A DNA stretch of 64,000 bases from assembly GCF_003945345.1 (NCBI RefSeq), contig NZ_AP019308.1, positions 4,295,501 to 4,359,500 on the forward strand. The letters run 5' to 3'. The stretch comes from Paenibacillus baekrokdamisoli. GTDB taxonomy: Bacteria; Bacillota; Bacilli; Paenibacillales; Paenibacillaceae. Below are positions 1 to 64,000 of this stretch, piece by piece. A model generated the notes under the pieces. The model saw only the letters and a program-made list of their open reading frames with translations. It was not told the origin of the DNA and searched no databases. The first letter of the stretch is position 1; the number at the start of each line of letters is the position of its first letter. Position numbers and translations under genes: made by a program.

Positions 1-608
1 TCCTTGAGTCCGGTAAGATGATAAGTCTTACGTAGAAAGTCGAACGATAGGTTATAGATCTGCTGATTCACATCGTTTAGGATCATTTGATAATCGCGTT
101 TGTAGTCCATTTTCACAGGAAAAATCTCCAGCTGTAGCCCAAGTACAGCCTGCCCGTATAGACGAAGCTCCAAATCCGTTAATCCAACTTCACTTTGGAA
201 ATTGAGAATTCCAGCGAGAATATTGCCTTTTCCAAGTGGCTTTACGGCTTGTCTAATATGAAGATTCTCATGGTAGAAGCTGAGCGGAACGTCTTGCTTC
301 TTCTCAATGACAAGCTCATAAGACTGCGTCTCAAAGAAGATTGGGTATGCAATCTCTCCCCTCTGCCAGTCTTTTAGCTCCTTCGTCTCTGGATTAAAGA
401 GCAAAACTCTCTCTATCTCTAGCGAAGTAGACGGCACATTTATGTTCAAATGGGCAGGTAGTAACTGATTGTCATCGGTTCTATGAAGCTGTAGAGAGTC
501 CACTTTCGGGTGAAACGGCTTACCCTGAAGGTACAGATTAAATAGATTCGTCTCAATGCGAAGCAGCTCAATACTCACATTAGGAGAGCCAATAGGAGGT
601 GAATCCAT
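1..608 (-). CDS. DUF2357-type McrC-like partner of McrB (C-terminus beyond window)
   Basis: The first ~202 residues of a longer protein are visible; the gene runs off the window at position 1. The reading frame starts at ATG 608 (MDSPPIGSPNVSIELL) behind a GGAGG/AGAGG Shine-Dalgarno and overlaps the 3' end of the McrB-like gene by ~29 bp, so the two are almost certainly translationally coupled. The sequence resembles the N-terminal beta-rich part of DUF2357 proteins, which in known systems pair with an McrB AAA+ motor and end in a PD-(D/E)XK nuclease domain; that nuclease part would lie outside the window. The in-frame GTG at 578 is an alternative start but has no better ribosome site. The family call rests mainly on position next to McrB and general resemblance. 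Confidence 0.6.
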   Translation of the reverse strand, partial: MDSPPIGSPNVSIELLRIETNLFNLYLQGKPFHPKVDSLQLHRTDDNQLLPAHLNINVPSTSLEIERVLLFNPETKELKDWQRGEIAYPIFFETQSYELVIEKKQDVPLSFYHENLHIRQAVKPLGKGNILAGILNFQSEVGLTDLELRLYGQAVLGLQLEIFPVKMDYKRDYQMILNDVNQQIYNLSFDFLRKTYHLTGLK

Positions 609-3336
609 CTTCCTCTAACCTCCGTAGCATGAAAGCCAGCTTGCGAGCGCTGAGGGGATATTTAGCCTCTGCTTCTTGCCCACTGGATTTCCATTTCGAA
701 TAGAGTTCTGATGCATCATCCATCAGATCGTTAATAGGTAAGGACTTCCCAATAGCTTCCTGAAGGAGCTGAAGCAACACTCGCTTCACAGATGAACTGC
801 TTCCTTGTACACGTGGCAACAGCTTTTGTAGCAACTGCAGATCGAAAGCTTTTTCCTCGCTCATTAGTTCAAACTGCTCATTGTAGATCATATAGAAACA
901 GACGGCATCCCTGATGCGGAAACCTACATGCGAATGAATCTGTTCCAGAATGTCGTTCACCTTGACCAGCTTCGCCGTCACCTTCTGCACAAGCTCCTGA
1001 TTACGATCATAGGCGTCAATTAGCTGCAGGTACTCACTTCGCAAGAAGGGGTTGGTCGTACGCACAGTGGCTGTTTCATTAGTTAATCCACCAGGGAACT
1101 GTTCCAAATTGATGTAGTTGAATTCAATTGTATTGGCACGGTCTAACACTTTTTTGCTAAAAGGATGCGTCGTCTCGTCCATATTCACCGTGCCAATGAG
1201 ATATACATTATCCGGGAACGCTAAGCCGCCATAGATGGGCTGATCTTCGGTGTTTAAACTATCCGAGTGAATAAGTGGTACCGTCACGATTCGCTCATTC
1301 CGCCACTCTTGCGTCTCAATCACACTGAGTAAGTCGCTGAAGTAATGCTCAACACGCGCCAAGTTCATCTCATCTAAGCAGACAAAATAGGGCTTATTCC
1401 GGTTGCTTTCCTTTGATGCTTCCACCAGCACTTCAGATAGTCGCCCTGGACGGAAAGCTCCCGTTAAGTCCTTGTAGCCGAGCAGATCAGAAGGATCACT
1501 CCAGTCTGGTCGAACCGGAATGAGGTTGAATTGATGATTTAGGCTTGTAGCTCCTAGTGCCTCCGCGAAGAGCTTGACCAGCTTGGTTTTGCCCGTACCT
1601 GAGACTCCGGCTAGAATGACGAATGGCTTGGTCTTGAGGGATAAATAGAAGTTCTCGATGAGGTCATCTGGAAAGTGGAAGCCTCTGCTTTCGATATAGG
1701 ATTTAATATGATTGACTCGCTCCACTACCGTTAATGTATCCACAGGCTCCACCTCCACCTCGGCTATATAGCTATATTGATCTCGTGATTTACTAACGTA
1801 TCCAAGCTCCTCTAGCCAATTCAACATGAATCGCGACCGATTTTCCTGCGTCACGCTTCCCCACTCCTCCTCCATGTTCATGGCAGGGATGAAGACATCG
1901 TTGAACCGATTAAGGTTGAATGTAACTAACTCCTCTACCAATGAAATAGCAAGATTCATGACTTTTACAAGGTTGGTTGCATATTCATTATCAATTGAAT
2001 CGAATAGAAACTGTCTTACGATACGAACCTGCTCTTGACTTAACTGCCAGATTGATTCTCCCTTAACTTGATAATAATCTTTGCCTCGGATCGTTAAGGA
2101 ATATTCACCAGCCTCTATGGTTAAGAGATCAAGCTCTTGCAGCGCTCTTCCTACATGTTGAATTCTTTCCTTTGGATTCTTCACATCGTCCCCTGAGAAT
2201 AGGACGGAACCTTGGTTGGATACAAGCTCTTCAATTGAAACATTCCCAGCACGGTGTGCCCCCAAATAGCAGATAATACCTTGACCTAGATAGAGGTGAG
2301 CCATCGTATATTTGAATACTACGGGAGTAGGATGTTGAACTTGCTGGGCAGTATGGTCTGCATAAACCTTGTAATTGTCCATTACATTATTCAGATCAGA
2401 AATGAGTTGTCCATCACTAGGAATATGGTTACGATCATAGCGAATATAAGCCACCGTAGATACCTGATAATCGCGTCCAATCCCTGTCGAAGTTAGCTGA
2501 ATATTTTCATCTCGTTGTAAGTCGTTAAGTGGCAGAAGTTGTCTCATTTCCTGTACCTTTTGCTCCAAATATCGATATCCTTCACGTTTTCCATGATCTC
2601 TAAGTGGAACTGTTACACCCTGATTCAACGTCAAGTAGACTGCACTCATATCCTCAGCAAATAGGTAAACAACATATTCACCATGCTGAGTAGTGTTCGT
2701 TAACCGCTTGTCTAGAATTGCGATCCAAGGAATATTGGCCCAGTTACCTTGCCCAATAGAGCCTTGTACTTTATAATCTCCACCTATGAATGACAAGGAT
2801 TTAAAGAAATCTGGAATTGAATTCCGAACTAGCTTCCCAACTGGATGACTTGCGAACGTTTGCGTCTTGGATTCTATGTAGTTAGACATGACGTAGTTTA
2901 TGGAATCTTGTAAAGAGAAAGAAACAGGACGGAGCTGGTTATTGTATTGAATGAGCTCTGACTGTGCATAATTCTTTAATTCTTGTAACAGCTCGTCATC
3001 TAAATATGACCATATGTCTGACTTGAACGTAATTGTATCAGAAGTAGTTTCAAGTATGCTGGATAGAGCCTCTATCGGAGTTTTGAGAAGGGAATTTACT
3101 TGGGCTAATGTAAAGTCATTCCAACTCTCAGCAACTCCCTGAGGTGGGGAGTCCACTACTTCTCCTTCATCGGTACTTGTTCGGTAATATGACAAAAACC
3201 GCTCAGCAACTGCGTTGAGCGGTAGAAATTGAAGTTTGGTTTCGTTATACTCGTCAATAATGGACAGGATTAAGACCATTTTATAAGACTTTTGTCTTAC
3301 TTTAAATAGGGATGCTAGCTCTACTGGTAGTGTCAT
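580..3336 (-). CDS. McrB-like AAA+ GTPase with MrcB_N (DUF3578) domain
   Basis: Motor subunit of a modification-dependent (type IV-like) restriction system. Residues ~165-330 look like the MrcB N-terminal domain (YKVQGSIGQGNW, then VVYLFAEDMSAVYLTLNQG). A McrB-type AAA+ module follows: Walker A GVSGTGKTKLVKLFAEALG, Walker B VCLDEMNLARVEHYFSDLL, and the GTVNMDE sensor segment that is typical of McrB GTPases. The frame is open from a TTG at 3351, but ATG 3336 has GGAG at a proper distance and is preferred (918 residues). The gene overlaps the DUF2357 gene downstream and follows the Mrr-like gene by ~80 bp, so it sits in a four-gene operon. The ligand recognised by the N-terminal domain cannot be read from sequence. 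Confidence 0.85.
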   Translation of the reverse strand: MTLPVELASLFKVRQKSYKMVLILSIIDEYNETKLQFLPLNAVAERFLSYYRTSTDEGEVVDSPPQGVAESWNDFTLAQVNSLLKTPIEALSSILETTSDTITFKSDIWSYLDDELLQELKNYAQSELIQYNNQLRPVSFSLQDSINYVMSNYIESKTQTFASHPVGKLVRNSIPDFFKSLSFIGGDYKVQGSIGQGNWANIPWIAILDKRLTNTTQHGEYVVYLFAEDMSAVYLTLNQGVTVPLRDHGKREGYRYLEQKVQEMRQLLPLNDLQRDENIQLTSTGIGRDYQVSTVAYIRYDRNHIPSDGQLISDLNNVMDNYKVYADHTAQQVQHPTPVVFKYTMAHLYLGQGIICYLGAHRAGNVSIEELVSNQGSVLFSGDDVKNPKERIQHVGRALQELDLLTIEAGEYSLTIRGKDYYQVKGESIWQLSQEQVRIVRQFLFDSIDNEYATNLVKVMNLAISLVEELVTFNLNRFNDVFIPAMNMEEEWGSVTQENRSRFMLNWLEELGYVSKSRDQYSYIAEVEVEPVDTLTVVERVNHIKSYIESRGFHFPDDLIENFYLSLKTKPFVILAGVSGTGKTKLVKLFAEALGATSLNHQFNLIPVRPDWSDPSDLLGYKDLTGAFRPGRLSEVLVEASKESNRNKPYFVCLDEMNLARVEHYFSDLLSVIETQEWRNERIVTVPLIHSDSLNTEDQPIYGGLAFPDNVYLIGTVNMDETTHPFSKKVLDRANTIEFNYINLEQFPGGLTNETATVRTTNPFLRSEYLQLIDAYDRNQELVQKVTAKLVKVNDILEQIHSHVGFRIRDAVCFYMIYNEQFELMSEEKAFDLQLLQKLLPRVQGSSSSVKRVLLQLLQEAIGKSLPINDLMDDASELYSKWKSSGQEAEAKYPLSARKLAFMLRRLEEDGFTSYWLS

Positions 3337-3419
3337 ATCGTTTCGCTCCAAACCATAATTTGACTAAATGTGTTAAGTTTAGAATTCGATATGATAGTTA
3401 TAAAGTCCTCTAATGACAA

Positions 3420-4145
3420 CTATGTAGTGATGACATGTCGGCACTTAGGAAATGAGCTGCATCCGTAGAACTCACCTTTTGGACCTTTTCGAAGCATCAT
3501 CTTTGAACCACATCGACCACAAGTACGTTCAATAGCAGGGAGCTGTTCTCTAACTTTTTTAGCTGATGGAGCAGCCCCTGGGTTTAACTTCAGAATCATT
3601 TCAATTAGCTGTTCTCGATTAATCAATATAATGTCATTTGATTTAGCTAGTGAATATGCCTCATCTGTGAAATCTCGATTCGCTACAACCCATCCCTCGG
3701 CAGCCTTATAGTGTGCGATTGAAGCCTTGACCTCTTGAACAGACTTTAAACCAACGCTTTTACTATATCGCTTTGCCTGAACAACTATTTTCTTAGCAGC
3801 CTTCGTTAACACCAGATCAGCACCATAGTCGCCTGAGGCTCTAGTCACTTCTACCGCATATCCATGTGCCTTAAACAAATGACCAAGATAATGTTCAAAT
3901 TGTCGTCCATCCATTTCATCAATTTCTTTAATTCCAGATCTCTTTAGCTTTTCTTCGAGAAGAATTCTACGAAAAATCTGAATTGCAACAAATATAACCA
4001 AAACAAAGCCAGCTGCTATCCCACCAGCCGCAATTGACTTTGTTAAATTAAAAATCCAGAAGAAAGCCCCGATCACCCCCAGCATGAGGAGACCCTCAAT
4101 TAACTTCTCTAGCTCTTTCTGCTGCTTTTTCTTTTTCCTCGACAT
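3420..4145 (-). CDS. Membrane-anchored Mrr-like restriction endonuclease with topoisomerase-type zinc ribbon
   Basis: Three parts are visible in 241 residues. A basic start (MSRKKKKQQK) leads into two hydrophobic helices (~residues 18-65) that should anchor it in the membrane. A Mrr-type PD-(D/E)XK domain (~75-185) shows the GDYGADLVL ... IVVQAKRYS pattern, i.e. an acidic residue followed by Q-x-K. A C-terminal four-cysteine ribbon (CGRCGSKMMLRKGPKGEF then GCSSFPKC) is of the kind found at the end of topoisomerase I. It starts 3 bp after the stop of the DUF2075 gene with an AGAGGA ribosome site, so both are cotranscribed. TM-Mrr-zinc proteins are widespread as lone genes in Firmicutes; finding one inside an McrB operon is less usual. 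Confidence 0.85.
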   Translation of the reverse strand: MSRKKKKQQKELEKLIEGLLMLGVIGAFFWIFNLTKSIAAGGIAAGFVLVIFVAIQIFRRILLEEKLKRSGIKEIDEMDGRQFEHYLGHLFKAHGYAVEVTRASGDYGADLVLTKAAKKIVVQAKRYSKSVGLKSVQEVKASIAHYKAAEGWVVANRDFTDEAYSLAKSNDIILINREQLIEMILKLNPGAAPSAKKVREQLPAIERTCGRCGSKMMLRKGPKGEFYGCSSFPKCRHVITT

Positions 4146-4147
4146 TC

Positions 4148-6019
4148 TTATGTCCTCTTCTCATTAATGGCTAATCTATTCATTATGTACCTATGTAATG
4201 CTTCATCCCTGCAATAAACATAACAGCCTCTCATACCTCTCGACATGAGAATTTTATAAATGTTCTTTACTAATGCGTTCAATTGAGCCGGGTTATCTTT
4301 TAACCCTTTCTTCCCCGTCTTGTCTTTGTACTCGGTGTAGTCTGTATAAAGTTCTCCCGTGCTTTCATTGAACTTCAGGTCATTACCAATAATAATGCCT
4401 ACATATTCGAACTCTAACCCCTGTGTTGTATGGACACAACCAACTTGATTAATCCCATCTGAATGGACTGCCCATGTTTCTCTTATGGAGTGTCCATTCC
4501 AAGGCAAGCTAAACTGATGCTCTTCAATAATTACATCTTCTACTTGGCCATTGAAGTTACCATTCTTCTGGTCTGTCCAAGTCCAAGCGAACCCGGCTAA
4601 TAAGCGAGCTTTCCGACCTTGCTCTTGTTTATCCTTGATTAACTCATATAGTCGATGAGGTGAATCCACTAAACGAAAATCGAAAGTATCTTGATCCCAC
4701 CCATTGAAATTTCCTGTATCCTGAATTCCAAGTATGTCATCTACCCAATTCAAGAAACCTTCTGCTCCAGCACACCTGAATTGCGCATGTAATTCATATT
4801 CATGAATTTCTGATTTTGACTGACTCGCGACTCGTTTGATCTCCGCAATTGTTCCAATATCATCTGGGCGTATTCTTTGATTATCATCTATAAAGAAGAC
4901 ACTAACTTTTGAACTCTTTATTATATCTTCTATCTGACTAACGCCTTTGTACATATAGCTACCTTTACCTTTGAGACGATGCGCTTCATCTACAACTAGA
5001 ACGTCAAACTCGTCCTCCTTGGTGTCTACAAAACTCCCTGAACCCATGAATAAACTTTTGGTTCTCATCTTAGATAGCGCACTTTGCTTCGTTAGCATTT
5101 CAATCATAACATTTCGAAATGATGAGTTTGGTGCAACGAACTTTGTATTTAAACTATTACGTAAGAGCCCTCCTAGAGCATTCATTGAAATAACTGATTT
5201 CCCTGTACCGGGTCCACCACGTATTATTATTGTCCGCTTTTTATCTTGTTTCTTGGCTAGTGTAATAATCGTTTCATATGCAATCTTTTGCTCATCAAGC
5301 AATACAAAGTCGGAATTCCCTTCAAACAATGCATTAATATGTTCGACTAATGACTTTGAAGGTACGATTTTCCCGTTCTCTATGTCATATAAGATTTGCA
5401 TCCCTTGGCCTTTACCAACATATTTGAAGATAAAGTCCTGTAATTTTCTAGTTTCATGCGAAAAGAATAACGGCGCTTCTTTTATTGTTTTTTGATATTG
5501 TTCGAGCTTGAGTGGTTCGGGATCTTTCTCTCGATAGTTATGTAGGAATGCTACAGAGTGAGAAGTTACACCATTGTCGTATACTGCTTTATTCATATCC
5601 ACTATAAATTGCCGATAGGACCAAGCTTGATAGGATGGATGTGTTGTCTCTCTAACAGCTCCATTAATAGATGTTCTTACGATATCTTCCTTTTCGGTAG
5701 AAAATGCTTCTTCCCATTGTTTCAATTCTACAATGATAAAATTTCTGTTCTGATTTTCATCTTGACCAGCAACAATAAAGTCGATTCGCTTACTTGTTGA
5801 AGGAATGTTGTATTCTATCATTACGCCACAATCATCTGAGACCTTTGAGTTTCTTATGATACGCTCCATGAACTGCATAGAGTTATTCCAGGAACGCCAT
5901 TCGGATACTGAAGGGCGTTTACCTAGTTTCTCAATAAAAGCAGATTCGATGTTTAATGCTATCTTGTTATCATCGACAGCTTCTTTGAATTGGGCTACTG
6001 AGCTGCTGTATATAATCAA
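4148..6019 (-). CDS. DUF2075 helicase/ATPase with N-terminal PD-(D/E)XK-like nuclease
   Basis: A 623-residue nuclease-helicase. The N-terminus has a restriction-type core, RIDFIVAG (D80) then FIIVELKQW (E98, K100). A DUF2075 P-loop helicase follows: Walker A RGGPGTGKSVISMN (~268-280), DEAH box DVLVVDEAHRLKG, arginine-bearing ELHAQFRC, and C-terminal motif VGCVHTTQGLEFEYVGIIIG. The likely start is TTG 6019, preceded by AAAGGAG at 9 nt. It is the first gene of the operon that continues with the Mrr-like, McrB-like and DUF2357 genes. DUF2075 proteins are recurrent members of defence islands; the exact substrate is unknown. Confidence 0.85.
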   Translation of the reverse strand: MIIYSSSVAQFKEAVDDNKIALNIESAFIEKLGKRPSVSEWRSWNNSMQFMERIIRNSKVSDDCGVMIEYNIPSTSKRIDFIVAGQDENQNRNFIIVELKQWEEAFSTEKEDIVRTSINGAVRETTHPSYQAWSYRQFIVDMNKAVYDNGVTSHSVAFLHNYREKDPEPLKLEQYQKTIKEAPLFFSHETRKLQDFIFKYVGKGQGMQILYDIENGKIVPSKSLVEHINALFEGNSDFVLLDEQKIAYETIITLAKKQDKKRTIIIRGGPGTGKSVISMNALGGLLRNSLNTKFVAPNSSFRNVMIEMLTKQSALSKMRTKSLFMGSGSFVDTKEDEFDVLVVDEAHRLKGKGSYMYKGVSQIEDIIKSSKVSVFFIDDNQRIRPDDIGTIAEIKRVASQSKSEIHEYELHAQFRCAGAEGFLNWVDDILGIQDTGNFNGWDQDTFDFRLVDSPHRLYELIKDKQEQGRKARLLAGFAWTWTDQKNGNFNGQVEDVIIEEHQFSLPWNGHSIRETWAVHSDGINQVGCVHTTQGLEFEYVGIIIGNDLKFNESTGELYTDYTEYKDKTGKKGLKDNPAQLNALVKNIYKILMSRGMRGCYVYCRDEALHRYIMNRLAINEKRT

Positions 6020-6156
6020 TGGTTAATTCTCCTTTAAACTAAAGAACATGTTATTTTTATAATTCAGAATACTTTTCATAATTCTCCGAGAATATTCCAT
6101 TCAGATTTTCCTGATTATCTTGAAATGTATTCCATGACAAACTTATAAAAAGTAAG

Positions 6157-6182
6157 TGTAAAAAACCTCCACTCGGAGGTTT
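6157..6182 (-). terminator. Rho-independent terminator of the Hachiman operon
   Basis: AAACCTCC-GAGT-GGAGGTTT hairpin read on the minus strand, followed by a T run. It lies ~100 bp past the HamB stop and separates the Hachiman operon from the McrBC-like operon. Confidence 0.7.
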
Positions 6183-6195
6183 AATGATAAAGTGT

Positions 6196-6275
6196 TGGTA
6201 GAGACTATCGGGATCAAACCGCCGAGCGCTTGCATGCCATGCAAGCGCTCTCCCGCAGTGGTTATTTCACTACCA
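6196..6275 (-). other. tRNA-Ala(GGC)-like relic containing a 27-bp near-perfect palindrome
   Basis: On the minus strand this reads like the middle and 3' part of a tRNA: GGGAGAGC, an anticodon arm CTTGC-ATGGCAT-GCAAG (anticodon GGC, alanine), a T-arm-like GGCGGTTTGATCCCG and a final CCA. The D-stem does not pair, the T-stem has a mismatch, and the 7-bp acceptor pairs at only about four positions, so I do not believe it is a working tRNA. Positions 6224-6250 form a 13+1+13 palindrome, and the outer ends TGGTAG/CTACCA also pair, so the whole element can fold as one long hairpin. It sits between two defence operons. The rest of 6020-6285 holds only the adjacent terminator. Confidence 0.5.
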
Positions 6276-6285
6276 AAAAAATAGA

Positions 6286-8844
6286 TTATTTTAAACCTTT
6301 TTGCACATTAAAAACTTCCCTTTTTAGAAAAGCCGCTAGTCTGGTTTTATCCAAATCAAGTCTTGCCAACCAGCTTACACAATCTTCTCTAGTTATATCA
6401 GGTCTTTTTCCAAATTCTCTAGATAGTGAGATTGAAGCGGCTCTAGATAAACCAATTGACATGAACGTTAAAGGAGGCATTGAACAAGCTCCGTATTCAA
6501 GAAAACTGGAAATAGGATATATCTTTACATAAGATTCTGTTTTCCCAAGTTCTTCAAGGTGACACTTGAGTAATTGAGTATATAATTGTGTGTATTTAAC
6601 AAACGTAAATCGTATTTCAGTTTCCAGAGTATCCATAAGTTTTTTTACATGGGATGTAATTTTTGATGGTTTTTCATCAGGTTGTAATCCATGTGCAATT
6701 AGTTCAGATAGTGGATTTCCAGCCATCCACTTATGTCCTATTACAGTTAAACGACGTATCTGAGCTTCTGAGTACCTTCCAAGTAGTATATGTTCATTTA
6801 TTAGAGTGAAAATATAATTGAGTCTGTTAAATGACCCTGACTCAAATGGAAAGTAAGGAAGTAGTGTATTCCAATTTGAAACTTTTTTAAAGTATCGCCA
6901 AAGAGAATTTATTCTATCTGGGAGTATTCCTGGATTTTGTTTAAGAATTTCAACTGGTGCAATGTAATCACTAATAATTTCATCTATTGTGTAATCAATA
7001 TCAGCAAGGAACTTCATATTCTCATCTGTCATATATTTCGAATTTACAAGAGTTTCTCCTAATTCTAAGCGATTTCTTACTACCAAACTAACTATTTGTT
7101 CGTTATAATCATCTCTACCTGAGCCTTGTTCCCTGTCTTTTACAAAATCATTTACTTTATCCGATTCTTCTTTTAGTCGCTTTTCAAGAGCAGGTTGAAT
7201 TTTTTGTGTTCTTGGAGAATTAATTGGATTTTCATCCCAACTTTCAGGTTCTATACAAATAATGTTACCTGATAAATCTTTCCCCATTCTTCCCGCACGA
7301 CCAGCTAAATTCCAAAAATCAATTCCTTTTAGTGGAGAATCACCCCTTGTAGGTTTATAAATGAAAACATTTTTAGCAGGTAAGTTTAATCCTTCAAGTA
7401 AGGTTGAAGTACAACAGACTACTTTAATTAATCCAGCTTTCATAAGGTCTTCAACACCTGATTTGACGATTGCAGGTAGCTTACTGAAATGAAAAGCAAT
7501 ACCAGAACGTATAAAATTTGATAACTCGTACCTTGGATGAATATGTTCCTCAATAAAGTCAGCAAACTCATTTAATTCATCTATATCTTCAGATTTAAAT
7601 TTCTCTGATTCAAACAAGAACCTTGCAGTCTTTGCAGATTCAATTGGCTCACTAGAATATACAATTGATGTTTGTTCATTCCAAAGATTTGTTACATAAT
7701 CACAAAGAACTCTTGCCCTAGACACACCTTTACCTGTCGAAGTAAATCCAACAGATCCCAAAGATTTTTCTGCTCCATCGACAATTTCTTTAAGAAAAAT
7801 ATTTTTTTTGATTTTAACTGCTTTTATAAGATTTTGTCTTACAACGGTAGATTCATCAAAATCAGCATTTTCTCTATCATATCCAAAAGTCTCAAGTAAA
7901 ATTTCAGGATTACTCACAAGAGGACTAGCAAAGAGAATCTTTGTTTCAGACCATACTTTCAATGTGAATTTAATTGCTTCCTCTAGTAATACTCCTCTAT
8001 CACCATGCTGAATTTCCTGAGCTTCATCTACAATTAATATTTTTACTTTTAGTTTTTGTGCATCATTTGAAGCACAAAGTTGATAAAGCCTCTCTTGAGT
8101 TAGTACAAGGACATTGGAAAGATAAGGTTTATCAATAACATTCTGAATATCAGAACTACATGATATATTTATATTTTTAATATTACTTTGTGCTGCAATT
8201 TTAAATACATCATCCATTACCTGACGTATAAGGGCTCTTGTAGGAACAATATAAATAACTGTTGAACCTTGATTCTTATAAAGAATATCTAATAAATATC
8301 TGATCAAAACATAAGATTTTCCTGCAGATGTCGGAGCAGAAATACTACTGGCAAGAGAATATGTAACAAGGCTCATTACTTTTTTTTGAAATCTTGTTAA
8401 AATAGTTGGTTGTTCCATGAAATCTACAGTAAACAATGTTTCATTGACAAGAGCTTCTATTGATGAAAAATAACTTAAATGCTCTTTATACTCTAGCTTC
8501 TCGCTCTCAATATTTGATTTATCAAGTACCAATGGAATTGAAGGGAAGTTAGTTAATCTATTTAATATTAGTAAGCAAGAAGATAAAACCCCATATGACA
8601 AACTATATTTAGGTAAAATTGTAGTGATTGTGAGAGCTGTTTTTTTATTCTCATCTAATTCAGACATGGATAACATCGCAGCCACTTCAACTAAATATCT
8701 TTCATCATCCTGATTAATAAGTTGAGGATGTTGGTTGAGTACTTTGAATGACTCATATATCTCAATGTTTTTTATTTTTGAATAAAGTGATGTAAAACGT
8801 TCTTCAATTACTATTTCAGTAATTAATTCATTTATTCTGTTCAA
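6286..8844 (-). CDS. hamB: Hachiman HamB, superfamily 2 DNA helicase
   Basis: 852-residue SF2 helicase, the effector-restraining partner of HamA in the Hachiman anti-phage system. Visible motifs: Walker A SAPTSAGKSYVLIRYLL, motif Ia IVPTRALI, DEAQ box ILIVDEAQEIQHGDRG, motif V CCTSTLLEGLNLPAKNVFIY and motif VI NLAGRAGRMG. It starts with a TTG (8844) whose last bases overlap the HamA stop (TTGA), with GGGGGG upstream, i.e. translational coupling. In studied Hachiman systems the helicase senses damaged or abnormal DNA and releases the nuclease. The gene is strikingly A/T-rich compared with the Wadjet genes next door, suggesting separate acquisition. Confidence 0.9.
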   Translation of the reverse strand: MNRINELITEIVIEERFTSLYSKIKNIEIYESFKVLNQHPQLINQDDERYLVEVAAMLSMSELDENKKTALTITTILPKYSLSYGVLSSCLLILNRLTNFPSIPLVLDKSNIESEKLEYKEHLSYFSSIEALVNETLFTVDFMEQPTILTRFQKKVMSLVTYSLASSISAPTSAGKSYVLIRYLLDILYKNQGSTVIYIVPTRALIRQVMDDVFKIAAQSNIKNINISCSSDIQNVIDKPYLSNVLVLTQERLYQLCASNDAQKLKVKILIVDEAQEIQHGDRGVLLEEAIKFTLKVWSETKILFASPLVSNPEILLETFGYDRENADFDESTVVRQNLIKAVKIKKNIFLKEIVDGAEKSLGSVGFTSTGKGVSRARVLCDYVTNLWNEQTSIVYSSEPIESAKTARFLFESEKFKSEDIDELNEFADFIEEHIHPRYELSNFIRSGIAFHFSKLPAIVKSGVEDLMKAGLIKVVCCTSTLLEGLNLPAKNVFIYKPTRGDSPLKGIDFWNLAGRAGRMGKDLSGNIICIEPESWDENPINSPRTQKIQPALEKRLKEESDKVNDFVKDREQGSGRDDYNEQIVSLVVRNRLELGETLVNSKYMTDENMKFLADIDYTIDEIISDYIAPVEILKQNPGILPDRINSLWRYFKKVSNWNTLLPYFPFESGSFNRLNYIFTLINEHILLGRYSEAQIRRLTVIGHKWMAGNPLSELIAHGLQPDEKPSKITSHVKKLMDTLETEIRFTFVKYTQLYTQLLKCHLEELGKTESYVKIYPISSFLEYGACSMPPLTFMSIGLSRAASISLSREFGKRPDITREDCVSWLARLDLDKTRLAAFLKREVFNVQKGLK

Positions 8845-9791
8845 AGGTATTCCCCCCTTGTCTCAGCAACAAATGTAGTTTCAAATTCTTTTATATTACT
8901 AAACGGGAGCATAAACCAAACAACCCTATATTTATTAATTGGGCTTAATGAAAATTCTGTTTTAATGTGATTTGCCAAACTTTGAACTTCACCTAAACAG
9001 AGTGTTTTTATATGATCTTCCATTTTTGAAAAAGGAATATTTTTTAGTTGTGCTGTTGTTTTTGAATCATAACCTGTAAATACACAAATTGTATATTTAG
9101 TATTTGCTCTTACCTTACTATCTGGTTTGGCGAAATCTTTAAGTGCTGCTACTAATTTTTCATCATTTATATCATTCATAGCAAATTGATCTAAGAGATA
9201 TATATCTTGGTCAACAACTCTTTTCCCGTTCTTTACGCCGAAATGGTCATAGATCGAAGATAATGCCGCTGTAACTGATTGTTTTATATTACTTCTTAGT
9301 TTAGATTCACCTATGTATAATATCAGCTCATTATTCTGGTGATCAAAAGAAGCATGAACACCATCGGAACCAAAGTTTTGCATATTAGTATTTGTTTTAT
9401 GCCCATGCTTAGTTATTACTTTAGGTACTTGTAATATGCCCTCTTTCATCATCCAAAGAATAAACTCGCCCAAATCACCTTGTTTACTTTTACTTACTAA
9501 AAGTCTTACCGCATCTCTAGATAATCTCTGAAAGTCTCTAGGGTTTTTACTTTCATAAGCTTCCACAATAACTGCTAGGGAATGAACATATTGCGTTAAC
9601 ATATCAGCAAGGTACTTTGCTAAATCTGTAATTCTTGGTTCACCAAGATCATCTATTTTTAAATAGTAACAATCAACATTCAATCGATATTCAGGTTCAC
9701 AACATTCGAAATGTAATTGATTAAAAATATTCTCACATGCTTCTTTTTGATCTTTTAATCTAGTTTCCAATAAATTTCGACGTGAACTCAT
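8841..9791 (-). CDS. hamA: Hachiman HamA, DUF1837 nuclease effector
   Basis: 316-residue DUF1837 (HamA_C) protein. The nuclease core is readable: GDLGEFILW (E109), NFGSDGVHASFD (D143), then LYIGESKLR giving E162-x-K164, the PD-(D/E)XK catalytic set. It starts at ATG 9791 with AAGGCGG upstream and overlaps HamB by 4 bp. In characterised systems HamA degrades DNA once HamB is activated, causing abortive defence. There is no sign of truncation. The A/T-rich composition matches HamB. The 357 bp upstream (9792-10148) hold only the Wadjet terminator and A/T-rich DNA that may carry the hamAB promoter; I could not pick convincing -35/-10 boxes. Confidence 0.9.
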   Translation of the reverse strand: MSSRRNLLETRLKDQKEACENIFNQLHFECCEPEYRLNVDCYYLKIDDLGEPRITDLAKYLADMLTQYVHSLAVIVEAYESKNPRDFQRLSRDAVRLLVSKSKQGDLGEFILWMMKEGILQVPKVITKHGHKTNTNMQNFGSDGVHASFDHQNNELILYIGESKLRSNIKQSVTAALSSIYDHFGVKNGKRVVDQDIYLLDQFAMNDINDEKLVAALKDFAKPDSKVRANTKYTICVFTGYDSKTTAQLKNIPFSKMEDHIKTLCLGEVQSLANHIKTEFSLSPINKYRVVWFMLPFSNIKEFETTFVAETRGEYL

Positions 9792-9977
9792 TAGTCAGTC
9801 CGCCTTCCATGTTGGGACTATCGTATTAATTATAATTCTATAGTACTACTTACATACCCATAATTCTACTTATTTTACCAATAAATTAGCTTCACTCACT
9901 TTCATATCCAACAAGGAGACATCTGCCAAAACAGACAAGCGGTGCTTATCAGACATGGACTTCAAATTTCTATTAAT

Positions 9978-10025
9978 AAAAGTAAAAAGAAGGCTCCTGC
10001 TTTGATTAAGCAAGAGCCTTCTTAC
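9978..10025 (-). terminator. Rho-independent terminator of the Wadjet operon
   Basis: Strong hairpin AAGAAGGCTC-TTGCTT / AAGCAGGAGCCTTCTT on the minus strand followed by TTTTTACTTTTATT. It sits ~125 bp after the JetC stop and upstream of hamA. Confidence 0.85.
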
Positions 10026-10148
10026 TATTCTGGTGTAAGTGCTGTTCAATCCTTTTATTAGTAGTGTTCTCTCTTATCCCTACACTACCAATAAAACCAA
10101 TGCATATGAGCGATACTGTCACATCTCATCTATTCTTTCAGCACCTTA

Positions 10149-13100
10149 TCATTTTCTTACCAGACCCGTAACTTTACTGCAGGGCACAGTTGGATCATGA
10201 TACACAATATACGCCTTGGAAAACCGGTCGAGGTACGAATTCTCGTGAGATTTTGGGGTAAGGATGATGAGCTTGCGCTGAAGCTCCCGTCCGTACAGAT
10301 CGAAGACCTTCAACTTACGCTGCTCATCCAGAGCGCTATCGAACTCGTCCAGAACAATAAAACCCGGAGCGGTCTGAAGATTTTGCAGCAAGGCGAGCGC
10401 AAACAGAAGGGAACTCAAGGATTCCTCGCCGCCGGATACGCCCTTCCCGACTTTGCCACCGCGAGCCTTGACACTAACATCTTCCAGTGTTCCTCGATGT
10501 CCTTCCTTGCGTGCTTTAATAAACAGATTAAAATGTGTCCTCCCCCGGCGATCCTCAAATTGATCCCACTCAATTTCTCCCTCGAATTGAAACAAGCTCA
10601 TATAGGATTTGAAGCGCTGCTGTATTTCAAGAACCCTCATGTTAATGGTTGTCTCCAACTGGTCCTTCAATTGACCGGTACGTTCCTGATCCTGCTCGAA
10701 CAAAAGGCTCGTCCGCTTATACTCATCCTGAAGACGATTATATTCCTCTTCAACCACCTTGTAGTTTTCTGGCGCTGCCGGATCGATACCCGTTTCATGT
10801 CGGGCATGGTCAAATTTCACTTTACCTGTTTCAAGGTTCGAACGGACTTGAGGTAAGGATGGAAACTGAAGCGAATTCAATGGCTGCTTATCATCATCAG
10901 AAAGTACTTCATTATAGATGTGCGAAGCTAACCGCTTGAACTCCTCCAGTTCCTGAATTACGCCCCTCTTTTCTCTGTTCACAGTATCAAGAGATTCGCT
11001 TCTTGACTTCAGTTGACTGGCAATCAGACTAAACTTTCGTACCTCGCTCTCCTGCTGATCCTGAATCTCCAGAAGCTTGCGCTGCTTTTTCCGTTTCTCA
11101 TTTTCCAGCTTGTCCAGTTGCTCCTCGATATTCTCGTAATCATGTTGCAGTTCTTTATGCTGATCATCTAAGTTTTGTAGGTGACACTGTTTGGCGGTCA
11201 ACGCTTCATATTTCTCCTTCTGCTGACCTAGTCTCACGTAAAATTCGGCTTCTCCATGTAGCTCGTTATGTTCATGTTCCAACTTCACTTGCTTTTTTAT
11301 TAGCTCTGTTTGATCTTGTCGCAGCTTCCGTATCTGCTCCAGCAGCTCCGTTCTTTTGTCTACTTCTTCTGCATACTTATTGACTATGCTAACCCGCTCA
11401 TGCTCCCTCGTCATAAAAGCTTCCGCTTCCCGAACTAATTGAATAATGCTATTCAACTCTTGCAGTTTCTTTGTAGCTTGACGGATCGACTCTTCACCTC
11501 TCTGAATCTTGAGGGACAATTCATAGATACTCTTCCCAATTTCTTCCTTGCGAGCGATAAGAGCACGTGTGCTCAAAATATAACGTTTCTTTTCTTGTGA
11601 ACCGCGAATCCCCATCGAATCTATCAGCATCCCATTTTCAATCCGAAGATCACCGTCCTTGAAAAACTGCTCTACCCACCACAGAGCCTTTACTGCATGT
11701 GGAAACTCCTCCTCCTCGTTCAGTCCTCCTTTCACCCGAAGCTGCAGCGACTTCAGCTCCGTTACTGAACGATCAGGCACCACCTTACGCAACGGTACAT
11801 GGTACAGGTCATTCGGAGCGGCAACCATATATCCATCAAAAAATATCGTGTACTTAATCGAATTAAAACGCTCTTCCAATTTGAGGTGTGCGGACTCGCT
11901 CAGCTCCACCAATTCACGTAAAGCATATGCCCTAATCCCTCTTCCATTGAAATATGCCAAAGAGTCCATTTGCCGCCGGGACCAATCGTGCTCATCATCA
12001 AGCCGAGCAAGTTCTTCTTCTAACTCACTCATGCTGTTCATATTCTTCAACCTATCATCCTTAGCCATGGAAATGGATTTATCCAGCCGTTCTAGCTCTT
12101 CCTGTACATAATGGCTACTCATATATTGACGAAGCCGCTCCTGATGCTCGATCTCCTTCACTTTATCCTGCTCGATTGCAGCCTCTAGTCTGGATATTCC
12201 GCGCGATAGATTCTCACTCTCAGTCTCATCTCTCTCGATATCAAGCTTCAGCTTAGCCTCTCGCTCAGCCGTATCAGTCATTTGTGAGGTAACGTGTGCT
12301 AACTGCTGCTTGACTTCCTCCTCCGTCCGAGTAATACGCTCCTTTTCTTTGCTGACATCCTGAAGCTCCAGCCCCAGCTGAGCAACAACCTTCTTGATTC
12401 CCCCCATTTCAGCATCAAGTGCTTGAAGCTGTTCTTCATATTGAGAATGTTCAGCTTTTAGCAGATTGATCCTCAGAAGTAAATCTATCAGCTGCTCTCC
12501 AACCTCAGCTGCACCCTCTTTTATTCCCACTATATGATCCTGCTGCTGTTCCTTATCAAGCTCAAGCTGCTCCAATTGGCTGCTCAACTGCTCTTGCTCG
12601 CGCTTATAATAGTCTTCCAAATGAAGCAGAGAACTGGCATACAATTTACCGCCTTCAAGCAAGCGCCGCTGATTGTCTTCATACCGATCAAGATCTGATT
12701 TCTTCATCTTTAACCCTTGCTTCTTATAAGCTACATTATTTTCAGCAACACGTAGTGTCTCCTGCGTCTCCTTCAGTTTCTCGATGCTCTCTTCCCAGTT
12801 GCGCTGCACCTGATCAATACCATGCATTTCTGCAAATATTCGAAATCTCTCCTCAGGGTGCATCACCGCAAACTGATTGACCTCCTGCTGATACCAGATG
12901 AGATAAAACATATCCGGATCGATCTTGTACTTGTACTGGAGATCCCTCTTATATCCAGTGAAATTGTACTGACGGTCGCCGGAGGTATATCGAACTACTT
13001 CCTCCCATGCCCGAATGTCGTCACCGGAGGAAATGACGAATTCCTTCTTGATCGGCTGTCCTGGCTCCTGAAGGATATAAAGTGCAAATTCAATAAACTC

Positions 13101-13367
13101 AGGTGCATCGATCCGTATATGACCCTCATTCTTAAAAAGCAACCTGATATGAGCCTTCCAGATCTCATCCGGTGCCAGATTGCGCGACCTTAGACCCTCA
13201 AGTTCAACCTTAGAAGAGTACAATACAGCCCCCATACAGTACGTTATCGTTGATTTTCCCGCTCCATTCGGCCCAGTAATAAGAACATGCTCTTCCTGTC
13301 CGGATAAATCCATTTTGGTACCCTCATAATCTCGAATGCCGCTAAACCACATTTGCCAAGGTATCAT
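10149..13367 (-). CDS. jetC: Wadjet JetC, SMC-like ATPase (MukB/MksB-type)
   Basis: 1072-residue SMC-type ATPase, the loop-extruding motor of the Wadjet plasmid-defence complex. Walker A is near the N-terminus (ITGPNGAGKSTITY, ~30-43). Long charged coiled coils (~200-520 and 620-800) flank a hinge-like globular part. The C-terminal head has the signature GVSGGEESLSSLLFALALL and Walker B FIVLDEFDSALDEQ. It starts 3 bp after the JetB stop (ATG 13367). Wadjet complexes recognise and cleave small circular DNA; JetC supplies the ATPase. Length is typical of a Wadjet/MksB rather than a chromosomal Smc. Confidence 0.92.
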   Translation of the reverse strand: MIPWQMWFSGIRDYEGTKMDLSGQEEHVLITGPNGAGKSTITYCMGAVLYSSKVELEGLRSRNLAPDEIWKAHIRLLFKNEGHIRIDAPEFIEFALYILQEPGQPIKKEFVISSGDDIRAWEEVVRYTSGDRQYNFTGYKRDLQYKYKIDPDMFYLIWYQQEVNQFAVMHPEERFRIFAEMHGIDQVQRNWEESIEKLKETQETLRVAENNVAYKKQGLKMKKSDLDRYEDNQRRLLEGGKLYASSLLHLEDYYKREQEQLSSQLEQLELDKEQQQDHIVGIKEGAAEVGEQLIDLLLRINLLKAEHSQYEEQLQALDAEMGGIKKVVAQLGLELQDVSKEKERITRTEEEVKQQLAHVTSQMTDTAEREAKLKLDIERDETESENLSRGISRLEAAIEQDKVKEIEHQERLRQYMSSHYVQEELERLDKSISMAKDDRLKNMNSMSELEEELARLDDEHDWSRRQMDSLAYFNGRGIRAYALRELVELSESAHLKLEERFNSIKYTIFFDGYMVAAPNDLYHVPLRKVVPDRSVTELKSLQLRVKGGLNEEEEFPHAVKALWWVEQFFKDGDLRIENGMLIDSMGIRGSQEKKRYILSTRALIARKEEIGKSIYELSLKIQRGEESIRQATKKLQELNSIIQLVREAEAFMTREHERVSIVNKYAEEVDKRTELLEQIRKLRQDQTELIKKQVKLEHEHNELHGEAEFYVRLGQQKEKYEALTAKQCHLQNLDDQHKELQHDYENIEEQLDKLENEKRKKQRKLLEIQDQQESEVRKFSLIASQLKSRSESLDTVNREKRGVIQELEEFKRLASHIYNEVLSDDDKQPLNSLQFPSLPQVRSNLETGKVKFDHARHETGIDPAAPENYKVVEEEYNRLQDEYKRTSLLFEQDQERTGQLKDQLETTINMRVLEIQQRFKSYMSLFQFEGEIEWDQFEDRRGRTHFNLFIKARKEGHRGTLEDVSVKARGGKVGKGVSGGEESLSSLLFALALLQNLQTAPGFIVLDEFDSALDEQRKLKVFDLYGRELQRKLIILTPKSHENSYLDRFSKAYIVYHDPTVPCSKVTGLVRK

Positions 13368-13369
13368 CG

Positions 13370-14104
13370 TTATGACTCCGTTCCTTCCTGATACAGGTTA
13401 TATCGTTTGAAAAATTTCAACACTTCTTCCTTGTTTAGCTGATTGGACTGACTGAATTCCACCATACGACGCAAGAAAGAATCCGAGAACATATGCACGC
13501 CAATCGCTGTAATTTGATAAGCCTTCTCAGGAGAATTCGTGTCGTATTCCTCAAGCGCCCCAATCTTCCGAAGCTGATCAATATTAAGCAGCAAGCGCTG
13601 ATTCGCCTTCGTAGTCTCATGCCCAAACGCATGTAGCAATTGATCAAAAAGTGTGAATTCATGCTGCAGCACCTCCTGCTGATAGAACATGAACAACAGA
13701 ATCGCCAGACTTTCCTTGGATAACGTACTGCGAGCGGCTCTAGCCGGAACTCTCATCATAACTACAACTTGATCTCGTTTCTCATCATAAATAACTTGAA
13801 AAAAGCGGCTTACCGCCTGATTGACCCGCTGCAAAAATGAATCAAATTTTTTATCCCCTTCTGAAATCCGCAGCAGCTTCTCAACCTCTCTTCTCGATAA
13901 ACCGAAATTACCGGCACGAATTGTAGCGGAAGAAGAAAACAAAATATTCATAAACGCCAGTTCCTCTTCTTCAGTCAACATCCCTTTCAGTGATTGCATC
14001 ACGTTGAGTGGATTAGTATTGAGACTCTCTAGGTATCCATCGGTATCCACTCGCTCCCGTGCAACTGCTCCCGCTTCGAAAAAGTTCGTTTCCTGCTCAG
14101 ACAT
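13370..14104 (-). CDS. jetB: Wadjet JetB, kite-like subunit (DUF4194/MksE-type)
   Basis: Small winged-helix (KITE) subunit that binds the kleisin JetA and the SMC heads. About 244 residues from the preferred ATG 14104, which has GGGGAGTGGAG upstream; an in-frame codon at 14122 gives 250 residues. Helical content, the size, and the position between JetA (8-bp overlap) and JetC (2-bp gap) identify it; no catalytic motif is expected. Assignment is mainly by size and synteny. Confidence 0.85.
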   Translation of the reverse strand: MSEQETNFFEAGAVARERVDTDGYLESLNTNPLNVMQSLKGMLTEEEELAFMNILFSSSATIRAGNFGLSRREVEKLLRISEGDKKFDSFLQRVNQAVSRFFQVIYDEKRDQVVVMMRVPARAARSTLSKESLAILLFMFYQQEVLQHEFTLFDQLLHAFGHETTKANQRLLLNIDQLRKIGALEEYDTNSPEKAYQITAIGVHMFSDSFLRRMVEFSQSNQLNKEEVLKFFKRYNLYQEGTES

Positions 14105-15560
14105 ATTCTCCACTCCCCTCATTCCTCACTATCTCGTCCAATCGTGCTCGGCTGCTTCGTTTCTTAATGAGTTTATTTCGATCATCACGACTCATCCACT
14201 CCCATTTTTTCTCATAAAGCGGCTGGTCAATCACTTTCTCCTTTGATGCCTCATCGATCGTTATTTTCTTGTTGCCGACCAAAGCTGCAATAGCAGTCAA
14301 CGAATTGATGGCATCACCCCATTCCGCGGAGGTTGCCTCGATCATCACCTGCTCCATCAGGGCTTCTTCGACCTGTTCCATATATCTTTCAATGGCGTCC
14401 GTCTGAATCATTGATTTCGTAAGCAACCACTGAGATTCCCCCATCAGCTCACCCAAGTGATCAATGGATATTTCCTCTTCCATATATATCACTTCCATCT
14501 CTTCTTCCCTTATCGGATCAGTCAAAGGCTCATACGCCTCCAGGTAATGAACGGATTCGCGGATAGCATCTGCCGATATGGGCGCAGCAAATTTAACGGG
14601 TACCCATAATCCGTCTGAGGATTCTCCTTCATACTGATCTTGCTCCATAAAGCTCATAAGCTGATGAGCGTTCGGTATATCCGATTCTAGTGGAGGATCA
14701 TACATCTTCAAGATGAATTCTCTTACCTTTTCAGGATTAATGGTGGATGAGAGCACCGTTTGCTGCATTGTCGTAAACTTTAAATATTTATTGATCATCC
14801 CAATACTAAGGTTCGTTCCCTCAGCGAGCACAGCCGTTCCTTGATGCATCAGATTGCTCAAAACGAGGCTATCCTCCAGCGTCTGGAATTGACGAAACCG
14901 CTCCTTTAGCTTCACCTCTAACTCCTGCATGAGCTGATGAATGATTTCAAGCTGGGGCAAAGCATTTCGATCAGCAAGCATCTCCAACTCCCGCTCATTC
15001 ATCAGCTTAATGGCATTCTCGACGTTTCGAATCATACTGGCAATTTTGTTGCCGCCCGATATACCGTGATCATCATAGGCCTCGCTGATCTCAGCATCTC
15101 GTCTGGCCTGAAACAGTGAGCGTCCAATATCGTCATGCATATAATAGGCAAGGGAATCGTTAGCGAGCCGAATAAGAGCATCCATCATTCGTTTACCAAC
15201 ATCCCGCATCTTCAGCTGCCTTGTTTGCTTGGAAATCCAGTTGTACTTGACGAGCACATTGATAATTTGCTCTACCTTTTTCCTGCTGGGAGGCTCCGGG
15301 TCGCTATAACGGTTCTTGTAGCGATAATACAGCGTATCCGAATTCTCGATCGGTTCGTCAAGCCCAAGCGCTTCTTCATTAATCAATTGAATAATCCGTA
15401 AGAACCGTAAAATTTCAGAAGGTGTTTGGAACGCATTCTGTGATCCCAGGTCACTCAGCACCCCTGATAAGTAAGTGATATCCCTCATCGACTGAAGCAT
15501 TTCGGGCGAGGACTCACTATTTTGAAAAATCGATATTAATGGTTGATCCACTGTCTCCAA
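14097..15560 (-). CDS. jetA: Wadjet JetA, kleisin-like subunit (MksF-type)
   Basis: 487-residue mostly helical, acidic protein matching the kleisin slot of Wadjet/MksBEFG. It is expected to bridge the JetC heads and hold JetB dimers. The start is probably TTG 15560 (GGGAGGCAGAGAT then TTG), inside the last codons of the JetD gene, giving a 25-bp overlap. The C-terminus overlaps JetB. No enzymatic motif is seen, as expected. Confidence 0.85.
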   Translation of the reverse strand: METVDQPLISIFQNSESSPEMLQSMRDITYLSGVLSDLGSQNAFQTPSEILRFLRIIQLINEEALGLDEPIENSDTLYYRYKNRYSDPEPPSRKKVEQIINVLVKYNWISKQTRQLKMRDVGKRMMDALIRLANDSLAYYMHDDIGRSLFQARRDAEISEAYDDHGISGGNKIASMIRNVENAIKLMNERELEMLADRNALPQLEIIHQLMQELEVKLKERFRQFQTLEDSLVLSNLMHQGTAVLAEGTNLSIGMINKYLKFTTMQQTVLSSTINPEKVREFILKMYDPPLESDIPNAHQLMSFMEQDQYEGESSDGLWVPVKFAAPISADAIRESVHYLEAYEPLTDPIREEEMEVIYMEEEISIDHLGELMGESQWLLTKSMIQTDAIERYMEQVEEALMEQVMIEATSAEWGDAINSLTAIAALVGNKKITIDEASKEKVIDQPLYEKKWEWMSRDDRNKLIKKRSSRARLDEIVRNEGSGEYV

Positions 15561-16861
15561 ATCTCTGCCTCCCCTAATATTAGCTCCTGCTCCAGCCGAA
15601 CTTCCTGAAGAAGAGCCCTCATATACTGTTGATAATTAGACCAATCTTTCATCACCTTGTGATCGTGACAAATCCATTTCAGCGTAAGAGGATACGCAGA
15701 AACCACTTCAGCCATTTCTCCAGCAATGAGAAGACCATCCTCATCGTAGTCGCTCCAGAAGATCACTTGACGAATGTGACTGTTTATTAGCGAATTATGG
15801 ATGAACCTCTTATGTGAGCTTCTCAGGTGACCATCTACACATACAATCAGTGAGCCTGTCTCCCGCAAAAAATCACGCTCGGCAGCCAACCGCGTCAAAA
15901 TCCCGCGATTCTCGACCAACCAGAGAGTCGTTGCATCCGTACTGTACTGATCCTGTGCGATAGAAAGATCCGTCAATGCATGAACAGGACCCGCCTGATA
16001 ACACGACCAATGCCCGCTCAGATGCCCCGCGAAATATAAAGGCGTAATCTTTCCAGGACTAATCAACCCCAAGATTTCCGCAGATTGCCCACTCCACTCC
16101 TCTAGAGAGCTGATAAATTCATCTTTGTAATCATCAAATGCTTTGGATCCTCCGATGCCGCCATAATATTGTGCTCCGATCTCTTTCCAATCGAACGCCG
16201 CTTTACAACTAGATATCATTATGAACGCCAGTAGAAATAATAAAAATTTGATCTTTTTCACCGTGCTCCAACTCAAAGGTAATAAGTCTGATCCAGCAAG
16301 CTCTTCAACCTTCCAATACATGCTGACTGACACATGATGCGTGAGTAGAGACAGAATGGCTTCTCGCTCTCTATTGTTACTAACCAAATCTTTTAGTACC
16401 TTTTGAGCTTCTAGCTGATAGCTCGCAAACTGTCTTATCCGCTCCTGCTGTTCTTGATCTATTTTATTCTGCAGATATACAAATAAACGGTAGCCCATCC
16501 GATAGTGAACTCGTTCTATCGTTCTCCCGTCTCGCTCAAAGCGCATTTCCTTCATAATCCATCCCATATTTATCCACTCAAAGGCTTGTAGATCATCTTC
16601 AATAATCGCTCGCTTACCGAGAGTCCATTTTAATAAAGGCATATCCGGGGTTTGATTATCCTCTTGCAAATGTGCAGTCAACGATAGCGTTAAAGTACCA
16701 ACCTTCCGGAAGGTACGTGCTGTCCATTTTACGATGCCGACTTCAACTACAGACGATGTAATTCTAGTATAATTATCTGTATCCAGTTGCTCGCCGCTTT
16801 TTATGATATACTGCGATACATATTCAAAGACGTTTTCTATTGCGATCACCATACCCCTCAC
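15536..16861 (-). CDS. jetD: Wadjet JetD, Toprim nuclease subunit (DUF2220/DUF2399-like)
   Basis: 441-residue protein with a C-terminal Toprim-type fold: an early acidic site (VENRGILTRLAAERDF), a hydrophobic strand SLIVCVDGHLRSSHKRF and the DxD-like VIFWSDYDEDGLLIAGE. In Wadjet, JetD is the topoisomerase-VI-related nuclease that cuts the extruded plasmid. The N-terminal half is winged-helix-like. It is the first gene of this operon; the common description is A-B-C-D, so the order here is D-A-B-C, which may point to a different Wadjet subtype. Start is uncertain among GTG 16861, ATG 16852 and GTG 16849. Confidence 0.85.
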   Translation of the reverse strand: MRGMVIAIENVFEYVSQYIIKSGEQLDTDNYTRITSSVVEVGIVKWTARTFRKVGTLTLSLTAHLQEDNQTPDMPLLKWTLGKRAIIEDDLQAFEWINMGWIMKEMRFERDGRTIERVHYRMGYRLFVYLQNKIDQEQQERIRQFASYQLEAQKVLKDLVSNNREREAILSLLTHHVSVSMYWKVEELAGSDLLPLSWSTVKKIKFLLFLLAFIMISSCKAAFDWKEIGAQYYGGIGGSKAFDDYKDEFISSLEEWSGQSAEILGLISPGKITPLYFAGHLSGHWSCYQAGPVHALTDLSIAQDQYSTDATTLWLVENRGILTRLAAERDFLRETGSLIVCVDGHLRSSHKRFIHNSLINSHIRQVIFWSDYDEDGLLIAGEMAEVVSAYPLTLKWICHDHKVMKDWSNYQQYMRALLQEVRLEQELILGEAEIWRQWINH

Positions 16862-16978
16862 AGTATCAGTTATTTACTAAGTCTCTCTAACTCTTACTGT
16901 TTATTCTATCAATAAAGCAGTAGAGTTGCAGTAGAGCAATATTGGTATATAAGATCCACACGCTACTTCTGTCAGGAA

Positions 16979-17740
16979 AAATAAAAAAACTCCGCCGAGT
17001 GATAGAGGAGGTTGCTGGTTGATTCGTTTAACATTCTTTAAAGCACTTTGACAGGTCGATCCGCCTTGGAGTTGTTGAACCCCATATAGAGCTGCACGAC
17101 TTCATCCCCACGAAGGCTGCCTGTGTTTTTTAATAAGCAGCAGGCAGTGATACCTTCCTCTCTCGACACAAACGAAGGTTGTGATAGTTCAAATGTGGTA
17201 TAGGACAATCCATAACCGTAGGCTAGGCACGGCTCAATCGCCTCTTTTTCCAAAAGAGTATACCCATGGTAATAACCATAAGCAATTTGAGTAGCATCCC
17301 AATCCACCTGTGGTAAATCACTTTCCCTCTTGGGCAGAACAAAAGGGAGTTTCCCGCCGAGATTTATGTCTCCAAACGAAGTTTTGGCAATAACCGTTCC
17401 TCCCTCCATCCCAGGGTAGTGTGCCATGAGAATAGCCGGAACACTGTCTTTCCACAATCATAATCATGTTGCCACCGATGAGTACGACTGCGGTATTAGG
17501 GTTGACGGAGCCAATAGTCTGAAAGAGTTCGATATCATCTTTTTGCAGCCCTAATGATTGGACACAGTCACCGTCAACCGACTTGGCGACGTCCGTATCT
17601 GCAACGAATTCACCCTCGTCGTTGTGGTTGTATCCAGCTATCAAAACGACTGCATCGGCTGATCGAGCCAGTTTTGCAGCATCGTCCATATCTCACCTTT
17701 ATAGAAGACCACTTCACAATCGGGCAACAATTTATGTTTT
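16979..17740 (-). pseudogene. Decayed GH3 beta-glucosidase fragment with trailing terminator-like sequence
   Basis: Pieces of a family 3 glycoside hydrolase C-terminal domain are readable in three frames: KLLPDCEVVFYKGE (around 17700), AKLARSADAVVLIAGYNHND, and then VPAILMAHYPGMEGGTVIAK...GGKLPFVLP...CLAYGYGLSYTTF...GDEVVQLYMG. The frames are joined by shifts near 17690 and 17455. The last piece stops after DRPVKVL, well before the usual end, and the N-terminal catalytic domain is absent. T-rich imperfect-hairpin sequence at 16981-17017 may be its old terminator. It was an enzyme for cleaving beta-glucosides; it is now non-functional. Confidence 0.85.
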
Positions 17741-17820
17741 GGATATCAGCCTGCAGCGACCTTACACCAAACCCCCGATTTGCCCGTACAATACCCTATA
17801 CGCTGTAATTTAGGGGGGAC

Positions 17821-18615
17821 ATGATGATACGAATTTCGGGTTCTGATGTAGACCAAATAGATACATCCACGCTGTCGGAATTGGAAAGATCGATTTTACA
17901 AAAAAAGCAGAAAAGCTCGGTCACCTATCTATACGATTCTCCCACCGCATTGTTATTCGAGTTGAATATGCGAAGCAAAATCGTGGAGGCGGCCAAAGCG
18001 ATGAATGCAAGTCACGTAAGCTTCGCCACTTTTCATAATTCCCGAGCCAATGACAAGTTTTGGTCCCGAACGGATAATGGAGGTTTCCGACAAAAAGCCG
18101 GTGTCTTAACCTCCGACGCGATAAACGATATTTTTAAGAATAGTCGGCTGTACGGGTTTGAGTGCGCAACCGCAATGGTCATTATTTTGTATAAGGCAAC
18201 GCTCGATTCGATCGGCAAAGACAGATTTAATACCTATTTCAAGGATTTGTTCTTGTATGATTGGAATTATGACAACCACTTGCGGTTAGTTAGAGTGAAT
18301 GATAAGAATGAAGCGTATCCAGGGGATGTTCTCTATTTTGAAAATCCCGACCATAACCCGAAAACTCCGGAATGGCAGGGCGAGAACGCTATTATGCTTG
18401 CGGATAACCTATATTTCGGGCATGGCATAGGGATCAGAACGGAAGAGGGAATAATAGCCAGCCTTAATACAAACAGGAGATCGGGCAGTACGACATCCGC
18501 TTTCTTATCGGATGAGGTGGAGCATCCTGACTTTGAATATTTGCGCAAGCTTGAGAACCCTATTATGGCCAGAATAGGTATGCATACTTACATTTACAGA
18601 AGATTAGGATCGTGA
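17821..18615 (+). CDS. tgl: Protein-glutamine gamma-glutamyltransferase (spore-coat transglutaminase)
   Basis: Full-length match in size and motifs to the Bacillus Tgl enzyme (~245 residues), which cross-links spore-coat proteins by epsilon-(gamma-glutamyl)lysine bonds. The catalytic cysteine lies in YGFECATAMVIILYK (C115 from ATG 17821). The conserved downstream stretch includes PGDVLYFENPDHNPKTPEWQGEN and a GHGIGI segment. Two ATG codons in tandem follow a GGGGGG site; the second (17824) is better spaced. It is a monocistronic plus-strand gene between minus-strand neighbours and points to a spore-forming host. Confidence 0.92.
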   Translation: MMIRISGSDVDQIDTSTLSELERSILQKKQKSSVTYLYDSPTALLFELNMRSKIVEAAKAMNASHVSFATFHNSRANDKFWSRTDNGGFRQKAGVLTSDAINDIFKNSRLYGFECATAMVIILYKATLDSIGKDRFNTYFKDLFLYDWNYDNHLRLVRVNDKNEAYPGDVLYFENPDHNPKTPEWQGENAIMLADNLYFGHGIGIRTEEGIIASLNTNRRSGSTTSAFLSDEVEHPDFEYLRKLENPIMARIGMHTYIYRRLGS

Positions 18616-18646
18616 TAAACAGAGTATCTTGTGACCTTGTTCCAAA

Positions 18647-18703
18647 AATAAGCAGACGGTAGTCCGAGAATCTTCTACAGATTCTCGAACCCCGCTGCTT
18701 ATT
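18647..18703. terminator. Large hairpin between convergent genes, probable bidirectional terminator
   Basis: Outer stem AATAAGCAG/CTGCTTATT and inner stem CGAGAATC/GATTCTCG. On the minus strand it is followed by TATTTTTGG. It lies between the ends of tgl (plus) and the BtrH_N-like gene (minus). Confidence 0.65.
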
Positions 18704-18807
18704 CTCTGCTCCTAACCAATAATACACAGCACTCCACATGTGTTGTGTGCAAAACTGTCACTTCTCATCTTTTATTTCGAACTATCAATATTAAAACATT
18801 GTCTTAT

Positions 18808-19809
18808 TCAGTTAATCCACTGCTCAGACCAATAAGCTTTCATAAAATTAAGGAGGCGTTCCAACACTTCAATCCCTTGTTCTTCAGTCTCTTTCGCTGC
18901 ACGCAGCAGTTCAACTGCACGGACCGCTGTAACTGGATCATCAGGCTGCCCGCCTTGAGGGAAAGGGAACATGTCCCTCATTTCGATCAAAGCGGCTGCC
19001 GTTTTCTCATAATGCGCTGCCGCTTCGGCTGCCAAACTACGTACGGTTCGTTCAACAACGTTATCTCCGCTCCAACGGATCACAATCTCGCGCAAAAACT
19101 GCTCCGCATATTCACGTGCATCACTGACTACCGCAATATTGTAAGCATTGCCGAAAGGGTCGACAGCACGCCGCTCCAAACAGGCGATCCATGCATCATA
19201 ACCAGCGAGGCCGATCATATATTTGCCTTGAAAAATGTGCTGCCATTCTCTTCCTCTCGTATGATCAACGATCATATCGAGCGCCATGCGAAGAATTTCA
19301 TATTTCGAATGCGGGAGACTTTCATTGATCGTCGTCACCCAGAGCATGTTCCGATTCTCGACGAAGTCCGTATACGAAATGGTTCCCTCCTTGGAAACAT
19401 CCTTAGCATGAAATACTTGTTTCTCATCATCATACCCGTATATAAGCCCAAATTCCGGTATGAAGAGGTCGAATGAAATGGCTGGTATCCCCTTATCGAC
19501 GGACTGCTGAATCAATGCCATCACCTTCTCCACCTTTTCCGGGGTAAAGGGCTTTTGTGTATCAGATAAGTTACTAATAAATCCTAGATTGCATAAATTA
19601 CGTCTAATCAGGTAACCGCCAGGGAACATGGTTGGTCCAGCGACATCAATATGTTCGGGATCGATGTTCATTCGGAAAGCATGCCCCGTTATCCCCATGA
19701 CATCCACCAATGAGTAATACTTTTTGTCCGTGTAGTCGAGCGCACCGTGAATCGCAGCGGCGGCAGTCGTCCACGTCTTGGTCCAGTCCTTGCTTTTCAT
19801 TTCGTTCAT
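18808..19809 (-). CDS. Uncharacterised protein, BtrH_N-like (papain-fold type)
   Basis: 333 residues. The N-terminal half (VDVMGITGHAFRMNIDPEH ... ISFDLFIPEFGLIYGYDDE) resembles the BtrH N-terminal/cysteine-peptidase-like fold seen in butirosin-type acyltransferases, but I see no certain catalytic Cys, so activity is doubtful. The C-terminal half is helical (AAAHYEKTAAALIEMRDMFPFP). It starts at ATG 19809 with GGAGGT at 7 nt, 48 bp after an ECF sigma-factor gene, so the two form an operon. It may act with, or report to, that sigma factor; this is inference. Confidence 0.5.
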   Translation of the reverse strand: MNEMKSKDWTKTWTTAAAAIHGALDYTDKKYYSLVDVMGITGHAFRMNIDPEHIDVAGPTMFPGGYLIRRNLCNLGFISNLSDTQKPFTPEKVEKVMALIQQSVDKGIPAISFDLFIPEFGLIYGYDDEKQVFHAKDVSKEGTISYTDFVENRNMLWVTTINESLPHSKYEILRMALDMIVDHTRGREWQHIFQGKYMIGLAGYDAWIACLERRAVDPFGNAYNIAVVSDAREYAEQFLREIVIRWSGDNVVERTVRSLAAEAAAHYEKTAAALIEMRDMFPFPQGGQPDDPVTAVRAVELLRAAKETEEQGIEVLERLLNFMKAYWSEQWIN

Positions 19810-19857
19810 AGCTGACCTCCATATTAGAAATGGGTTCGAGGGAAGGCTGGTTACCCA

Positions 19858-20706
19858 CTACATTTGCGGAGCACGTAAAATATTAACTCGTTTCAAGCCA
19901 AGCTCCGCACGGTGCTGCACATATATGAAGATCGTAACGCGAATTCGTTCCTTTTGCACTTTTGCTCGAGATCGGGACAGGAGGTTATATACGTTCGCTG
20001 TCGTCGTTTCAAACAATTCGGCAATTTCTGACGGGGACAACTCTCTGAAGAAATGCGCTTCGAAAATTTGCCTCTCCCATCTACTCAAACAGTGCAGCAA
20101 CGAGTGAAGATTTTCCATCAATTCACGGCGAAGAAGATTTCTCACAGGATCATTGCTTTGTTTAGCCTCTTCATCAGCAGAACAGGATAATCTGAACAGG
20201 ATGCGGTCGATATCTCCCCAGTCCATGGATTGACTGTCTTCTCTGAAACGATTCACTGTCGCAGCACTTGTGGAACCGAAACCAGTAAATGGCTGTTCTT
20301 TGCCGTATTGCCCGCCCCGACGAAGCTTCGTATACGCTTGATTGCGAATGATCCGCTGCAGCCACGGAAGAAACCGACTCGTGTCCACTAAGGTGCCGAG
20401 ATGTAGAAATGCTCGAATGAGTGCGTCCTGAACAATATCTTCCGCCAAATGTGCATCGCGCGCAATCTTGTTTGCCCAGCCATAAGCTTGTGCGCGATGC
20501 GTACGGACAAGCTCGCTGAATGCTTCTTGGTCCCCGCTGCGAGCTCGTTCGACGAGCTCTCGATCGGCCTTATTTGGATCGGCCGCCTTAAGACGGGTCA
20601 TCCGTTCGATTTGATTACCGCCATGTATAATGGGCGAACTCTTGGACTCAATAGGCTGCTCCGAACCAACACAATCAACTTTGTTTGATCCAAGTTCTCT
20701 GCCCAA
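19858..20706 (-). CDS. ECF-type RNA polymerase sigma factor
   Basis: 282 residues. Region 2 is clear (LVERARSGDQEAFSELVRTH ... HLAEDIVQDALIRAFLHL ... FLPWLQRIIRNQAYTKLRR), and region 4 is a helix-turn-helix (LSRWERQIFEAHFFRELSPS ... TTTANVYNLLSRSRAKVQKE). A linker of ~80 residues separates them. It probably starts at TTG 20706, with AGGAGGGG six bases upstream. No anti-sigma gene is adjacent; the only partner is the BtrH_N-like protein downstream, so control may be unconventional. Confidence 0.88.
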   Translation of the reverse strand: MGRELGSNKVDCVGSEQPIESKSSPIIHGGNQIERMTRLKAADPNKADRELVERARSGDQEAFSELVRTHRAQAYGWANKIARDAHLAEDIVQDALIRAFLHLGTLVDTSRFLPWLQRIIRNQAYTKLRRGGQYGKEQPFTGFGSTSAATVNRFREDSQSMDWGDIDRILFRLSCSADEEAKQSNDPVRNLLRRELMENLHSLLHCLSRWERQIFEAHFFRELSPSEIAELFETTTANVYNLLSRSRAKVQKERIRVTIFIYVQHRAELGLKRVNILRAPQM

Positions 20707-20800
20707 TCGTTCCCCTCCTTACCCTCTAATGATCGGATGCCATTCAAAGCGGAAATCTATCATCGATATTTCATTTATCCAAAGATCATTCTCTCAACAG

Positions 20801-23707
20801 CTAATGTATCTCTTCTAACAGCATTAAAGCTTGAGTAAGAAACTTCCCTGTAAGCGAACCTTCCGTTCTGGATACCTGCTCAGGTGTGCCGGATGCCACG
20901 ATCATGCCACCATTTCGTCCACCATCAGGACCCATATCGATAACATAGTCAGCGACCTTGATCAAATCCAGATGGTGCTCGATTACAAGGACCGAATGTC
21001 CAGCATCTACAAGCTGCTGCAGGCAATCAATAAGCTTCTGTATATCACTGAGGTGCAAGCCAGTGGTCGGTTCGTCCAGCACGTACAGGTTGTGGCTGCC
21101 TCTCTTCATCTTGCTAAGCTCATAAGCAAGCTTGATCCGCTGCGCTTCCCCGCCAGACAATGTCGTTGAGGACTGACCGAGCCTTAGGTAACCTAGCCCA
21201 AGTTGATTGAGTACGTTCAGCTTATGCTGAATATACGCCTGCCCTTCAAAATACTCCACTGCTTCTTCTATGCTCATGTCAAGCACATCCGCGATGCTCT
21301 TGCCATTCAGCTTAACATCCAGCACTTCTTCATTAAATCTTGCCCCTTTGCAAGTAGGGCATAAGGTTTCTACATCCGGCATAAACTGCAGCTGCGTGAC
21401 GATAATACCTTCACCCGAGCAATTCTCGCAGCGTCCGCCATTTTTCTGATTGAAGCTGAAATCATTCTTGCTCAGATTAATGCCTGCTGCCTGAGCTTCT
21501 CCCGCAAACAACTCACGAACACGATCAAAAAAACCGACATATGTCGCTGGGTTGGAACGAGAGCTTCTCCCGATAGGTGACTGATCAATCGTAATAATGC
21601 CCGTTAGTGACTCATGGCCTGTGAGTGAGTCATGCTCACCGGGTACAATCCTTGCATCATGAAAAATGGAATATAGCTGCTTGCACATCACCTCATTGAT
21701 GAGAGTGCTCTTGCCTGATCCAGACACGCCGGTTATGCAGACCAAGGCACCAAGAGGAATGTCGACATTAACACTGCGTAGATTATTCGCTCTTGCCCCG
21801 CGGATCGATATAGCAAGTCCAGTCAGAGGACGGCGCCTGGAGGGAATCTCAATCGTGCGAGCCCCAGATATGAATGCTCCCGTTACCGATTCTGGAGCAG
21901 CTGCAAGCTGCTCTGCTGTGCCTTCCGCAATAATGTGTCCGCCATTTCGTCCTGGCCCCGGACCAATTTCGATAATATGATCCGCGCTGCGAATCGTGTC
22001 CATATCATGTTCAACGACGATAATCGTATTACCTAAATCTCGTAGTTTTTTTAGTGTATTCATAATACGAGAGCTATCTCTCGCATGAAGGCCGATGCTT
22101 GGCTCATCCAGCACATACAGCATCCCCATAAGACCCGAGCTGATCTGCGTAGACAATCGGATTCGCTGCGCTTCCCCACCTGATATGGTATCTGAACGCC
22201 GCCCTAAACTGAGATAATCAAGCCCGATGTCCAGAAGCAGGAGCAGACGTGACATGATTTCCTTCGTAATTTGTGTACCTATGTGCACTTTCGACTCAAC
22301 AAATTCCAGATTGCTCAAAAAATGCTGCAGCTCGCTAAGTGACATAACGCTCATCTCGTGTATATCCGCACCGCCAACTCGAACGCAAAATCGCTGAGGC
22401 TTCATTTTTTTGCCTTCGCAATCCGGACATGTATGCTCAATCATCACTCTTTTATAAAACTCACTTTCACCTGGGCTTCCTTGCCTTTTCAAATAAAGCT
22501 TGTACCACCAATTGATGATGTGTACGAAGCCGCCAAAGTTCATCATTTTCCCTTCATGCCTGAATTGCGATTTGCTTGCTCCTGCGTCAGGGATAAAAGG
22601 AAATTTCTCATTTTTTGTACCATAATACAGCATTTGAAGTACGGAATCGGGCATATCCTTCAATGGAGTATCCAGATCGAAACCATAGTGCTTCGCCATA
22701 CTTTTCACAAGCGACCATATCCAAGTGCCTTTACTGGAGGTGCTAAGCAGCTTGGGCTCAATAGCGCCTTTGTTTATGCTTTTATTGCTATCTTTTACAA
22801 GGAAACGAGCTTCAGCTCGCATGAATGTTCCGATGCCTCCACATGTTCTGCACGCGCTGCCTGAATCATTGAATGAGAAGTATTGGGGCTGAGGTTCCCC
22901 CATTGTAAGATGATGCTCCGGACAAGCAAAGTTTTCATAAAACTGCTTTGAATCGTAAATGGCATCGCGGGGAAACGAAACAAGTTCAAAACGTATGAAG
23001 CCTTCCCCGACTAGATTTAAGCTGTTTTCAATCGTTTTTGTAAGCACCTTGTAGATGTCTGGCTTGACGATCACCTTGTCCACCACAATCTCCATGCGAT
23101 ACTCCGCTTCCTCTTCAAGCTCGACGAGATCACTAAGATTGGTCCGAATACCATCAATCAAGATGGTCCTGAAGCCTTTCGAGCGGATTTCATCAAAGGT
23201 CGTTTCATAGGTTTCCCCGTAGATTTTGTAAATAGGAGCAAGCACCTCAAGCTCAGTTCCCTCTGGAAGCTGCTGTATGTGTTCGATCATTTGCGAAGGC
23301 GTTCGAATAGGAACCAGGTGATCACAAAATGGACAGCTTGCTTCGCCTACCGATGCAAACAGTAATCGCATGAAATCATAAGTATCCGTCATCGTTCCGA
23401 CTGTCGAGCGCGGATTAATAATGCCCTTCTTTTGCTCAATCGCAATGACCGGAGAAAGCCCGAAGACGAAGTCTACCTCTGGCTTCTTCACTTGATTCAT
23501 CCGGCTCTTTGCATAGGTCGATAAGGAATCGAGAAACCGCCGCTGCCCTTCACCATAAATGACATCAAATGCAAGTGAAGATTTCCCTGATCCGCTTACA
23601 CCGGTAATTACTGTCAGCTTGTCACGCGGGATATTTACATCAATATTTTGCAAATTGTTTTGCCTTGCTCCACGAACCTCAATATGCTTTTTCATCCGTT
23701 CATCCAC
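20801..23707 (-). CDS. UvrA-like excinuclease ABC subunit A paralogue
   Basis: 968-residue tandem ABC ATPase of the UvrA family, without transmembrane segments. Both nucleotide sites are present: Walker A GVSGSGKSSLAFD and GVSGSGKSTLINEV, two LSGGEAQRI-type signatures, and Walker B regions YVLDEPSIGLHARD and YVLDEPTTGLHLSD. Zinc modules are seen at ACPEHHLTMGEPQPQYFSFN (first pair CPEH rather than CPxC) and GGRCENCSGEG/CPTCKGARF. Sequence differs enough from housekeeping UvrA to suggest a paralogue (UvrA2/drug-resistance-like). Start is GTG 23707 or ATG 23695. It overlaps the upstream nucleotidyltransferase gene, so they are coupled. Confidence 0.85.
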   Translation of the reverse strand: MDERMKKHIEVRGARQNNLQNIDVNIPRDKLTVITGVSGSGKSSLAFDVIYGEGQRRFLDSLSTYAKSRMNQVKKPEVDFVFGLSPVIAIEQKKGIINPRSTVGTMTDTYDFMRLLFASVGEASCPFCDHLVPIRTPSQMIEHIQQLPEGTELEVLAPIYKIYGETYETTFDEIRSKGFRTILIDGIRTNLSDLVELEEEAEYRMEIVVDKVIVKPDIYKVLTKTIENSLNLVGEGFIRFELVSFPRDAIYDSKQFYENFACPEHHLTMGEPQPQYFSFNDSGSACRTCGGIGTFMRAEARFLVKDSNKSINKGAIEPKLLSTSSKGTWIWSLVKSMAKHYGFDLDTPLKDMPDSVLQMLYYGTKNEKFPFIPDAGASKSQFRHEGKMMNFGGFVHIINWWYKLYLKRQGSPGESEFYKRVMIEHTCPDCEGKKMKPQRFCVRVGGADIHEMSVMSLSELQHFLSNLEFVESKVHIGTQITKEIMSRLLLLLDIGLDYLSLGRRSDTISGGEAQRIRLSTQISSGLMGMLYVLDEPSIGLHARDSSRIMNTLKKLRDLGNTIIVVEHDMDTIRSADHIIEIGPGPGRNGGHIIAEGTAEQLAAAPESVTGAFISGARTIEIPSRRRPLTGLAISIRGARANNLRSVNVDIPLGALVCITGVSGSGKSTLINEVMCKQLYSIFHDARIVPGEHDSLTGHESLTGIITIDQSPIGRSSRSNPATYVGFFDRVRELFAGEAQAAGINLSKNDFSFNQKNGGRCENCSGEGIIVTQLQFMPDVETLCPTCKGARFNEEVLDVKLNGKSIADVLDMSIEEAVEYFEGQAYIQHKLNVLNQLGLGYLRLGQSSTTLSGGEAQRIKLAYELSKMKRGSHNLYVLDEPTTGLHLSDIQKLIDCLQQLVDAGHSVLVIEHHLDLIKVADYVIDMGPDGGRNGGMIVASGTPEQVSRTEGSLTGKFLTQALMLLEEIH

Positions 23708-24657
23708 ACCACCATCTCTTCATTCTCGTAAGCATACGCAGGTTCTAGCAGTGGGACCCTGCTTTTAGGTGTTGCTTTTGTTTCCGCTTCCAATTTGATA
23801 ATCAAGCCTCGCTCAGCAAGCCAGTCGCAGGCTACTGCCATCGAACCCGTATCTATAGGGATTAACACGCCAAATTTCCTCACAAGATCGGTCACCGTGC
23901 GAGTGTCTGCTTCTTCTTTTAGGTAACTGAGAATAGCTTGGAATAGAGATTCAGCCCTTTGATTCAAGAAATGGTTGATGAGCTTCAAGGCTGCCTCAAC
24001 CTTCTTTTTATGTACTTCACCAGCTACTAGTTCTATATATATGGCATGAAACAAATCGGGGTTGTAATGGAGTGCCTGCTGAACAACCTCACGCATAGGA
24101 ATATCTCCCTGCATAACCACTTCTATTTGTGCAAGCACGTCAACCATTTTTATAATCCAAGCGGCACTATAAATAGCATCGTCTTTGATATAAAGCCATT
24201 TCTCTGCCTTTGCGAGTAAGGACAACGAGTAGCTGCCCAAAATAACAAGCTGCAGCTCGCGATCTCTCTCACCCACATGGCGAATTTGCTCAAGATATTC
24301 TGCGATCGAAGCATCCTTAGTGAAAAGCAACGTACTTCGAGTCAGAATGGAGTGATCGAATGAGCTTTGCATGGAACGCTCCAACCACCGCTTGAATTCG
24401 TTGCGTGTCTGAATGCTCGTATTGATAGGAATATCATTTTCTACAAAGCACGTATAACCGGTACTCAGCTTCTGATCGTGTACAATCAGCTTTAGATCGA
24501 TATCTGATTTTTCCCAGACCTGATCATAAGACATACTCCCCAGCAGAATGGCAGCAATGACCTGATCATCGTTTTTAATTTTCTCTACAAACGTTTCTAA
24601 CGCCTCGCGATAGAGAGCCGTTATATTCTTCGATTGTTTCGTATCCAACTGTTTCAC
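23692..24657 (-). CDS. Nucleotidyltransferase-fold protein with C-terminal winged-helix-like region
   Basis: The DNA polymerase beta-type nucleotidyltransferase signature is present: AAILLGSMSYDQVWEKSDID with the downstream DIDLKLIV (GS-x-DxD). The middle is helical and the last ~80 residues look like a winged helix (TVTDLVRKFGVLIPIDTG). The frame opens at GTG 24657, but that codon abuts the AAGGAG site; TTG 24648 is better spaced. The 3' end overlaps the UvrA-like gene by 4-16 bp. Such enzymes modify antibiotics, tRNA or proteins; which applies here is unknown. Confidence 0.75.
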   Translation of the reverse strand: MKQLDTKQSKNITALYREALETFVEKIKNDDQVIAAILLGSMSYDQVWEKSDIDLKLIVHDQKLSTGYTCFVENDIPINTSIQTRNEFKRWLERSMQSSFDHSILTRSTLLFTKDASIAEYLEQIRHVGERDRELQLVILGSYSLSLLAKAEKWLYIKDDAIYSAAWIIKMVDVLAQIEVVMQGDIPMREVVQQALHYNPDLFHAIYIELVAGEVHKKKVEAALKLINHFLNQRAESLFQAILSYLKEEADTRTVTDLVRKFGVLIPIDTGSMAVACDWLAERGLIIKLEAETKATPKSRVPLLEPAYAYENEEMVVWMNG

Positions 24658-24869
24658 TCCTTCGTTAGCATCATCGGTGGTACCCTCTTAATAACAGATG
24701 CCATTCACTGAGATAATCTATCATTATTGTTAACGATTTATTTTTAATAGTCAAATATTACCATGAAATTTAAAACCGACTTAGCTCTTCGAATATCATT
24801 GCTACATTCAAGCCCAACTGCCAAGCTGATGAACCGCTCCTTATAGATTTCATAAACGGGATCGGCAAA

Positions 24870-25286
24870 TTACAAATTCCCTTCAATCGCAATTTCATCC
24901 ACATGCTCTAGCGTTGTTATCACCCACCGACTTACATAATCTATAAATTCAGCGCTAGATGGGTTATTGAATGCAAGTTGCGTCCAATGCTTCAGGATCA
25001 TTTTCCATTCCGGCTTACTAATAAAATTCATGCCAGTGTGATCAAAGCCAATACCCAAATTTTCACGCCAACGTCCCTGCTCATCTTCTGCATAAGGAAA
25101 TAAATGATAGCCAATTTTTCCATCAGCACGATGATGAAATTGCCGTACATCGATGAATTTTCCTCTTTGATCGATATGAAGAGTTAAGGTGGGATGCCCC
25201 ATATGTTCTTTCATTTGTAAGACGATTTTCTCGAATTGCTTCCGCCTTCCATCATCTTCCAAATGATTAAAAAAGCTGCATTTCAA
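24870..25286 (-). CDS. Hypothetical protein, possibly 5'-truncated
   Basis: 138 residues from a TTG start (25286) without a good ribosome site. Aromatic and His-rich stretch (VRQFHHRADGKIGYHLFPYA) and a helical C-terminus; no family recognised. Just upstream, another frame on the same strand reads on for about 50 codons (ending FLVETGFSITAVQEETVFLE and then a stop), so the gene may be the 3' part of a frameshifted longer gene. Confidence 0.5.
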   Translation of the reverse strand: MKCSFFNHLEDDGRRKQFEKIVLQMKEHMGHPTLTLHIDQRGKFIDVRQFHHRADGKIGYHLFPYAEDEQGRWRENLGIGFDHTGMNFISKPEWKMILKHWTQLAFNNPSSAEFIDYVSRWVITTLEHVDEIAIEGNL

Positions 25287-25425
25287 TAGGAAATGCCCAC
25301 TCCAAAAAAACTGTTTCCTCTTGTACAGCTGTTATAGAAAAGCCCGTTTCAACTAGAAAGAAGTGAGCTGTGCGTGGTAGAGGGATGACCTTGCATTTAT
25401 ACAGAGGGAACAGGAACAGTGGGAC

Positions 25426-26016
25426 TTAAAATTCATCAAGCATTTTCGTGGTTTCTTCTGGTGACCGAAGTTGGACATAATTTCCTTTTTCATTTATCGT
25501 AAAATGTCCTTTGAAAGCATCTGGCATTGCATTGTATTGTTTTTCTTCTTGTGCATATGCCTGAATAAAACAAGCGTATCCAAATCTATTTACTAAATAC
25601 GGTAACCCAAAAGCAGAACGAATCAACTCATATTCTTGATAGTTATATGGTGTATTTTCAGGACGCTTCATCAGAATTTCTATAAACTTAGACATCAGTT
25701 TCTCTACTTCTTTTTCAGTGGCATAATTCGCGTATCCTCGGATTGCAGTCAATCTCATATCTAGATAGCGTTCTTTTTTAAAGGCTTTGAAGAAAAAATC
25801 CTTCAAATCAATATCCTCACAAAACACAAGTGACATCATTATTGTGTTACGAATGTACAATTTTTTTGCTAAAGAATATAGTTCTGTTAAAAATTCAACA
25901 TCTGCACTTGACAACGCTATGGTCTTGCATTTTTCCAGCAGCTGTTGGAAATCATTTTTATTTTCAAATCCCTTTTTTTGAGACATTTTCTTGAGCTCTT
26001 CAACTACGTCTGGCAT
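25426..26016 (-). CDS. Hypothetical helical protein, possible immunity-type protein
   Basis: 196 residues, almost entirely helical (FLTELYSLAKKLYIRNTIMM, YLDMRLTAIRGYANYATEKE), suggestive of short HEAT-like helices. Start ATG 26016 has GGAGGA at 9 nt. No catalytic motif and no signal peptide. It belongs to a run of four small unrelated genes between 24.9 and 27.5 kb that resemble orphan immunity genes, but this role is only a guess. Confidence 0.7.
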   Translation of the reverse strand: MPDVVEELKKMSQKKGFENKNDFQQLLEKCKTIALSSADVEFLTELYSLAKKLYIRNTIMMSLVFCEDIDLKDFFFKAFKKERYLDMRLTAIRGYANYATEKEVEKLMSKFIEILMKRPENTPYNYQEYELIRSAFGLPYLVNRFGYACFIQAYAQEEKQYNAMPDAFKGHFTINEKGNYVQLRSPEETTKMLDEF

Positions 26017-26130
26017 TTGATGTATTCCTCCATAATAAAATTGTTCTACGTAATCATTTTACAGCATTTCCAAAAAACAAGATTTGGAGCGTGGTAAGCA
26101 ACAATCTGTCAGCAAGCGTTTGTTCGCATA

Positions 26131-26152
26131 AAAAAACCTCCCGATTGGAGGT
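26131..26152 (-). terminator. Rho-independent terminator of the 26170-26739 gene
   Basis: ACCTCC-AATC-GGGAGGT hairpin on the minus strand followed by seven T. The flank TGTTCGCAT + A run + CCTCC is repeated at the next terminator (26841-26861). Confidence 0.75.
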
Positions 26153-26169
26153 GAATGAGTTATTTATTT

Positions 26170-26739
26170 TCATAACGTACTAATCCGTAGCTCATAAAAA
26201 TACTGCACAATTGGATGCTTTAACTTCATCTTCTCGGTCATGTTTAAAATTCGCTTTTTCCCAACTCGTCTGTCCACCAAAGCTAAAATATTCAATAAGA
26301 TATCATTACTCGCTATGCTTTCCTCTATAGAAGTGGATAAAAACTTAGTAGCTTCAACTATAAAATTTGATTTACTTAATGATGACTGTGCTGACAAAAG
26401 CTCCTTTGCATATTCTGATTTTTTCCTACTTCTTGCCATTACTTTTAGACGATCCTCAGGAACTATCCCCTTGGTATCTTTTCTAACCGCTTCAATTTCT
26501 TCATTGCTGATAGGAATTTGGATATCTGAATCATTCTTAATTTCCAGCTCTGTCTGATACCATCTGATTGAGGTAGTTATATCACTCATATTGAGTACGT
26601 TCTTTTTATCTACCGCAATATAACAAAGTCCTGCTTTATCAGGTAAATAACGGTAACTGGTTGCGCGGTATTCGACCCTCCCAAATAACGCAGGACTGAG
26701 AAAACTCTCCAGTTGTTGCTTCAATTTGCTCCAGGACAT
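26170..26739 (-). CDS. SF0329-family-like hypothetical protein
   Basis: 189 residues starting MSWSKLKQQLESFLSPALFG with the RVEYRATSYRYLPDKAGLCY segment I associate with the SF0329 family, proteins of unknown role often found near toxin/immunity loci. Start ATG 26739 follows AGGAGGATTAC. No membrane segment or catalytic motif is seen. It has its own terminator. Confidence 0.65.
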   Translation of the reverse strand: MSWSKLKQQLESFLSPALFGRVEYRATSYRYLPDKAGLCYIAVDKKNVLNMSDITTSIRWYQTELEIKNDSDIQIPISNEEIEAVRKDTKGIVPEDRLKVMARSRKKSEYAKELLSAQSSLSKSNFIVEATKFLSTSIEESIASNDILLNILALVDRRVGKKRILNMTEKMKLKHPIVQYFYELRISTL

Positions 26740-26850
26740 GTAATCCTCCTATGTTCTATATGATAAATACCTATTGAGGCAGCCGTTCTATTATCCATCA
26801 TACAATAACCAACACATCGATCATACTACTCCGAGTATATGTTCGCATGA

Positions 26851-26879
26851 AAAAACCTCCACCGCTGTGGGGAGAGGTC
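26851..26879 (-). terminator. Terminator-like hairpin after the 27000-27464 gene
   Basis: ACCTCTCCCCAC/GTGGAGGT stem on the minus strand followed by six T, ~120 bp past the stop. Its T-run flank repeats that of the previous terminator. Confidence 0.6.
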
Positions 26880-26999
26880 AACATAATGCTTGCTATCAAT
26901 TAGAACGAATTCTAAAGTCATCTCTTCCTTAAATATTATGATTAGGGATACGAACATTTCCATAAATAAACTTGAGGCAAGTACAATACTTCAGAAAAA

Positions 27000-27464
27000 T
27001 CAGGGATTATTCACAAGATACTGCTTTAATCTATGAAATTCCCTATAAATCTGCAATAGTTCACTTTCTTTCCATTGAATGAGTTGTTCCAGCTCTTCCA
27101 TTCTATCTCGAATAGCACTCAAATCCTCACGCTCTGCCTGAATTTCCCTGCATCCAAAATTTTCATAGGCCCAAACTTCCGCAGATGCCCGGCCATCACT
27201 TCGATAAATAGCAGAGAATGCCTCAAAAATGGCATTAATGATTTGCCGACGTTCGTAATTCAAAACTCCTAATCCATTCTTAGCGTGAGCAATTGCCTGC
27301 ATAAGCTGGAACTCATTTAGTTTACCTCGTGTATTCTCTCCTCTTTCAATTTCACTAGATAATTCCGGATAGACCGATTGAAACAGCTCCGTTTCGGTTA
27401 TCATTTCTTCTATCGTTATTGTGGATATATTATCCATTTCATCACATCCCGAAGTGTAGTTCAT
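27000..27464 (-). CDS. Hypothetical coiled-coil protein
   Basis: 154 residues (145 if ATG 27437 is used; the AAGGA site touches the first ATG, so the later start is possible). The last third is a charged coiled coil (REDLSAIRDRMEELEQLIQW). No family recognised. A single transcription unit with its own downstream hairpin. Confidence 0.65.
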   Translation of the reverse strand: MNYTSGCDEMDNISTITIEEMITETELFQSVYPELSSEIERGENTRGKLNEFQLMQAIAHAKNGLGVLNYERRQIINAIFEAFSAIYRSDGRASAEVWAYENFGCREIQAEREDLSAIRDRMEELEQLIQWKESELLQIYREFHRLKQYLVNNP

Positions 27465-27517
27465 TCCTTACAGCTATCTTATAAATTTCGCAGCTATCTT
27501 CTTTTTCGGTCCTATAT

Positions 27518-27563
27518 AAAAAAAAAAAGCGGAAATAGCGCAGCTTACGCTCTATTGTTCCGC
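27518..27563 (-). terminator. Rho-independent terminator of the thrE-type operon
   Basis: GCGGAACAATAGAGCG/CGCTATTTCCGC hairpin on the minus strand directly followed by eleven T, 22 bp past the stop of the small exporter subunit. Confidence 0.9.
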
Positions 27564-27585
27564 ATTAATTATATTTGACCTTAGA

Positions 27586-28029
27586 CTAGGAACGTTTGTC
27601 TCTTCCAGTACCTTTGACAATTTGATTCAGAACTTCCGAAGCCACTAAACCTACAGCGATAGCACCCGAGATAAGAAAGGCTTCAGCAGCAGCTGAAAGA
27701 GCGCCTGTGTAGTCTTTCTGAACGAATAATCGCATGGCCTCATAAGCAAGTCCTCCTGGTACAAGCGGAATAATGCCTGATACACTATAAACAATAATTG
27801 GCTTCCGGTACGCCTTGGAGAATAGATGACCGATGATCGTAACGGCGAAAGATGCGGCAAGAGTTGCAACAATCGGGTCGACTGTTCTCAGAAACATAAG
27901 GTACGTCATCCATCCCACCATACCGATAAAGCCGCAGTGGAGTATGGATTTGCGCGGTGCATAGAACAGGATACCGAATGCTGCAGATGCAAAGAAGCTA
28001 GTTAATAAATGTGTCAATATGTATATCAT
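27586..28029 (-). CDS. Threonine/serine exporter, small membrane subunit (ThrE C-terminal half, YjjB-like)
   Basis: 147 residues with four to five hydrophobic helices and the family stretch IIPLVPGGLAYEAMRLFVQ. It corresponds to the DUF3815/YjjB half of ThrE, which exports threonine and serine together with the DUF1212/YjjP half. It starts at ATG 28029 behind AAGGGAG, 12 bp after its partner's stop. Membrane location is clear. Confidence 0.85.
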   Translation of the reverse strand: MIYILTHLLTSFFASAAFGILFYAPRKSILHCGFIGMVGWMTYLMFLRTVDPIVATLAASFAVTIIGHLFSKAYRKPIIVYSVSGIIPLVPGGLAYEAMRLFVQKDYTGALSAAAEAFLISGAIAVGLVASEVLNQIVKGTGRDKRS

Positions 28030-28041
28030 GTCTCTGCTCCC

Positions 28042-28779
28042 TTATCCCATCCAGTTTAATACAACGACAATCCCAGTCCCGATGGCAAAAGCCGTAAGGA
28101 ACGCTTCAGAGCCTTTGGATAGACCTGAAACCAAATGTCCAGCCATGAGATCTCGAACAGCATTTGTAATTAAAAGTCCGGGTACAAGAGGCATAACGGA
28201 ACCAATTACGATTTTATCGAACTGAATGCCAAGATTCACCTCCACTAAGAGGCTTGCCAGCACTCCGATGATTAAAGATGCCGTAAACTCAGAAAAGAAT
28301 TTAATATGCACATATCTTTGGACTTTAATAAGACAGAAGTACCCGAAACCACCAGCTAATACAGCTGGTATAACGTCTTTCCACAGCCCCCCGAACATGA
28401 TGAGGAAACAGCCGCTCGCCAATCCAGCAACAGTCATACTGAATCCTATAGGATAGACCTTCTCTGATGCTTCGACCTCTTTCAACAACTGATAGGCCTC
28501 TTGAACAGTGAGCTCTCCATTGCTGATCCGCCTAGAAATCCCATTAACTTCAGTTACCTTATCAAGCCGAATGGTACGGTCCGATATTCGCGCTAATCTA
28601 GTTATGTCTGCTCCTTCAATGGAAAATAGAATCGCGGTTGGCGTGACATAGCTATGAGATTCAATAATCCCATAGGATTGAGATATCCGTGTCATCGTAT
28701 CTTCCACCCTGTAGGTTTCGGCACCATTCTGCAGCATCAGCTTTCCTGCTAATAGACATACCTCAACAATTTGCTTCAT
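28042..28779 (-). CDS. Threonine/serine exporter, large subunit (ThrE N-terminal half, YjjP-like)
   Basis: About 245 residues with the DUF1212/YjjP start (CLLAGKLMLQNGAETYRVED), the cytosolic part (RISNGELTVQEAYQLLKEVE) and then five membrane helices with the IGSVMPLVPGLLITNAVRDL motif. ATG 28779 is better spaced from AAGGAAG than GTG 28788. It forms a two-gene operon with the small subunit and a strong terminator. Confidence 0.88.
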   Translation of the reverse strand: MKQIVEVCLLAGKLMLQNGAETYRVEDTMTRISQSYGIIESHSYVTPTAILFSIEGADITRLARISDRTIRLDKVTEVNGISRRISNGELTVQEAYQLLKEVEASEKVYPIGFSMTVAGLASGCFLIMFGGLWKDVIPAVLAGGFGYFCLIKVQRYVHIKFFSEFTASLIIGVLASLLVEVNLGIQFDKIVIGSVMPLVPGLLITNAVRDLMAGHLVSGLSKGSEAFLTAFAIGTGIVVVLNWMG

Positions 28780-28799
28780 TTCTTTCACTTCCTTGTTAA

Positions 28800-29216
28800 T
28801 TAACTTCCGTTATCTTAAACGACTTTAGTCATAACGTATTCTTCAAGTTCAACCGAATAAAATATAGCACACTACCGCATTTTTATGTATATTTTTGAGT
28901 ATATACAGTTAAATGTTACAATAGTCATAACTGATCTTGCCGTTTTTTTGACAGTATGAGTCGATTGTTAAAGCAAACGATGATATGATTTTAACTAATC
29001 ATTCAGGATCAATGTATGTATATACGAGGAAATACAGATGGTGTTTGTTAGTACAAGAGGAAATGTTGGGAAAATAGGGTACGAGATTAGGGGTCATTTT
29101 GTGACAAACGGTATGGGAATGACTGCCGATTAGAACCATCAATATTAGACACTCCACATGTGTCGTATGCGGGAACATAGCCTACTTGGTTCCCATCTGC
29201 CGCGATGAACTAAATC
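28800..29216. other. Non-coding stretch upstream of the thrE-type operon
   Basis: About 420 bp, A/T-rich, without a credible gene. It probably contains the promoter of the exporter operon (minus strand). I saw no clear repeat, hairpin with T run, or RNA gene. Confidence 0.5.
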
Positions 29217-29752
29217 CTAGCAGTTACACAGGCTTGCCTTCCGCCATATACTTAGCATCGCCATCCCGGGAACGATCGCTTGAATTTTGAGCGGTTTCAG
29301 CTGCAAAGCGATGCGATGCTCCTGAAGCCGGGTTATGTCGAGCAGATGAGACATGCACCGACCTTTTACTGTGTACAATTCCTGATTCCCAGATGCTGTG
29401 CGACCTCTCTGTAACTTGAAGATCCCCTCTAAGTTCACTCGTTTCTTCATGATCACATGAAGGTTTTTTTGAGTGTCTACTTAAAGGGGATAATACCAGC
29501 AGCGAGCTGAAGCTCTTCTTCACCTTATTCATAACTGTACATGAGCAATTCTCGCCCGACTTCTCGGCATCAATGCTATTATCGATAACCCGATCAATCC
29601 GTTCATCAACAGCAGGTGGGGCGTAGAGGCAAATCGCTCGGTCTCGGCCAGCTTCAGCTTCCAATAGGAATTCGCTTCTTCCTCGCCAACAGGAATTTCC
29701 ATCCCGTTATGATACCAATTCGCGAACAAAATACCGAGACCGTTTCTCCTGT
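29217..29752 (-). pseudogene. Decayed coding remnant of unrecognised origin
   Basis: Directly after the stop of the membrane-protein gene, codon-like reading continues on the same strand in shifting frames: GILFANWYHNGMEIPVGEEE with SYWKLKLAETERFA, then other frames through LYTVKGRCMSHLLDITRLQE to the end. The jumps and internal stops suggest a broken gene. I cannot name the family. Confidence 0.35.
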
Positions 29753-31273
29753 TTATTTATTTGCTTCGTTGATAATACTAAGCGAATCATTAAGAGCAGA
29801 TTTACACTTGCTTGCATCGGGGCTTCCTGAACGAACGGCTGCTAAAACAACGTCAATCGTTCCATCAATTTTGGTCCACGTTTTTCCATCCATCTTCCTA
29901 AGCTTAGGTTCCGACACGTCCCATTGATGTTCCAAATTGTCTGCGCCTTTTTTCGCAGCAGCAAAGTCATTCGCGTTTACAGCGTTTAGCATGTCGTTTT
30001 CGATTGTGACAAAATCAGTATAGGGTCCAGTTGGTTTATTTGGCGACGAATCGGTTTGCGATGCTGTTTGATTTGCTTCGTTTATGACGCTAAGTGAATC
30101 ATTAAGTGCAGATTTGCTCTGGCTGGCATCTGGTTTACCCGAACGAACGGCTGCCAGCACAACGTCAATCGTTCCATCGATTTTGGTCCATGTCGTGCCG
30201 TCCGTTTTTCTAAGCTTCGGCTCCGATACATCCCATTGATGTTCCAAGTCGTCAGCGCCTTTCTTCGCAGCAGCAAAGTCATCGGCGTTTACGGCTTTTA
30301 GCATATCGTTTTCGATTTTATCAAAATCGTTTAATTGTCCAGCTAATGTAGCTGCTTGTGTAGAATCGATTTGCGTGGCTATGTTTTTGCTTAAGCCCAC
30401 ATAGCCGCCGATAACGACGACTAAGAAAACACATAGGACCGCAACGGTTTGCATCAGAACATTTTTCTTGCTTCCTCTTGATTGCTCTGTTTCCGCTGCT
30501 TCGCTTTTTCCCGTTGTATCGAATTTAGTAACCGCAAGGAATACGATGATAGCGAGAATCGCGATAAGAAAAATCACGCTTGTAACGGTTGTCCCCAACC
30601 CTAACGCGCCATTGAGTTTGGGTTGAGAGAGGTAATCCCCTAAGGAAGCACCGAGCGGACGAGTAAGGATATACGCAATCCAGAATGCCAATATCCCGTT
30701 CAGCTTCAAGAATTTCCAGCCCAGGAATGCGCAAGCGATTATAATAATGACGGACAGCCCAGTGTTAAGATAACCAAGACCGAGTTGTTCCGAAAATAAA
30801 TCGCCGACTGCCGTTCCAAGCGCAAATGTGAAAAGAATAGTTAGCCAATAGAAAACTTCTCTTTTTCTTGTGAAAATCGAGTGAATCGAGAGTGTTTTTT
30901 CGCTAAGATACCAAAAAAGAAAAACTAATCCCAGCAGCACGGAGAACACGATGGTACTCGTCTCAAGCGGTATTCCGACATTGTCAGTTAAATTATCCGT
31001 GACTAACGTCCCGAATACGCTTATAAGCACAACCGTTAGCCAATAAATGCCCGGAACATATTTAGTTGCTCTGAATTGAAAAAACAAGACAATGAAAAAC
31101 GCTATGCCCATGGCTACTGTAGTGAGCGTTAAACCAAATCCAAGACTGAAATTCAAGAAATCAGCAAAGGTTTCACCGACCGTTGTGCATAAAATCTTGA
31201 CGATCCAAAAGAAAATCGTAACTTCCGGTACCTTGTTAAGCAAAATTTTCAACTTATTTGGGTTCGCTTCCAT
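29753..31273 (-). CDS. COG4705-like multi-repeat membrane protein with duplicated C-terminal helical domain
   Basis: 506 residues. The first ~255 contain about eight membrane helices arranged as four internal repeats, each with a G-x(4)-D-x-L core (TVGETFADFLNFSLGFGL, FGTLVTDNLTDNVGI, LGTAVGDLFSEQLGLGYL, LGASLGDYLSQPKL), as in uncharacterised COG4705 membrane proteins. A ninth helix (~277-298) follows. The C-terminus holds two nearly identical ~88-residue helical domains (IENDMLKAVNADDFAAAKKG and IENDMLNAVNANDFAAAKKG), probably outside the membrane. Start ATG 31273 follows GAGAGGGA. Function unknown; transport or metal-related roles have been guessed for relatives, which I cannot support here. 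Confidence 0.75.
   Translation of the reverse strand: MEANPNKLKILLNKVPEVTIFFWIVKILCTTVGETFADFLNFSLGFGLTLTTVAMGIAFFIVLFFQFRATKYVPGIYWLTVVLISVFGTLVTDNLTDNVGIPLETSTIVFSVLLGLVFLFWYLSEKTLSIHSIFTRKREVFYWLTILFTFALGTAVGDLFSEQLGLGYLNTGLSVIIIIACAFLGWKFLKLNGILAFWIAYILTRPLGASLGDYLSQPKLNGALGLGTTVTSVIFLIAILAIIVFLAVTKFDTTGKSEAAETEQSRGSKKNVLMQTVAVLCVFLVVVIGGYVGLSKNIATQIDSTQAATLAGQLNDFDKIENDMLKAVNADDFAAAKKGADDLEHQWDVSEPKLRKTDGTTWTKIDGTIDVVLAAVRSGKPDASQSKSALNDSLSVINEANQTASQTDSSPNKPTGPYTDFVTIENDMLNAVNANDFAAAKKGADNLEHQWDVSEPKLRKMDGKTWTKIDGTIDVVLAAVRSGSPDASKCKSALNDSLSIINEANK
29756..30333 (-). repeat. Tandem intragenic duplication (two ~265-bp copies)
   Basis: Copies at ~30068-30333 and ~29756-30019 encode almost the same ~88 residues, separated by a short Ser/Thr/Pro linker. 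Long runs are identical at the DNA level, indicating a recent duplication. Confidence 0.85.
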
Positions 31274-31461
31274 TCATAAGTCCCTCTCTTTGCTGTGGTT
31301 GACCACAACTTATTTTTATTACTCCCTCAATCAATCAATGAGATCTGTTTTTAAAACGCGTCATCATAGTGAGTGTAAAATAACATTACTATAGTTTGAT
31401 TAAAGGCTCATTAGAAAACTATTAATTATTAATATTACTCATTACTAGGGCAGCGACTTGT

Positions 31462-31510
31462 AACCTCCAACTTCGAATAAAAAAGAGGGACGCGAAATCG
31501 CTCGCATCCC
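31462..31510 (-). repeat. Left copy of a ~48-bp terminator-like inverted repeat
   Basis: On the minus strand: a GGGATGCGA...TCGCGTCCC hairpin, then CTCTTTTTTATTCGAAGTTG and GAGGTT. The same sequence (two substitutions, one 2-base gap) occurs on the plus strand at 47221-47267. Confidence 0.85.
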
Positions 31511-31845
31511 TGTATATAACGGCATTGGGCAAGGGGGCCGATGTGGCCAGAAGATCGGTAAATCCGCAGTCGGCCAGCATTCGGCAAGTTTGCGCCCACA
31601 TCCTGCCATCGATTCGATTTTTCTCTGAAAACATGGTCAGGATTTCGCAAATACGGTTTTTTTCCTGCGGCTGCGGAGAAAAACAGAACCCGAATTTTTC
31701 TCCGCCGAATCATGGCTCATTTCGTATTCTCCTCCTCTCTGATGCTGCTTCACAAACTTCCCATGAACGCCCTATCATCCTCCTCGCATATTCGTCAAAA
31801 TTGGATAAACAACGACAGCGTACCAAACCGTCCTTCCAAAACGCT

Positions 31846-31923
31846 CCCAAAAAAACAGAGAGCCGCTCTCTCTGTTTGTCCCGCTAAAACAGCCTTGGCT
31901 CGATCATCGATCGAATCAAGGCT
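31846..31923 (-). terminator. Double hairpin terminator of the giant SLH gene
   Basis: Two hairpins on the minus strand right after the stop: AGCCTTG...CAAGGCT (31891-31923), then AAACAGAGAG/CTCTCTGTTT (31853-31877) followed by a run of T. The second is a textbook rho-independent terminator. Confidence 0.9.
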
Positions 31924-31938
31924 GCTTCATGATACTGA

Positions 31939-34900
31939 CTATTTTCCGGAAGACGTTCCATTAATTAAGCTGGAAGCACGCAATAGCTTGAGTACGATCG
32001 TCGCTACCTCGGCTCGGGTAATCTTTGCCTTGGGCTCAATCTTATCAGCTGTACGGCCACGTACAATGCCCGATTGGATCAACTGGGCGATACTGTTCTG
32101 TGCCCATTTCGAGGCTTGGCTGCTGTCCGTGTAAGCGGATAGCGTCGCCTTCATCGTACCGGGCTGAACCTCCTTAGCCAAGCCGACCAGCTTCATCGCA
32201 TTCGCAATGATGGCCATCGCTTCTTCCCTCGTAATGGCATTCATCGGTTTGAACTCTCCGGTCGTATAGCCGTTGACCAGCTTGAATTCCGCAGCTACAG
32301 CCACGTACTCTGCATACCAATCCGTCTGCTTCACGTCGCTGAACCGATGCTCCGCATTCGCTCCTCTCTTCAAGCCGAGCGCTTGAACAAGAATGGCAAC
32401 GAACTCGGCACGCGTAATGGAACGATTCGGCTCGAATTTGCCAACGGAAGTTCCCTTAATAATCGTCCTTGCTGCCAGATCGTGGACGGTTGCTGCTGCC
32501 CAATGTCCTTGCACATCGCCAAACGAAAGCTCTTTGCTGATCAACGCGAAAGGTCCGTTGTACAAGCTGCTAATAATGGCAAACCGCTCTCCATCGCGAA
32601 TTTCGATGCGAGTCGGCATGTGCAGCAGGGCACCATTGCTTGCCAGTGAGACGCCTGTCGTTATACTCGACATCTGGGCGTCATCCGCAATGCGGATAGC
32701 ACGCTGAACATAGCTGTTGAATTGATCGACTACTGCTTTCTTACCGTTCAGCTCTGCTGAAATCGAGAACTGGACAGGGCTTACTTTCATGACCGCCTTG
32801 TTGGTTCCAGCCAGCGTCTTCATCTTCGTCTCGACTGCTGGATCAGCAAGCGCAATCGTGAATGTAACTTGTACGCTGCTGAGGTCCGTAGGATTGCCCA
32901 GCTTAGCGAAGAGCTTCTTGCTGTCGATAGCTGCTGCTGGCACGGTATAGATCGCCAGCTTGCTCTCGATACGGAATACTCCTGCTTGTTGAATCATGGA
33001 TTTCAACAATTCACCGTTCATCACCACTTGAACATACTTGGAATCCGTCACTTGCGGAACCTTCAGCACGCTGCCTGTTGGCGATACGCTGACTTGCTTC
33101 ATGATCGCTTCGTTATCTACGGTGATGACCGCTGTCATTGTCCCATTCGCCGAATGCTCTTCCAGCTTCGCGGTATCTTTCTGTACCTGCTCGTTCACGT
33201 ACAGGTCGATCAAGCGAGCGCTGGAATACATGTCTTCTTCTGTCAGAACCAGCAGCTGGAATCTAACGATACGATTATCGCTGTCGACCTCATACACCGC
33301 AATATAACGATTGTTCTTCGGATCGACGCCCCCTATATCGCTGCCAAGCCGGTAAGGATCGATGACTCCTTTGCCAACTGGAGCTGGGTCGCCAATATTC
33401 GGAACTGCAACCGGCTTGTCTGAAACTTGAACGACAATCCGGTTCCCCTTGCTTGGAGGCGGTGTAGTGACTTTAGTCGTTCCATTCTTGCTGCCTTGAT
33501 CAAGCGTGGCTGATGGATTGAAGGCCGGCGCAGGATATTTGCCATTGCTTGAAGATCCACCGCTCAGCTCTTCAGCGACAACCTGAAAACGACTGAAGCG
33601 ATTAATATCAAACGCGATCCCTGTTGGCAGTCCATTCTCATACTCGATCGTACCTGCCAGCAGCTCCGTCGTTCCGTCCGAATGTTCAACGAACACATGC
33701 AACGTCGATACGTCAATCCCTCGAAGCATGGCACTGCTCAGCGGCAGAACGACCTTCGTCGTGCTTCCGGTCAAATTCGTTTCAATCTTTCTTGGAATGT
33801 CGAGACGCTTGAATCCCCCGTGCTTTGCTGCCTGGTTCAACAGGGAGCTGGATTTCAGCGCGTCCGCGGCATCGCTCTGCTCTGCTTCATTACGGACAGG
33901 AACGATTCGGAAAAACAGATCCGATCCTTGATCCGCCAGCTTTGCCAGCGCAGCCCTATCGAGATAAATGCTGCCTTCATCCGTACGGATTTCGAGCAGT
34001 CCGTTCCGATCCGCAATTGCTGTAATGGCACTGCTTGGAATTTCAATAGCGAATTCATCCGCTGGATTTTGCGCTGGCTGGCTCATATTCAGCCTGACTG
34101 TACGATTCGCTTCTTTACTATCGCCCGGATTGAAGTTATTCGTTAATTGCTCCATCTTCGCCGGATCGACGATGATGGTATCGATTCTGGTTCCATCGGA
34201 AAGCTGTGTTCTCAGGATCGTGAATTGAACCTTGCTTAGCGTACCGTCCGGATTAGCAGTCGCTTCTGCCGTTCTTCCCGTCGGTTGCCTTGTCTGATTC
34301 GCATCCTTAGCGACCGTCTTGTTGGTGATGACCATCAAGAATGTCTTCGTAATCGAAGCCGTCCCTCTCGTAATCTTCGCGGTCAGCACGAGATGTTTGT
34401 CCTTGCTCTCAGGCCTTGTGACCGTTGCATGGACGCTGCCGTCTTGCGTTGCAATGTCGATCGTGCTCGGATCAGCGGAAGACCATGCGATGGATGTACC
34501 GTGCAATCCTTTAGCCAGCATAAGGAATGGCAGCGTGACGGATTCCCAAGTATCCCCTTGCGCGAACGTGAAGGCGTTATCGATGGTCAGATTTTTCGCA
34601 GCCTCGCGAACCGCATCTTCATCCGTCAGCTTGACAACCTTCACGACGAACGTCTTGGTCGTTACCGCCCCTGTCTCATTGTCTCGAATGATAGCCGTCA
34701 GCGTGACATACACATCCTGAGCGTCTACATCAGGACGAGTGACATGTCCATTAGCGTCGATGTAGGCTTCATTGCTGGATATCCACGTAACGGTGGATTT
34801 GCTGGATGGCCCTTTGCCAGGCAAATACAACGTCTTGGATACACGCTCTGCATTATCGCCTTCCTGATATCCAATGGCGAGCTGATCGCTGTCCTGCTGC

Positions 34901-37900
34901 AGTTGACCTGGAATAGGTGAAATATCTTGCTGATTCAACATAATCAAGCGGAATTTCACGACTTTTCCATTCTCATCCACTTCATACACACCAATATAAC
35001 GATTGATCCTCGCATCTACACCTGGAATATCGCTGCCTTTCACATACGGGTTGATGACATCACTTCCCGTTGGCGCATCGTCTCCTGCGTTCGGCGTCTC
35101 GATGATACGCGAGGACACTTTCACGCGCAGATGATTGTTTGCTCCAGGTGTAAGGTTCACGATATCCGTTGTACATGGTTTCGTGCCTGGAACAGTGACA
35201 GGCTTCGGCGTAAAGTCCGGTGCTGGCGTCGGCTTAGGCATAGGGTTCACGTCTTTATCATTCAACACGATCAGACGGAAGCTTACGATTTTGCCTTGTG
35301 CATCCACCTCGTACAGTCCGATAAAACGATTCACTTTGGCATCTACGCCCGGAATGTCGCTGCCTGGCGTATACGGATCAATGACGCCTGTCGTTGGCGC
35401 ACTATCACCGATGCTCGGTGTCGCGATAACACTCGAGGATACTTTGATGATAAAGTGATTATTCTCGCCATTTGGCGCACCAGGAATGCCGGTTGTGCCC
35501 GGCTTGGTTCCCGGATGTGGTGCCGGAGAGCCCGGATTCACGTCTTTATCGTTCAACACGATCAGGCGGAATTTCACCACTTTGCCTTGCGAATCAACCT
35601 CGTATACACCGACGTAGCGATTTACTTTCGCATCCACGCCCGGAATATCGTCGCCTTGATACGGGTTAATGATTCCAGTGCCTGAAGGCGCATCGTCACC
35701 GATGCTCGGCGTCGCAATGATGCTCGAAGACACTTTGATGACCAGATGGTTCCCTTCCCCCGGCGTCACGCCCGGTATACCCGTAGTACCCGGTTCGGAT
35801 CCCGGCTGCGGCTTAGGCTTCGGCGTAAAGCCTGGTACTGGCTTCGGCGTTGGTGTCACGTCCTTCTCGCTTAGTACGATCAGACGGAACTTAACTACTT
35901 TGCCTTGTGCGTTCACTTCGTATAGACCGATGTAGCGGTTTACTCTCGCATCGACGCCCGGAATATCATCGCCTTCTTGGTACGAATTGATCACGCCCGT
36001 TGTTGGCGCGTCATCTCCTTCATTTGGCGTATCGATTACAGACTGGGACACTTTAACAACCAGATGGTTCCCTTCTCCCGGCGTTACGCCCGGAATGCCA
36101 GTTGTGCCCGGATTCGTTCCCGGCTGTGGCTTAGGCGTCGGTGTAAAGCCCGGTACTGACTTCGGATCGTTCACGTCACCGTCGTTCAATACGATCAGGG
36201 AGAACTTCACGACTTTGCCTTGCGCGTTTACTTCATAGAGGCCAATGTAGCGGTTGACCTTCGTATCCGCGCCAGGAATATCGTCTCCTGCTTGGTACGG
36301 ATTGATCACGCCTGTTGTCGGCGCGTCATCTCCCTCGCTTGGCGTGTCGATAATCACCGATGAAACTTTAACGACCAGGTGATTGTCTCCACCCGGCTGC
36401 ACGCCCGGTATGACCGTCGTGCCCGGTTTCGTTCCCGGCTTCGGATCCGGTGTCGGTGTAACGCCAGGTACTGGTACCGGATGAGGCGTCGGTGTCACAT
36501 CATTCTCATTCAATATGATCAAAGTGAACTTCACCACTTTGCCTTGTGCATCCACTTCATATAGGCCGATGTATCGATTGACCTTCGCATCCACGCCTGG
36601 AATATCGTCACCTGCTTGGTATGGATTGATCACACCCGTTGTCGGCGCGTTATCTCCCATATTAGGCGTTTCGATAACCTTCTGGGATACTTGGACGACT
36701 AGATGGTTGCCTGCTCCAGGCGTCACGCCTGGAATGTCCGTCGTGCCCGGTTTCGTTCCCGGCTTCGGATCAGGCGTCGGCGTAAAGCCCGGTACTGGCG
36801 GCGTTGGCGCTGGAGAACCAGGATTCACGTCACCATTGTTCAGTACGATTAGTCGGAACTTCACCACTTTGCCTTGCGCATTGACTTCATAGAGTCCAAT
36901 GTAGCGGTTGACCTTCGCATCCACGCCCGGAATATCATCGCCTGCTTGGTATGGATCGATCACGCCCGTTGTCGGCGCGACATCTCCCTCATTCGGCGTA
37001 TCGATAACTACTGGTGACACTTTAACGACCAGATGGTTGCCTTCCCCCGTCGTTACGCCCGGTATGCCGGTTGTATCCGGCCCGGTTCCCGGCTCAGGAT
37101 CCGGTGTCGGCGTAAAGCCCGGTACTGGCGTCAGCTGCGGCGTCGGTGTCACGTCCTTCTCGCTCAGTACGATCAGAGTGAACTTCACCACTTTGCCTTG
37201 CGCAGTCACTTCATAGAGTCCGATGTAGCGGTTGACCTTCGCATCCACACCCGGAATATCATGGCCTGCTTGATAAGGAGCGATCACGCCCTGTGTCGGC
37301 GCGTCATCTCCCTCGCTTGGTGTAACGATGACAGTCTGGGACACTTTGACGACCAGATGGTTGCCTACTCCTGGTTGCACGACTGGTATGCCCGTCGTAC
37401 CCGGATCGGTCCCCGGCTGTGGCTTAGGCGTCGGCGTAAAGCCTGGAACTAGAATCGGATCTATCACGTCCTCATCGTTCAGTACGATCAGAGAAAACTT
37501 CACCACTTTGCCTTGCGCGTTTACTTCGTAGATCCCGATGTAGCGGTTGACCTTCGCGTCCGCGCCTGGAATATCGTCGACCGCTTGGTACGGATCGATC
37601 ACGCCCGTTGTCGGCGCAGCATCACCCACGTTCGGCGTATCAATGATCTTCGAAGACACTTTCACAATCAAATGGTTGCCTTCCTCAGAGGTCGCACCCG
37701 GCAGGTCTGTTGTACCCGGTTTCGTTCCCGGCACAGGATCTGGCTTCGGCGTGAAGCTTGGTACCGGATTCGGTTCATTCACATCTTCATCGTTCAATAC
37801 GATGAGACGGAACTTCACCACTTTCCCTTGCGCATTGACCTCATATAGTCCGATATAACGGTTGATCTTCGGATCCGCGCCTTTAATGTCAGCCCCCGGC

Positions 37901-40900
37901 GTATACGGATCGATAATCCCCTCGCCTGATGGGGCAGCATCACCGACATTCGGTGTAGCAATGACCTTCGAAGACACTTTGACGAGCAAATGATTGTTCT
38001 CTTCTTTTGTCACATTTGGTATGCCTGGTCTGCCCGGCACGGGACCCGGTGCAGGCTCAGGAATCGGATCGAAGCCCGGCGCTGGCACTTCGTCTGACGT
38101 TATGTCCTTATCGTTCAATACGATCAGAGTGAACTTCACCACTTTACCTTGCGCAGTCACTTCATAGATTCCGATAAAACGGTTGACCTTCGCATCCACG
38201 CCCGGTATATCGGCGTCTGCTTGGTACGGATTAATAATGCCATTGCCTGAAGGGGCAGCATCGCCCACGTTTGGCGTCGCAATAATGCTTGCAGAAACTT
38301 TCACACGCAAGTGATTGCCCGCTTCCGGCTTGACGCCCGGAACGCCCGTGGTGTCCGGCTGCTTGCCAGGATGCGGTCTAGGCGTCGGATCAAAGCCTGG
38401 CGCTGGCGTCGGCTGCGGAACAGGATTCACGTCTTTATCGTTCAGAATATAGAGACGGAATTTGACCACTTTGCCCTTCGAGTCGATTTCATAAAGACCA
38501 ATATAGCGGTTGCCTTTGGCGTCAACGCCAGAAATATCGTCCCCGCTATGATAAGGATCCGTAACGCCGAGACCCGTTGGCGCATCATCGCCGACGTTAG
38601 GCGTCTCAATGACATGGGCGGATACTTTCGCAAGAAAGTGATTGCCGGCTCCCGGCTTCCCATCCGGAAGACTCGTCGTGCCCGGGTTATGCCCTGGCTC
38701 CGGCTCTGGCACTGGATCAAAGCCTGGCGCCGGCTTTGGAGCAGGGTATGGCTTCCAATCGCCATCCTTCAGTACGATGAGACTGAACTTGACCACTTTG
38801 CCTGCTGGATTAACTTCATACAATCCAATATAGCGGTTTACCTTTGAATCTACGCCTGGGATGTCATTCCCCTTTGTGTAAGGGTTAATGACGCCGTTCC
38901 CAGATGGAGCATCATCGCCGACGCTAGGCGTAGCGATCATCGTCGAAGATACTTTCACACGCAGATGATTCGGCCCTGTCGGCTCCGTGTTCGGGATGCC
39001 GGTTGTTCCCGGATCTTTCCCTGGTTCAGGCTTAGGTGCGGGATTGAAGACAGGTGCTGGCGGCTGCTTGTCCCACTTCGCATACAACGTCAGGTTGGAA
39101 TCCACCTTATCTTGAGCGAAATCCCACCGATTCGCATATGCTTTGTCCTTGAACCACCCGGCAAACGCATAGCCTGCCCGGGTCGGCTCTGCCGGGCCGG
39201 AAACCTTCGATCCCGCCGTAATGTTCTTAATCGGGTCGACCGCGCTTCCTTCCATTGCGTCGAAGCTTACCGTGAATCCTTTCGGTTTCATGGACGCCGA
39301 CTTTGGAGCCAGGAATCTTCCCTGAATAAAATGCATGTTTCCCGATATTCTATCGTTAAGTTTAACCTGAGCAAGCACTGTCTGTTTTTTGACATCGATG
39401 ACGTACAAGGAATCGTAGGAAAGCGCATAGGCTTGATTATTGTCATCCGAATAATTGACAACGCGCGTCCCGTTCGTACTCACTCGTTTCGTGCCGTAAT
39501 CGTAATTGACATCTGATTTCTCAAAAAGATAAAGATTGGGGGAACCATTTGCATCCTCATTATAAAGAACATACTTCTCATCGGATGATACATCAATCGA
39601 TGCGGACATCGTCGTCCAAGGACCGGACGTATTGGTGTTATAGCTTTTTGATTGTTTCGTTGCAAGATCATAAATTTCGAAGCTCTTACTCATATTCGCA
39701 AAATAAAGCTTCGTGCCTGACGCATTGACCGCTATGCTCGAAGCGCCGCCATTGCGTAGCTTTCCCTCCAAACGATCACTTACGGTGTCGACCGTATAAA
39801 CCCCCATCAAAGTGCCGACATATAGGGTGTCGCCTACAGTCAAAAGGCTGGCGGGATTCTCATTATCGATAGGGATGGTTTTCTCTACCGTTAATGTGCT
39901 TGTATTAATAACGCGGACTTCCTGCGAAGCGCCCACGTATGCTTTACGGCCATCCGAAGAATAGACGACACTTGTCGCGTTAGACCCGACCGGAACGACT
40001 GCCACTACAGCGTTCGTGATGGGATCAATCGCCGTAATAATGCCATAGGCCGAATCCACGACAAGCACTTGCTCGCCCGTCGGGCTTATGGCTACGCCGA
40101 CGGAGGATTTGCCTACCGGGATCAACTCTTGCTGCATCACGTTCGTATCCATATCGAATACGTCCACGAAACCGGATATTAGAGGAAGATAGATTTTATG
40201 CAGAACCGCCCGATAGTCATCCTCCGATGTCGGTTTATTCGGTATCCACTTCGCGTAAAGCGTTATATCGGCGTTCACCGTATCGGCATCGAATTGCCAC
40301 GGGCCGGCATAAGACAGGTCCTTATACCATCCACCGAACGTAAAGCCCGCCCGGACAGGAGCGCTCGGAGCTTCAATCCTCGATCCAGAACCGATACCGG
40401 TTATATAAGGAACTGCGCTTCCGTACTGCGAATCGAAGCTAGCCGTTAATCCCGAAGCGTATGTGACAGTCGCAACCTGAACCATAAAGGATCCGATCGC
40501 GGCGGCTCCGCTGCTCAGACCCACCCTGGAAACCTCGCTGCCTGCTTGAAGATCAACGATACTGAAACTGTTGCTGGCATTCAAAATATAGGCAAAGCTG
40601 CCATCTGCCAGCAGTCCGATTGCGGAAGGCTGCTTGGCCAGGTCTATCGTTCGGATTAGGTTATACGGTCTTGCGGTGCTGTACACCCCTATCTTGCCAT
40701 TGTTAATTCCAATTTCCGCTGCATACAATTCCCGACCATCGGCCGAAATTTCAGCCGCAACCGCGGTCGTCGTCGGAATTCGGGCTTCGATCCTTCCCTT
40801 GGCAACGTCAAAGACCAGGATGGAGCCGTTGCCGCTCGCGAAATACAGCTTCGTACCTGCTGAGTTCGCGACAATTTGGGATGGTGAGTCGAATAAGCTG

Positions 40901-42645
40901 CCGCTGTCTCTGAAGCTTCTCCGCCAACTATCTTCTACTGTATCGTAAACATCAATGTAATAGCCTAAATTGTTTTGGACACCGCTGAGGTACACTTTAT
41001 TGCCAACTACCGCCACATTTCTATAATAACCCGCATAATCACTCTCCTTAATGACTGTCAGAGTAACGGTGTCAATGATTGAAATACCGCGGATAGTGGC
41101 AACATAGGCCTTGCTGCCATCAGCCTTGTAAGCTATTCCCGCGGGTGCCCCATTAATCGTAATCGTCTTCTTGACCGTATCATCGTTTGGATCAATGACC
41201 GAGACGGAATTATCGCCTTGATTGGCTATCAGCACTTGCGAACCGTTCGGATGGTAACCCACGCTGACGGGTTTCTTTCCGACTTTGATTCTGGCCTTCT
41301 GAACGGTGCTCGTATTGAGGTCGAATACGTCCACATAGTAATTCGACCCGGATACTGCCGTACTAGGTATGTAAGCTTTGCGATAAGACAGCGGCTTGCT
41401 CTCCGAATTGATGGCCCATTTGGCATACAAGGTCCTATCGGAGGTGACCATATCCGTCGCAAAATGCCATTTATTCTGCAATTGTTGATCCTTGAACCAG
41501 CCGGCGAACGTATAGCCTTCACGCGTCGGAGCGGCCGGAAGTTCAATTCTCGAGCCTTGAATGAGATTCACTGGCTCAACCGGACTTCCTGCTTGAGAAT
41601 CGAAGCTTACCGTGTAGTAGGAAGCATTCGCCAGCATGGCTGAAGTAGCCATGAAGGTGCCTGTTATCTTATGCCCCGTATAGATACCGATATCTTTTCT
41701 GCTCTTCGTCTTGAGATCAATGATGCTGACGGAGGAATCATTGACCGAATAAAGACTATTGCCGTCCGCTGACATCCCTATAGCCTGCGGTGAGAATGCA
41801 GGGAGGAAATCAATTATATTATTCGTTGCCGCATCGATGACCTGGATCTGACTACTTCCAGAAACCGTTACATACACCCTGTTGCCATCCGGGGAAACCT
41901 CGACGTTCCCCGGCTTCTTTGTTTGGTCAGGAAAGGCGCCTACTGCAATGTTCTTTTCTAATTTCTGTGTCGCCACATCAATAACGGAGACAGACCAATC
42001 GTCTTGATTGGCAGTATAAACCTTGGTGCCCGCCGGATTGACAGACATCCCGGTAATATTGCTTCCTGCCCGAATCGTTGTCGACAAAGCTTCATCTGTA
42101 GTCGTATCAATCATGGAGACGGTTCCACCATATGTGCCTACGTAAATGTAGCTTCCGACCGATACCTGGGATAGTGCATTACTGATGTGGATGGACTTCA
42201 ACGCTTTAAGCGCTGCCGTGTCAATTACTGTGACGCCGGAGTCCGTTGCCACATATGCTTTGCTACCATCCTTGTTGAAGGCTACGCTTCTAGGGGGCGA
42301 GCCTACTCGAATTGTTGCAATGACCTCATCCATTTGCGGATGAACCACAGACACGGTTAAATCTGAGTTATTGGTGACGAATACTTGCGTGCCGTTAGGA
42401 TTGACGGCCGCACTGGTAGGGCAGTCCCCAACCTTGATTTTTCCGGTCTCCACGGTACCGGTCACCAGATCCATCACATCCAACGTGCCCTTATTATAGT
42501 TCGGAATATAAGCTTTCTGATAGACTGAAAGGGCGCCTGTCGGAGCAGCGCCAGCCGATGCCGTTCTGTTTCCGAATGGAATCGTTCCGACAATAATCGC
42601 CACGATATTCAATATCAGCAGCAATCGACATGCCATCTTCCTCAT
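31939..42645 (-). CDS. Giant SLH-anchored surface protein with beta-propellers and 14 repeats of an unknown domain
   Basis: About 3568 residues from ATG 42645, which has AGAGGTGG nearby (an in-frame start at 42696 is unlikely). A signal peptide (MRKMACRLLLILNIVAIIVG ... TASA) is followed by three YVTN-type beta-propellers (LDVMDLVTGTVETGKIKVGD-like blades), each closed by a Listeria/Bacteroides-type repeat (REGYTFAGWFKD...LYAKW). Thirteen tandem ~107-residue units follow (NHLVVKVS, GDDAPTTGVI, DIPGVDAKVNRYIGLYEV, GKVVKFRLIVLN) joined by Pro/Thr-rich linkers, then atrophied Ig-like domains (~residues 2600-2800), a fourteenth unit, and three C-terminal SLH domains (FGDVQGHWAAATVHDLAART, FSDVKQTDWYAEYVAVAAEF, YTDSSQASKWAQNSIAQLIQ). 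SLH domains bind pyruvylated wall polymers, so it is cell-surface bound. It is divergent from a two-component system that may control it. Confidence 0.9.
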   Translation of the reverse strand: MRKMACRLLLILNIVAIIVGTIPFGNRTASAGAAPTGALSVYQKAYIPNYNKGTLDVMDLVTGTVETGKIKVGDCPTSAAVNPNGTQVFVTNNSDLTVSVVHPQMDEVIATIRVGSPPRSVAFNKDGSKAYVATDSGVTVIDTAALKALKSIHISNALSQVSVGSYIYVGTYGGTVSMIDTTTDEALSTTIRAGSNITGMSVNPAGTKVYTANQDDWSVSVIDVATQKLEKNIAVGAFPDQTKKPGNVEVSPDGNRVYVTVSGSSQIQVIDAATNNIIDFLPAFSPQAIGMSADGNSLYSVNDSSVSIIDLKTKSRKDIGIYTGHKITGTFMATSAMLANASYYTVSFDSQAGSPVEPVNLIQGSRIELPAAPTREGYTFAGWFKDQQLQNKWHFATDMVTSDRTLYAKWAINSESKPLSYRKAYIPSTAVSGSNYYVDVFDLNTSTVQKARIKVGKKPVSVGYHPNGSQVLIANQGDNSVSVIDPNDDTVKKTITINGAPAGIAYKADGSKAYVATIRGISIIDTVTLTVIKESDYAGYYRNVAVVGNKVYLSGVQNNLGYYIDVYDTVEDSWRRSFRDSGSLFDSPSQIVANSAGTKLYFASGNGSILVFDVAKGRIEARIPTTTAVAAEISADGRELYAAEIGINNGKIGVYSTARPYNLIRTIDLAKQPSAIGLLADGSFAYILNASNSFSIVDLQAGSEVSRVGLSSGAAAIGSFMVQVATVTYASGLTASFDSQYGSAVPYITGIGSGSRIEAPSAPVRAGFTFGGWYKDLSYAGPWQFDADTVNADITLYAKWIPNKPTSEDDYRAVLHKIYLPLISGFVDVFDMDTNVMQQELIPVGKSSVGVAISPTGEQVLVVDSAYGIITAIDPITNAVVAVVPVGSNATSVVYSSDGRKAYVGASQEVRVINTSTLTVEKTIPIDNENPASLLTVGDTLYVGTLMGVYTVDTVSDRLEGKLRNGGASSIAVNASGTKLYFANMSKSFEIYDLATKQSKSYNTNTSGPWTTMSASIDVSSDEKYVLYNEDANGSPNLYLFEKSDVNYDYGTKRVSTNGTRVVNYSDDNNQAYALSYDSLYVIDVKKQTVLAQVKLNDRISGNMHFIQGRFLAPKSASMKPKGFTVSFDAMEGSAVDPIKNITAGSKVSGPAEPTRAGYAFAGWFKDKAYANRWDFAQDKVDSNLTLYAKWDKQPPAPVFNPAPKPEPGKDPGTTGIPNTEPTGPNHLRVKVSSTMIATPSVGDDAPSGNGVINPYTKGNDIPGVDSKVNRYIGLYEVNPAGKVVKFSLIVLKDGDWKPYPAPKPAPGFDPVPEPEPGHNPGTTSLPDGKPGAGNHFLAKVSAHVIETPNVGDDAPTGLGVTDPYHSGDDISGVDAKGNRYIGLYEIDSKGKVVKFRLYILNDKDVNPVPQPTPAPGFDPTPRPHPGKQPDTTGVPGVKPEAGNHLRVKVSASIIATPNVGDAAPSGNGIINPYQADADIPGVDAKVNRFIGIYEVTAQGKVVKFTLIVLNDKDITSDEVPAPGFDPIPEPAPGPVPGRPGIPNVTKEENNHLLVKVSSKVIATPNVGDAAPSGEGIIDPYTPGADIKGADPKINRYIGLYEVNAQGKVVKFRLIVLNDEDVNEPNPVPSFTPKPDPVPGTKPGTTDLPGATSEEGNHLIVKVSSKIIDTPNVGDAAPTTGVIDPYQAVDDIPGADAKVNRYIGIYEVNAQGKVVKFSLIVLNDEDVIDPILVPGFTPTPKPQPGTDPGTTGIPVVQPGVGNHLVVKVSQTVIVTPSEGDDAPTQGVIAPYQAGHDIPGVDAKVNRYIGLYEVTAQGKVVKFTLIVLSEKDVTPTPQLTPVPGFTPTPDPEPGTGPDTTGIPGVTTGEGNHLVVKVSPVVIDTPNEGDVAPTTGVIDPYQAGDDIPGVDAKVNRYIGLYEVNAQGKVVKFRLIVLNNGDVNPGSPAPTPPVPGFTPTPDPKPGTKPGTTDIPGVTPGAGNHLVVQVSQKVIETPNMGDNAPTTGVINPYQAGDDIPGVDAKVNRYIGLYEVDAQGKVVKFTLIILNENDVTPTPHPVPVPGVTPTPDPKPGTKPGTTVIPGVQPGGDNHLVVKVSSVIIDTPSEGDDAPTTGVINPYQAGDDIPGADTKVNRYIGLYEVNAQGKVVKFSLIVLNDGDVNDPKSVPGFTPTPKPQPGTNPGTTGIPGVTPGEGNHLVVKVSQSVIDTPNEGDDAPTTGVINSYQEGDDIPGVDARVNRYIGLYEVNAQGKVVKFRLIVLSEKDVTPTPKPVPGFTPKPKPQPGSEPGTTGIPGVTPGEGNHLVIKVSSSIIATPSIGDDAPSGTGIINPYQGDDIPGVDAKVNRYVGVYEVDSQGKVVKFRLIVLNDKDVNPGSPAPHPGTKPGTTGIPGAPNGENNHFIIKVSSSVIATPSIGDSAPTTGVIDPYTPGSDIPGVDAKVNRFIGLYEVDAQGKIVSFRLIVLNDKDVNPMPKPTPAPDFTPKPVTVPGTKPCTTDIVNLTPGANNHLRVKVSSRIIETPNAGDDAPTGSDVINPYVKGSDIPGVDARINRYIGVYEVDENGKVVKFRLIMLNQQDISPIPGQLQQDSDQLAIGYQEGDNAERVSKTLYLPGKGPSSKSTVTWISSNEAYIDANGHVTRPDVDAQDVYVTLTAIIRDNETGAVTTKTFVVKVVKLTDEDAVREAAKNLTIDNAFTFAQGDTWESVTLPFLMLAKGLHGTSIAWSSADPSTIDIATQDGSVHATVTRPESKDKHLVLTAKITRGTASITKTFLMVITNKTVAKDANQTRQPTGRTAEATANPDGTLSKVQFTILRTQLSDGTRIDTIIVDPAKMEQLTNNFNPGDSKEANRTVRLNMSQPAQNPADEFAIEIPSSAITAIADRNGLLEIRTDEGSIYLDRAALAKLADQGSDLFFRIVPVRNEAEQSDAADALKSSSLLNQAAKHGGFKRLDIPRKIETNLTGSTTKVVLPLSSAMLRGIDVSTLHVFVEHSDGTTELLAGTIEYENGLPTGIAFDINRFSRFQVVAEELSGGSSSNGKYPAPAFNPSATLDQGSKNGTTKVTTPPPSKGNRIVVQVSDKPVAVPNIGDPAPVGKGVIDPYRLGSDIGGVDPKNNRYIAVYEVDSDNRIVRFQLLVLTEEDMYSSARLIDLYVNEQVQKDTAKLEEHSANGTMTAVITVDNEAIMKQVSVSPTGSVLKVPQVTDSKYVQVVMNGELLKSMIQQAGVFRIESKLAIYTVPAAAIDSKKLFAKLGNPTDLSSVQVTFTIALADPAVETKMKTLAGTNKAVMKVSPVQFSISAELNGKKAVVDQFNSYVQRAIRIADDAQMSSITTGVSLASNGALLHMPTRIEIRDGERFAIISSLYNGPFALISKELSFGDVQGHWAAATVHDLAARTIIKGTSVGKFEPNRSITRAEFVAILVQALGLKRGANAEHRFSDVKQTDWYAEYVAVAAEFKLVNGYTTGEFKPMNAITREEAMAIIANAMKLVGLAKEVQPGTMKATLSAYTDSSQASKWAQNSIAQLIQSGIVRGRTADKIEPKAKITRAEVATIVLKLLRASSLINGTSSGK
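34908..39050 (-). repeat. Thirteen tandem ~320-bp coding repeats
   Basis: Each unit encodes ~75 ordered residues plus a ~30-residue Pro/Gly/Thr linker (PGFTPTPDPKPGTKPGTTDI type). Central copies are the most alike and outer copies diverge, the pattern expected of expansion by unequal recombination. A fourteenth, divergent copy lies at ~33215-33510. Confidence 0.9.
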
Positions 42646-42792
42646 TCGTAGTTCCCACCTCTCGTTCTTATATGTAGCACAGATCACCTTAACCATATTA
42701 ACAAAGGGCTCTTAACAACTACTTAAACCCGACGATTCTCTCTTGCAATTCAGATAAGAAGCTTGTATAAGTAAAGAAAAAGATTCCCCCTC

Positions 42793-45700
42793 GTGAACCC
42801 AACACAATCAATATTGAATCGGGGCATGAAAGTGAGACTGGTCAAAGAACGTTTCTTGGCTGCAATTGCCGCAGTCCTATTCCTAATTCTTATCGTCGTT
42901 ATTCGACATCTTTCAGCAGCGCCAAACGACACTCCGTTGGCGAAGCAAGGCGTACTGCAGTTGCCGAACGGAGTGCTTCAACATCAAAAGATCATACGGC
43001 TCGATGGAGAATGGATATTTTATCCTCACCAATTGCTGACTCCAGACGAAATCTATCGCATGAAGCCAGAGAACAGCTACATGCAGGTTCCCGGCAATTG
43101 GAGTACGGGTACGCTGCACAACGGCAAGAAGATGGACGGGCACGGGGAAGGAACCTATCGCTTATTCATTCGCAATGCTCCTGCGGATATGGCGCTTGCG
43201 ATCAATAAGCAGTACATACGGTTTGCCGATGCGATGTTTGTAGATGGCAAGCTGCTCGGGCAATCCGGCGTGCCGGGCTCTTCTAAGGGCGGATATACGC
43301 CGCGCAATGTGCCTTACACCGTATATTTCGAGCCGAGAGGGACCGAGATCGAAATCGTACTTCAAGTTGCCAATTTCGACTCGCAGGAGGGTGGAATATT
43401 CAATTCCATCGAACTGGGGCCAAGCAAGCAGCTCGAACGCAGGAAGAACCTGCAAATGGTTCTGGAGCTTACCATAACGCTGCTTTTGCTAACCTTTTCA
43501 TTTCTTTTTCTATACGTGTATGGGTTTATTCAACGCAACCGTATTGTGCTGCTCCATTCTTTGTTCTTCCTCTGCTTCGCAGCGGCTGTCATTACGAACG
43601 GAGAACGGTTGCTGCTGGACCTTCTGCCGATGTTACCCTTTGAGATCGCTTTCAAAATCAAATATTTATCTGTCTATCTGATGCCTGTGCTTGTCATGCA
43701 GATCGTGAACCAAATTGCCGCTGGGCGTTTTGTTGCCAAGCTCCTGCAAGCCTCAAGCGCAGCAGTCGGACTGTATGGACTGTTCATATTGGCTGCTCCT
43801 TTTCGCATGTATACGCTCGTTCAAGACCCCATGTATTTACTGAACATGTGCTTCTATTTCGCCATCATCGTTTATCTGCTGGCTATGTATTGGAGGAAGC
43901 GTTATGGCTCCATCTCGCGCGATCAATTCCAGCTGCTGATTCTCTCCGTCGGGATGGTGCTGCTGATCAGCATACTGTCGATTGCAAGCAGCAGCAACCT
44001 CGTCAGTCAGACCGTAGTCAATGAAATTACATTGCTCGAGATGGTGTTATTCGCCTTCTTCCTGATTTATCAATACGGCCGTTCTTATGAAGCCATGCAG
44101 CAGCTCACTAAGAAGCTGCAGCAAGCAGACCAGATGAAGGATGACTTCCTTCTGCTTACGTCGCATGAATTGAACACACCACTTCATGGTATGATTCATT
44201 TATCTCAATCCGTGCTAGCTTCGCCCTTGCGCAAACAAAATGAATCCGATGCTCGCAAGAAGCTGGAAATGATTCGTAACATCGCCTATCGGATGTCCAA
44301 TACGGTGAATGACTTGATCGACACTTCCCGATTCAAGGACGGCAGACTGAACGTGGCAGTCCAGACGGTAGATCTTGTAACCAGCCTATCCGTCGTGACA
44401 GAAGTATTCGGCTTTCTATCGCTCAGCAAAGGTGTCGTTCTTAGCCACCAAATTGATCTTGAATCCCGATATGTGCGTGCAGACGAGAGGCGTTTGCTGC
44501 AAGTTCTCTATAACATTATGTATTTCAATATGGGTATGCCGGATCTGAAAGAAATCCATATTTCATGCCAAAGAGAAGGCGATCGGGTCGTCATCTCTAT
44601 CCTTTGCAAGCAGGAGCAAGTAAGCAGAGCCATTAAGGACACAGGCCACACCCCGGTTATGCATGATGACGAGGACCTTCAATCCAGGCTGGACTTTTCC
44701 CGCAAGCTGATTCAGCAAATGGACGGGCAATTGATCGTGTTACAAGCCATACCGTTAATTCGGGTCAGTCTGCCCATCGTTGATCGCGAAGATGCTGCTG
44801 CCTCGATCGTTGCTGATGACGATGCCAACCCTTCAGTCGAAGCGATGGTGGCAGCCACAGCCCAAGCGGATAGCAATGCTTCAGCGGCTACTATTGTTCT
44901 GGCAACAGCCAACCTGGTCGACCTGGAGCATTTATATAGTCTGCTTTCGATGGAAGGGTTCCGAATCGTTGTGACAACTTCCGATGCTGCGGCATATGAG
45001 GCTTTATCCACCAGCGAAGTACCCGATTTGCTTATCGTTGACGCTCATCTCCCGTCCGGGAACGGCTACTCTCTCTGCAAGAGGCTGCGCCAGGAATACA
45101 GTCAGGTTGAACTGCCTGTGCTGTTCATTCATGCTCGCAGTACGCCGGCAGATATCGAGGCATGCATTGCCGCTGGAGGCAATGATTTCATTAACCGCCC
45201 GCTTGATGCAGGCGAAATTCTCGTGCGCGTTCATACGCTGCTCGGGGTTAAACGATTGGTCAAGGAATCTGCGGCTAATGAAATGGCTTTCTTGCGTTCG
45301 CAGATTAAACCTCATTTTTTGTATAACGCACTAGGTACAATCATGTCGCTCTGCTATACGGACGGCGCCAAGGCAGGCGAGCTGCTCGGCGTGTTCAGTC
45401 GGTATTTGCGCATACTGTTTCACTTCGACAATACGGAAGAGCTGATCCCTTTAAGCAAAGAGATGGAGTTGATCAGCGCCTACCTGGATATTGAGAAGGA
45501 ACGTTTCGGTTCCCGGCTTAGCGTTCAGATGGATGTCGATCCATCGTTGCATTCGTGCCGGATGATGCCGCTCTTGATCGAGCCTCTTGTCGAGAACGCC
45601 ATTCGTCACGGCGTTTCCAAGAAAGTGAGCGGCGGTACGGTGAAGCTGTCGATACGCAAGCATAACGATAAAGTTCAGGTCATCGTGGAGGACGATGGAG

Positions 45701-45876
45701 TTGGCATGACATCGCAGCAAATCAGCCGATTATTCGAACGACCTTCCAACGAGCAAGGGATCGGACTGTTCAATATTTCCAGACGACTGAAGCACTTGAA
45801 CGGTCGCGCACCGGTCGTGGTCAGTGAGCATGGCATCGGAACCAAAGTAATGATTGAATTCCCGTTACAATCCTGA
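42793..45876 (+). CDS. Hybrid sensor with two kinase modules (7TM sensor, HisKA, receiver, LytS-type kinase)
   Basis: 1027 residues from GTG 42793 (no good ribosome site; ATG 42829 is an alternative). N-terminal anchor helix, extracellular jelly-roll sensor of the 7TMR-DISM type (IRLDGEWIFYPHQLLTPDEI ... MQVPGNWSTG), seven membrane helices (~220-435), coiled coil, then HisKA with H458 (LLTSHELNTPLHGMI). Its ATPase domain is degenerate: the N-box is altered (LLQVLYNIMYFNMGMP) and no DxGxG box is visible. A receiver follows with D750 (PDLLIVDAHLPSGNGYSL), then a complete second kinase of the His_kinase/LytS type with H841 (QIKPHFLYNALGT), N-box IEPLVENAIRHG and VEDDGVGM. It is 18 bp from its response regulator and divergent from the giant SLH gene. 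Confidence 0.88.
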   Translation: MNPTQSILNRGMKVRLVKERFLAAIAAVLFLILIVVIRHLSAAPNDTPLAKQGVLQLPNGVLQHQKIIRLDGEWIFYPHQLLTPDEIYRMKPENSYMQVPGNWSTGTLHNGKKMDGHGEGTYRLFIRNAPADMALAINKQYIRFADAMFVDGKLLGQSGVPGSSKGGYTPRNVPYTVYFEPRGTEIEIVLQVANFDSQEGGIFNSIELGPSKQLERRKNLQMVLELTITLLLLTFSFLFLYVYGFIQRNRIVLLHSLFFLCFAAAVITNGERLLLDLLPMLPFEIAFKIKYLSVYLMPVLVMQIVNQIAAGRFVAKLLQASSAAVGLYGLFILAAPFRMYTLVQDPMYLLNMCFYFAIIVYLLAMYWRKRYGSISRDQFQLLILSVGMVLLISILSIASSSNLVSQTVVNEITLLEMVLFAFFLIYQYGRSYEAMQQLTKKLQQADQMKDDFLLLTSHELNTPLHGMIHLSQSVLASPLRKQNESDARKKLEMIRNIAYRMSNTVNDLIDTSRFKDGRLNVAVQTVDLVTSLSVVTEVFGFLSLSKGVVLSHQIDLESRYVRADERRLLQVLYNIMYFNMGMPDLKEIHISCQREGDRVVISILCKQEQVSRAIKDTGHTPVMHDDEDLQSRLDFSRKLIQQMDGQLIVLQAIPLIRVSLPIVDREDAAASIVADDDANPSVEAMVAATAQADSNASAATIVLATANLVDLEHLYSLLSMEGFRIVVTTSDAAAYEALSTSEVPDLLIVDAHLPSGNGYSLCKRLRQEYSQVELPVLFIHARSTPADIEACIAAGGNDFINRPLDAGEILVRVHTLLGVKRLVKESAANEMAFLRSQIKPHFLYNALGTIMSLCYTDGAKAGELLGVFSRYLRILFHFDNTEELIPLSKEMELISAYLDIEKERFGSRLSVQMDVDPSLHSCRMMPLLIEPLVENAIRHGVSKKVSGGTVKLSIRKHNDKVQVIVEDDGVGMTSQQISRLFERPSNEQGIGLFNISRRLKHLNGRAPVVVSEHGIGTKVMIEFPLQS

Positions 45877-45894
45877 ACATATGGAGGTCGCAGC

Positions 45895-47013
45895 ATGCTG
45901 CAAGCTTTTCTCGTTGATGACGAATTACATATGCTGAATATGCTTGAAATGTTTTTGCTTCGAACAGGCAAAGTCGAAATCGCCGGGCGTTTCTCCAACG
46001 CATACGAAGCAATAGAAGCGATCCGGCACAATGCCGCAGCGGATGTGTGGTTTCTGGATATTGAGATGCCCGGGATGACTGGGCTAGAGCTCGCAGAGCA
46101 TATTCATTCGGGCAATCCGAACGCCGCCATCGTATTCGTCACAGCCTATCACCAATATGCCATTGAAGCGTTCGATATAGCCGCCGTCGATTACTTGCTT
46201 AAACCTGTGGAAATGGCGAGACTGATGAAGACGATTGAACGAATTTCGATCGAAGCTCCCGTTCGACCGTTCTCCCGAGCCCAAGCGAATGAACCGCAAT
46301 TGCAGATCCAACTGCTTGGAGCATTCCATGTTAGCAAGATGGATGGCAGCAGCTTGAGCTGGAGAACCGCCAAGGAGAAAGAGTTGTTCGCCTATCTGCT
46401 GCTGCATTATAATACTGCCGTTCATCGCGATAAGTTCATTGCACAGCTATGGCCAAATGAACGATACGAGAAAGCCAAAATTTATTTGCATACCTGTGTC
46501 AGCTTTCTAAGAAAGGACTTGCGTAATTGCGGACTTGACAATGTCATTCTTTATGAACGGGAAACTTATCGGTTGAACGCTCAACAAGTAAGCTCCGATT
46601 ATATGGCGATTATGAGCTGCACACCGAGCGAATTGAATGATCGACAGCTGTCTATCGCCGAGGTGGAACAGGCACTGCAGATTTATAAAGGCGGCCTGCT
46701 AACGGATGAAGACTATCCTTGGGCCTATGAAGCGGCTGCACAGTTGGATAATATGGTGGTTACGCTCTTCTTGAAGCTTATTAAACATTATATGGATCAG
46801 GAAGAATATAGCCTTGCGGTCAAAGCGGCTATGCAAGTAATTGAGCATTCGCCTTACGAAGAAGAAGCATACAGGCTCCTCATGCAAGCGTATTTGTCGC
46901 AGGGAAAGCACGATCGGGTTCTGAAAACTTATCGTTGGCTTGAAGATAAGCTTGGAGAGCTGCGCATACAGCCTTCCTTGCTGACGAAGCAGGTCTTTGA
47001 ACAAATTCAGTAA
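45895..47013 (+). CDS. Response regulator: receiver + winged helix + BTAD (SARP-like)
   Basis: 372 residues. Receiver with phosphoacceptor D55 (VWFLDIEMPGMTGLELAEHI) and switch residues FVTAYHQYAIEAF/LLKPVE. Residues ~140-225 form an OmpR/SARP-type winged helix (IQLLGAFHVSKMDGSSLSWR ... KAKIYLHTCVSFLRKDLR), and the C-terminus is a bacterial transcriptional activation domain of TPR helices (LSIAEVEQALQIYKGGLL ... YEEEAYRLLMQAYLSQGKHD). ATG 45895 has GGAGGT at 7 nt. It is the cognate partner of the upstream hybrid kinase. The likely target is the divergent SLH gene or other surface genes; this is inference. Confidence 0.9.
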   Translation: MLQAFLVDDELHMLNMLEMFLLRTGKVEIAGRFSNAYEAIEAIRHNAAADVWFLDIEMPGMTGLELAEHIHSGNPNAAIVFVTAYHQYAIEAFDIAAVDYLLKPVEMARLMKTIERISIEAPVRPFSRAQANEPQLQIQLLGAFHVSKMDGSSLSWRTAKEKELFAYLLLHYNTAVHRDKFIAQLWPNERYEKAKIYLHTCVSFLRKDLRNCGLDNVILYERETYRLNAQQVSSDYMAIMSCTPSELNDRQLSIAEVEQALQIYKGGLLTDEDYPWAYEAAAQLDNMVVTLFLKLIKHYMDQEEYSLAVKAAMQVIEHSPYEEEAYRLLMQAYLSQGKHDRVLKTYRWLEDKLGELRIQPSLLTKQVFEQIQ

Positions 47014-47027
47014 GGCAGTCTCCGCTG

Positions 47028-47210
47028 ATACCCCGGGGGGTAGCCGAATTCATCAACCATTACCTTGGGAAAGCTTAGAGGTTTATAATCCGACCATAGA
47101 GACGCTGAACATTCCCATGGACAAGATTGCTGAAATCTCGATTATTGTTTCCGGCAATGCCAAGCTGTGGGACGTTGGGATAAGTGAAAAAAAGCATTGG
47201 TGGCAATAAA
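47028..47210 (+). pseudogene. Short coding remnant after the response regulator
   Basis: About 50 codons in one frame (YNPTIETLNIPMDKIAEISI ... GNAKLWDVGISEKKHWW) end just before the terminator repeat. There is no start with a ribosome site; it overlaps the RR 3' end only as an extended frame. Family not recognised; probably a fragment. Confidence 0.3.
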
Positions 47211-47214
47211 CGCC

Positions 47215-47267
47215 AACGGGGGGACGCGATCGATTTCGCGTCTCTTTTTTATTCGAAGTTGGAGGTT
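47215..47267 (+). terminator. Terminator; right copy of the ~48-bp inverted repeat
   Basis: GGGACGCGA/TCGCGTCTC hairpin followed by TTTTTT and the tail ATTCGAAGTTGGAGGTT. It is in inverted orientation relative to 31462-31510. It can terminate the kinase/regulator operon. Confidence 0.8.
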
Positions 47268-47268
47268 G

Positions 47269-47511
47269 ACGGATCATTTCCATGTGGCTATTAATCAAAT
47301 CCGTTTTGGGAGATTCATCGTCCTGTTTATCTTGGCGATTCTCGTTCTTGAGACGCTCCAGTCTTTAACTCACCTAGGCGCGTTTGATGTAGATGATGTG
47401 ATATCCAATACATTGGGCGGAGCGATCGGATATGTCGTCTACAGGGCTGGGTTCTCTTCAACCATTATCACCGCATTTTTAATGCAGCGGTTTACGACCC
47501 GGGAGCTTTAG
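47269..47511 (+). pseudogene. C-terminal fragment of a VanZ-like protein
   Basis: The last ~75 residues of a VanZ family protein are readable (FGRFIVLFILAILVLETLQS, then GAFDVDDVISNTLGGAIGYV), with two membrane helices. The N-terminal half and start are missing; the sequence begins immediately after the terminator repeat, as if cut by a rearrangement. The following ~285 bp (to 47799) hold no gene. Confidence 0.65.
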
Positions 47512-47799
47512 ACGCAGTGACTCTTTGACAATCACTCTCCGCATCTCAATCGTTGTCAGACTGGCTTCTGGATCGACGCCACCAACATGTTCTTATCTTG
47601 AGGCTTAACTCCCAAAATATTGCACATATCAGTAGCTTTTACCCAATCGGCACAATACAGATAATTGGTAAACAGGTTTTTTTTGCTTTAGGCTTTGCCT
47701 GCTTTTGCTTTCATCCAATTATATACTAAATAAAGGAAAAACTCTGAGTTCTAGAGAATATGGGTATTAAGCATCTTTATCCATGAGAGGAGTATGACT

Positions 47800-48183
47800 A
47801 TGAATAATGAAGAGACCAAAGAAATGATTGAAAATTATGTTGAGGCCTATAATTCATTTGATGTCGAGGGGATTGTTAAGCTCTTGCATAAGGATATCCT
47901 GTTCAGGAATTTTTCTAATGATGAACTTAACACGGAGACAAGAGGAACAGAAGAGTTCAGAGAACTAGCAGAACAGTCGGCAAAGATTTTCTCTAGTCGT
48001 CGTCAGACAATTATTGACTATCGTGCTATAGATGACAAAGTAGAAGTACAAATTGATTATGAAGGAAAACTGGCTGTAGATTTGCCTAACGGATTAAAGA
48101 TTGGAGATACGCTCCAACTAAAAGGGAAGTCCGTATTTGGGATCAAAGAAGGAAAACTATCATTAATTGAAGATTATAGTTGA
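47800..48183 (+). CDS. NTF2-like (SnoaL/ketosteroid-isomerase fold) protein
   Basis: 127-129 residues with the NTF2-like pattern: MIENYVEAYNSFDVEGIVKL, LHKDILFRNF, and C-terminal strands LQLKGKSVFGIKEGKLSLIE. ATG 47800 is seven bases from GAGAGGAG; ATG 47794 is too close. A small cytosolic protein with no partner gene. The fold serves as enzyme or binding pocket; function here is unknown. Confidence 0.78.
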   Translation: MNNEETKEMIENYVEAYNSFDVEGIVKLLHKDILFRNFSNDELNTETRGTEEFRELAEQSAKIFSSRRQTIIDYRAIDDKVEVQIDYEGKLAVDLPNGLKIGDTLQLKGKSVFGIKEGKLSLIEDYS

Positions 48184-48705
48184 GTAACACGGCGAGATGT
48201 CGCATGACTGAGATAAGCGATCAACACTATTAGTCTTTCCTGACCAACAGGGGTGAATTCGTTATCGTCTTTCCCTCGCGGCAAAAAAAGCCAAAGCCAA
48301 TGATCAAGCTCCAGCTCTGTTTGCAGTTGTTTGTATGCCTCTTTAACGTTTCTCGGAAAGGGCTCTTTGCACGGTTCTATGCAGTCTGCCCTGTTCAACG
48401 GGCTTCACGATGTAGTCATAGGCATTCACTTCGAATGCATCCGAGGCATATTCTTTGTAGGACGTGACAAAAATGATCTTCATCCGTCTGTCGCTCCCTC
48501 TTAATCGTTTGGCAAACTCAACACCATTCTCTCTTGGCATCCTAATATCCAGAAATATCAAGTCCACCTCATGATCCGCCAAATAGGAGAATGCGGTCGC
48601 AGTCTCTTGGAAGCTTCCCACAATCTCGATCTCAGCCACCTTAGCGAGCATCCGTTTCATAATGAAGTGCATGGCCTTTTCGTCATCGATAATTACGACC
48701 TTCAA
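48174..48705 (-). pseudogene. Response-regulator receiver with frameshifted C-terminus
   Basis: From TTG 48705 (AAGGAGGGG at 7 nt) a complete receiver is encoded: VVIIDDEKAM, D55-region LIFLDIRMPRENGVEF, FVTSYKEYA, YIVKPVEQGRL. That frame stops at 48343. A second frame on the same strand continues to 48174 (NVKEAYKQLQTELELDHWLW ... NEFTPVGQERLIVLIAYLSH), ending in what could be a helix-turn-helix. A single frameshift near 48345-48398 would join them. Alternatively the receiver is expressed alone. Confidence 0.6.
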
Positions 48706-48786
48706 CTACACCCCTCCTTACTCGTTGCAAGAAGTACAGTATAACTCTTCCCGATGACGTCGCAATGACAAACTACCACATCAACA

Positions 48787-48809
48787 AGAGCCCTAATAAG
48801 AAGGGCTCT
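48787..48809 (-). terminator. Hairpin terminator of the exporter operon
   Basis: AGAGCCC-TTCTTATTA-GGGCTCT on the minus strand followed by TGTTGAT, ~65 bp after the exporter stop. The T tail is weak. Confidence 0.6.
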
Positions 48810-48872
48810 CGATCTCATCCGTATGTTATGATTCCAGCTCATTATGGGCGATCGCGCTATCACCTTTTGGCG

Positions 48873-51800
48873 TTAATCCAACGGTTGACTGACCAGCATG
48901 TGGTAAAGACCTTTAGCAGCCATTAGCTGCTCATGAGTACCTGACTCTGCAATAACCCCTTGATCCAGTACGAGAATGCGGTCCGCATGCCGGATGGTGC
49001 TTAGTCGATGCGCGATGATGAGGGTCGTTCGATCTTTGAGTATCGTACTCATATTCCGCTGAATCGTCCTCTCGGATTCATTGTCTAGCGCGCTCGTCGC
49101 TTCGTCGAATATCAGAATGCGCGGATTGCCGATCAGCGCCCTCGCAATAGCGATACGCTGGCGCTGCCCTCCGGACAAGCTCGCACCCCGCTCCCCAACC
49201 TGTGTATCGTAGCCATTCGGAAATGTCATAATGAATTCATGCGCTCCCGCAAGCATGGAAGCGGCCATCACCTCATCCATCGAAGCATCGGGAATTTGAT
49301 AAGCAATATTTTCATGAATCGTTCCGCTGAAGAGCCCCGCTTCCTGCTGTACGACTCCGATTTGCTTACGGAGCGTAGCGGCCTGCACCTGCTTCAGGTC
49401 GTGCCCGTCGATGCGAACCGTCCCGCTACTTGGCGCATATAGCTTAAGCAGTAGATTCGCCAGGGTCGATTTCCCTGACCCGCTTCGACCGACGATGGCA
49501 ATTGTCTGGCCCGGAGCCATGTCGAAGGAAATATTCTGCAGTACATTCTTCCCGTCGGAATCATAGCGGAACGATACGCGTTCGAATGCAATCATCCCCT
49601 GCAGCTTCGGCAGCGCTGTCAATCGGGTAGGATCGGGTTCCTCCTGCTCCGTCTCGAATACGTCGTCAAGCCGTTCCAAGGCAATGCGCACGCCTTGAAA
49701 CTGATCCCACATCCCGATTAAGCCAAGCGCCGCGCCCGTTACGAGCGCATACACCGCGCTGAAAGCCATCAGTTCCCCGACGGTCAGCTTCTCCCCGATA
49801 ATAAACTCGGCACCGGCGTACAGCACGGTTACGCCACTTAACGTTTGCAGCACTGTGGCAACGGAGCCGGAGAAGAGGCCGATTTTCCAACCCTTCATTT
49901 GGATGGCAATAGACTGGCGGAACTTGCTCTCCACTTTCTTTCGAACCTCGTCTTCAGCCGCGAGGGCTTTCACGGTACGCATGGAGCCGATGGTTTCCAC
50001 TAGCGCGTTCTGTAAGTCCACATCGGCTTGAAATTGCTTCCTGCTGTTGCGCTTCATCAGCGGAGTCACGATCAGCGTTAGCGCAATGAAGCATGGGATG
50101 AACGCCAGCGCGATCCAGGCCAGCGTCACGCTATAAGTGAACATAATGACCATGTATACGACGATCGTCATCACGTTCAACACGGCATTCATGCTGTTCG
50201 TGACGAGAAAATGACGGATGACCTGATTTTCCCCGGCGCGCGTCAAGATGTCGCCTACTTTCCGCGTGGCGAAGTAGCGCATAGGCAAGCGAAACACATG
50301 CCGATAGAAGCTCATGATCATGTCGATGTCTATTTTCGTGAATGTATTCGCAATGACCCATTCCCTGATCGATTGAACGAGTAAGGTCAACAGTGAGACA
50401 CCTAACATGACGATCAACATCACGTTCAGGTCGTCGTAATTTCCGCCGATAAGCACCCGGTCGATCACCTGCTGCGTAAACAGCGGGAGCGCCAGATTAA
50501 TGACTTGCAATAGCAAGGTCAAGCACACGAGATGGAACAACGCCTGCTTGCGGGGGGCAAAAAAAGCCCAGTAACGCCCAAAAGAAGGCTTCGACTCTTC
50601 TTGCTCGAAGAAAGCTTCGACAGGCTTCAGAAACACCGTGTTCAGCGTCCATCCCTTCAGAAAGTCTTCATGCGAATAAGTCAGTAAACCGATACCCGGG
50701 TCGGCCACCGTCACATATCGTTCGTCTACTTTGACGACCACGACATAATGATTGCCTTTCCAATGGGCAATAGCAGGCAGCGTCTGCTCAGCCAACCCCT
50801 TCAAGCTGCTGCGGACCGCCTCCGCTTGAAAGCCGATCGATTCCGCCGTTTTGCAGAGATTGAATAGCGTGCTTCCTTCCAAGCCTACTTGCGCCAGCTC
50901 TCTTAGCCGATGAATGCTCAGGCGCTTGCCGTAGTGCTGGGCGATCATGGAGAGACAGGTTGGCCCGCAGTCCAACTCGCTTTGCTGAATGCGCACCGGG
51001 AACCGGCTCCTTAAGCCCCAAGCCCTCCGACCGCCATCTCGCTGCCGCTTCTCTTGCTCGGCCTCTTCCGCAATGCTATCGGAAGCGTAACCTGCGCGAT
51101 CCTCTGCGGTAACGTTCACTTCCGTATTCCGAGGTGCATCCGCATGTTGTAAATAAGCAGAAGCGATACCGATAATCGTTTCCCTGACCTTCGGATATTT
51201 CATAATTAACTTGTCGAAATCGTTCTTGGCCAGGCTGAACACGGAAACCGCTTCGTCAGCTACGACGCTGGCCTTGCGAGGATCGCCGGTCAACAGCGCG
51301 AGCTCTCCGAAAAACTCCCCTGCCTTTACCGTATTAAGCTTCCGCCCTCCCTCACTTTCCTTCAGTACGGAAGCCGTACCGGAACGAAGAATATAGAAAG
51401 CGTCTCCTGCCTCCCCTTCACTGACGATCGCATGTCCAGGAGCATATTCCTTCATGACCATAATATCAAGCAGTGAGCGCAGCTCCTGATGATGCAGCGG
51501 GGCAAACAGCGCCGTCCGCTTCAAAAATTTGCGCATCGCATCATCGGCCAATTGTTCAAGCAAGTACACCCTCAATTCGGGGTGCGCGTCGATCATTTGC
51601 ATAAACATGGTTCTGGACAATCTTAGCAGCTTTAGCTTCGTCGACGCCCTCAGCGTATGTTCTTGAAATTCTTCATTCAGCAGCGCTTCCTGTCCGAAAT
51701 GTGAGCCTGATTCCATTACGCCTAAATTGAGCTCCTTGCCATCCTTATCCTTACCGATCATTCGCACTTTGCCCGTCAAGATGAGATGGAAGGAATCTCC

Positions 51801-51941
51801 TCGTTCCCCTGCCTGAATAATCGTGTCTCCCATATGGAAAGAAAGCTTCTCAAAGGAGGCAAATACCTCCTCTTTCTCCTGTGGCGACAGCACTTGAAAA
51901 ATAGGGATCGAATCCAAAATCATAGCATCTAAATCTAGCAT
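48873..51941 (-). CDS. C39-peptidase ABC exporter with two N-terminal cyclic-nucleotide-binding domains
   Basis: 1022-residue fusion. CNB1 (~10-125; GSHFGQEALLNEEFQEHTLR, lacking the phosphate-binding Arg) and CNB2 (~135-255; FFGELALLTGDPRKASVV, with that Arg intact) are followed by a C39 peptidase (~312-440) with Q319, C325 (QQSELDCGPTCLSM), H398 (KGNHYVVV) and D414 (VADPGIG). Then a six-helix ABC membrane domain (~465-745) and ABC ATPase (VGRSGSGKSTLANLLLKLY, LSGGQRQRIAIARALIG, ILIFDEATSALD). C39 exporters cleave after a double glycine and export the peptide; the adjacent gene encodes exactly such a leader. ATG 51941 has GGGAGG, 19 bp after the parvulin gene. No HlyD-type adaptor is nearby. 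Confidence 0.93.
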   Translation of the reverse strand: MLDLDAMILDSIPIFQVLSPQEKEEVFASFEKLSFHMGDTIIQAGERGDSFHLILTGKVRMIGKDKDGKELNLGVMESGSHFGQEALLNEEFQEHTLRASTKLKLLRLSRTMFMQMIDAHPELRVYLLEQLADDAMRKFLKRTALFAPLHHQELRSLLDIMVMKEYAPGHAIVSEGEAGDAFYILRSGTASVLKESEGGRKLNTVKAGEFFGELALLTGDPRKASVVADEAVSVFSLAKNDFDKLIMKYPKVRETIIGIASAYLQHADAPRNTEVNVTAEDRAGYASDSIAEEAEQEKRQRDGGRRAWGLRSRFPVRIQQSELDCGPTCLSMIAQHYGKRLSIHRLRELAQVGLEGSTLFNLCKTAESIGFQAEAVRSSLKGLAEQTLPAIAHWKGNHYVVVVKVDERYVTVADPGIGLLTYSHEDFLKGWTLNTVFLKPVEAFFEQEESKPSFGRYWAFFAPRKQALFHLVCLTLLLQVINLALPLFTQQVIDRVLIGGNYDDLNVMLIVMLGVSLLTLLVQSIREWVIANTFTKIDIDMIMSFYRHVFRLPMRYFATRKVGDILTRAGENQVIRHFLVTNSMNAVLNVMTIVVYMVIMFTYSVTLAWIALAFIPCFIALTLIVTPLMKRNSRKQFQADVDLQNALVETIGSMRTVKALAAEDEVRKKVESKFRQSIAIQMKGWKIGLFSGSVATVLQTLSGVTVLYAGAEFIIGEKLTVGELMAFSAVYALVTGAALGLIGMWDQFQGVRIALERLDDVFETEQEEPDPTRLTALPKLQGMIAFERVSFRYDSDGKNVLQNISFDMAPGQTIAIVGRSGSGKSTLANLLLKLYAPSSGTVRIDGHDLKQVQAATLRKQIGVVQQEAGLFSGTIHENIAYQIPDASMDEVMAASMLAGAHEFIMTFPNGYDTQVGERGASLSGGQRQRIAIARALIGNPRILIFDEATSALDNESERTIQRNMSTILKDRTTLIIAHRLSTIRHADRILVLDQGVIAESGTHEQLMAAKGLYHMLVSQPLD

Positions 51942-51960
51942 TCCCGAGCCTCCCGAACGA

Positions 51961-52746
51961 TCAGCCTAATGGCTCCCCTGCCAAATAGCCCCATAGTTTA
52001 ACATCGACTTCCGATCTTTTTACAGCTTCGTTCAGCCACTCTTCAAAAAGCAAATCGGCAAGCTTTAGCCGAACCTCCTCGGTCAGTTCAGCCGGAATGA
52101 CTTCCCAAACGTGCAGCAGCCGATAGAAAGAACCGAACGGAAAAGGTCCCACCGTTTGTCCGGCTTCCGAACCGAATACGGCCGCTTCTTCTTCACCGTT
52201 TAATTCGGCTCGACCAACCCACCCGAAGTATCCGCCGTCATACTTGCTGCTGCTGTTCAAACAATAGGTTTGCGCCAGCTTGTAGAACGGCTCGCCCTCC
52301 TCAAGCTGAAATAGCAGCTCTTGCGCCTGCTCCCTGCTGCCGATTACCAATTGAGAAACATTAGCTTTATCAAAGGAAAGTCGGTTTTCCAGAAAATAAG
52401 CATCTATCCGATCTTCCGATACGATACACTTCACCTTCTCTGTCAGAAGCTGGACTTTGGCCGACTCGAACAGATCGGCTGTCACCAACCCTCGCATACT
52501 CAGCCAAGCCAAGGTTTCTGCCGCGCTGTATAACCCCAATTGCTGCCGCATCTCACTCACTTTCGCTTTCCATTCCAGCTCATCGATTGATAGATTGTGC
52601 TGCTCAGCAAACTCCAGCGTAACGGCTCTTCGAATGCTATCCTCGATAGCGGTAAACCCGCCCTCCATGCACGCAAGTTTGAGTACATCGCGCAGACGCC
52701 ATTCCGCACCGTTCACGCTAAACGTTACAAGTTCCATAGCATCCAT
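51961..52746 (-). CDS. Cytosolic parvulin-type peptidyl-prolyl isomerase/chaperone
   Basis: 261 residues. The N-terminal ~130 are helical and SurA/PrsA-like (AVTLEFAEQHNLSIDELEWK); the C-terminal ~110 form a parvulin domain (ELLFQLEEGEPFYKLAQTYC, GGYFGWVGRAEL, AGQTVGPFPFGSFYRLLHVW). There is no signal peptide or lipobox, unlike PrsA, so it should act inside the cell, probably on the proline-rich precursor before export. Similar SurA-like genes occur in cyanobacterial double-glycine peptide clusters. ATG 52746 has AGAGGTG. It sits between the precursor and exporter genes. Confidence 0.85.
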   Translation of the reverse strand: MDAMELVTFSVNGAEWRLRDVLKLACMEGGFTAIEDSIRRAVTLEFAEQHNLSIDELEWKAKVSEMRQQLGLYSAAETLAWLSMRGLVTADLFESAKVQLLTEKVKCIVSEDRIDAYFLENRLSFDKANVSQLVIGSREQAQELLFQLEEGEPFYKLAQTYCLNSSSKYDGGYFGWVGRAELNGEEEAAVFGSEAGQTVGPFPFGSFYRLLHVWEVIPAELTEEVRLKLADLLFEEWLNEAVKRSEVDVKLWGYLAGEPLG

Positions 52747-52774
52747 AATAAGTCACCTCTTCACGTTGAAATAG

Positions 52775-52800
52775 AAAAAACCTAACGACAGTTAGGTTTT
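52775..52800 (-). terminator. Hairpin with T run between precursor and parvulin genes (attenuator)
   Basis: AAAACCTAAC-TGTC-GTTAGGTTTTTT on the minus strand. It probably lets the peptide gene be transcribed more than the export genes. Confidence 0.75.
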
Positions 52801-52866
52801 CCCATTTCAACAACTATTTTTACAAGAATCCATTCATCGCTACATGCTGAATATGTCGTTTGAGCT

Positions 52867-53202
52867 TTAGCTTGAACCTGGGATTTTGTTTGGTATTGAG
52901 CTTTGTTCGAATTTGGGTGGTGGAGTGAATTGTAATCCTGGGTTGGTTGGGATTACTACTGGCGGTAGTTTAGGACTGGCAATATAGCCAAACTGGCCTG
53001 CACTGAAATTGCTTGAACCGCTTGGATTGTTTACCCTGATCTGACCATCTAATACTTGTACGTAGAGTCCGGGGCTTAAGGGAAGTGTTGGGCTTAAGGG
53101 GGCTGTTGTCCCTCCTCCGGTTGTTTCTTTCATTTCCTGCTCCGTCAACGGCTTCTCCAAATCGTCAAGCTCAAAATCTTTTGATTCTTTGTCATTGGAC
53201 AT
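52867..53202 (-). CDS. Double-glycine leader peptide with FecR-like core (putative C39 substrate)
   Basis: 111 residues. The acidic leader ends in LTEQEMKETTGG (L19 at -12, E23 at -8, M24 at -7, G29-G30), a classic C39 cleavage signal. Cleavage would leave an ~81-residue, cysteine-free, proline-rich core. The core (GLYVQVLDGQIRVNNPSGSS, FSAGQFGYIAS, PGLQFTPPPKF) resembles a short beta-domain I associate with FecR-domain proteins of proteobacteria. No modification enzymes are nearby. ATG 53202 has GGGAGGA at 8 nt. It is first in an operon with parvulin and exporter. It could be a bacteriocin, a signal or a wall-associated peptide; the role is unknown. Confidence 0.8.
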   Translation of the reverse strand: MSNDKESKDFELDDLEKPLTEQEMKETTGGGTTAPLSPTLPLSPGLYVQVLDGQIRVNNPSGSSNFSAGQFGYIASPKLPPVVIPTNPGLQFTPPPKFEQSSIPNKIPGSS

Positions 53203-53262
53203 TGCTAATTCCTCCCGTTCATTAGGCAGATCTAGCTTAATTGGTGTAAATGTCTTAAAAGT

Positions 53263-53276
53263 ATGATATTTATCAT
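53263..53276. promoter_or_regulatory. 14-bp perfect palindrome upstream of the peptide gene
   Basis: ATGATATTTATCAT lies ~60 bp before the precursor start, in A/T-rich DNA where its promoter must be. It has the size and symmetry of a repressor operator. No regulator is identified and no clear -35/-10 pair was found. Confidence 0.35.
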
Positions 53277-53319
53277 GTTAACATAAAAAGTTAATTTTGT
53301 AAGTGGTTACAGGCACGAC

Positions 53320-53372
53320 AATAAAAATCCCCTCCCAAGAGCGTGCGGTTCAATAACCGCTTGGGAAGGGAT
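53320..53372 (-). terminator. Rho-independent terminator of the 53417-58024 SLH gene
   Basis: ATCCCTTCCCAAG-CGGTT/AACCG...CTTGGGAGGGGAT hairpin followed by TTTTATT on the minus strand. Confidence 0.88.
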
Positions 53373-53416
53373 CGTAAGTTATGATTTAGAACGTGAGGAT
53401 AACCTATTATCTCTAC

Positions 53417-56400
53417 TTAAATCAATCCGGACTTTTGTAGAAGTTTCTGAATAATCGTGGCTACCTCTGCTCTCGTCATGTAAGCTTTCGGAGCAAGTTG
53501 GGAGCTGGTTCTCCCTGAAACGACCCCTGCTTGAACGCTGTCCGCAATGCTGCTTAGCGCCCAATTGGATGCATCTGCCGTATCCGCGTACGGTCGTAGG
53601 GTTGCGTCGGCCGATTGGACAGGCAGCTTGCTTTTCAACTCCGTGATTGTCATGGCTTTGGCGATCATCACCATGGCTTGTTCTCGGGTAATGTTATCGT
53701 TCGGACGGAACGTACCGTCTGCAAAGCCATTGATCAGATGATGCGCATAAGCTGTGTTTATCGCGCTGCTGTACCAATCCGCCGTCTTTACATCCGAGAA
53801 TGGCGTCGCTGCGTTTTCAAGCTTAAGGCCCAATCCCCGAACGATAATAGCTGCAAACTCAGCGCGGGTGACATTCCGGTCAGGGCTGAACTGCCCGTTG
53901 CCATTGCCGCTAATGATCATTCGCGATCCCATATCGTTGACAGCATTTTTAGCCCAGTGGTTCGCAACATCGTTAAATTCGAGCGGATGCCATACAACAG
54001 AGTACGTACTGTTGGTCAAGCTGTTCACTTTAGCGTAATACTTGCCGTCGATAAGCTCAATTTTAGTTGGCACATGGCGTACAGTTCCATCTGGATCGAC
54101 AACGACAGCAGTTGTAATATTGTTCGGGTCTACGCCATCTGGAATCGCAATCGTTCTTTCCACATAGGCGTTGAAATTCTCTACCTTGACCGTTGTGCCT
54201 CCATGTGTAGCGCTAACTGTAAACTCAACTGGCGGCGTGACAAGGGTAAACGTTCCTTTGGCTGCCGCATTCTCCACTACCTTCACCGTATCCGCTGTCG
54301 GTGCAGCGATTTCGATCTGCACCTTGATGTCTTGAAGAGCTACCGACTTCCCGACTTGATCGGATAGGGCACGGATGTTAATTTGATGTGCAGGGAGCGT
54401 ATACGTCGCTTTATCCGTTTGGATGACTAGAACCGCTTGCTTGTCTTCCATGTTTTTCACGATTTGACCGTTGAGTTCACCGACAACCACATCGGATTTG
54501 GCGTTCACCGGAATCGTAACCACGGCATGCTGGCCTACCGCCGCGAGCCTGTCATCCAGTTTCTTCTGGTCGAGAACGACCGTCGTTACCGTTTGACCAT
54601 TCTGCTTGGTTGTCGTTGCGGTTCCCGCACTCTCTACTTTTCCGTTGACGAGTATATCCACACCAGTAATCGTGGTCCCCGGTGTTGTTGTCGTCGATCC
54701 GGAAGGCGTGTTGCCGCTGGATGGCGAACTCGGGATGACGGCATTGGATACAGTGGAAGATTCGCTGCTTCCCTTGCCATTGATTGCCTTCACCGTAAAC
54801 GTATAGCTCGTTCCATTAGTCAGGCCTGTGAGGGTAATCGGACTTGTCATTCCGGTTATGACCGCGTTTCCTGGTGAAGCTGTCACCTCATACCCCGTAA
54901 TCGCACTTCCGCCATTGTCCGTTGGAGCCGTAAAGGTAATGGTGGCTTGCCCGTTTCCAGCGGCCGCCGTCACACCCGTTGGTGCTGCCGGAGCGGTTGC
55001 CGGAGTCGCGCTTGCCTGATTGGATTCCGCGCTCAAACCTCCCAAACCGCCTGCCTTCACCATAAAGTAATAGGTTGTTCCGTTGAGCAGATTGTCGACG
55101 TTATAGGTTACGTCAGTCACGGAAGTCATTTCGTCATCGCTAAATTGATTCGGAACATTCGACATATACAGATTGTAATAAGTCGCTCCCGTTACGGCAC
55201 TCCACTTCAGCGAAACCTGACGATCTCCTCCTGTAGCCAGAAGGTTCTGCGGATTCCCAGGAGCGTTCGGCAAGTTCACCGTTTGGGTTACTTTAAATGT
55301 CACATCCGTCATCTGACTTGCCGATACCGTGATTGTTGCGGTATACGTACCGGCTGGCAAGCCGTCTTTCGCTTGGACAGTAAAGCTTGTTGCGGGCGCT
55401 CCGCTGTTTAGAGTCGCGGTTGGTTGCGTGATCACAAAATCGTTCACATTTGTGCCGCTAAGCGTTGCCGACAGATTCGTCAAATGACCTGTACCGCTAT
55501 TCGTTACTTGGATGGTTGTTGTCTCTTGCGAACCTGATTCGTAACCTTGAGTAAGTGCAGTTGCCGTTTGATCGGCGATTGCACTAATCGTATAGGTAAG
55601 TGCTTCGTTAACTGTAATCTTGGCTGCGCTGCTCTTCGCCGTGGCCGTTTGACTGCCTATCGCGCTGCTATTCGTATTCGTTACGATGACATAGTAATAC
55701 ATCGTTCCCGTTGTTGCCGTCGGCGCTTCATACGATGCGTTCGTTGCGTTGCTAATCGCTGTGCCGTCGATATTGCTATTCGTCGTGTTGCTGTACCACT
55801 GGTAGCTCAGCGTTCCTCCGTCGCTCGACGTCGCCGCTACGGCCAAGACCGGGCTGGTGCCGCCTACGATCGCCGTCTGATCCTCCGGCTGTGTGCCGAT
55901 GGTCGGCGCTGCCGCATTCTGTCCGAACACGGCGACAGTTGTCGTCTTCGTGTCCGTCGTTCCGGCATCCACCCACGCGCTGCCGTCCCACGTTTGCTTC
56001 GCAAAAGTAGCCGTTACCGTATAGCTGCCTGCAGCTGTGGTCGTATAAGTGGAGCTGTAGATTCCTCCGCTTAAGCTGAAACTTCCAGATTTGCCGCTCT
56101 CCGTCGATGTCCAGCTTATCGGAACGAACCTTGCAGCGCCATTCCCCCCTCCCGTTGCCGACTGCCGGTCTCCCGTCGCCGTCAGCGTCACCGAGCCGCC
56201 TTCCAGGACACGGCCTGGGCTGGCACTGGCCCTATTGCTTGCTGCATCAGCTATCGTTTCCGCGAATGAAATCGTCCCGGAAAACCCCACCGCCACAAAC
56301 ATACCGTTGCCGTAGGCGACGCTAGAAAAACCAGCCGTGGTGACTAGTGGGACGCTCGTCCAGCTCGCTCCGTCGGTTGACGTCACAATCGGCATCGTTT

Positions 56401-58024
56401 TATCGCTCGTCACTGCCACAAATAGGCCGTCGCCGTAGGCGATGCTATAAAGATATTGCGTGGTACCCGATGTGACGCTTGTCCAGCTCGCTCCATCCGC
56501 GGAAGTCAATATGGTCCCATTGCTTCCTACTGCTACAAACTTGCCGCCGTCGTAGACGATCTTATTAAGCGAATTCGTGGTACCCGAAGTTCGGCTTGTC
56601 CAGCTCGCACCGTCCGTGGAGGTCAATACCACACCGCTCATTCCACCGCTCCCGACCGCTACAAATGTACCGCTGCCGTAGGCGATGCCTGACATCATGT
56701 TATAACCGCCACCCGTTTGGCTTGTCCAGCTTTGTCCATCCGCGGAAGTTAATAAGGTCCCGCTGCTTCCTACAGCCACAAACTTTCCGTCACCAAAAGC
56801 AACGCTATAAAGATAATTCGTGGTACCCGATGTGGCGCTTGTCCAGCTCGTTCCGTCCGCGGAGGTCAATATGGCCCCTTCGCCGCCCACTGCCACAAAC
56901 TTGCCGTTACCGTAGGCAGCCATGTTAAGCAGCTTCCTGGTATCCGTAATTTGTCTTGTCCAACTCGCTCCGTTCGTGGAGGTCAGAACCTGTCCATTGT
57001 TCCCCACCGCTACATACTTCTCGTTGCCGTAGGCGACGCCTGTAAGATATTCATTCGTTATGCTCAAGCTTGTCCAACTCGCTCCGTCAGCGGAGGTCAG
57101 GATCGTCCCGCTCGCCCCCACCGTCATAAACATGCCGTTGCCGTAGGCGACGTCAGTAAGAACGGTGTACGAACCCGACGTCCGGCTTGTCCAGGCCGCT
57201 CCGTCGGCGGAGGTCAGGATCACCCCGTCTCTTCCTGTTGCCACTAACGTTCCATTGCCAGAGGTGACTCCTTCAAGATCACTCGAGGTGCCCGACGTCC
57301 GGTTTGTCCAGCTCGTTCCATTAGCGGAGGTCAGGATCGTTCCGCTATCCCCCACCGCCACAAACTTGCCGCCGTCGTAGGTGACGCCATTAAGATATTC
57401 CGTAGTGCCCGGCGTACGGGATGTCCAGGTCGTTCCGTCCGCGGAAGTCAAGAGCACTCCATTGCTCCCCACCGTTACAAACACGCCGTTGCCATAGGCA
57501 ACATCAAAAAGAAATTTCGAAGTGCCCGATGTGCGTTTTGTCCAGTTCTTTCCATCCGCAGAAGTACTTATATAAGCACTGCCGCCATATGAGCCGCTAT
57601 GTCCCACTGCCACAAACGTACCGTTGCCGTAGGTGACACCAAAAATAGGTAGATCGGTGGTATTCGAATCGCGGCTTGTCCAGGTCTCCGCATCAGTGGA
57701 AGTGACGATCGCTCCGTTCGTGCCTACCGCGACATATGTGTTATTGCCGAAGGTGACATCATCAAGGCGTTGATTAGTGCCTGACGTGCGTCTTGTCCAA
57801 TTCACTCCATCACTGGAGGTCAGGATCGTTCCCACTTCGTCCACATTGCCCCCCACTGCCATAAACATGCCGTTGGCGAAAGTGACGGAACTCAAATACT
57901 CACCCGTGACTTTTGGACTCACCGTATTCCAATTGCTGAGAGCAGCCGCAGCCGCAAAAGTAGGGATCAGTCCTGCTACAAGAAACAACACCGTTAATAC
58001 AGAGATAGAACGTTTGATCATCAT
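53417..58024 (-). CDS. SLH-anchored surface protein with 14 YCF48/BNR-like repeats and fibronectin III domains
   Basis: About 1535 residues from ATG 58024 (AAAGGTG at 6 nt). Signal peptide (MMIKRSISVLTVLFLVAGLI ... FAAAAA). Fourteen ~40-residue blades follow (VAYGNGxFVAVGxxGTILTSADGxSWTSRTSG), i.e. BNR/YCF48-type beta-propeller repeats, probably two propellers. Then an Ig-like region (~600-700), further Ig-like modules, fibronectin III domains (~960-1130), a domain that is also found in the giant SLH protein, and three C-terminal SLH domains (FNDVANHWAKNAVNDMGSRM, FSDVKTADWYSSAINTAYAH, YADTADASNWALSSIADSVQ). It would be bound to the cell wall. It lies upstream of the peptide-export operon but is separated by a strong terminator. 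Confidence 0.9.
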   Translation of the reverse strand: MMIKRSISVLTVLFLVAGLIPTFAAAAALSNWNTVSPKVTGEYLSSVTFANGMFMAVGGNVDEVGTILTSSDGVNWTRRTSGTNQRLDDVTFGNNTYVAVGTNGAIVTSTDAETWTSRDSNTTDLPIFGVTYGNGTFVAVGHSGSYGGSAYISTSADGKNWTKRTSGTSKFLFDVAYGNGVFVTVGSNGVLLTSADGTTWTSRTPGTTEYLNGVTYDGGKFVAVGDSGTILTSANGTSWTNRTSGTSSDLEGVTSGNGTLVATGRDGVILTSADGAAWTSRTSGSYTVLTDVAYGNGMFMTVGASGTILTSADGASWTSLSITNEYLTGVAYGNEKYVAVGNNGQVLTSTNGASWTRQITDTRKLLNMAAYGNGKFVAVGGEGAILTSADGTSWTSATSGTTNYLYSVAFGDGKFVAVGSSGTLLTSADGQSWTSQTGGGYNMMSGIAYGSGTFVAVGSGGMSGVVLTSTDGASWTSRTSGTTNSLNKIVYDGGKFVAVGSNGTILTSADGASWTSVTSGTTQYLYSIAYGDGLFVAVTSDKTMPIVTSTDGASWTSVPLVTTAGFSSVAYGNGMFVAVGFSGTISFAETIADAASNRASASPGRVLEGGSVTLTATGDRQSATGGGNGAARFVPISWTSTESGKSGSFSLSGGIYSSTYTTTAAGSYTVTATFAKQTWDGSAWVDAGTTDTKTTTVAVFGQNAAAPTIGTQPEDQTAIVGGTSPVLAVAATSSDGGTLSYQWYSNTTNSNIDGTAISNATNASYEAPTATTGTMYYYVIVTNTNSSAIGSQTATAKSSAAKITVNEALTYTISAIADQTATALTQGYESGSQETTTIQVTNSGTGHLTNLSATLSGTNVNDFVITQPTATLNSGAPATSFTVQAKDGLPAGTYTATITVSASQMTDVTFKVTQTVNLPNAPGNPQNLLATGGDRQVSLKWSAVTGATYYNLYMSNVPNQFSDDEMTSVTDVTYNVDNLLNGTTYYFMVKAGGLGGLSAESNQASATPATAPAAPTGVTAAAGNGQATITFTAPTDNGGSAITGYEVTASPGNAVITGMTSPITLTGLTNGTSYTFTVKAINGKGSSESSTVSNAVIPSSPSSGNTPSGSTTTTPGTTITGVDILVNGKVESAGTATTTKQNGQTVTTVVLDQKKLDDRLAAVGQHAVVTIPVNAKSDVVVGELNGQIVKNMEDKQAVLVIQTDKATYTLPAHQINIRALSDQVGKSVALQDIKVQIEIAAPTADTVKVVENAAAKGTFTLVTPPVEFTVSATHGGTTVKVENFNAYVERTIAIPDGVDPNNITTAVVVDPDGTVRHVPTKIELIDGKYYAKVNSLTNSTYSVVWHPLEFNDVANHWAKNAVNDMGSRMIISGNGNGQFSPDRNVTRAEFAAIIVRGLGLKLENAATPFSDVKTADWYSSAINTAYAHHLINGFADGTFRPNDNITREQAMVMIAKAMTITELKSKLPVQSADATLRPYADTADASNWALSSIADSVQAGVVSGRTSSQLAPKAYMTRAEVATIIQKLLQKSGLI
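56240..57945 (-). repeat. Fourteen ~120-bp coding repeats (BNR/YCF48-like blades)
   Basis: In-frame repeats of ~40 codons with conserved AVG, TSADG and SWTS cores. Several adjacent copies share long DNA identity, suggesting ongoing expansion. Confidence 0.88.
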
Positions 58025-58131
58025 ACCACTCACCTTTCGCTATTATTCGACCCGATTAATTTATGTACAGGTCAAATATCGTCTTTATTCGACATTATAC
58101 TCAGCCATCTTGAACCGAATTTGAACATAAC

Positions 58132-58170
58132 AAAGCGGCCCCCGCCGTCTTGGCAGACGGGAGAGCCGCT
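58132..58170 (-). terminator. G/C-rich hairpin after the small 58195-58380 gene
   Basis: AGCGGCTCTCCCGTCT-GCCA-AGACGGCGGGGGCCGCT on the minus strand followed by TTGTTATG. A strong stem with a short T tail. Confidence 0.7.
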
Positions 58171-58194
58171 CGAAATTCCGGTTTCATTCTGTTC

Positions 58195-58380
58195 TTAAAA
58201 CGCTGATAAAGGATTCAACGCCAATACCCTCATGTCGATGTCCGACAAAACGCCTAGTTCGCCGGTGAACAAGACTCTCATTTCCCTCTCATGCGCCTCA
58301 GCCGCTTCCTCATTGTTCATCAGCAGATGCAGCGCGATGGTTTTGGCGTGAATACACTTGGTGAATGGCTGCACATTCAT
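58195..58380 (-). CDS. Small hypothetical protein or gene fragment
   Basis: 61 codons (AKTIALHLLMNNEEAAEAHE ... DIDMRVLALNPLSAF) in the 35-bp shadow of the AlkD gene's end, with no visible ribosome site but an excellent terminator immediately after. It may be the 3' remnant of a lost gene. Family not recognised. Confidence 0.4.
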   Translation of the reverse strand: MNVQPFTKCIHAKTIALHLLMNNEEAAEAHEREMRVLFTGELGVLSDIDMRVLALNPLSAF

Positions 58381-58414
58381 GGCGCATAATCTAAGGCATA
58401 GTTAAGCATTACTT

Positions 58415-59122
58415 CTAACATCTTACATGTTTGCGTTTGAAACCAAGCCCCCCTTTATCTACTGCCTTTTGAATTCGTTCGGAAGCGAGCAGGAAACTGC
58501 TTTTTTTCTTGTCCTGTTTGACTTCTACCGGGCCTACTGCCTTTGCGGTCTGGACCGCCTTATCATGGAGCGGCAAATAGGATACCCCCACTGTGTACAT
58601 AAAATTATTCATAGCGTATTTCGTTCGTTCGGGAGAACCGTGAATCGTATTTTCCACAATATCAAGCATATTGGCAATTTTGCTTTCGGAAAATTCAACG
58701 TCCGGGCGATTCCCCAAAAGCCAGCAGTAACAACTCCAGCCCGCCGACATTCTTAGTTCTTCGCCGCTTGCGATCCATTTATCGGCAACTTCTTGTGCAA
58801 TATCTGTCTCTGCCAAGGTTACTGCAACCACAAAATCAGACAGCATATAGAAATAAGCCGCATCGATCCAACGCTCAAAATCCGCTTCAGTCATCGCTTT
58901 GGGATCTGCAATTATTCCGGCAAAGTACATAGCGTCGTAGTTCCCTGTAGCGTAAAGCTGCTCAGCCAAAGGTTGATTTATTTTTATTTTTTTGACAATG
59001 GGCTTCATTTCGCCTGTAGCCACGCCAAAAAGCGGTTCGTGCGCGCCATTGGATTCGTAAATTTTCTTGGTTCGCTCCTTGCCGAGAGCTTCAAGCTCCT
59101 GCATCACCATTTCTACATTCAT
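58415..59122 (-). CDS. DNA alkylation repair protein, AlkD-like HEAT-repeat glycosylase family
   Basis: 235 residues of helical repeats of the AlkD type (MQELEALGKERTKKIYESNG, FGVATGEMKPIVKKI, AAYFYMLSDFVVAVTLAETD, WSCYCWLLGNRPDVEF). AlkD proteins remove bulky or alkylated bases without base flipping; this shorter relative may or may not be catalytic. ATG 59122 has AAGGAAGTG. It is a single gene. Confidence 0.82.
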   Translation of the reverse strand: MNVEMVMQELEALGKERTKKIYESNGAHEPLFGVATGEMKPIVKKIKINQPLAEQLYATGNYDAMYFAGIIADPKAMTEADFERWIDAAYFYMLSDFVVAVTLAETDIAQEVADKWIASGEELRMSAGWSCYCWLLGNRPDVEFSESKIANMLDIVENTIHGSPERTKYAMNNFMYTVGVSYLPLHDKAVQTAKAVGPVEVKQDKKKSSFLLASERIQKAVDKGGLGFKRKHVRC

Positions 59123-59539
59123 TGTGTATCACTTCCTTCTTTTGAGCTTTTTGCCCTTAAGGTTTAAGCCTTCAATACTTACTATTAAGACTATATCAGA
59201 TTTTGTAAGTTTTTACGGCTTCAAATCCTTGATTTTGAAGGCTCACGACGAAAAAAGCTACCGCGCACCTACTGCGCTACCTACCCCTGTTGATATAATA
59301 CTGAGGAAAGGAGTGTTTCCCCTTTCAAATAGTGCTCCACCGATTCTTCATCGAACCCATTATTCTCTAACCAATTCGCCGCGCGGATATGCGCTTCTGC
59401 AAGAAATCGGAAAGCAAATGATGATACCGATACCAATTCCGCCCCTCGTCCAAAGGGATGCACGCATAGTGGATATGAAGCTTAGTACGCACAATCAATA
59501 TTAATCCCTCCGACTGTTATTCGGGCTCCGTTAGCAGTC
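59123..59539. other. Non-coding or decayed stretch
   Basis: No intact gene. A minus-strand frame of ~60 codons (59281-59463; RFLAEAHIRAANWLENNGFD) looks protein-like but has no ribosome site and no recognisable family; it may be a fragment. Confidence 0.4.
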
Positions 59540-59742
59540 ATAAACATCCCGATTCGGGGAAAGTGAGAATCGACGGGTATGACCTGAAAGCGAACTTCAA
59601 AGCAGCTATTTCGCAAGTTGGCGCCATAATCGAGATTGTACAGCTGGCATCGGAAAGTGGACCAAATTGCATATTCCCCATAACCTTGAAACTCGCGTAC
59701 TTCAAGAACTTCCTTGCCATTGATACCCCCTTTATTTCGTAA
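59540..59742 (+). pseudogene. Fragment of an ABC-transporter ATPase (BcrA-type)
   Basis: The frame reads HPDSGKVRIDGYDLKANFKA followed by AISQVGAIIE, the segment just after Walker A in bacitracin-type ABC ATPases. The P-loop upstream and everything after Q-loop are missing or unrelated. Hence a small remnant. Confidence 0.65.
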
Positions 59743-59743
59743 A

Positions 59744-59777
59744 GAAAAAGCTCAAAATTATCACTTTGAGCTTTTTC
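59744..59777. terminator. 13-bp-stem bidirectional terminator
   Basis: GAAAAAGCTCAAA/TTTGAGCTTTTTC hairpin with A and T runs on both sides, after the ABC remnant and before the VOC gene end. Confidence 0.8.
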
Positions 59778-59894
59778 TAAAGGTTATGATTTTTAGGTAA
59801 ATGATGCTTCAAATCAATACTCCCTCACCAGCGACACATAGAACTCTACATGCCTTGTAGCGGTGATAATGATGCCGTATGAAGCTCTATGCAT

Positions 59895-60419
59895 TTATTC
59901 TCCACTAAAGCTTTTGGCCCATTCAGCAACCCTCCGACTACTTTCTTCTTCTGACAAATCCTCAATCCTACTCATAATAGACCATCTTACTCCAAAAGGA
60001 TCCAATATACTTCCGAATCGATCACCTGAAACAAAGTTTACAACCGGTTCCCTTACTTTTGCTCCTCTTGCTACCGCATTTTCAATTACCTGATCAACAT
60101 TAATTACGTAAATTCCTAAAGAATAACATGCATTGTCTTCATCTGGCGGCAAGACCAATTTATATGCCGGATTCGCTGCTCCCAGCTGCAAAAAACCATT
60201 CCCAAAATCTAATTCCGCATGAACAATTATTTTATTGCCATTTCCATCAGCATATTCAGTAATATCCTTAACCCTTGCATTGAAAACAGTTTTATAGAAC
60301 TCTATTGCTTCAGAAGGATTCTTCACTGTTATAAATGGGGTAATAGATGTACAGCCGTTGGGTGTTCCATTCTTTGTATATTTACCTGACACTCCCATAT
60401 ATTTCATGCTTTCAGTCAT
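59895..60419 (-). CDS. VOC-family (glyoxalase/PhnB-like) protein
   Basis: 174 residues with a single VOC module in the PhnB-like style: TPFITVKNPSEAIEFYKTVF, FGNGFLQLGAANPAYK, ENAVARGAKVREPV, and DRFGSILDPFGVRWSIMSRI. Such proteins bind metal and small molecules or act as dioxygenase/resistance proteins. ATG 60419 has AAAGGAGGAG. It is ~50 bp after the DJ-1 gene and probably in the same operon, under the WYL regulator upstream. Confidence 0.88.
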   Translation of the reverse strand: MTESMKYMGVSGKYTKNGTPNGCTSITPFITVKNPSEAIEFYKTVFNARVKDITEYADGNGNKIIVHAELDFGNGFLQLGAANPAYKLVLPPDEDNACYSLGIYVINVDQVIENAVARGAKVREPVVNFVSGDRFGSILDPFGVRWSIMSRIEDLSEEESSRRVAEWAKSFSGE

Positions 60420-60470
60420 TTTTACTCCTCCTTTAAATGATCATAACCTATCAATTTTATGCTTATACCT

Positions 60471-61097
60471 TCATTGGATTGCATTCATCAACTCATAGAA
60501 ATATTTGGATTCTTGAGTCTTATTAAGACTATACCAGGCATCTAATGTTTCTGAAGAAAACACATCCAGAGCTTTCAAGACTTGTACAGAAAATTCCAAT
60601 GGAGCTATTCCAGATGCAGTGATCAGTTTTCCATCCGTTACAGCAGACTCCATTTTGTAATACTTTTCGCCCGTGTAAGTGGGGCAGATCATTTTAAGGT
60701 ATTCCAGATCATTGCTTGTATGCAGGCGTGAATTCAGCAATCCTGTCTGAGCAAGTCCCATTGTAGCACCACAAATCGCTGCAACCCATATACCTTCCTT
60801 TAAACACCTCTGGGCGATTTTTAAGATGGGTTGGTGAATTATTTCTGTCCATGTATCTCCACCGGGTAAAATCAATGTATCTGTGCTTTCAATGCTGCAC
60901 TCATCCAGTTTGATGTCAGGCAGTATTTTCAATCCGCCCATTGTAGTTACAGGAGTCTTTTCAATTCCCACGGTAACTATTTTTGATGGGGCCAGCCCCT
61001 TTTTATAATATCTTCCCGAGTTCAGTTCGGCAGTTAAGTAACCTATTTCCCAGTCTGCCATTGTGTCAAACACATAAAGATATACCGTATTACTCAT
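60471..61097 (-). CDS. DJ-1/PfpI-family glutamine amidotransferase-like protein
   Basis: 209 residues of the class I amidotransferase-like fold. The nucleophile elbow is AAICGATMGLAQTGLLNS, with TLILPGGDTWTEIIHQP before it and HTSNDLEYLKMICPTY and TASGIAPLEFSVQVLKAL after. Paralogues act in stress response or as hydrolases. ATG 61097 fits AAGGAG better than TTG 61103. Confidence 0.87.
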   Translation of the reverse strand: MSNTVYLYVFDTMADWEIGYLTAELNSGRYYKKGLAPSKIVTVGIEKTPVTTMGGLKILPDIKLDECSIESTDTLILPGGDTWTEIIHQPILKIAQRCLKEGIWVAAICGATMGLAQTGLLNSRLHTSNDLEYLKMICPTYTGEKYYKMESAVTDGKLITASGIAPLEFSVQVLKALDVFSSETLDAWYSLNKTQESKYFYELMNAIQ

Positions 61098-61210
61098 TTG
61101 CAAGTTCTCCTTATTTTACAATTCATCAAGTGATACCAACCATCCATCGGTAATCAATGATTATCATCATTATAAAATAGCTTCACTGACATCTGCTGTC
61201 AGTGAAGCTA

Positions 61211-62173
61211 TCAAAGCTGATAATATTCCATTAACTCCGACGTAACAGCAACAAGTTTTTCCTTCAAACTCTGTGGTTCGATGACTTGAATGGATTTCCC
61301 GTAGGATAGGAGAAAATAAGGGACATAGGTATGAATTGATTTTTCCTCAAGTAAAAAGATTGCTTGATTTGATGTCCGCTCTTTCAGATGATGCCCCAAA
61401 AACCAATGCAGGCATAAGTCATCCAATGCCTCTGACCTGCCTCCGATAATTAAAGAAATTAACCCGTCCTTGCCCACTAAATCAGGTAACAGATTTTGCA
61501 TAAAAAATTCACGGGCCGAAAAAGCTTCAGAACGCTTAAATATGATTTGAGTACGCTTGATTTGTAGAATCCGGTCTGCCCGAAAGCTGCGGATCTCATT
61601 CCTTAGATGGCAAAATGCAACTGTGTACCATTTATTGTTCCAATAAACCATTCCATAGGGGTCTATCACCCTATTCATGTGTCGTACTTCACGGCTTGTG
61701 CGATAATCAATTTCTACAGAAAATTCGTTTGCTACAGCCTGCTCCAATTCCGCCAATACCGGCTGAAGAGAAGGGTCTCCCATGCGGTTTATAACTTCAA
61801 ATCCGGCTAAATGACGACTAAGTATACTTTCCTGCTCCTGATTCGAATACATTTTCAATTTCGATGTCGCATTGTTTAATGCCTCACTCAAAGGGTATCC
61901 GGCTTCTTTTGCAAAAACAGCAGCATGAAGGAGTGCCTTTTTTTCTTCAATATCAAATAGCAGAGGTGCTCTGATAAAATTATTCAGCAAGCTATACCCG
62001 CCATTATGACCTGTGTCGGATATTATAGGCACTCCACTGGCACATAGTGCATCAATATACCGATAAACTGTCCTTATATTTATTTCTAACTTTTCGGATA
62101 TTTGTTTTGCAGTCATTTTCACGCCCGAATTTAGCATCCATAGAATGGCCAGCATATTATCGTTTTTTGGCAT
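61211..62173 (-). CDS. WYL-domain transcriptional regulator (YafY/DeoR-type HTH)
   Basis: 320 residues: N-terminal winged helix (KMTAKQISEKLEINIRTVYR) and a WYL domain (GMVYWNNKWYTVAFCHLRNE, RSFRADRILQIKRT) with the C-terminal extension. Such regulators commonly sense a ligand and control the adjacent genes, here the DJ-1 and VOC genes. ATG 62173 has GAGGT. The IS begins 36 bp upstream of the start, so the native promoter is probably displaced. Confidence 0.9.
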   Translation of the reverse strand: MPKNDNMLAILWMLNSGVKMTAKQISEKLEINIRTVYRYIDALCASGVPIISDTGHNGGYSLLNNFIRAPLLFDIEEKKALLHAAVFAKEAGYPLSEALNNATSKLKMYSNQEQESILSRHLAGFEVINRMGDPSLQPVLAELEQAVANEFSVEIDYRTSREVRHMNRVIDPYGMVYWNNKWYTVAFCHLRNEIRSFRADRILQIKRTQIIFKRSEAFSAREFFMQNLLPDLVGKDGLISLIIGGRSEALDDLCLHWFLGHHLKERTSNQAIFLLEEKSIHTYVPYFLLSYGKSIQVIEPQSLKEKLVAVTSELMEYYQL

Positions 62174-62208
62174 AACATGTACCTCATCTTTTATTAGATC
62201 TCAATATT

Positions 62209-63644
62209 CACTAGCGTTGCATAAAAGTTTTTAGAATCTTCAAAAATTTCTGTACTTTTCGCATTCAAGCATAAAAAAATCCTTTACAATGGTTATGGTA
62301 GGTAATACCTGTCCATAATCCACTGAAAAGGATAGCTCATGGACAAGAATACTCTATTTTCATCATTTGGTAAATGGCTAGCGCCAATTTGTACGAAAAC
62401 ATTCACAGATCGTGTCAACGAAATCAATCAGGATAAGTACGTAAAAAAACAAACGACTCTTGCTTACTTCAAGCTCTTTCTGCTTGCGGAGTTGAAAGGA
62501 CGAGACGGACTTCGCGACATAGCAAATGATGTATTGTCCCTAGAAATTCAACGCGAGCTCAATCTTCCTTCCATTTCAGCAGCGCAATTGAGTCGAAAAC
62601 ATAATCAGGTCGATCCTGCATTACTTGAACAGGTATTCACCCGGTTGGTGAAGCAAATCCATTCACGCGCTAATCCTCATCGCTCCCGTAACAAGCTCAA
62701 GATTATCGACTCCACGACGATTGTGCTTTGCTTGCAGAAATTTAAGTGGGCGCACTTTCGATCTACGAAGGCCGGAATCAAGTTGCACTCGCGTATTGCG
62801 TATTGGGATGACGAGGATGTTTATCCAGATCAAGTAAAGGTTACACCCGCTAAGGTTAATGATCGGAATCTGTTAGAAGAACTAGCCGATGAAGAAGGGG
62901 TTACGTATGTGTTCGACCGAGGCTATGTCGATTATGCAGCCTACGACCGATTCTGCATGAATCAGATTTTCTTCGTTACGCGATTGAAAAATAACGCGGT
63001 TATTGAGTCACTCCATACGTATGACCTGCCGCCCAATAGTACGGTTAGCTTGGATGAGAAAATCAGGGTTGGCACGCAACAGAAGCGAATGAAACATCCG
63101 CTTCGTATGGTTCAAACGGTTGATTCCGAAGGCAATCTGCTGTTCTTGCTAACGAATCGGTTTGATCTGACGGCAGACGAGATTGGTGAAATGTATCGAA
63201 GTCGCTGGGCCATCGAAACGTTCTTCAAGTGGATGAAACAACACATTAAGATCAAGACATTCTACGGTACAAGCGAAAATGCTGTGATGAATCAGGTATG
63301 GATGGCACTTATTGCTTACTGCTTGTTGGCACTGGTAAAACAAGAAACGAACACGAAGCATTCGTTGCTGGAAATTAGTCGTATACTGAAAGTGCTACTA
63401 TGGCGTTCTTGCAGAGAGTGGTTCGACCTGATGAACCGCCCTCCCAGCCGAAAGTCTGCCGGACGGAAGAAGAAAGAGATCCCGTGAATGAAGCGAAACT
63501 GTCGCCAATGCACATAAATACATAAATTTTACCAAATGGATAGAGTTACCTCTAAGAGGCTATCGACCTTTTGGTTTTCGTATAGAAATATTATTTTCTT
63601 AATTTTCTGTTAATGATGTGATGAGGTTTTATGCAACGCTAGTG
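62209..63644 (+). mobile_element. IS4-family insertion sequence, complete, 1436 bp
   Basis: Perfect 18-bp terminal inverted repeats CACTAGCGTTGCATAAAA (62209-62226 and, inverted, 63627-63644). A perfect 9-bp target duplication CTCAATATT flanks it at 62200-62208 and 63645-63653. One intact transposase gene. The identical direct repeats suggest a recent insertion. A hairpin (~63533-63580, ACCAAA...TTTGGT) follows the transposase. Confidence 0.95.
62339..63487 (+). CDS. IS4-family DDE transposase
   Basis: 382 residues. DDE landmarks: IIDSTTIVLCLQKFKWAHFR (first D), TYVFDRGYVDYAAYDRF (second D), and the YREK-like YRSRWAIETFFKWMKQHIKI (E). The reading frame is intact. ATG 62339 lies 130 bp inside the left inverted repeat. 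It catalyses transposition of the element. Confidence 0.95.
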   Translation: MDKNTLFSSFGKWLAPICTKTFTDRVNEINQDKYVKKQTTLAYFKLFLLAELKGRDGLRDIANDVLSLEIQRELNLPSISAAQLSRKHNQVDPALLEQVFTRLVKQIHSRANPHRSRNKLKIIDSTTIVLCLQKFKWAHFRSTKAGIKLHSRIAYWDDEDVYPDQVKVTPAKVNDRNLLEELADEEGVTYVFDRGYVDYAAYDRFCMNQIFFVTRLKNNAVIESLHTYDLPPNSTVSLDEKIRVGTQQKRMKHPLRMVQTVDSEGNLLFLLTNRFDLTADEIGEMYRSRWAIETFFKWMKQHIKIKTFYGTSENAVMNQVWMALIAYCLLALVKQETNTKHSLLEISRILKVLLWRSCREWFDLMNRPPSRKSAGRKKKEIP

Positions 63645-63673
63645 CTCAATATTTTATTGTTTGCATACACGCC

Positions 63674-64000
63674 CTAATCATTTAATCCCTTTCCACCCAG
63701 AATTTGCTGCATATATTTTTCAACCCTTGACTCTCGAGTTTTGGATTGTTTGGGTTCAGAAAAATAAAGAATGTATGCTCTTTGCCGTCCCGGCGTCAAT
63801 GCTTCAAAAGCAGTTCTCAAGGCAGGGATTTCATCGAATTTATTTTGAAATTCTTCAGGAATTATGAATTCTGTATTCTTTTTAAAACTCACTTCCAAAT
63901 CGGCTTTTTCAACTTCAATGGCTTCATAAATATAGGCTTTCAAGATGGTTTCCATTTCAACTATTTCTCGAACATTGGTGAACCGAATCTGGCGCGCCGC
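63674..64000 (-). CDS. YdeI/OmpD-associated (bacteriocin-protection-like) protein, N-terminus outside window
   Basis: The last ~108 residues of a YdeI-family protein: AARQIRFTNVREIVEMETIL at the edge, EFIIPEEFQNKFDEIPALRT, and the signature AFEALTPGRQRAYILYFSEP with SKTRESRVEKY. The frame is open through position 64000, so the gene starts beyond the window. It ends 20 bp outside the IS target duplication and is not disrupted. Confidence 0.88.
   Translation of the reverse strand, partial: AARQIRFTNVREIVEMETILKAYIYEAIEVEKADLEVSFKKNTEFIIPEEFQNKFDEIPALRTAFEALTPGRQRAYILYFSEPKQSKTRESRVEKYMQQILGGKGLND

Follow-up and report, generated by a model that had tools for sequence, protein, structure and literature searches.

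The locus studied here lies in a 64,000-nucleotide stretch of the Paenibacillus baekrokdamisoli genome (the window) and raises the question of whether three adjacent genes form a peptide-export system in their own right and, if so, what that system exports. The genes make up one operon on the reverse strand and encode a double-glycine (GG) peptide, a SurA/PrsA-like protein and a CNB-CNB-C39-ABC exporter (Table 1). The first-pass annotation, whose open reading frames and coordinates for the three genes were accurate, had taken them for a candidate undescribed secretion system defined by a FecR-like cargo.

Table 1. Positions in the window of the operon's features and of the neighbouring gene.
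Feature	Position	Strand	Basis or remark
GG precursor peptide, 111 aa	52867..53202	-	Leader 1-30 and core 31-111 (FecR-associated, Pro-rich module)
Leader, residues 1-30, GG at end	53113..53202	-	Leader profile; dN/dS
Core, residues 31-111	52870..53112	-	Burkholderiales FecR-protein modules; dN/dS
Hairpin and U-run between the peptide gene and the SurA-like gene	52765..52811	-	z -3.2
SurA/PrsA-like protein, 261 aa; helical chaperone part and parvulin fold without the histidine pair	51961..52746	-	Rotamase match; nearest NCBIfam model TIGR04500 (below cutoff)
CNB-CNB-C39-ABC exporter, 1022 aa (PCAT, two N-terminal CNB domains)	48873..51941	-	Catalytic residues intact
S-layer-homology (SLH) surface protein with fn3 domains, 1538 aa, neighbour	53417..58033	-	Possibly related at most

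Comparison of 394 Paenibacillaceae genomes showed that a full-length SurA-like protein and a CNB-C39 exporter were present in exactly the same 16 genomes (scoring being limited to the 6 or 4 top candidates of each genome), that the exporter gene was directly downstream of the SurA-like gene in 17 of 18 loci and that a conserved GG leader adjoined 15 of these 18. In a draw of 148 genomes of the family, the leader profile matched eight genomes with the cassette and one other. The identity of the 16 genomes and the concentration of leader matches in cassette genomes indicate that the genes are linked more than by chance. Two genomes had no leader at the cassette and carried leader genes at distant sites; distant leader matches numbered seven, three of them weak (E about 0.02). 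A genome without a full cassette (G094) had a leader match (E 4.6e-4) and an exporter fragment, and one SurA-like gene (L038) had no exporter and no leader peptide next to it. Outside the family, G693 showed another gene order and a weak leader candidate (E 1.3) with a cysteine in its core, two cyanobacterial loci (L065 and L067) had leader candidates by pattern, and the leader profile found no leader peptide near the Caballeronia and Burkholderia exporters. No third neighbouring gene was common to more than five of 19 loci, and no immunity candidate was widely shared beside them, in agreement with the earlier remark that no immunity gene is obvious. The SLH gene next to the operon was rejected as a partner and is only possibly related, because it is not conserved beside other cassettes.

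The leader of the window peptide, MSNDKESKDFELDDLEKPLTEQEMKETTGG, matched the leader profile with an E of 1.6e-12 and has the residues claimed for it, L19 (-12), E23 (-8), M24 (-7) and G29-G30, ahead of an 81-residue core. Position -4 is a threonine, where most relatives have a valine, and G29-G30 is directly followed by a third glycine, giving a GGG run; both features depart from a canonical cut site. Cleavage after G30 is likely, judging from this sequence, and is not certain because the third glycine comes next.

The leader-profile search gave 43 rows, of which 28 were kept (E up to 0.03, window included) and 15 were dropped (E 0.1 to 0.9). The 28 cores, 26 of them distinct and two located in decayed cassettes (G184 and G197), were hypervariable in length (3 to 84 residues), mostly short, basic and hydrophilic, and without exception Cys-free and net positive. 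The window core, with no cysteine and 15 prolines among its 81 residues, is Cys-free and Pro-rich as first described; it is unlike most cores, 26 of the 28 having 54 residues or fewer, and its role may therefore not speak for the family. Comparison of the window peptide with that of G087 gave a dN/dS of 0.14 for the leader and 0.22 for the core, while the leader gave 0.24 against G141. The dS values between the window and G141 were similar for the leader (0.63), the SurA-like gene (0.74) and the exporter (0.71), and the two cores were unrelated. Taken from these comparisons, the leader is conserved and the core is swapped between cassettes.

The results for the window core did not bear out its designation as FecR-like. 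The Pfam FecR model (PF04773) had no match in the peptide up to an E of 1, a core profile had no match to Burkholderiales FecR domains (in shallow alignments, Neff about 2), and the structure model showed three strands at low confidence (pTM 0.24). A sequence search of the PDB with the peptide gave a best E of 0.0068 with no stretch passing alone, and 0.17 at best with a profile. The core was thus rejected as a FecR domain proper and is only FecR-associated. The module was found elsewhere in SLH surface proteins (SLH domains by Pfam in L059 and L075, by eye in G185 and G012) and, in another phylum, in FecR proteins of Burkholderiales adjoining two-partner secretion genes. The C-terminal modules of these FecR proteins are up to 74% identical to the window core and have no GG leader, in a comparison that covered module and leader. 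Among 13 Burkholderiales loci, 10 encode the module and a preceding FecR-homologous region in a single reading frame, and two more have it as a gene of its own immediately behind that region; the FecR calls come from Pfam runs for L048 and L060 and from tblastn matches to a Variovorax FecR protein for the others. In L047, L049 and L056 the module stands alone as a small protein whose N-terminus looks Sec-type by eye. Related loci were searched for with two peptide patterns alone, so the relatives counted are a lower bound; G376 and L059, apparently one genome, were counted once. A core tree gave no well-supported branch as to origin.

The window core was joined to a GG leader in only two of the 394 genomes and otherwise occurred in SLH and FecR proteins, from which we infer that it was captured as cargo and is not what characterizes the system. 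The first-pass reading was to be refuted by homologues of the peptide that are not linked to C39 exporters; it is refuted on this ground for the core, whose homologues are mostly away from such exporters, and not for the leader. With leaders conserved and cores swapped, the system is not defined by its cargo as had been proposed.

The SurA-like protein matched Rotamase (1.4e-8) and had no hydrophobic N-terminus by eye, so that its description as a parvulin without signal peptide was correct as to the latter, whereas the histidine pair is lost. Its fold model (pLDDT 90) had PrsA/SurA matches and kept the parvulin fold, with the histidine pair replaced by Q and R. A conserved histidine pair is the mark of an active parvulin PPIase. 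The first histidine was present in none of 19 SurA-like proteins and the second in one, while the pair was kept in seven of eight PrsA proteins (PrsA_L020, a wrong ORF, was left out). Since the fold is kept and the pair is lost, the protein is likelier to be a chaperone than an isomerase, which makes the earlier proposal of a helper isomerising the cargo before export less likely than chaperoning.

The exporter combines two CNB stretches, Peptidase_C39, an ABC membrane domain and an ABC ATPase in one protein. The C39 residues Q319, C325, H398 and D414, rightly reported as intact, were shared by all 18 exporters of the alignment, and with the domains they place the protein among the PCATs; the NHLP exporter model TIGR03796 scored 543.8 bits, below its curated cutoff of 853.3. 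The phosphate-binding motif of CNB2 was kept in 15 of 18 exporters. A GG-leader substrate is encoded beside the exporter, and its cleavage is predicted. The earlier remark that no HlyD adaptor is obvious was correct, none being found in the window; the genome has five PF13437 and nine PF13533 matches, the nearest about 0.7 Mb from the operon. The attenuator-type element noted 3' of the peptide gene was recovered as a hairpin with a U-run, the stem of which (CCUAAC/GUUAGG) was identical in G141 and G087. It was not listed by a simple terminator scanner, a promoter and terminator scan gave no more sites than in shuffles, and of the six loci folded, two (L033 and L039) gave hairpins without significant strength. 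The element is likely a partial terminator.

Searches of an open-access library gave no description of the Paenibacillaceae cassette. The term undescribed is nevertheless too strong, because SurA already occurs together with long (CAP_ED) C39 exporters in cyanobacterial clusters of groups I, II and VI (PMC3140520), the nearest kind described. They share with the cassette a long C39 exporter with an N-terminal CAP_ED (CNB) domain, a SurA/rotamase protein and GG precursors whose cores vary greatly; the cassette differs in its Paenibacillaceae host, its operon without HlyD, its compact peptide-SurA-exporter order and its 28 Cys-free cores. Among group I-type traits, the long CNB-C39 exporter, SurA and the GG precursor are present and HlyD in the cluster is absent. 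In Synechococcus elongatus, PteB exports the GG proteins EbfG1-4, which are found at the cell surface and in the matrix (PMC4997328, PMC9981879). These are likewise small non-bacteriocin GG proteins with a C39 exporter, likened here by description, although an extra peptidase, EbfE, takes part there and PMC4997328 does not use the word isomerase. HetC of Nostoc/Anabaena also joins CNB, C39 and ABC parts without a membrane fusion protein gene nearby, but has one CNB domain, no GG peptide gene nearby and, in the excerpts available, no SurA-like partner mentioned; its CNB is required and binds ppGpp in vitro (PMC10986499, PMC4133259).

We therefore favor, with a probability of about 0.6, a self-contained, horizontally moving peptide-export cassette with an exchangeable core, the cargo of which is here most likely a surface or matrix protein. 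The precursor would probably be made in excess of the other two proteins because of the hairpin that follows its gene. Within the cytosol, the SurA/PrsA-like protein would bind the precursor and keep it export-competent or hand it over, the C39 domain would cut it after the leader GG, and the ABC part would carry the core through the one membrane, the operon supplying no HlyD partner, while the second CNB domain may gate export through a nucleotide ligand. The leader would serve as a fixed address tag for an exchangeable core. A surface or matrix role is the likeliest for the window cargo, probably as a small protein of the cell wall, S-layer or matrix, since the module is found elsewhere in Sec-type surface proteins. 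The EbfG proteins exported by PteB offer a functional precedent.

A rather unlikely alternative is that the exported cores are pheromones or morphogens, as proposed for HetC, and that the long window core is an unusual member. The cores of only 3-20 residues in many loci, the scattered orphan precursors that one exporter would serve in G160 and G033, the purifying selection on RFI-core precursors (whole-precursor dN/dS 0.03-0.27) and the signal that HetC is thought to export (PMC10986499) all point this way. However, no receptor or regulator was widely shared beside cassettes, nor were one or any shared neighbours evident by eye beside the orphans, the window core resembles surface-protein modules and not short signals, and the role of HetC in PatS export is itself disputed (PMC4133259).

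A bacteriocin or modified RiPP with enzymes or immunity elsewhere, in which the SurA-like protein would aid a maturase as MirC does with a graspetide synthetase, is improbable. TIGR04500, the MirC family, had matches in all of 15 SurA-like proteins and gave the window protein its best match (61.7 bits against a cutoff of 180; profile positions 91-335 of 340), MirC is needed together with MirB and, itself related to SurA, is encoded next to a precursor peptide and a PCAT (PMC13097080), and bacteriocin was the name given to the related cyanobacterial clusters (PMC3140520). However, in the eight proteins seen these matches set in only at position 89-120 of the profile, which means that they lack the N-terminal domain needed by MirC; neither this domain, with its weak RRE resemblance, nor a graspetide synthetase was found here, and the parvulin fold is intact in the window protein, a further difference from MirC. 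All 28 cores lack cysteine, and no tailoring or immunity gene was widely shared in 19 loci. A modified RiPP with local enzymes was rejected as the main reading on these cores and the want of a widely shared enzyme. Least probable of all is that the core is an unexported accidental fusion or relic and the true cargo is encoded elsewhere, as its rarity behind a GG leader and the distant leader genes of other strains might suggest, given the low dN/dS of core and leader against G087 and the single leader gene found in the window's genome.

Beyond the favored cassette reading, we tentatively suggest, as possible though short of an even chance, an export platform of general use. In it, foreign cores (a surface module here, elsewhere peptides of as few as three residues, RFI) would travel behind a fixed GG leader, a SurA-like chaperone without the histidine pair and a PCAT gated by a nucleotide would provide a one-membrane route for peptides and small structural proteins, and recombination at the GG boundary would swap one cargo for another. 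The cassette would extend Gram-positive C39 exporters past bacteriocins and pheromones to surface-type modules and would mean that export tags can move between unrelated cargo. It would also offer a compact three-gene model for the role of SurA-like partners beside C39 exporters and for the ligand sensed by the CNB domain.

Open reading frames, Pfam searches and a leader profile bore out the grouping, proposed in the first-pass annotation, of a double-glycine (GG) peptide gene, a SurA-like gene and a C39 exporter gene in the 7.26-Mb genome holding the window (G000). A search of 394 Paenibacillaceae genomes with a SurA-like profile (best six candidates per genome) gave 18 full-length copies in 16 genomes (E <= 2.4e-86), followed below a gap by two fragments in G184 and G197 (E 1.6e-36 and 1.2e-35, respectively) and by longer PrsA-type frames from 8e-33. 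The exporter search, queried with the N-terminal 450 residues (best four candidates per genome), pointed to the same 16 genomes, which have 17 near full-length exporter genes between them, and gave additional pieces in G360 and G094; G693 was one more cassette member, outside the Paenibacillaceae. The exporter directly followed the SurA-like gene in 17 of 18 loci, and L038 had a SurA-like gene with no exporter after it. Comparison of neighbouring ORFs of >=100 aa showed that any other family was present in at most 5 of 19 loci, so the cassette is self-contained, with variable flanks. The window exporter was 87% identical to that of G141, from another genus, and about 82% identical to that of G087, from the same genus; this closer likeness across genera suggests, at the sequence level, that the cassette moves by horizontal transfer. 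Two loci (L138 and L139) held decayed cassettes in which the SurA-like and exporter genes were fragmentary and the leader peptide survived.

Coordinates of the features (window positions unless a locus is named)
Feature	Locus	Coordinates	Strand	Remarks
GG peptide gene	window	52867-53202	minus	
Hairpin with U-run	window			between peptide gene and SurA-like gene
SurA-like gene	window	51961-52746	minus	Rotamase domain (Pfam)
Exporter gene	window	48873-51941	minus	two cNMP_binding stretches, Peptidase_C39, ABC_membrane, ABC_tran (Pfam)
Stand-alone receiver domain	window	48343-48705		120 aa, downstream of exporter
Defence island	window	3420-16861		
Hachiman HamA/HamB	window	6286-9791		
Wadjet JetD/JetA/JetB/JetC	window	10149-16861		
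RFI-core precursor	L035	10363-10584		
RFI-core precursor	L036	9400-9546		
RFI-core precursor	L037	8933-9079		
Four near-identical tandem GG-type peptides	L065	13748-14854		Nostoc plasmid

The receiver-domain gene was absent from the same place at most other cassettes. The defence island, elsewhere in the window, also contained a Schlafen-type helicase and an Mrr-like nuclease.

The annotated lack of an HlyD gene nearby was confirmed, as the HlyD-type domains of G000 all lay more than about 0.7 Mb from the operon. The attenuator-like hairpin was also recovered: folding of six of the 15 loci with adjacent peptides gave z values of -3.2 (window), -4.2 (L032), -1.7 (L033), -5.5 (L042), -1.2 (L039) and -2.5 (L036), and its stem was common to the window, G141 and G087. 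As a partial terminator, which it probably is, such a hairpin would leave the precursor in excess over the exporter.

The C39 residues Q, C, H and D, described as intact in the window, were kept in 18/18 exporters. An FGELALL..R-type phosphate-binding motif was present in the second CNB domain of 15/18 exporters and absent from that of L134-L136; the first looked degenerate by eye in many exporters. Nucleotide gating of the exporter is plausible by analogy, since the CNB domain of HetC is described in PMC10986499 as required and as binding ppGpp in vitro.

The model of the SurA-like protein was confident (pLDDT 90) and matched PrsA and SurA, its parvulin part superposing on the first parvulin domain of SurA (2pv1) at 1.6 A over 91 residues and on 3gpk at 1.6 A over 100. 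The parvulin assignment therefore held for the fold but not for the active site, of which a histidine pair is part: histidines aligned with those of the PrsA ASH and GYH motifs were found in 0/19 and 1/19 SurA-like proteins, respectively, and both were present in 7/8 of the PrsA comparison (one row dropped). The first parvulin domain of SurA is an inactive peptide binder, and this likeness, with the missing histidine pair, fits a chaperone. The best NCBIfam match was TIGR04500 (61.7 bits, far under the cutoff of 180). Matches to it started only at profile positions 89-120 (eight proteins), so the MirC N-domain, described in PMC13097080 as weakly resembling an RRE, is missing.

Leader peptides adjoined 15 of 18 cassette loci; L042, L044, L134 and L135 had tandem pairs, and in L045 the arrangement was divergent; none adjoined at L038 or in G160 and G033. 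The latter two genomes had three and four leader-profile matches elsewhere, respectively, three of these seven being weak (E ~0.02). Orphan GG precursors far from the exporter (L170-L176, in G160 and G033) had short basic cores such as GGRIKRRGR and WGRQRRRNF. When 148 genomes drawn from the family were scanned, the profile matched eight cassette genomes and one other. The 28 precursors retained at E <= 0.03, the window's included (15 weaker rows were left out), had cores of 3 to 84 residues that were all Cys-free and net positive, with negative GRAVY in 25; the candidate leader peptide of G693 was weak (E 1.3) and contained Cys. The core RFI was encoded in three genomes, with a precursor-wide dN/dS of 0.03-0.27. 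Other very short predicted cores were KRYSY (L034) and KRAL (L138). The tandem pairs of L042, L134 and L135 combined two core types, AGxGKL... and xGxNR..., and resembled a two-peptide system. Between the window and G141, dS was alike across the leader, SurA-like gene and exporter (0.63-0.74), yet the cores were unrelated; this sequence comparison makes an exchange of the core at the GG boundary probable.

The window core was found in 6/394 family genomes. G000 and G087 carry it behind a GG leader; in G376, G041 and G185 it is part of SLH-type proteins, and the G012 copy sits in a broken SLH-type gene. Pfam identified SLH domains in L059 (protein identical to that of G376) and L075 (G041). A GTDB contig scan gave at least 14 loci, 13 from Burkholderiales and one from Paenibacillus glycanilyticus. 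In 12 of 13 Burkholderiales loci (all but Pandoraea L057), a FecR homologue was found within about 6 kb together with homologues of FhaC and/or filamentous haemagglutinin. The module formed the C-terminal part of a FecR-type ORF in ten Burkholderiales loci (in the L048 protein, it is C-terminal to a Pfam FecR match at residues 63-151). In L049, L056 and the Variovorax plasmid locus L047, it was a small protein of its own whose N-terminus looked Sec-type by eye. Among L047 and L048-L061, 12 of 13 Burkholderiales loci have this uncharacterised module behind FecR-type regions, with two-partner secretion genes alongside. In the low-confidence AlphaFold model of the window core, residues 47-67 form three strands and the Pro-rich tail is extended. 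Because the module adjoins or follows FecR regions, the window core is best called a FecR-associated module; the proposed FecR-like core stood as an association. Pfam gave no credible domain in the peptide. The first-pass annotation asked whether homologues always sit beside CNB-C39 exporters; the occurrence of the core in SLH-type and FecR-type proteins without a GG leader speaks against this for the core, but not for the leader.

Calling the system undescribed also goes too far: PMC3140520 described cyanobacterial groups I, II and VI in 2011. SurA-like proteins near CNB-C39 exporters also occurred on plasmids of cyanobacteria, Caballeronia and Burkholderia stagnalis; HlyD was annotated in cyanobacterial L064, L065 and L067, and the other plasmid records had no annotation at that place. 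The Nostoc stretch with tandem peptides also held CNB-C39 exporter, HlyD and SurA-like genes. Unlike those groups, the present cassettes have Paenibacillaceae hosts, an operon without HlyD and cores that lack Cys; some precursors are orphans, and the window's cargo is a surface-type module.

The observations of the first-pass annotation therefore stand, and its interpretation does in part. That the cassette family as a whole is a signalling system is a real rival reading. For the window, the core is likely exported by the peptidase-containing ABC transporter, and a surface role for it is moderately likely; the best functional precedent is EbfG/PteB, for which PMC4997328 and PMC9981879 describe non-killing cargo at the surface and matrix.
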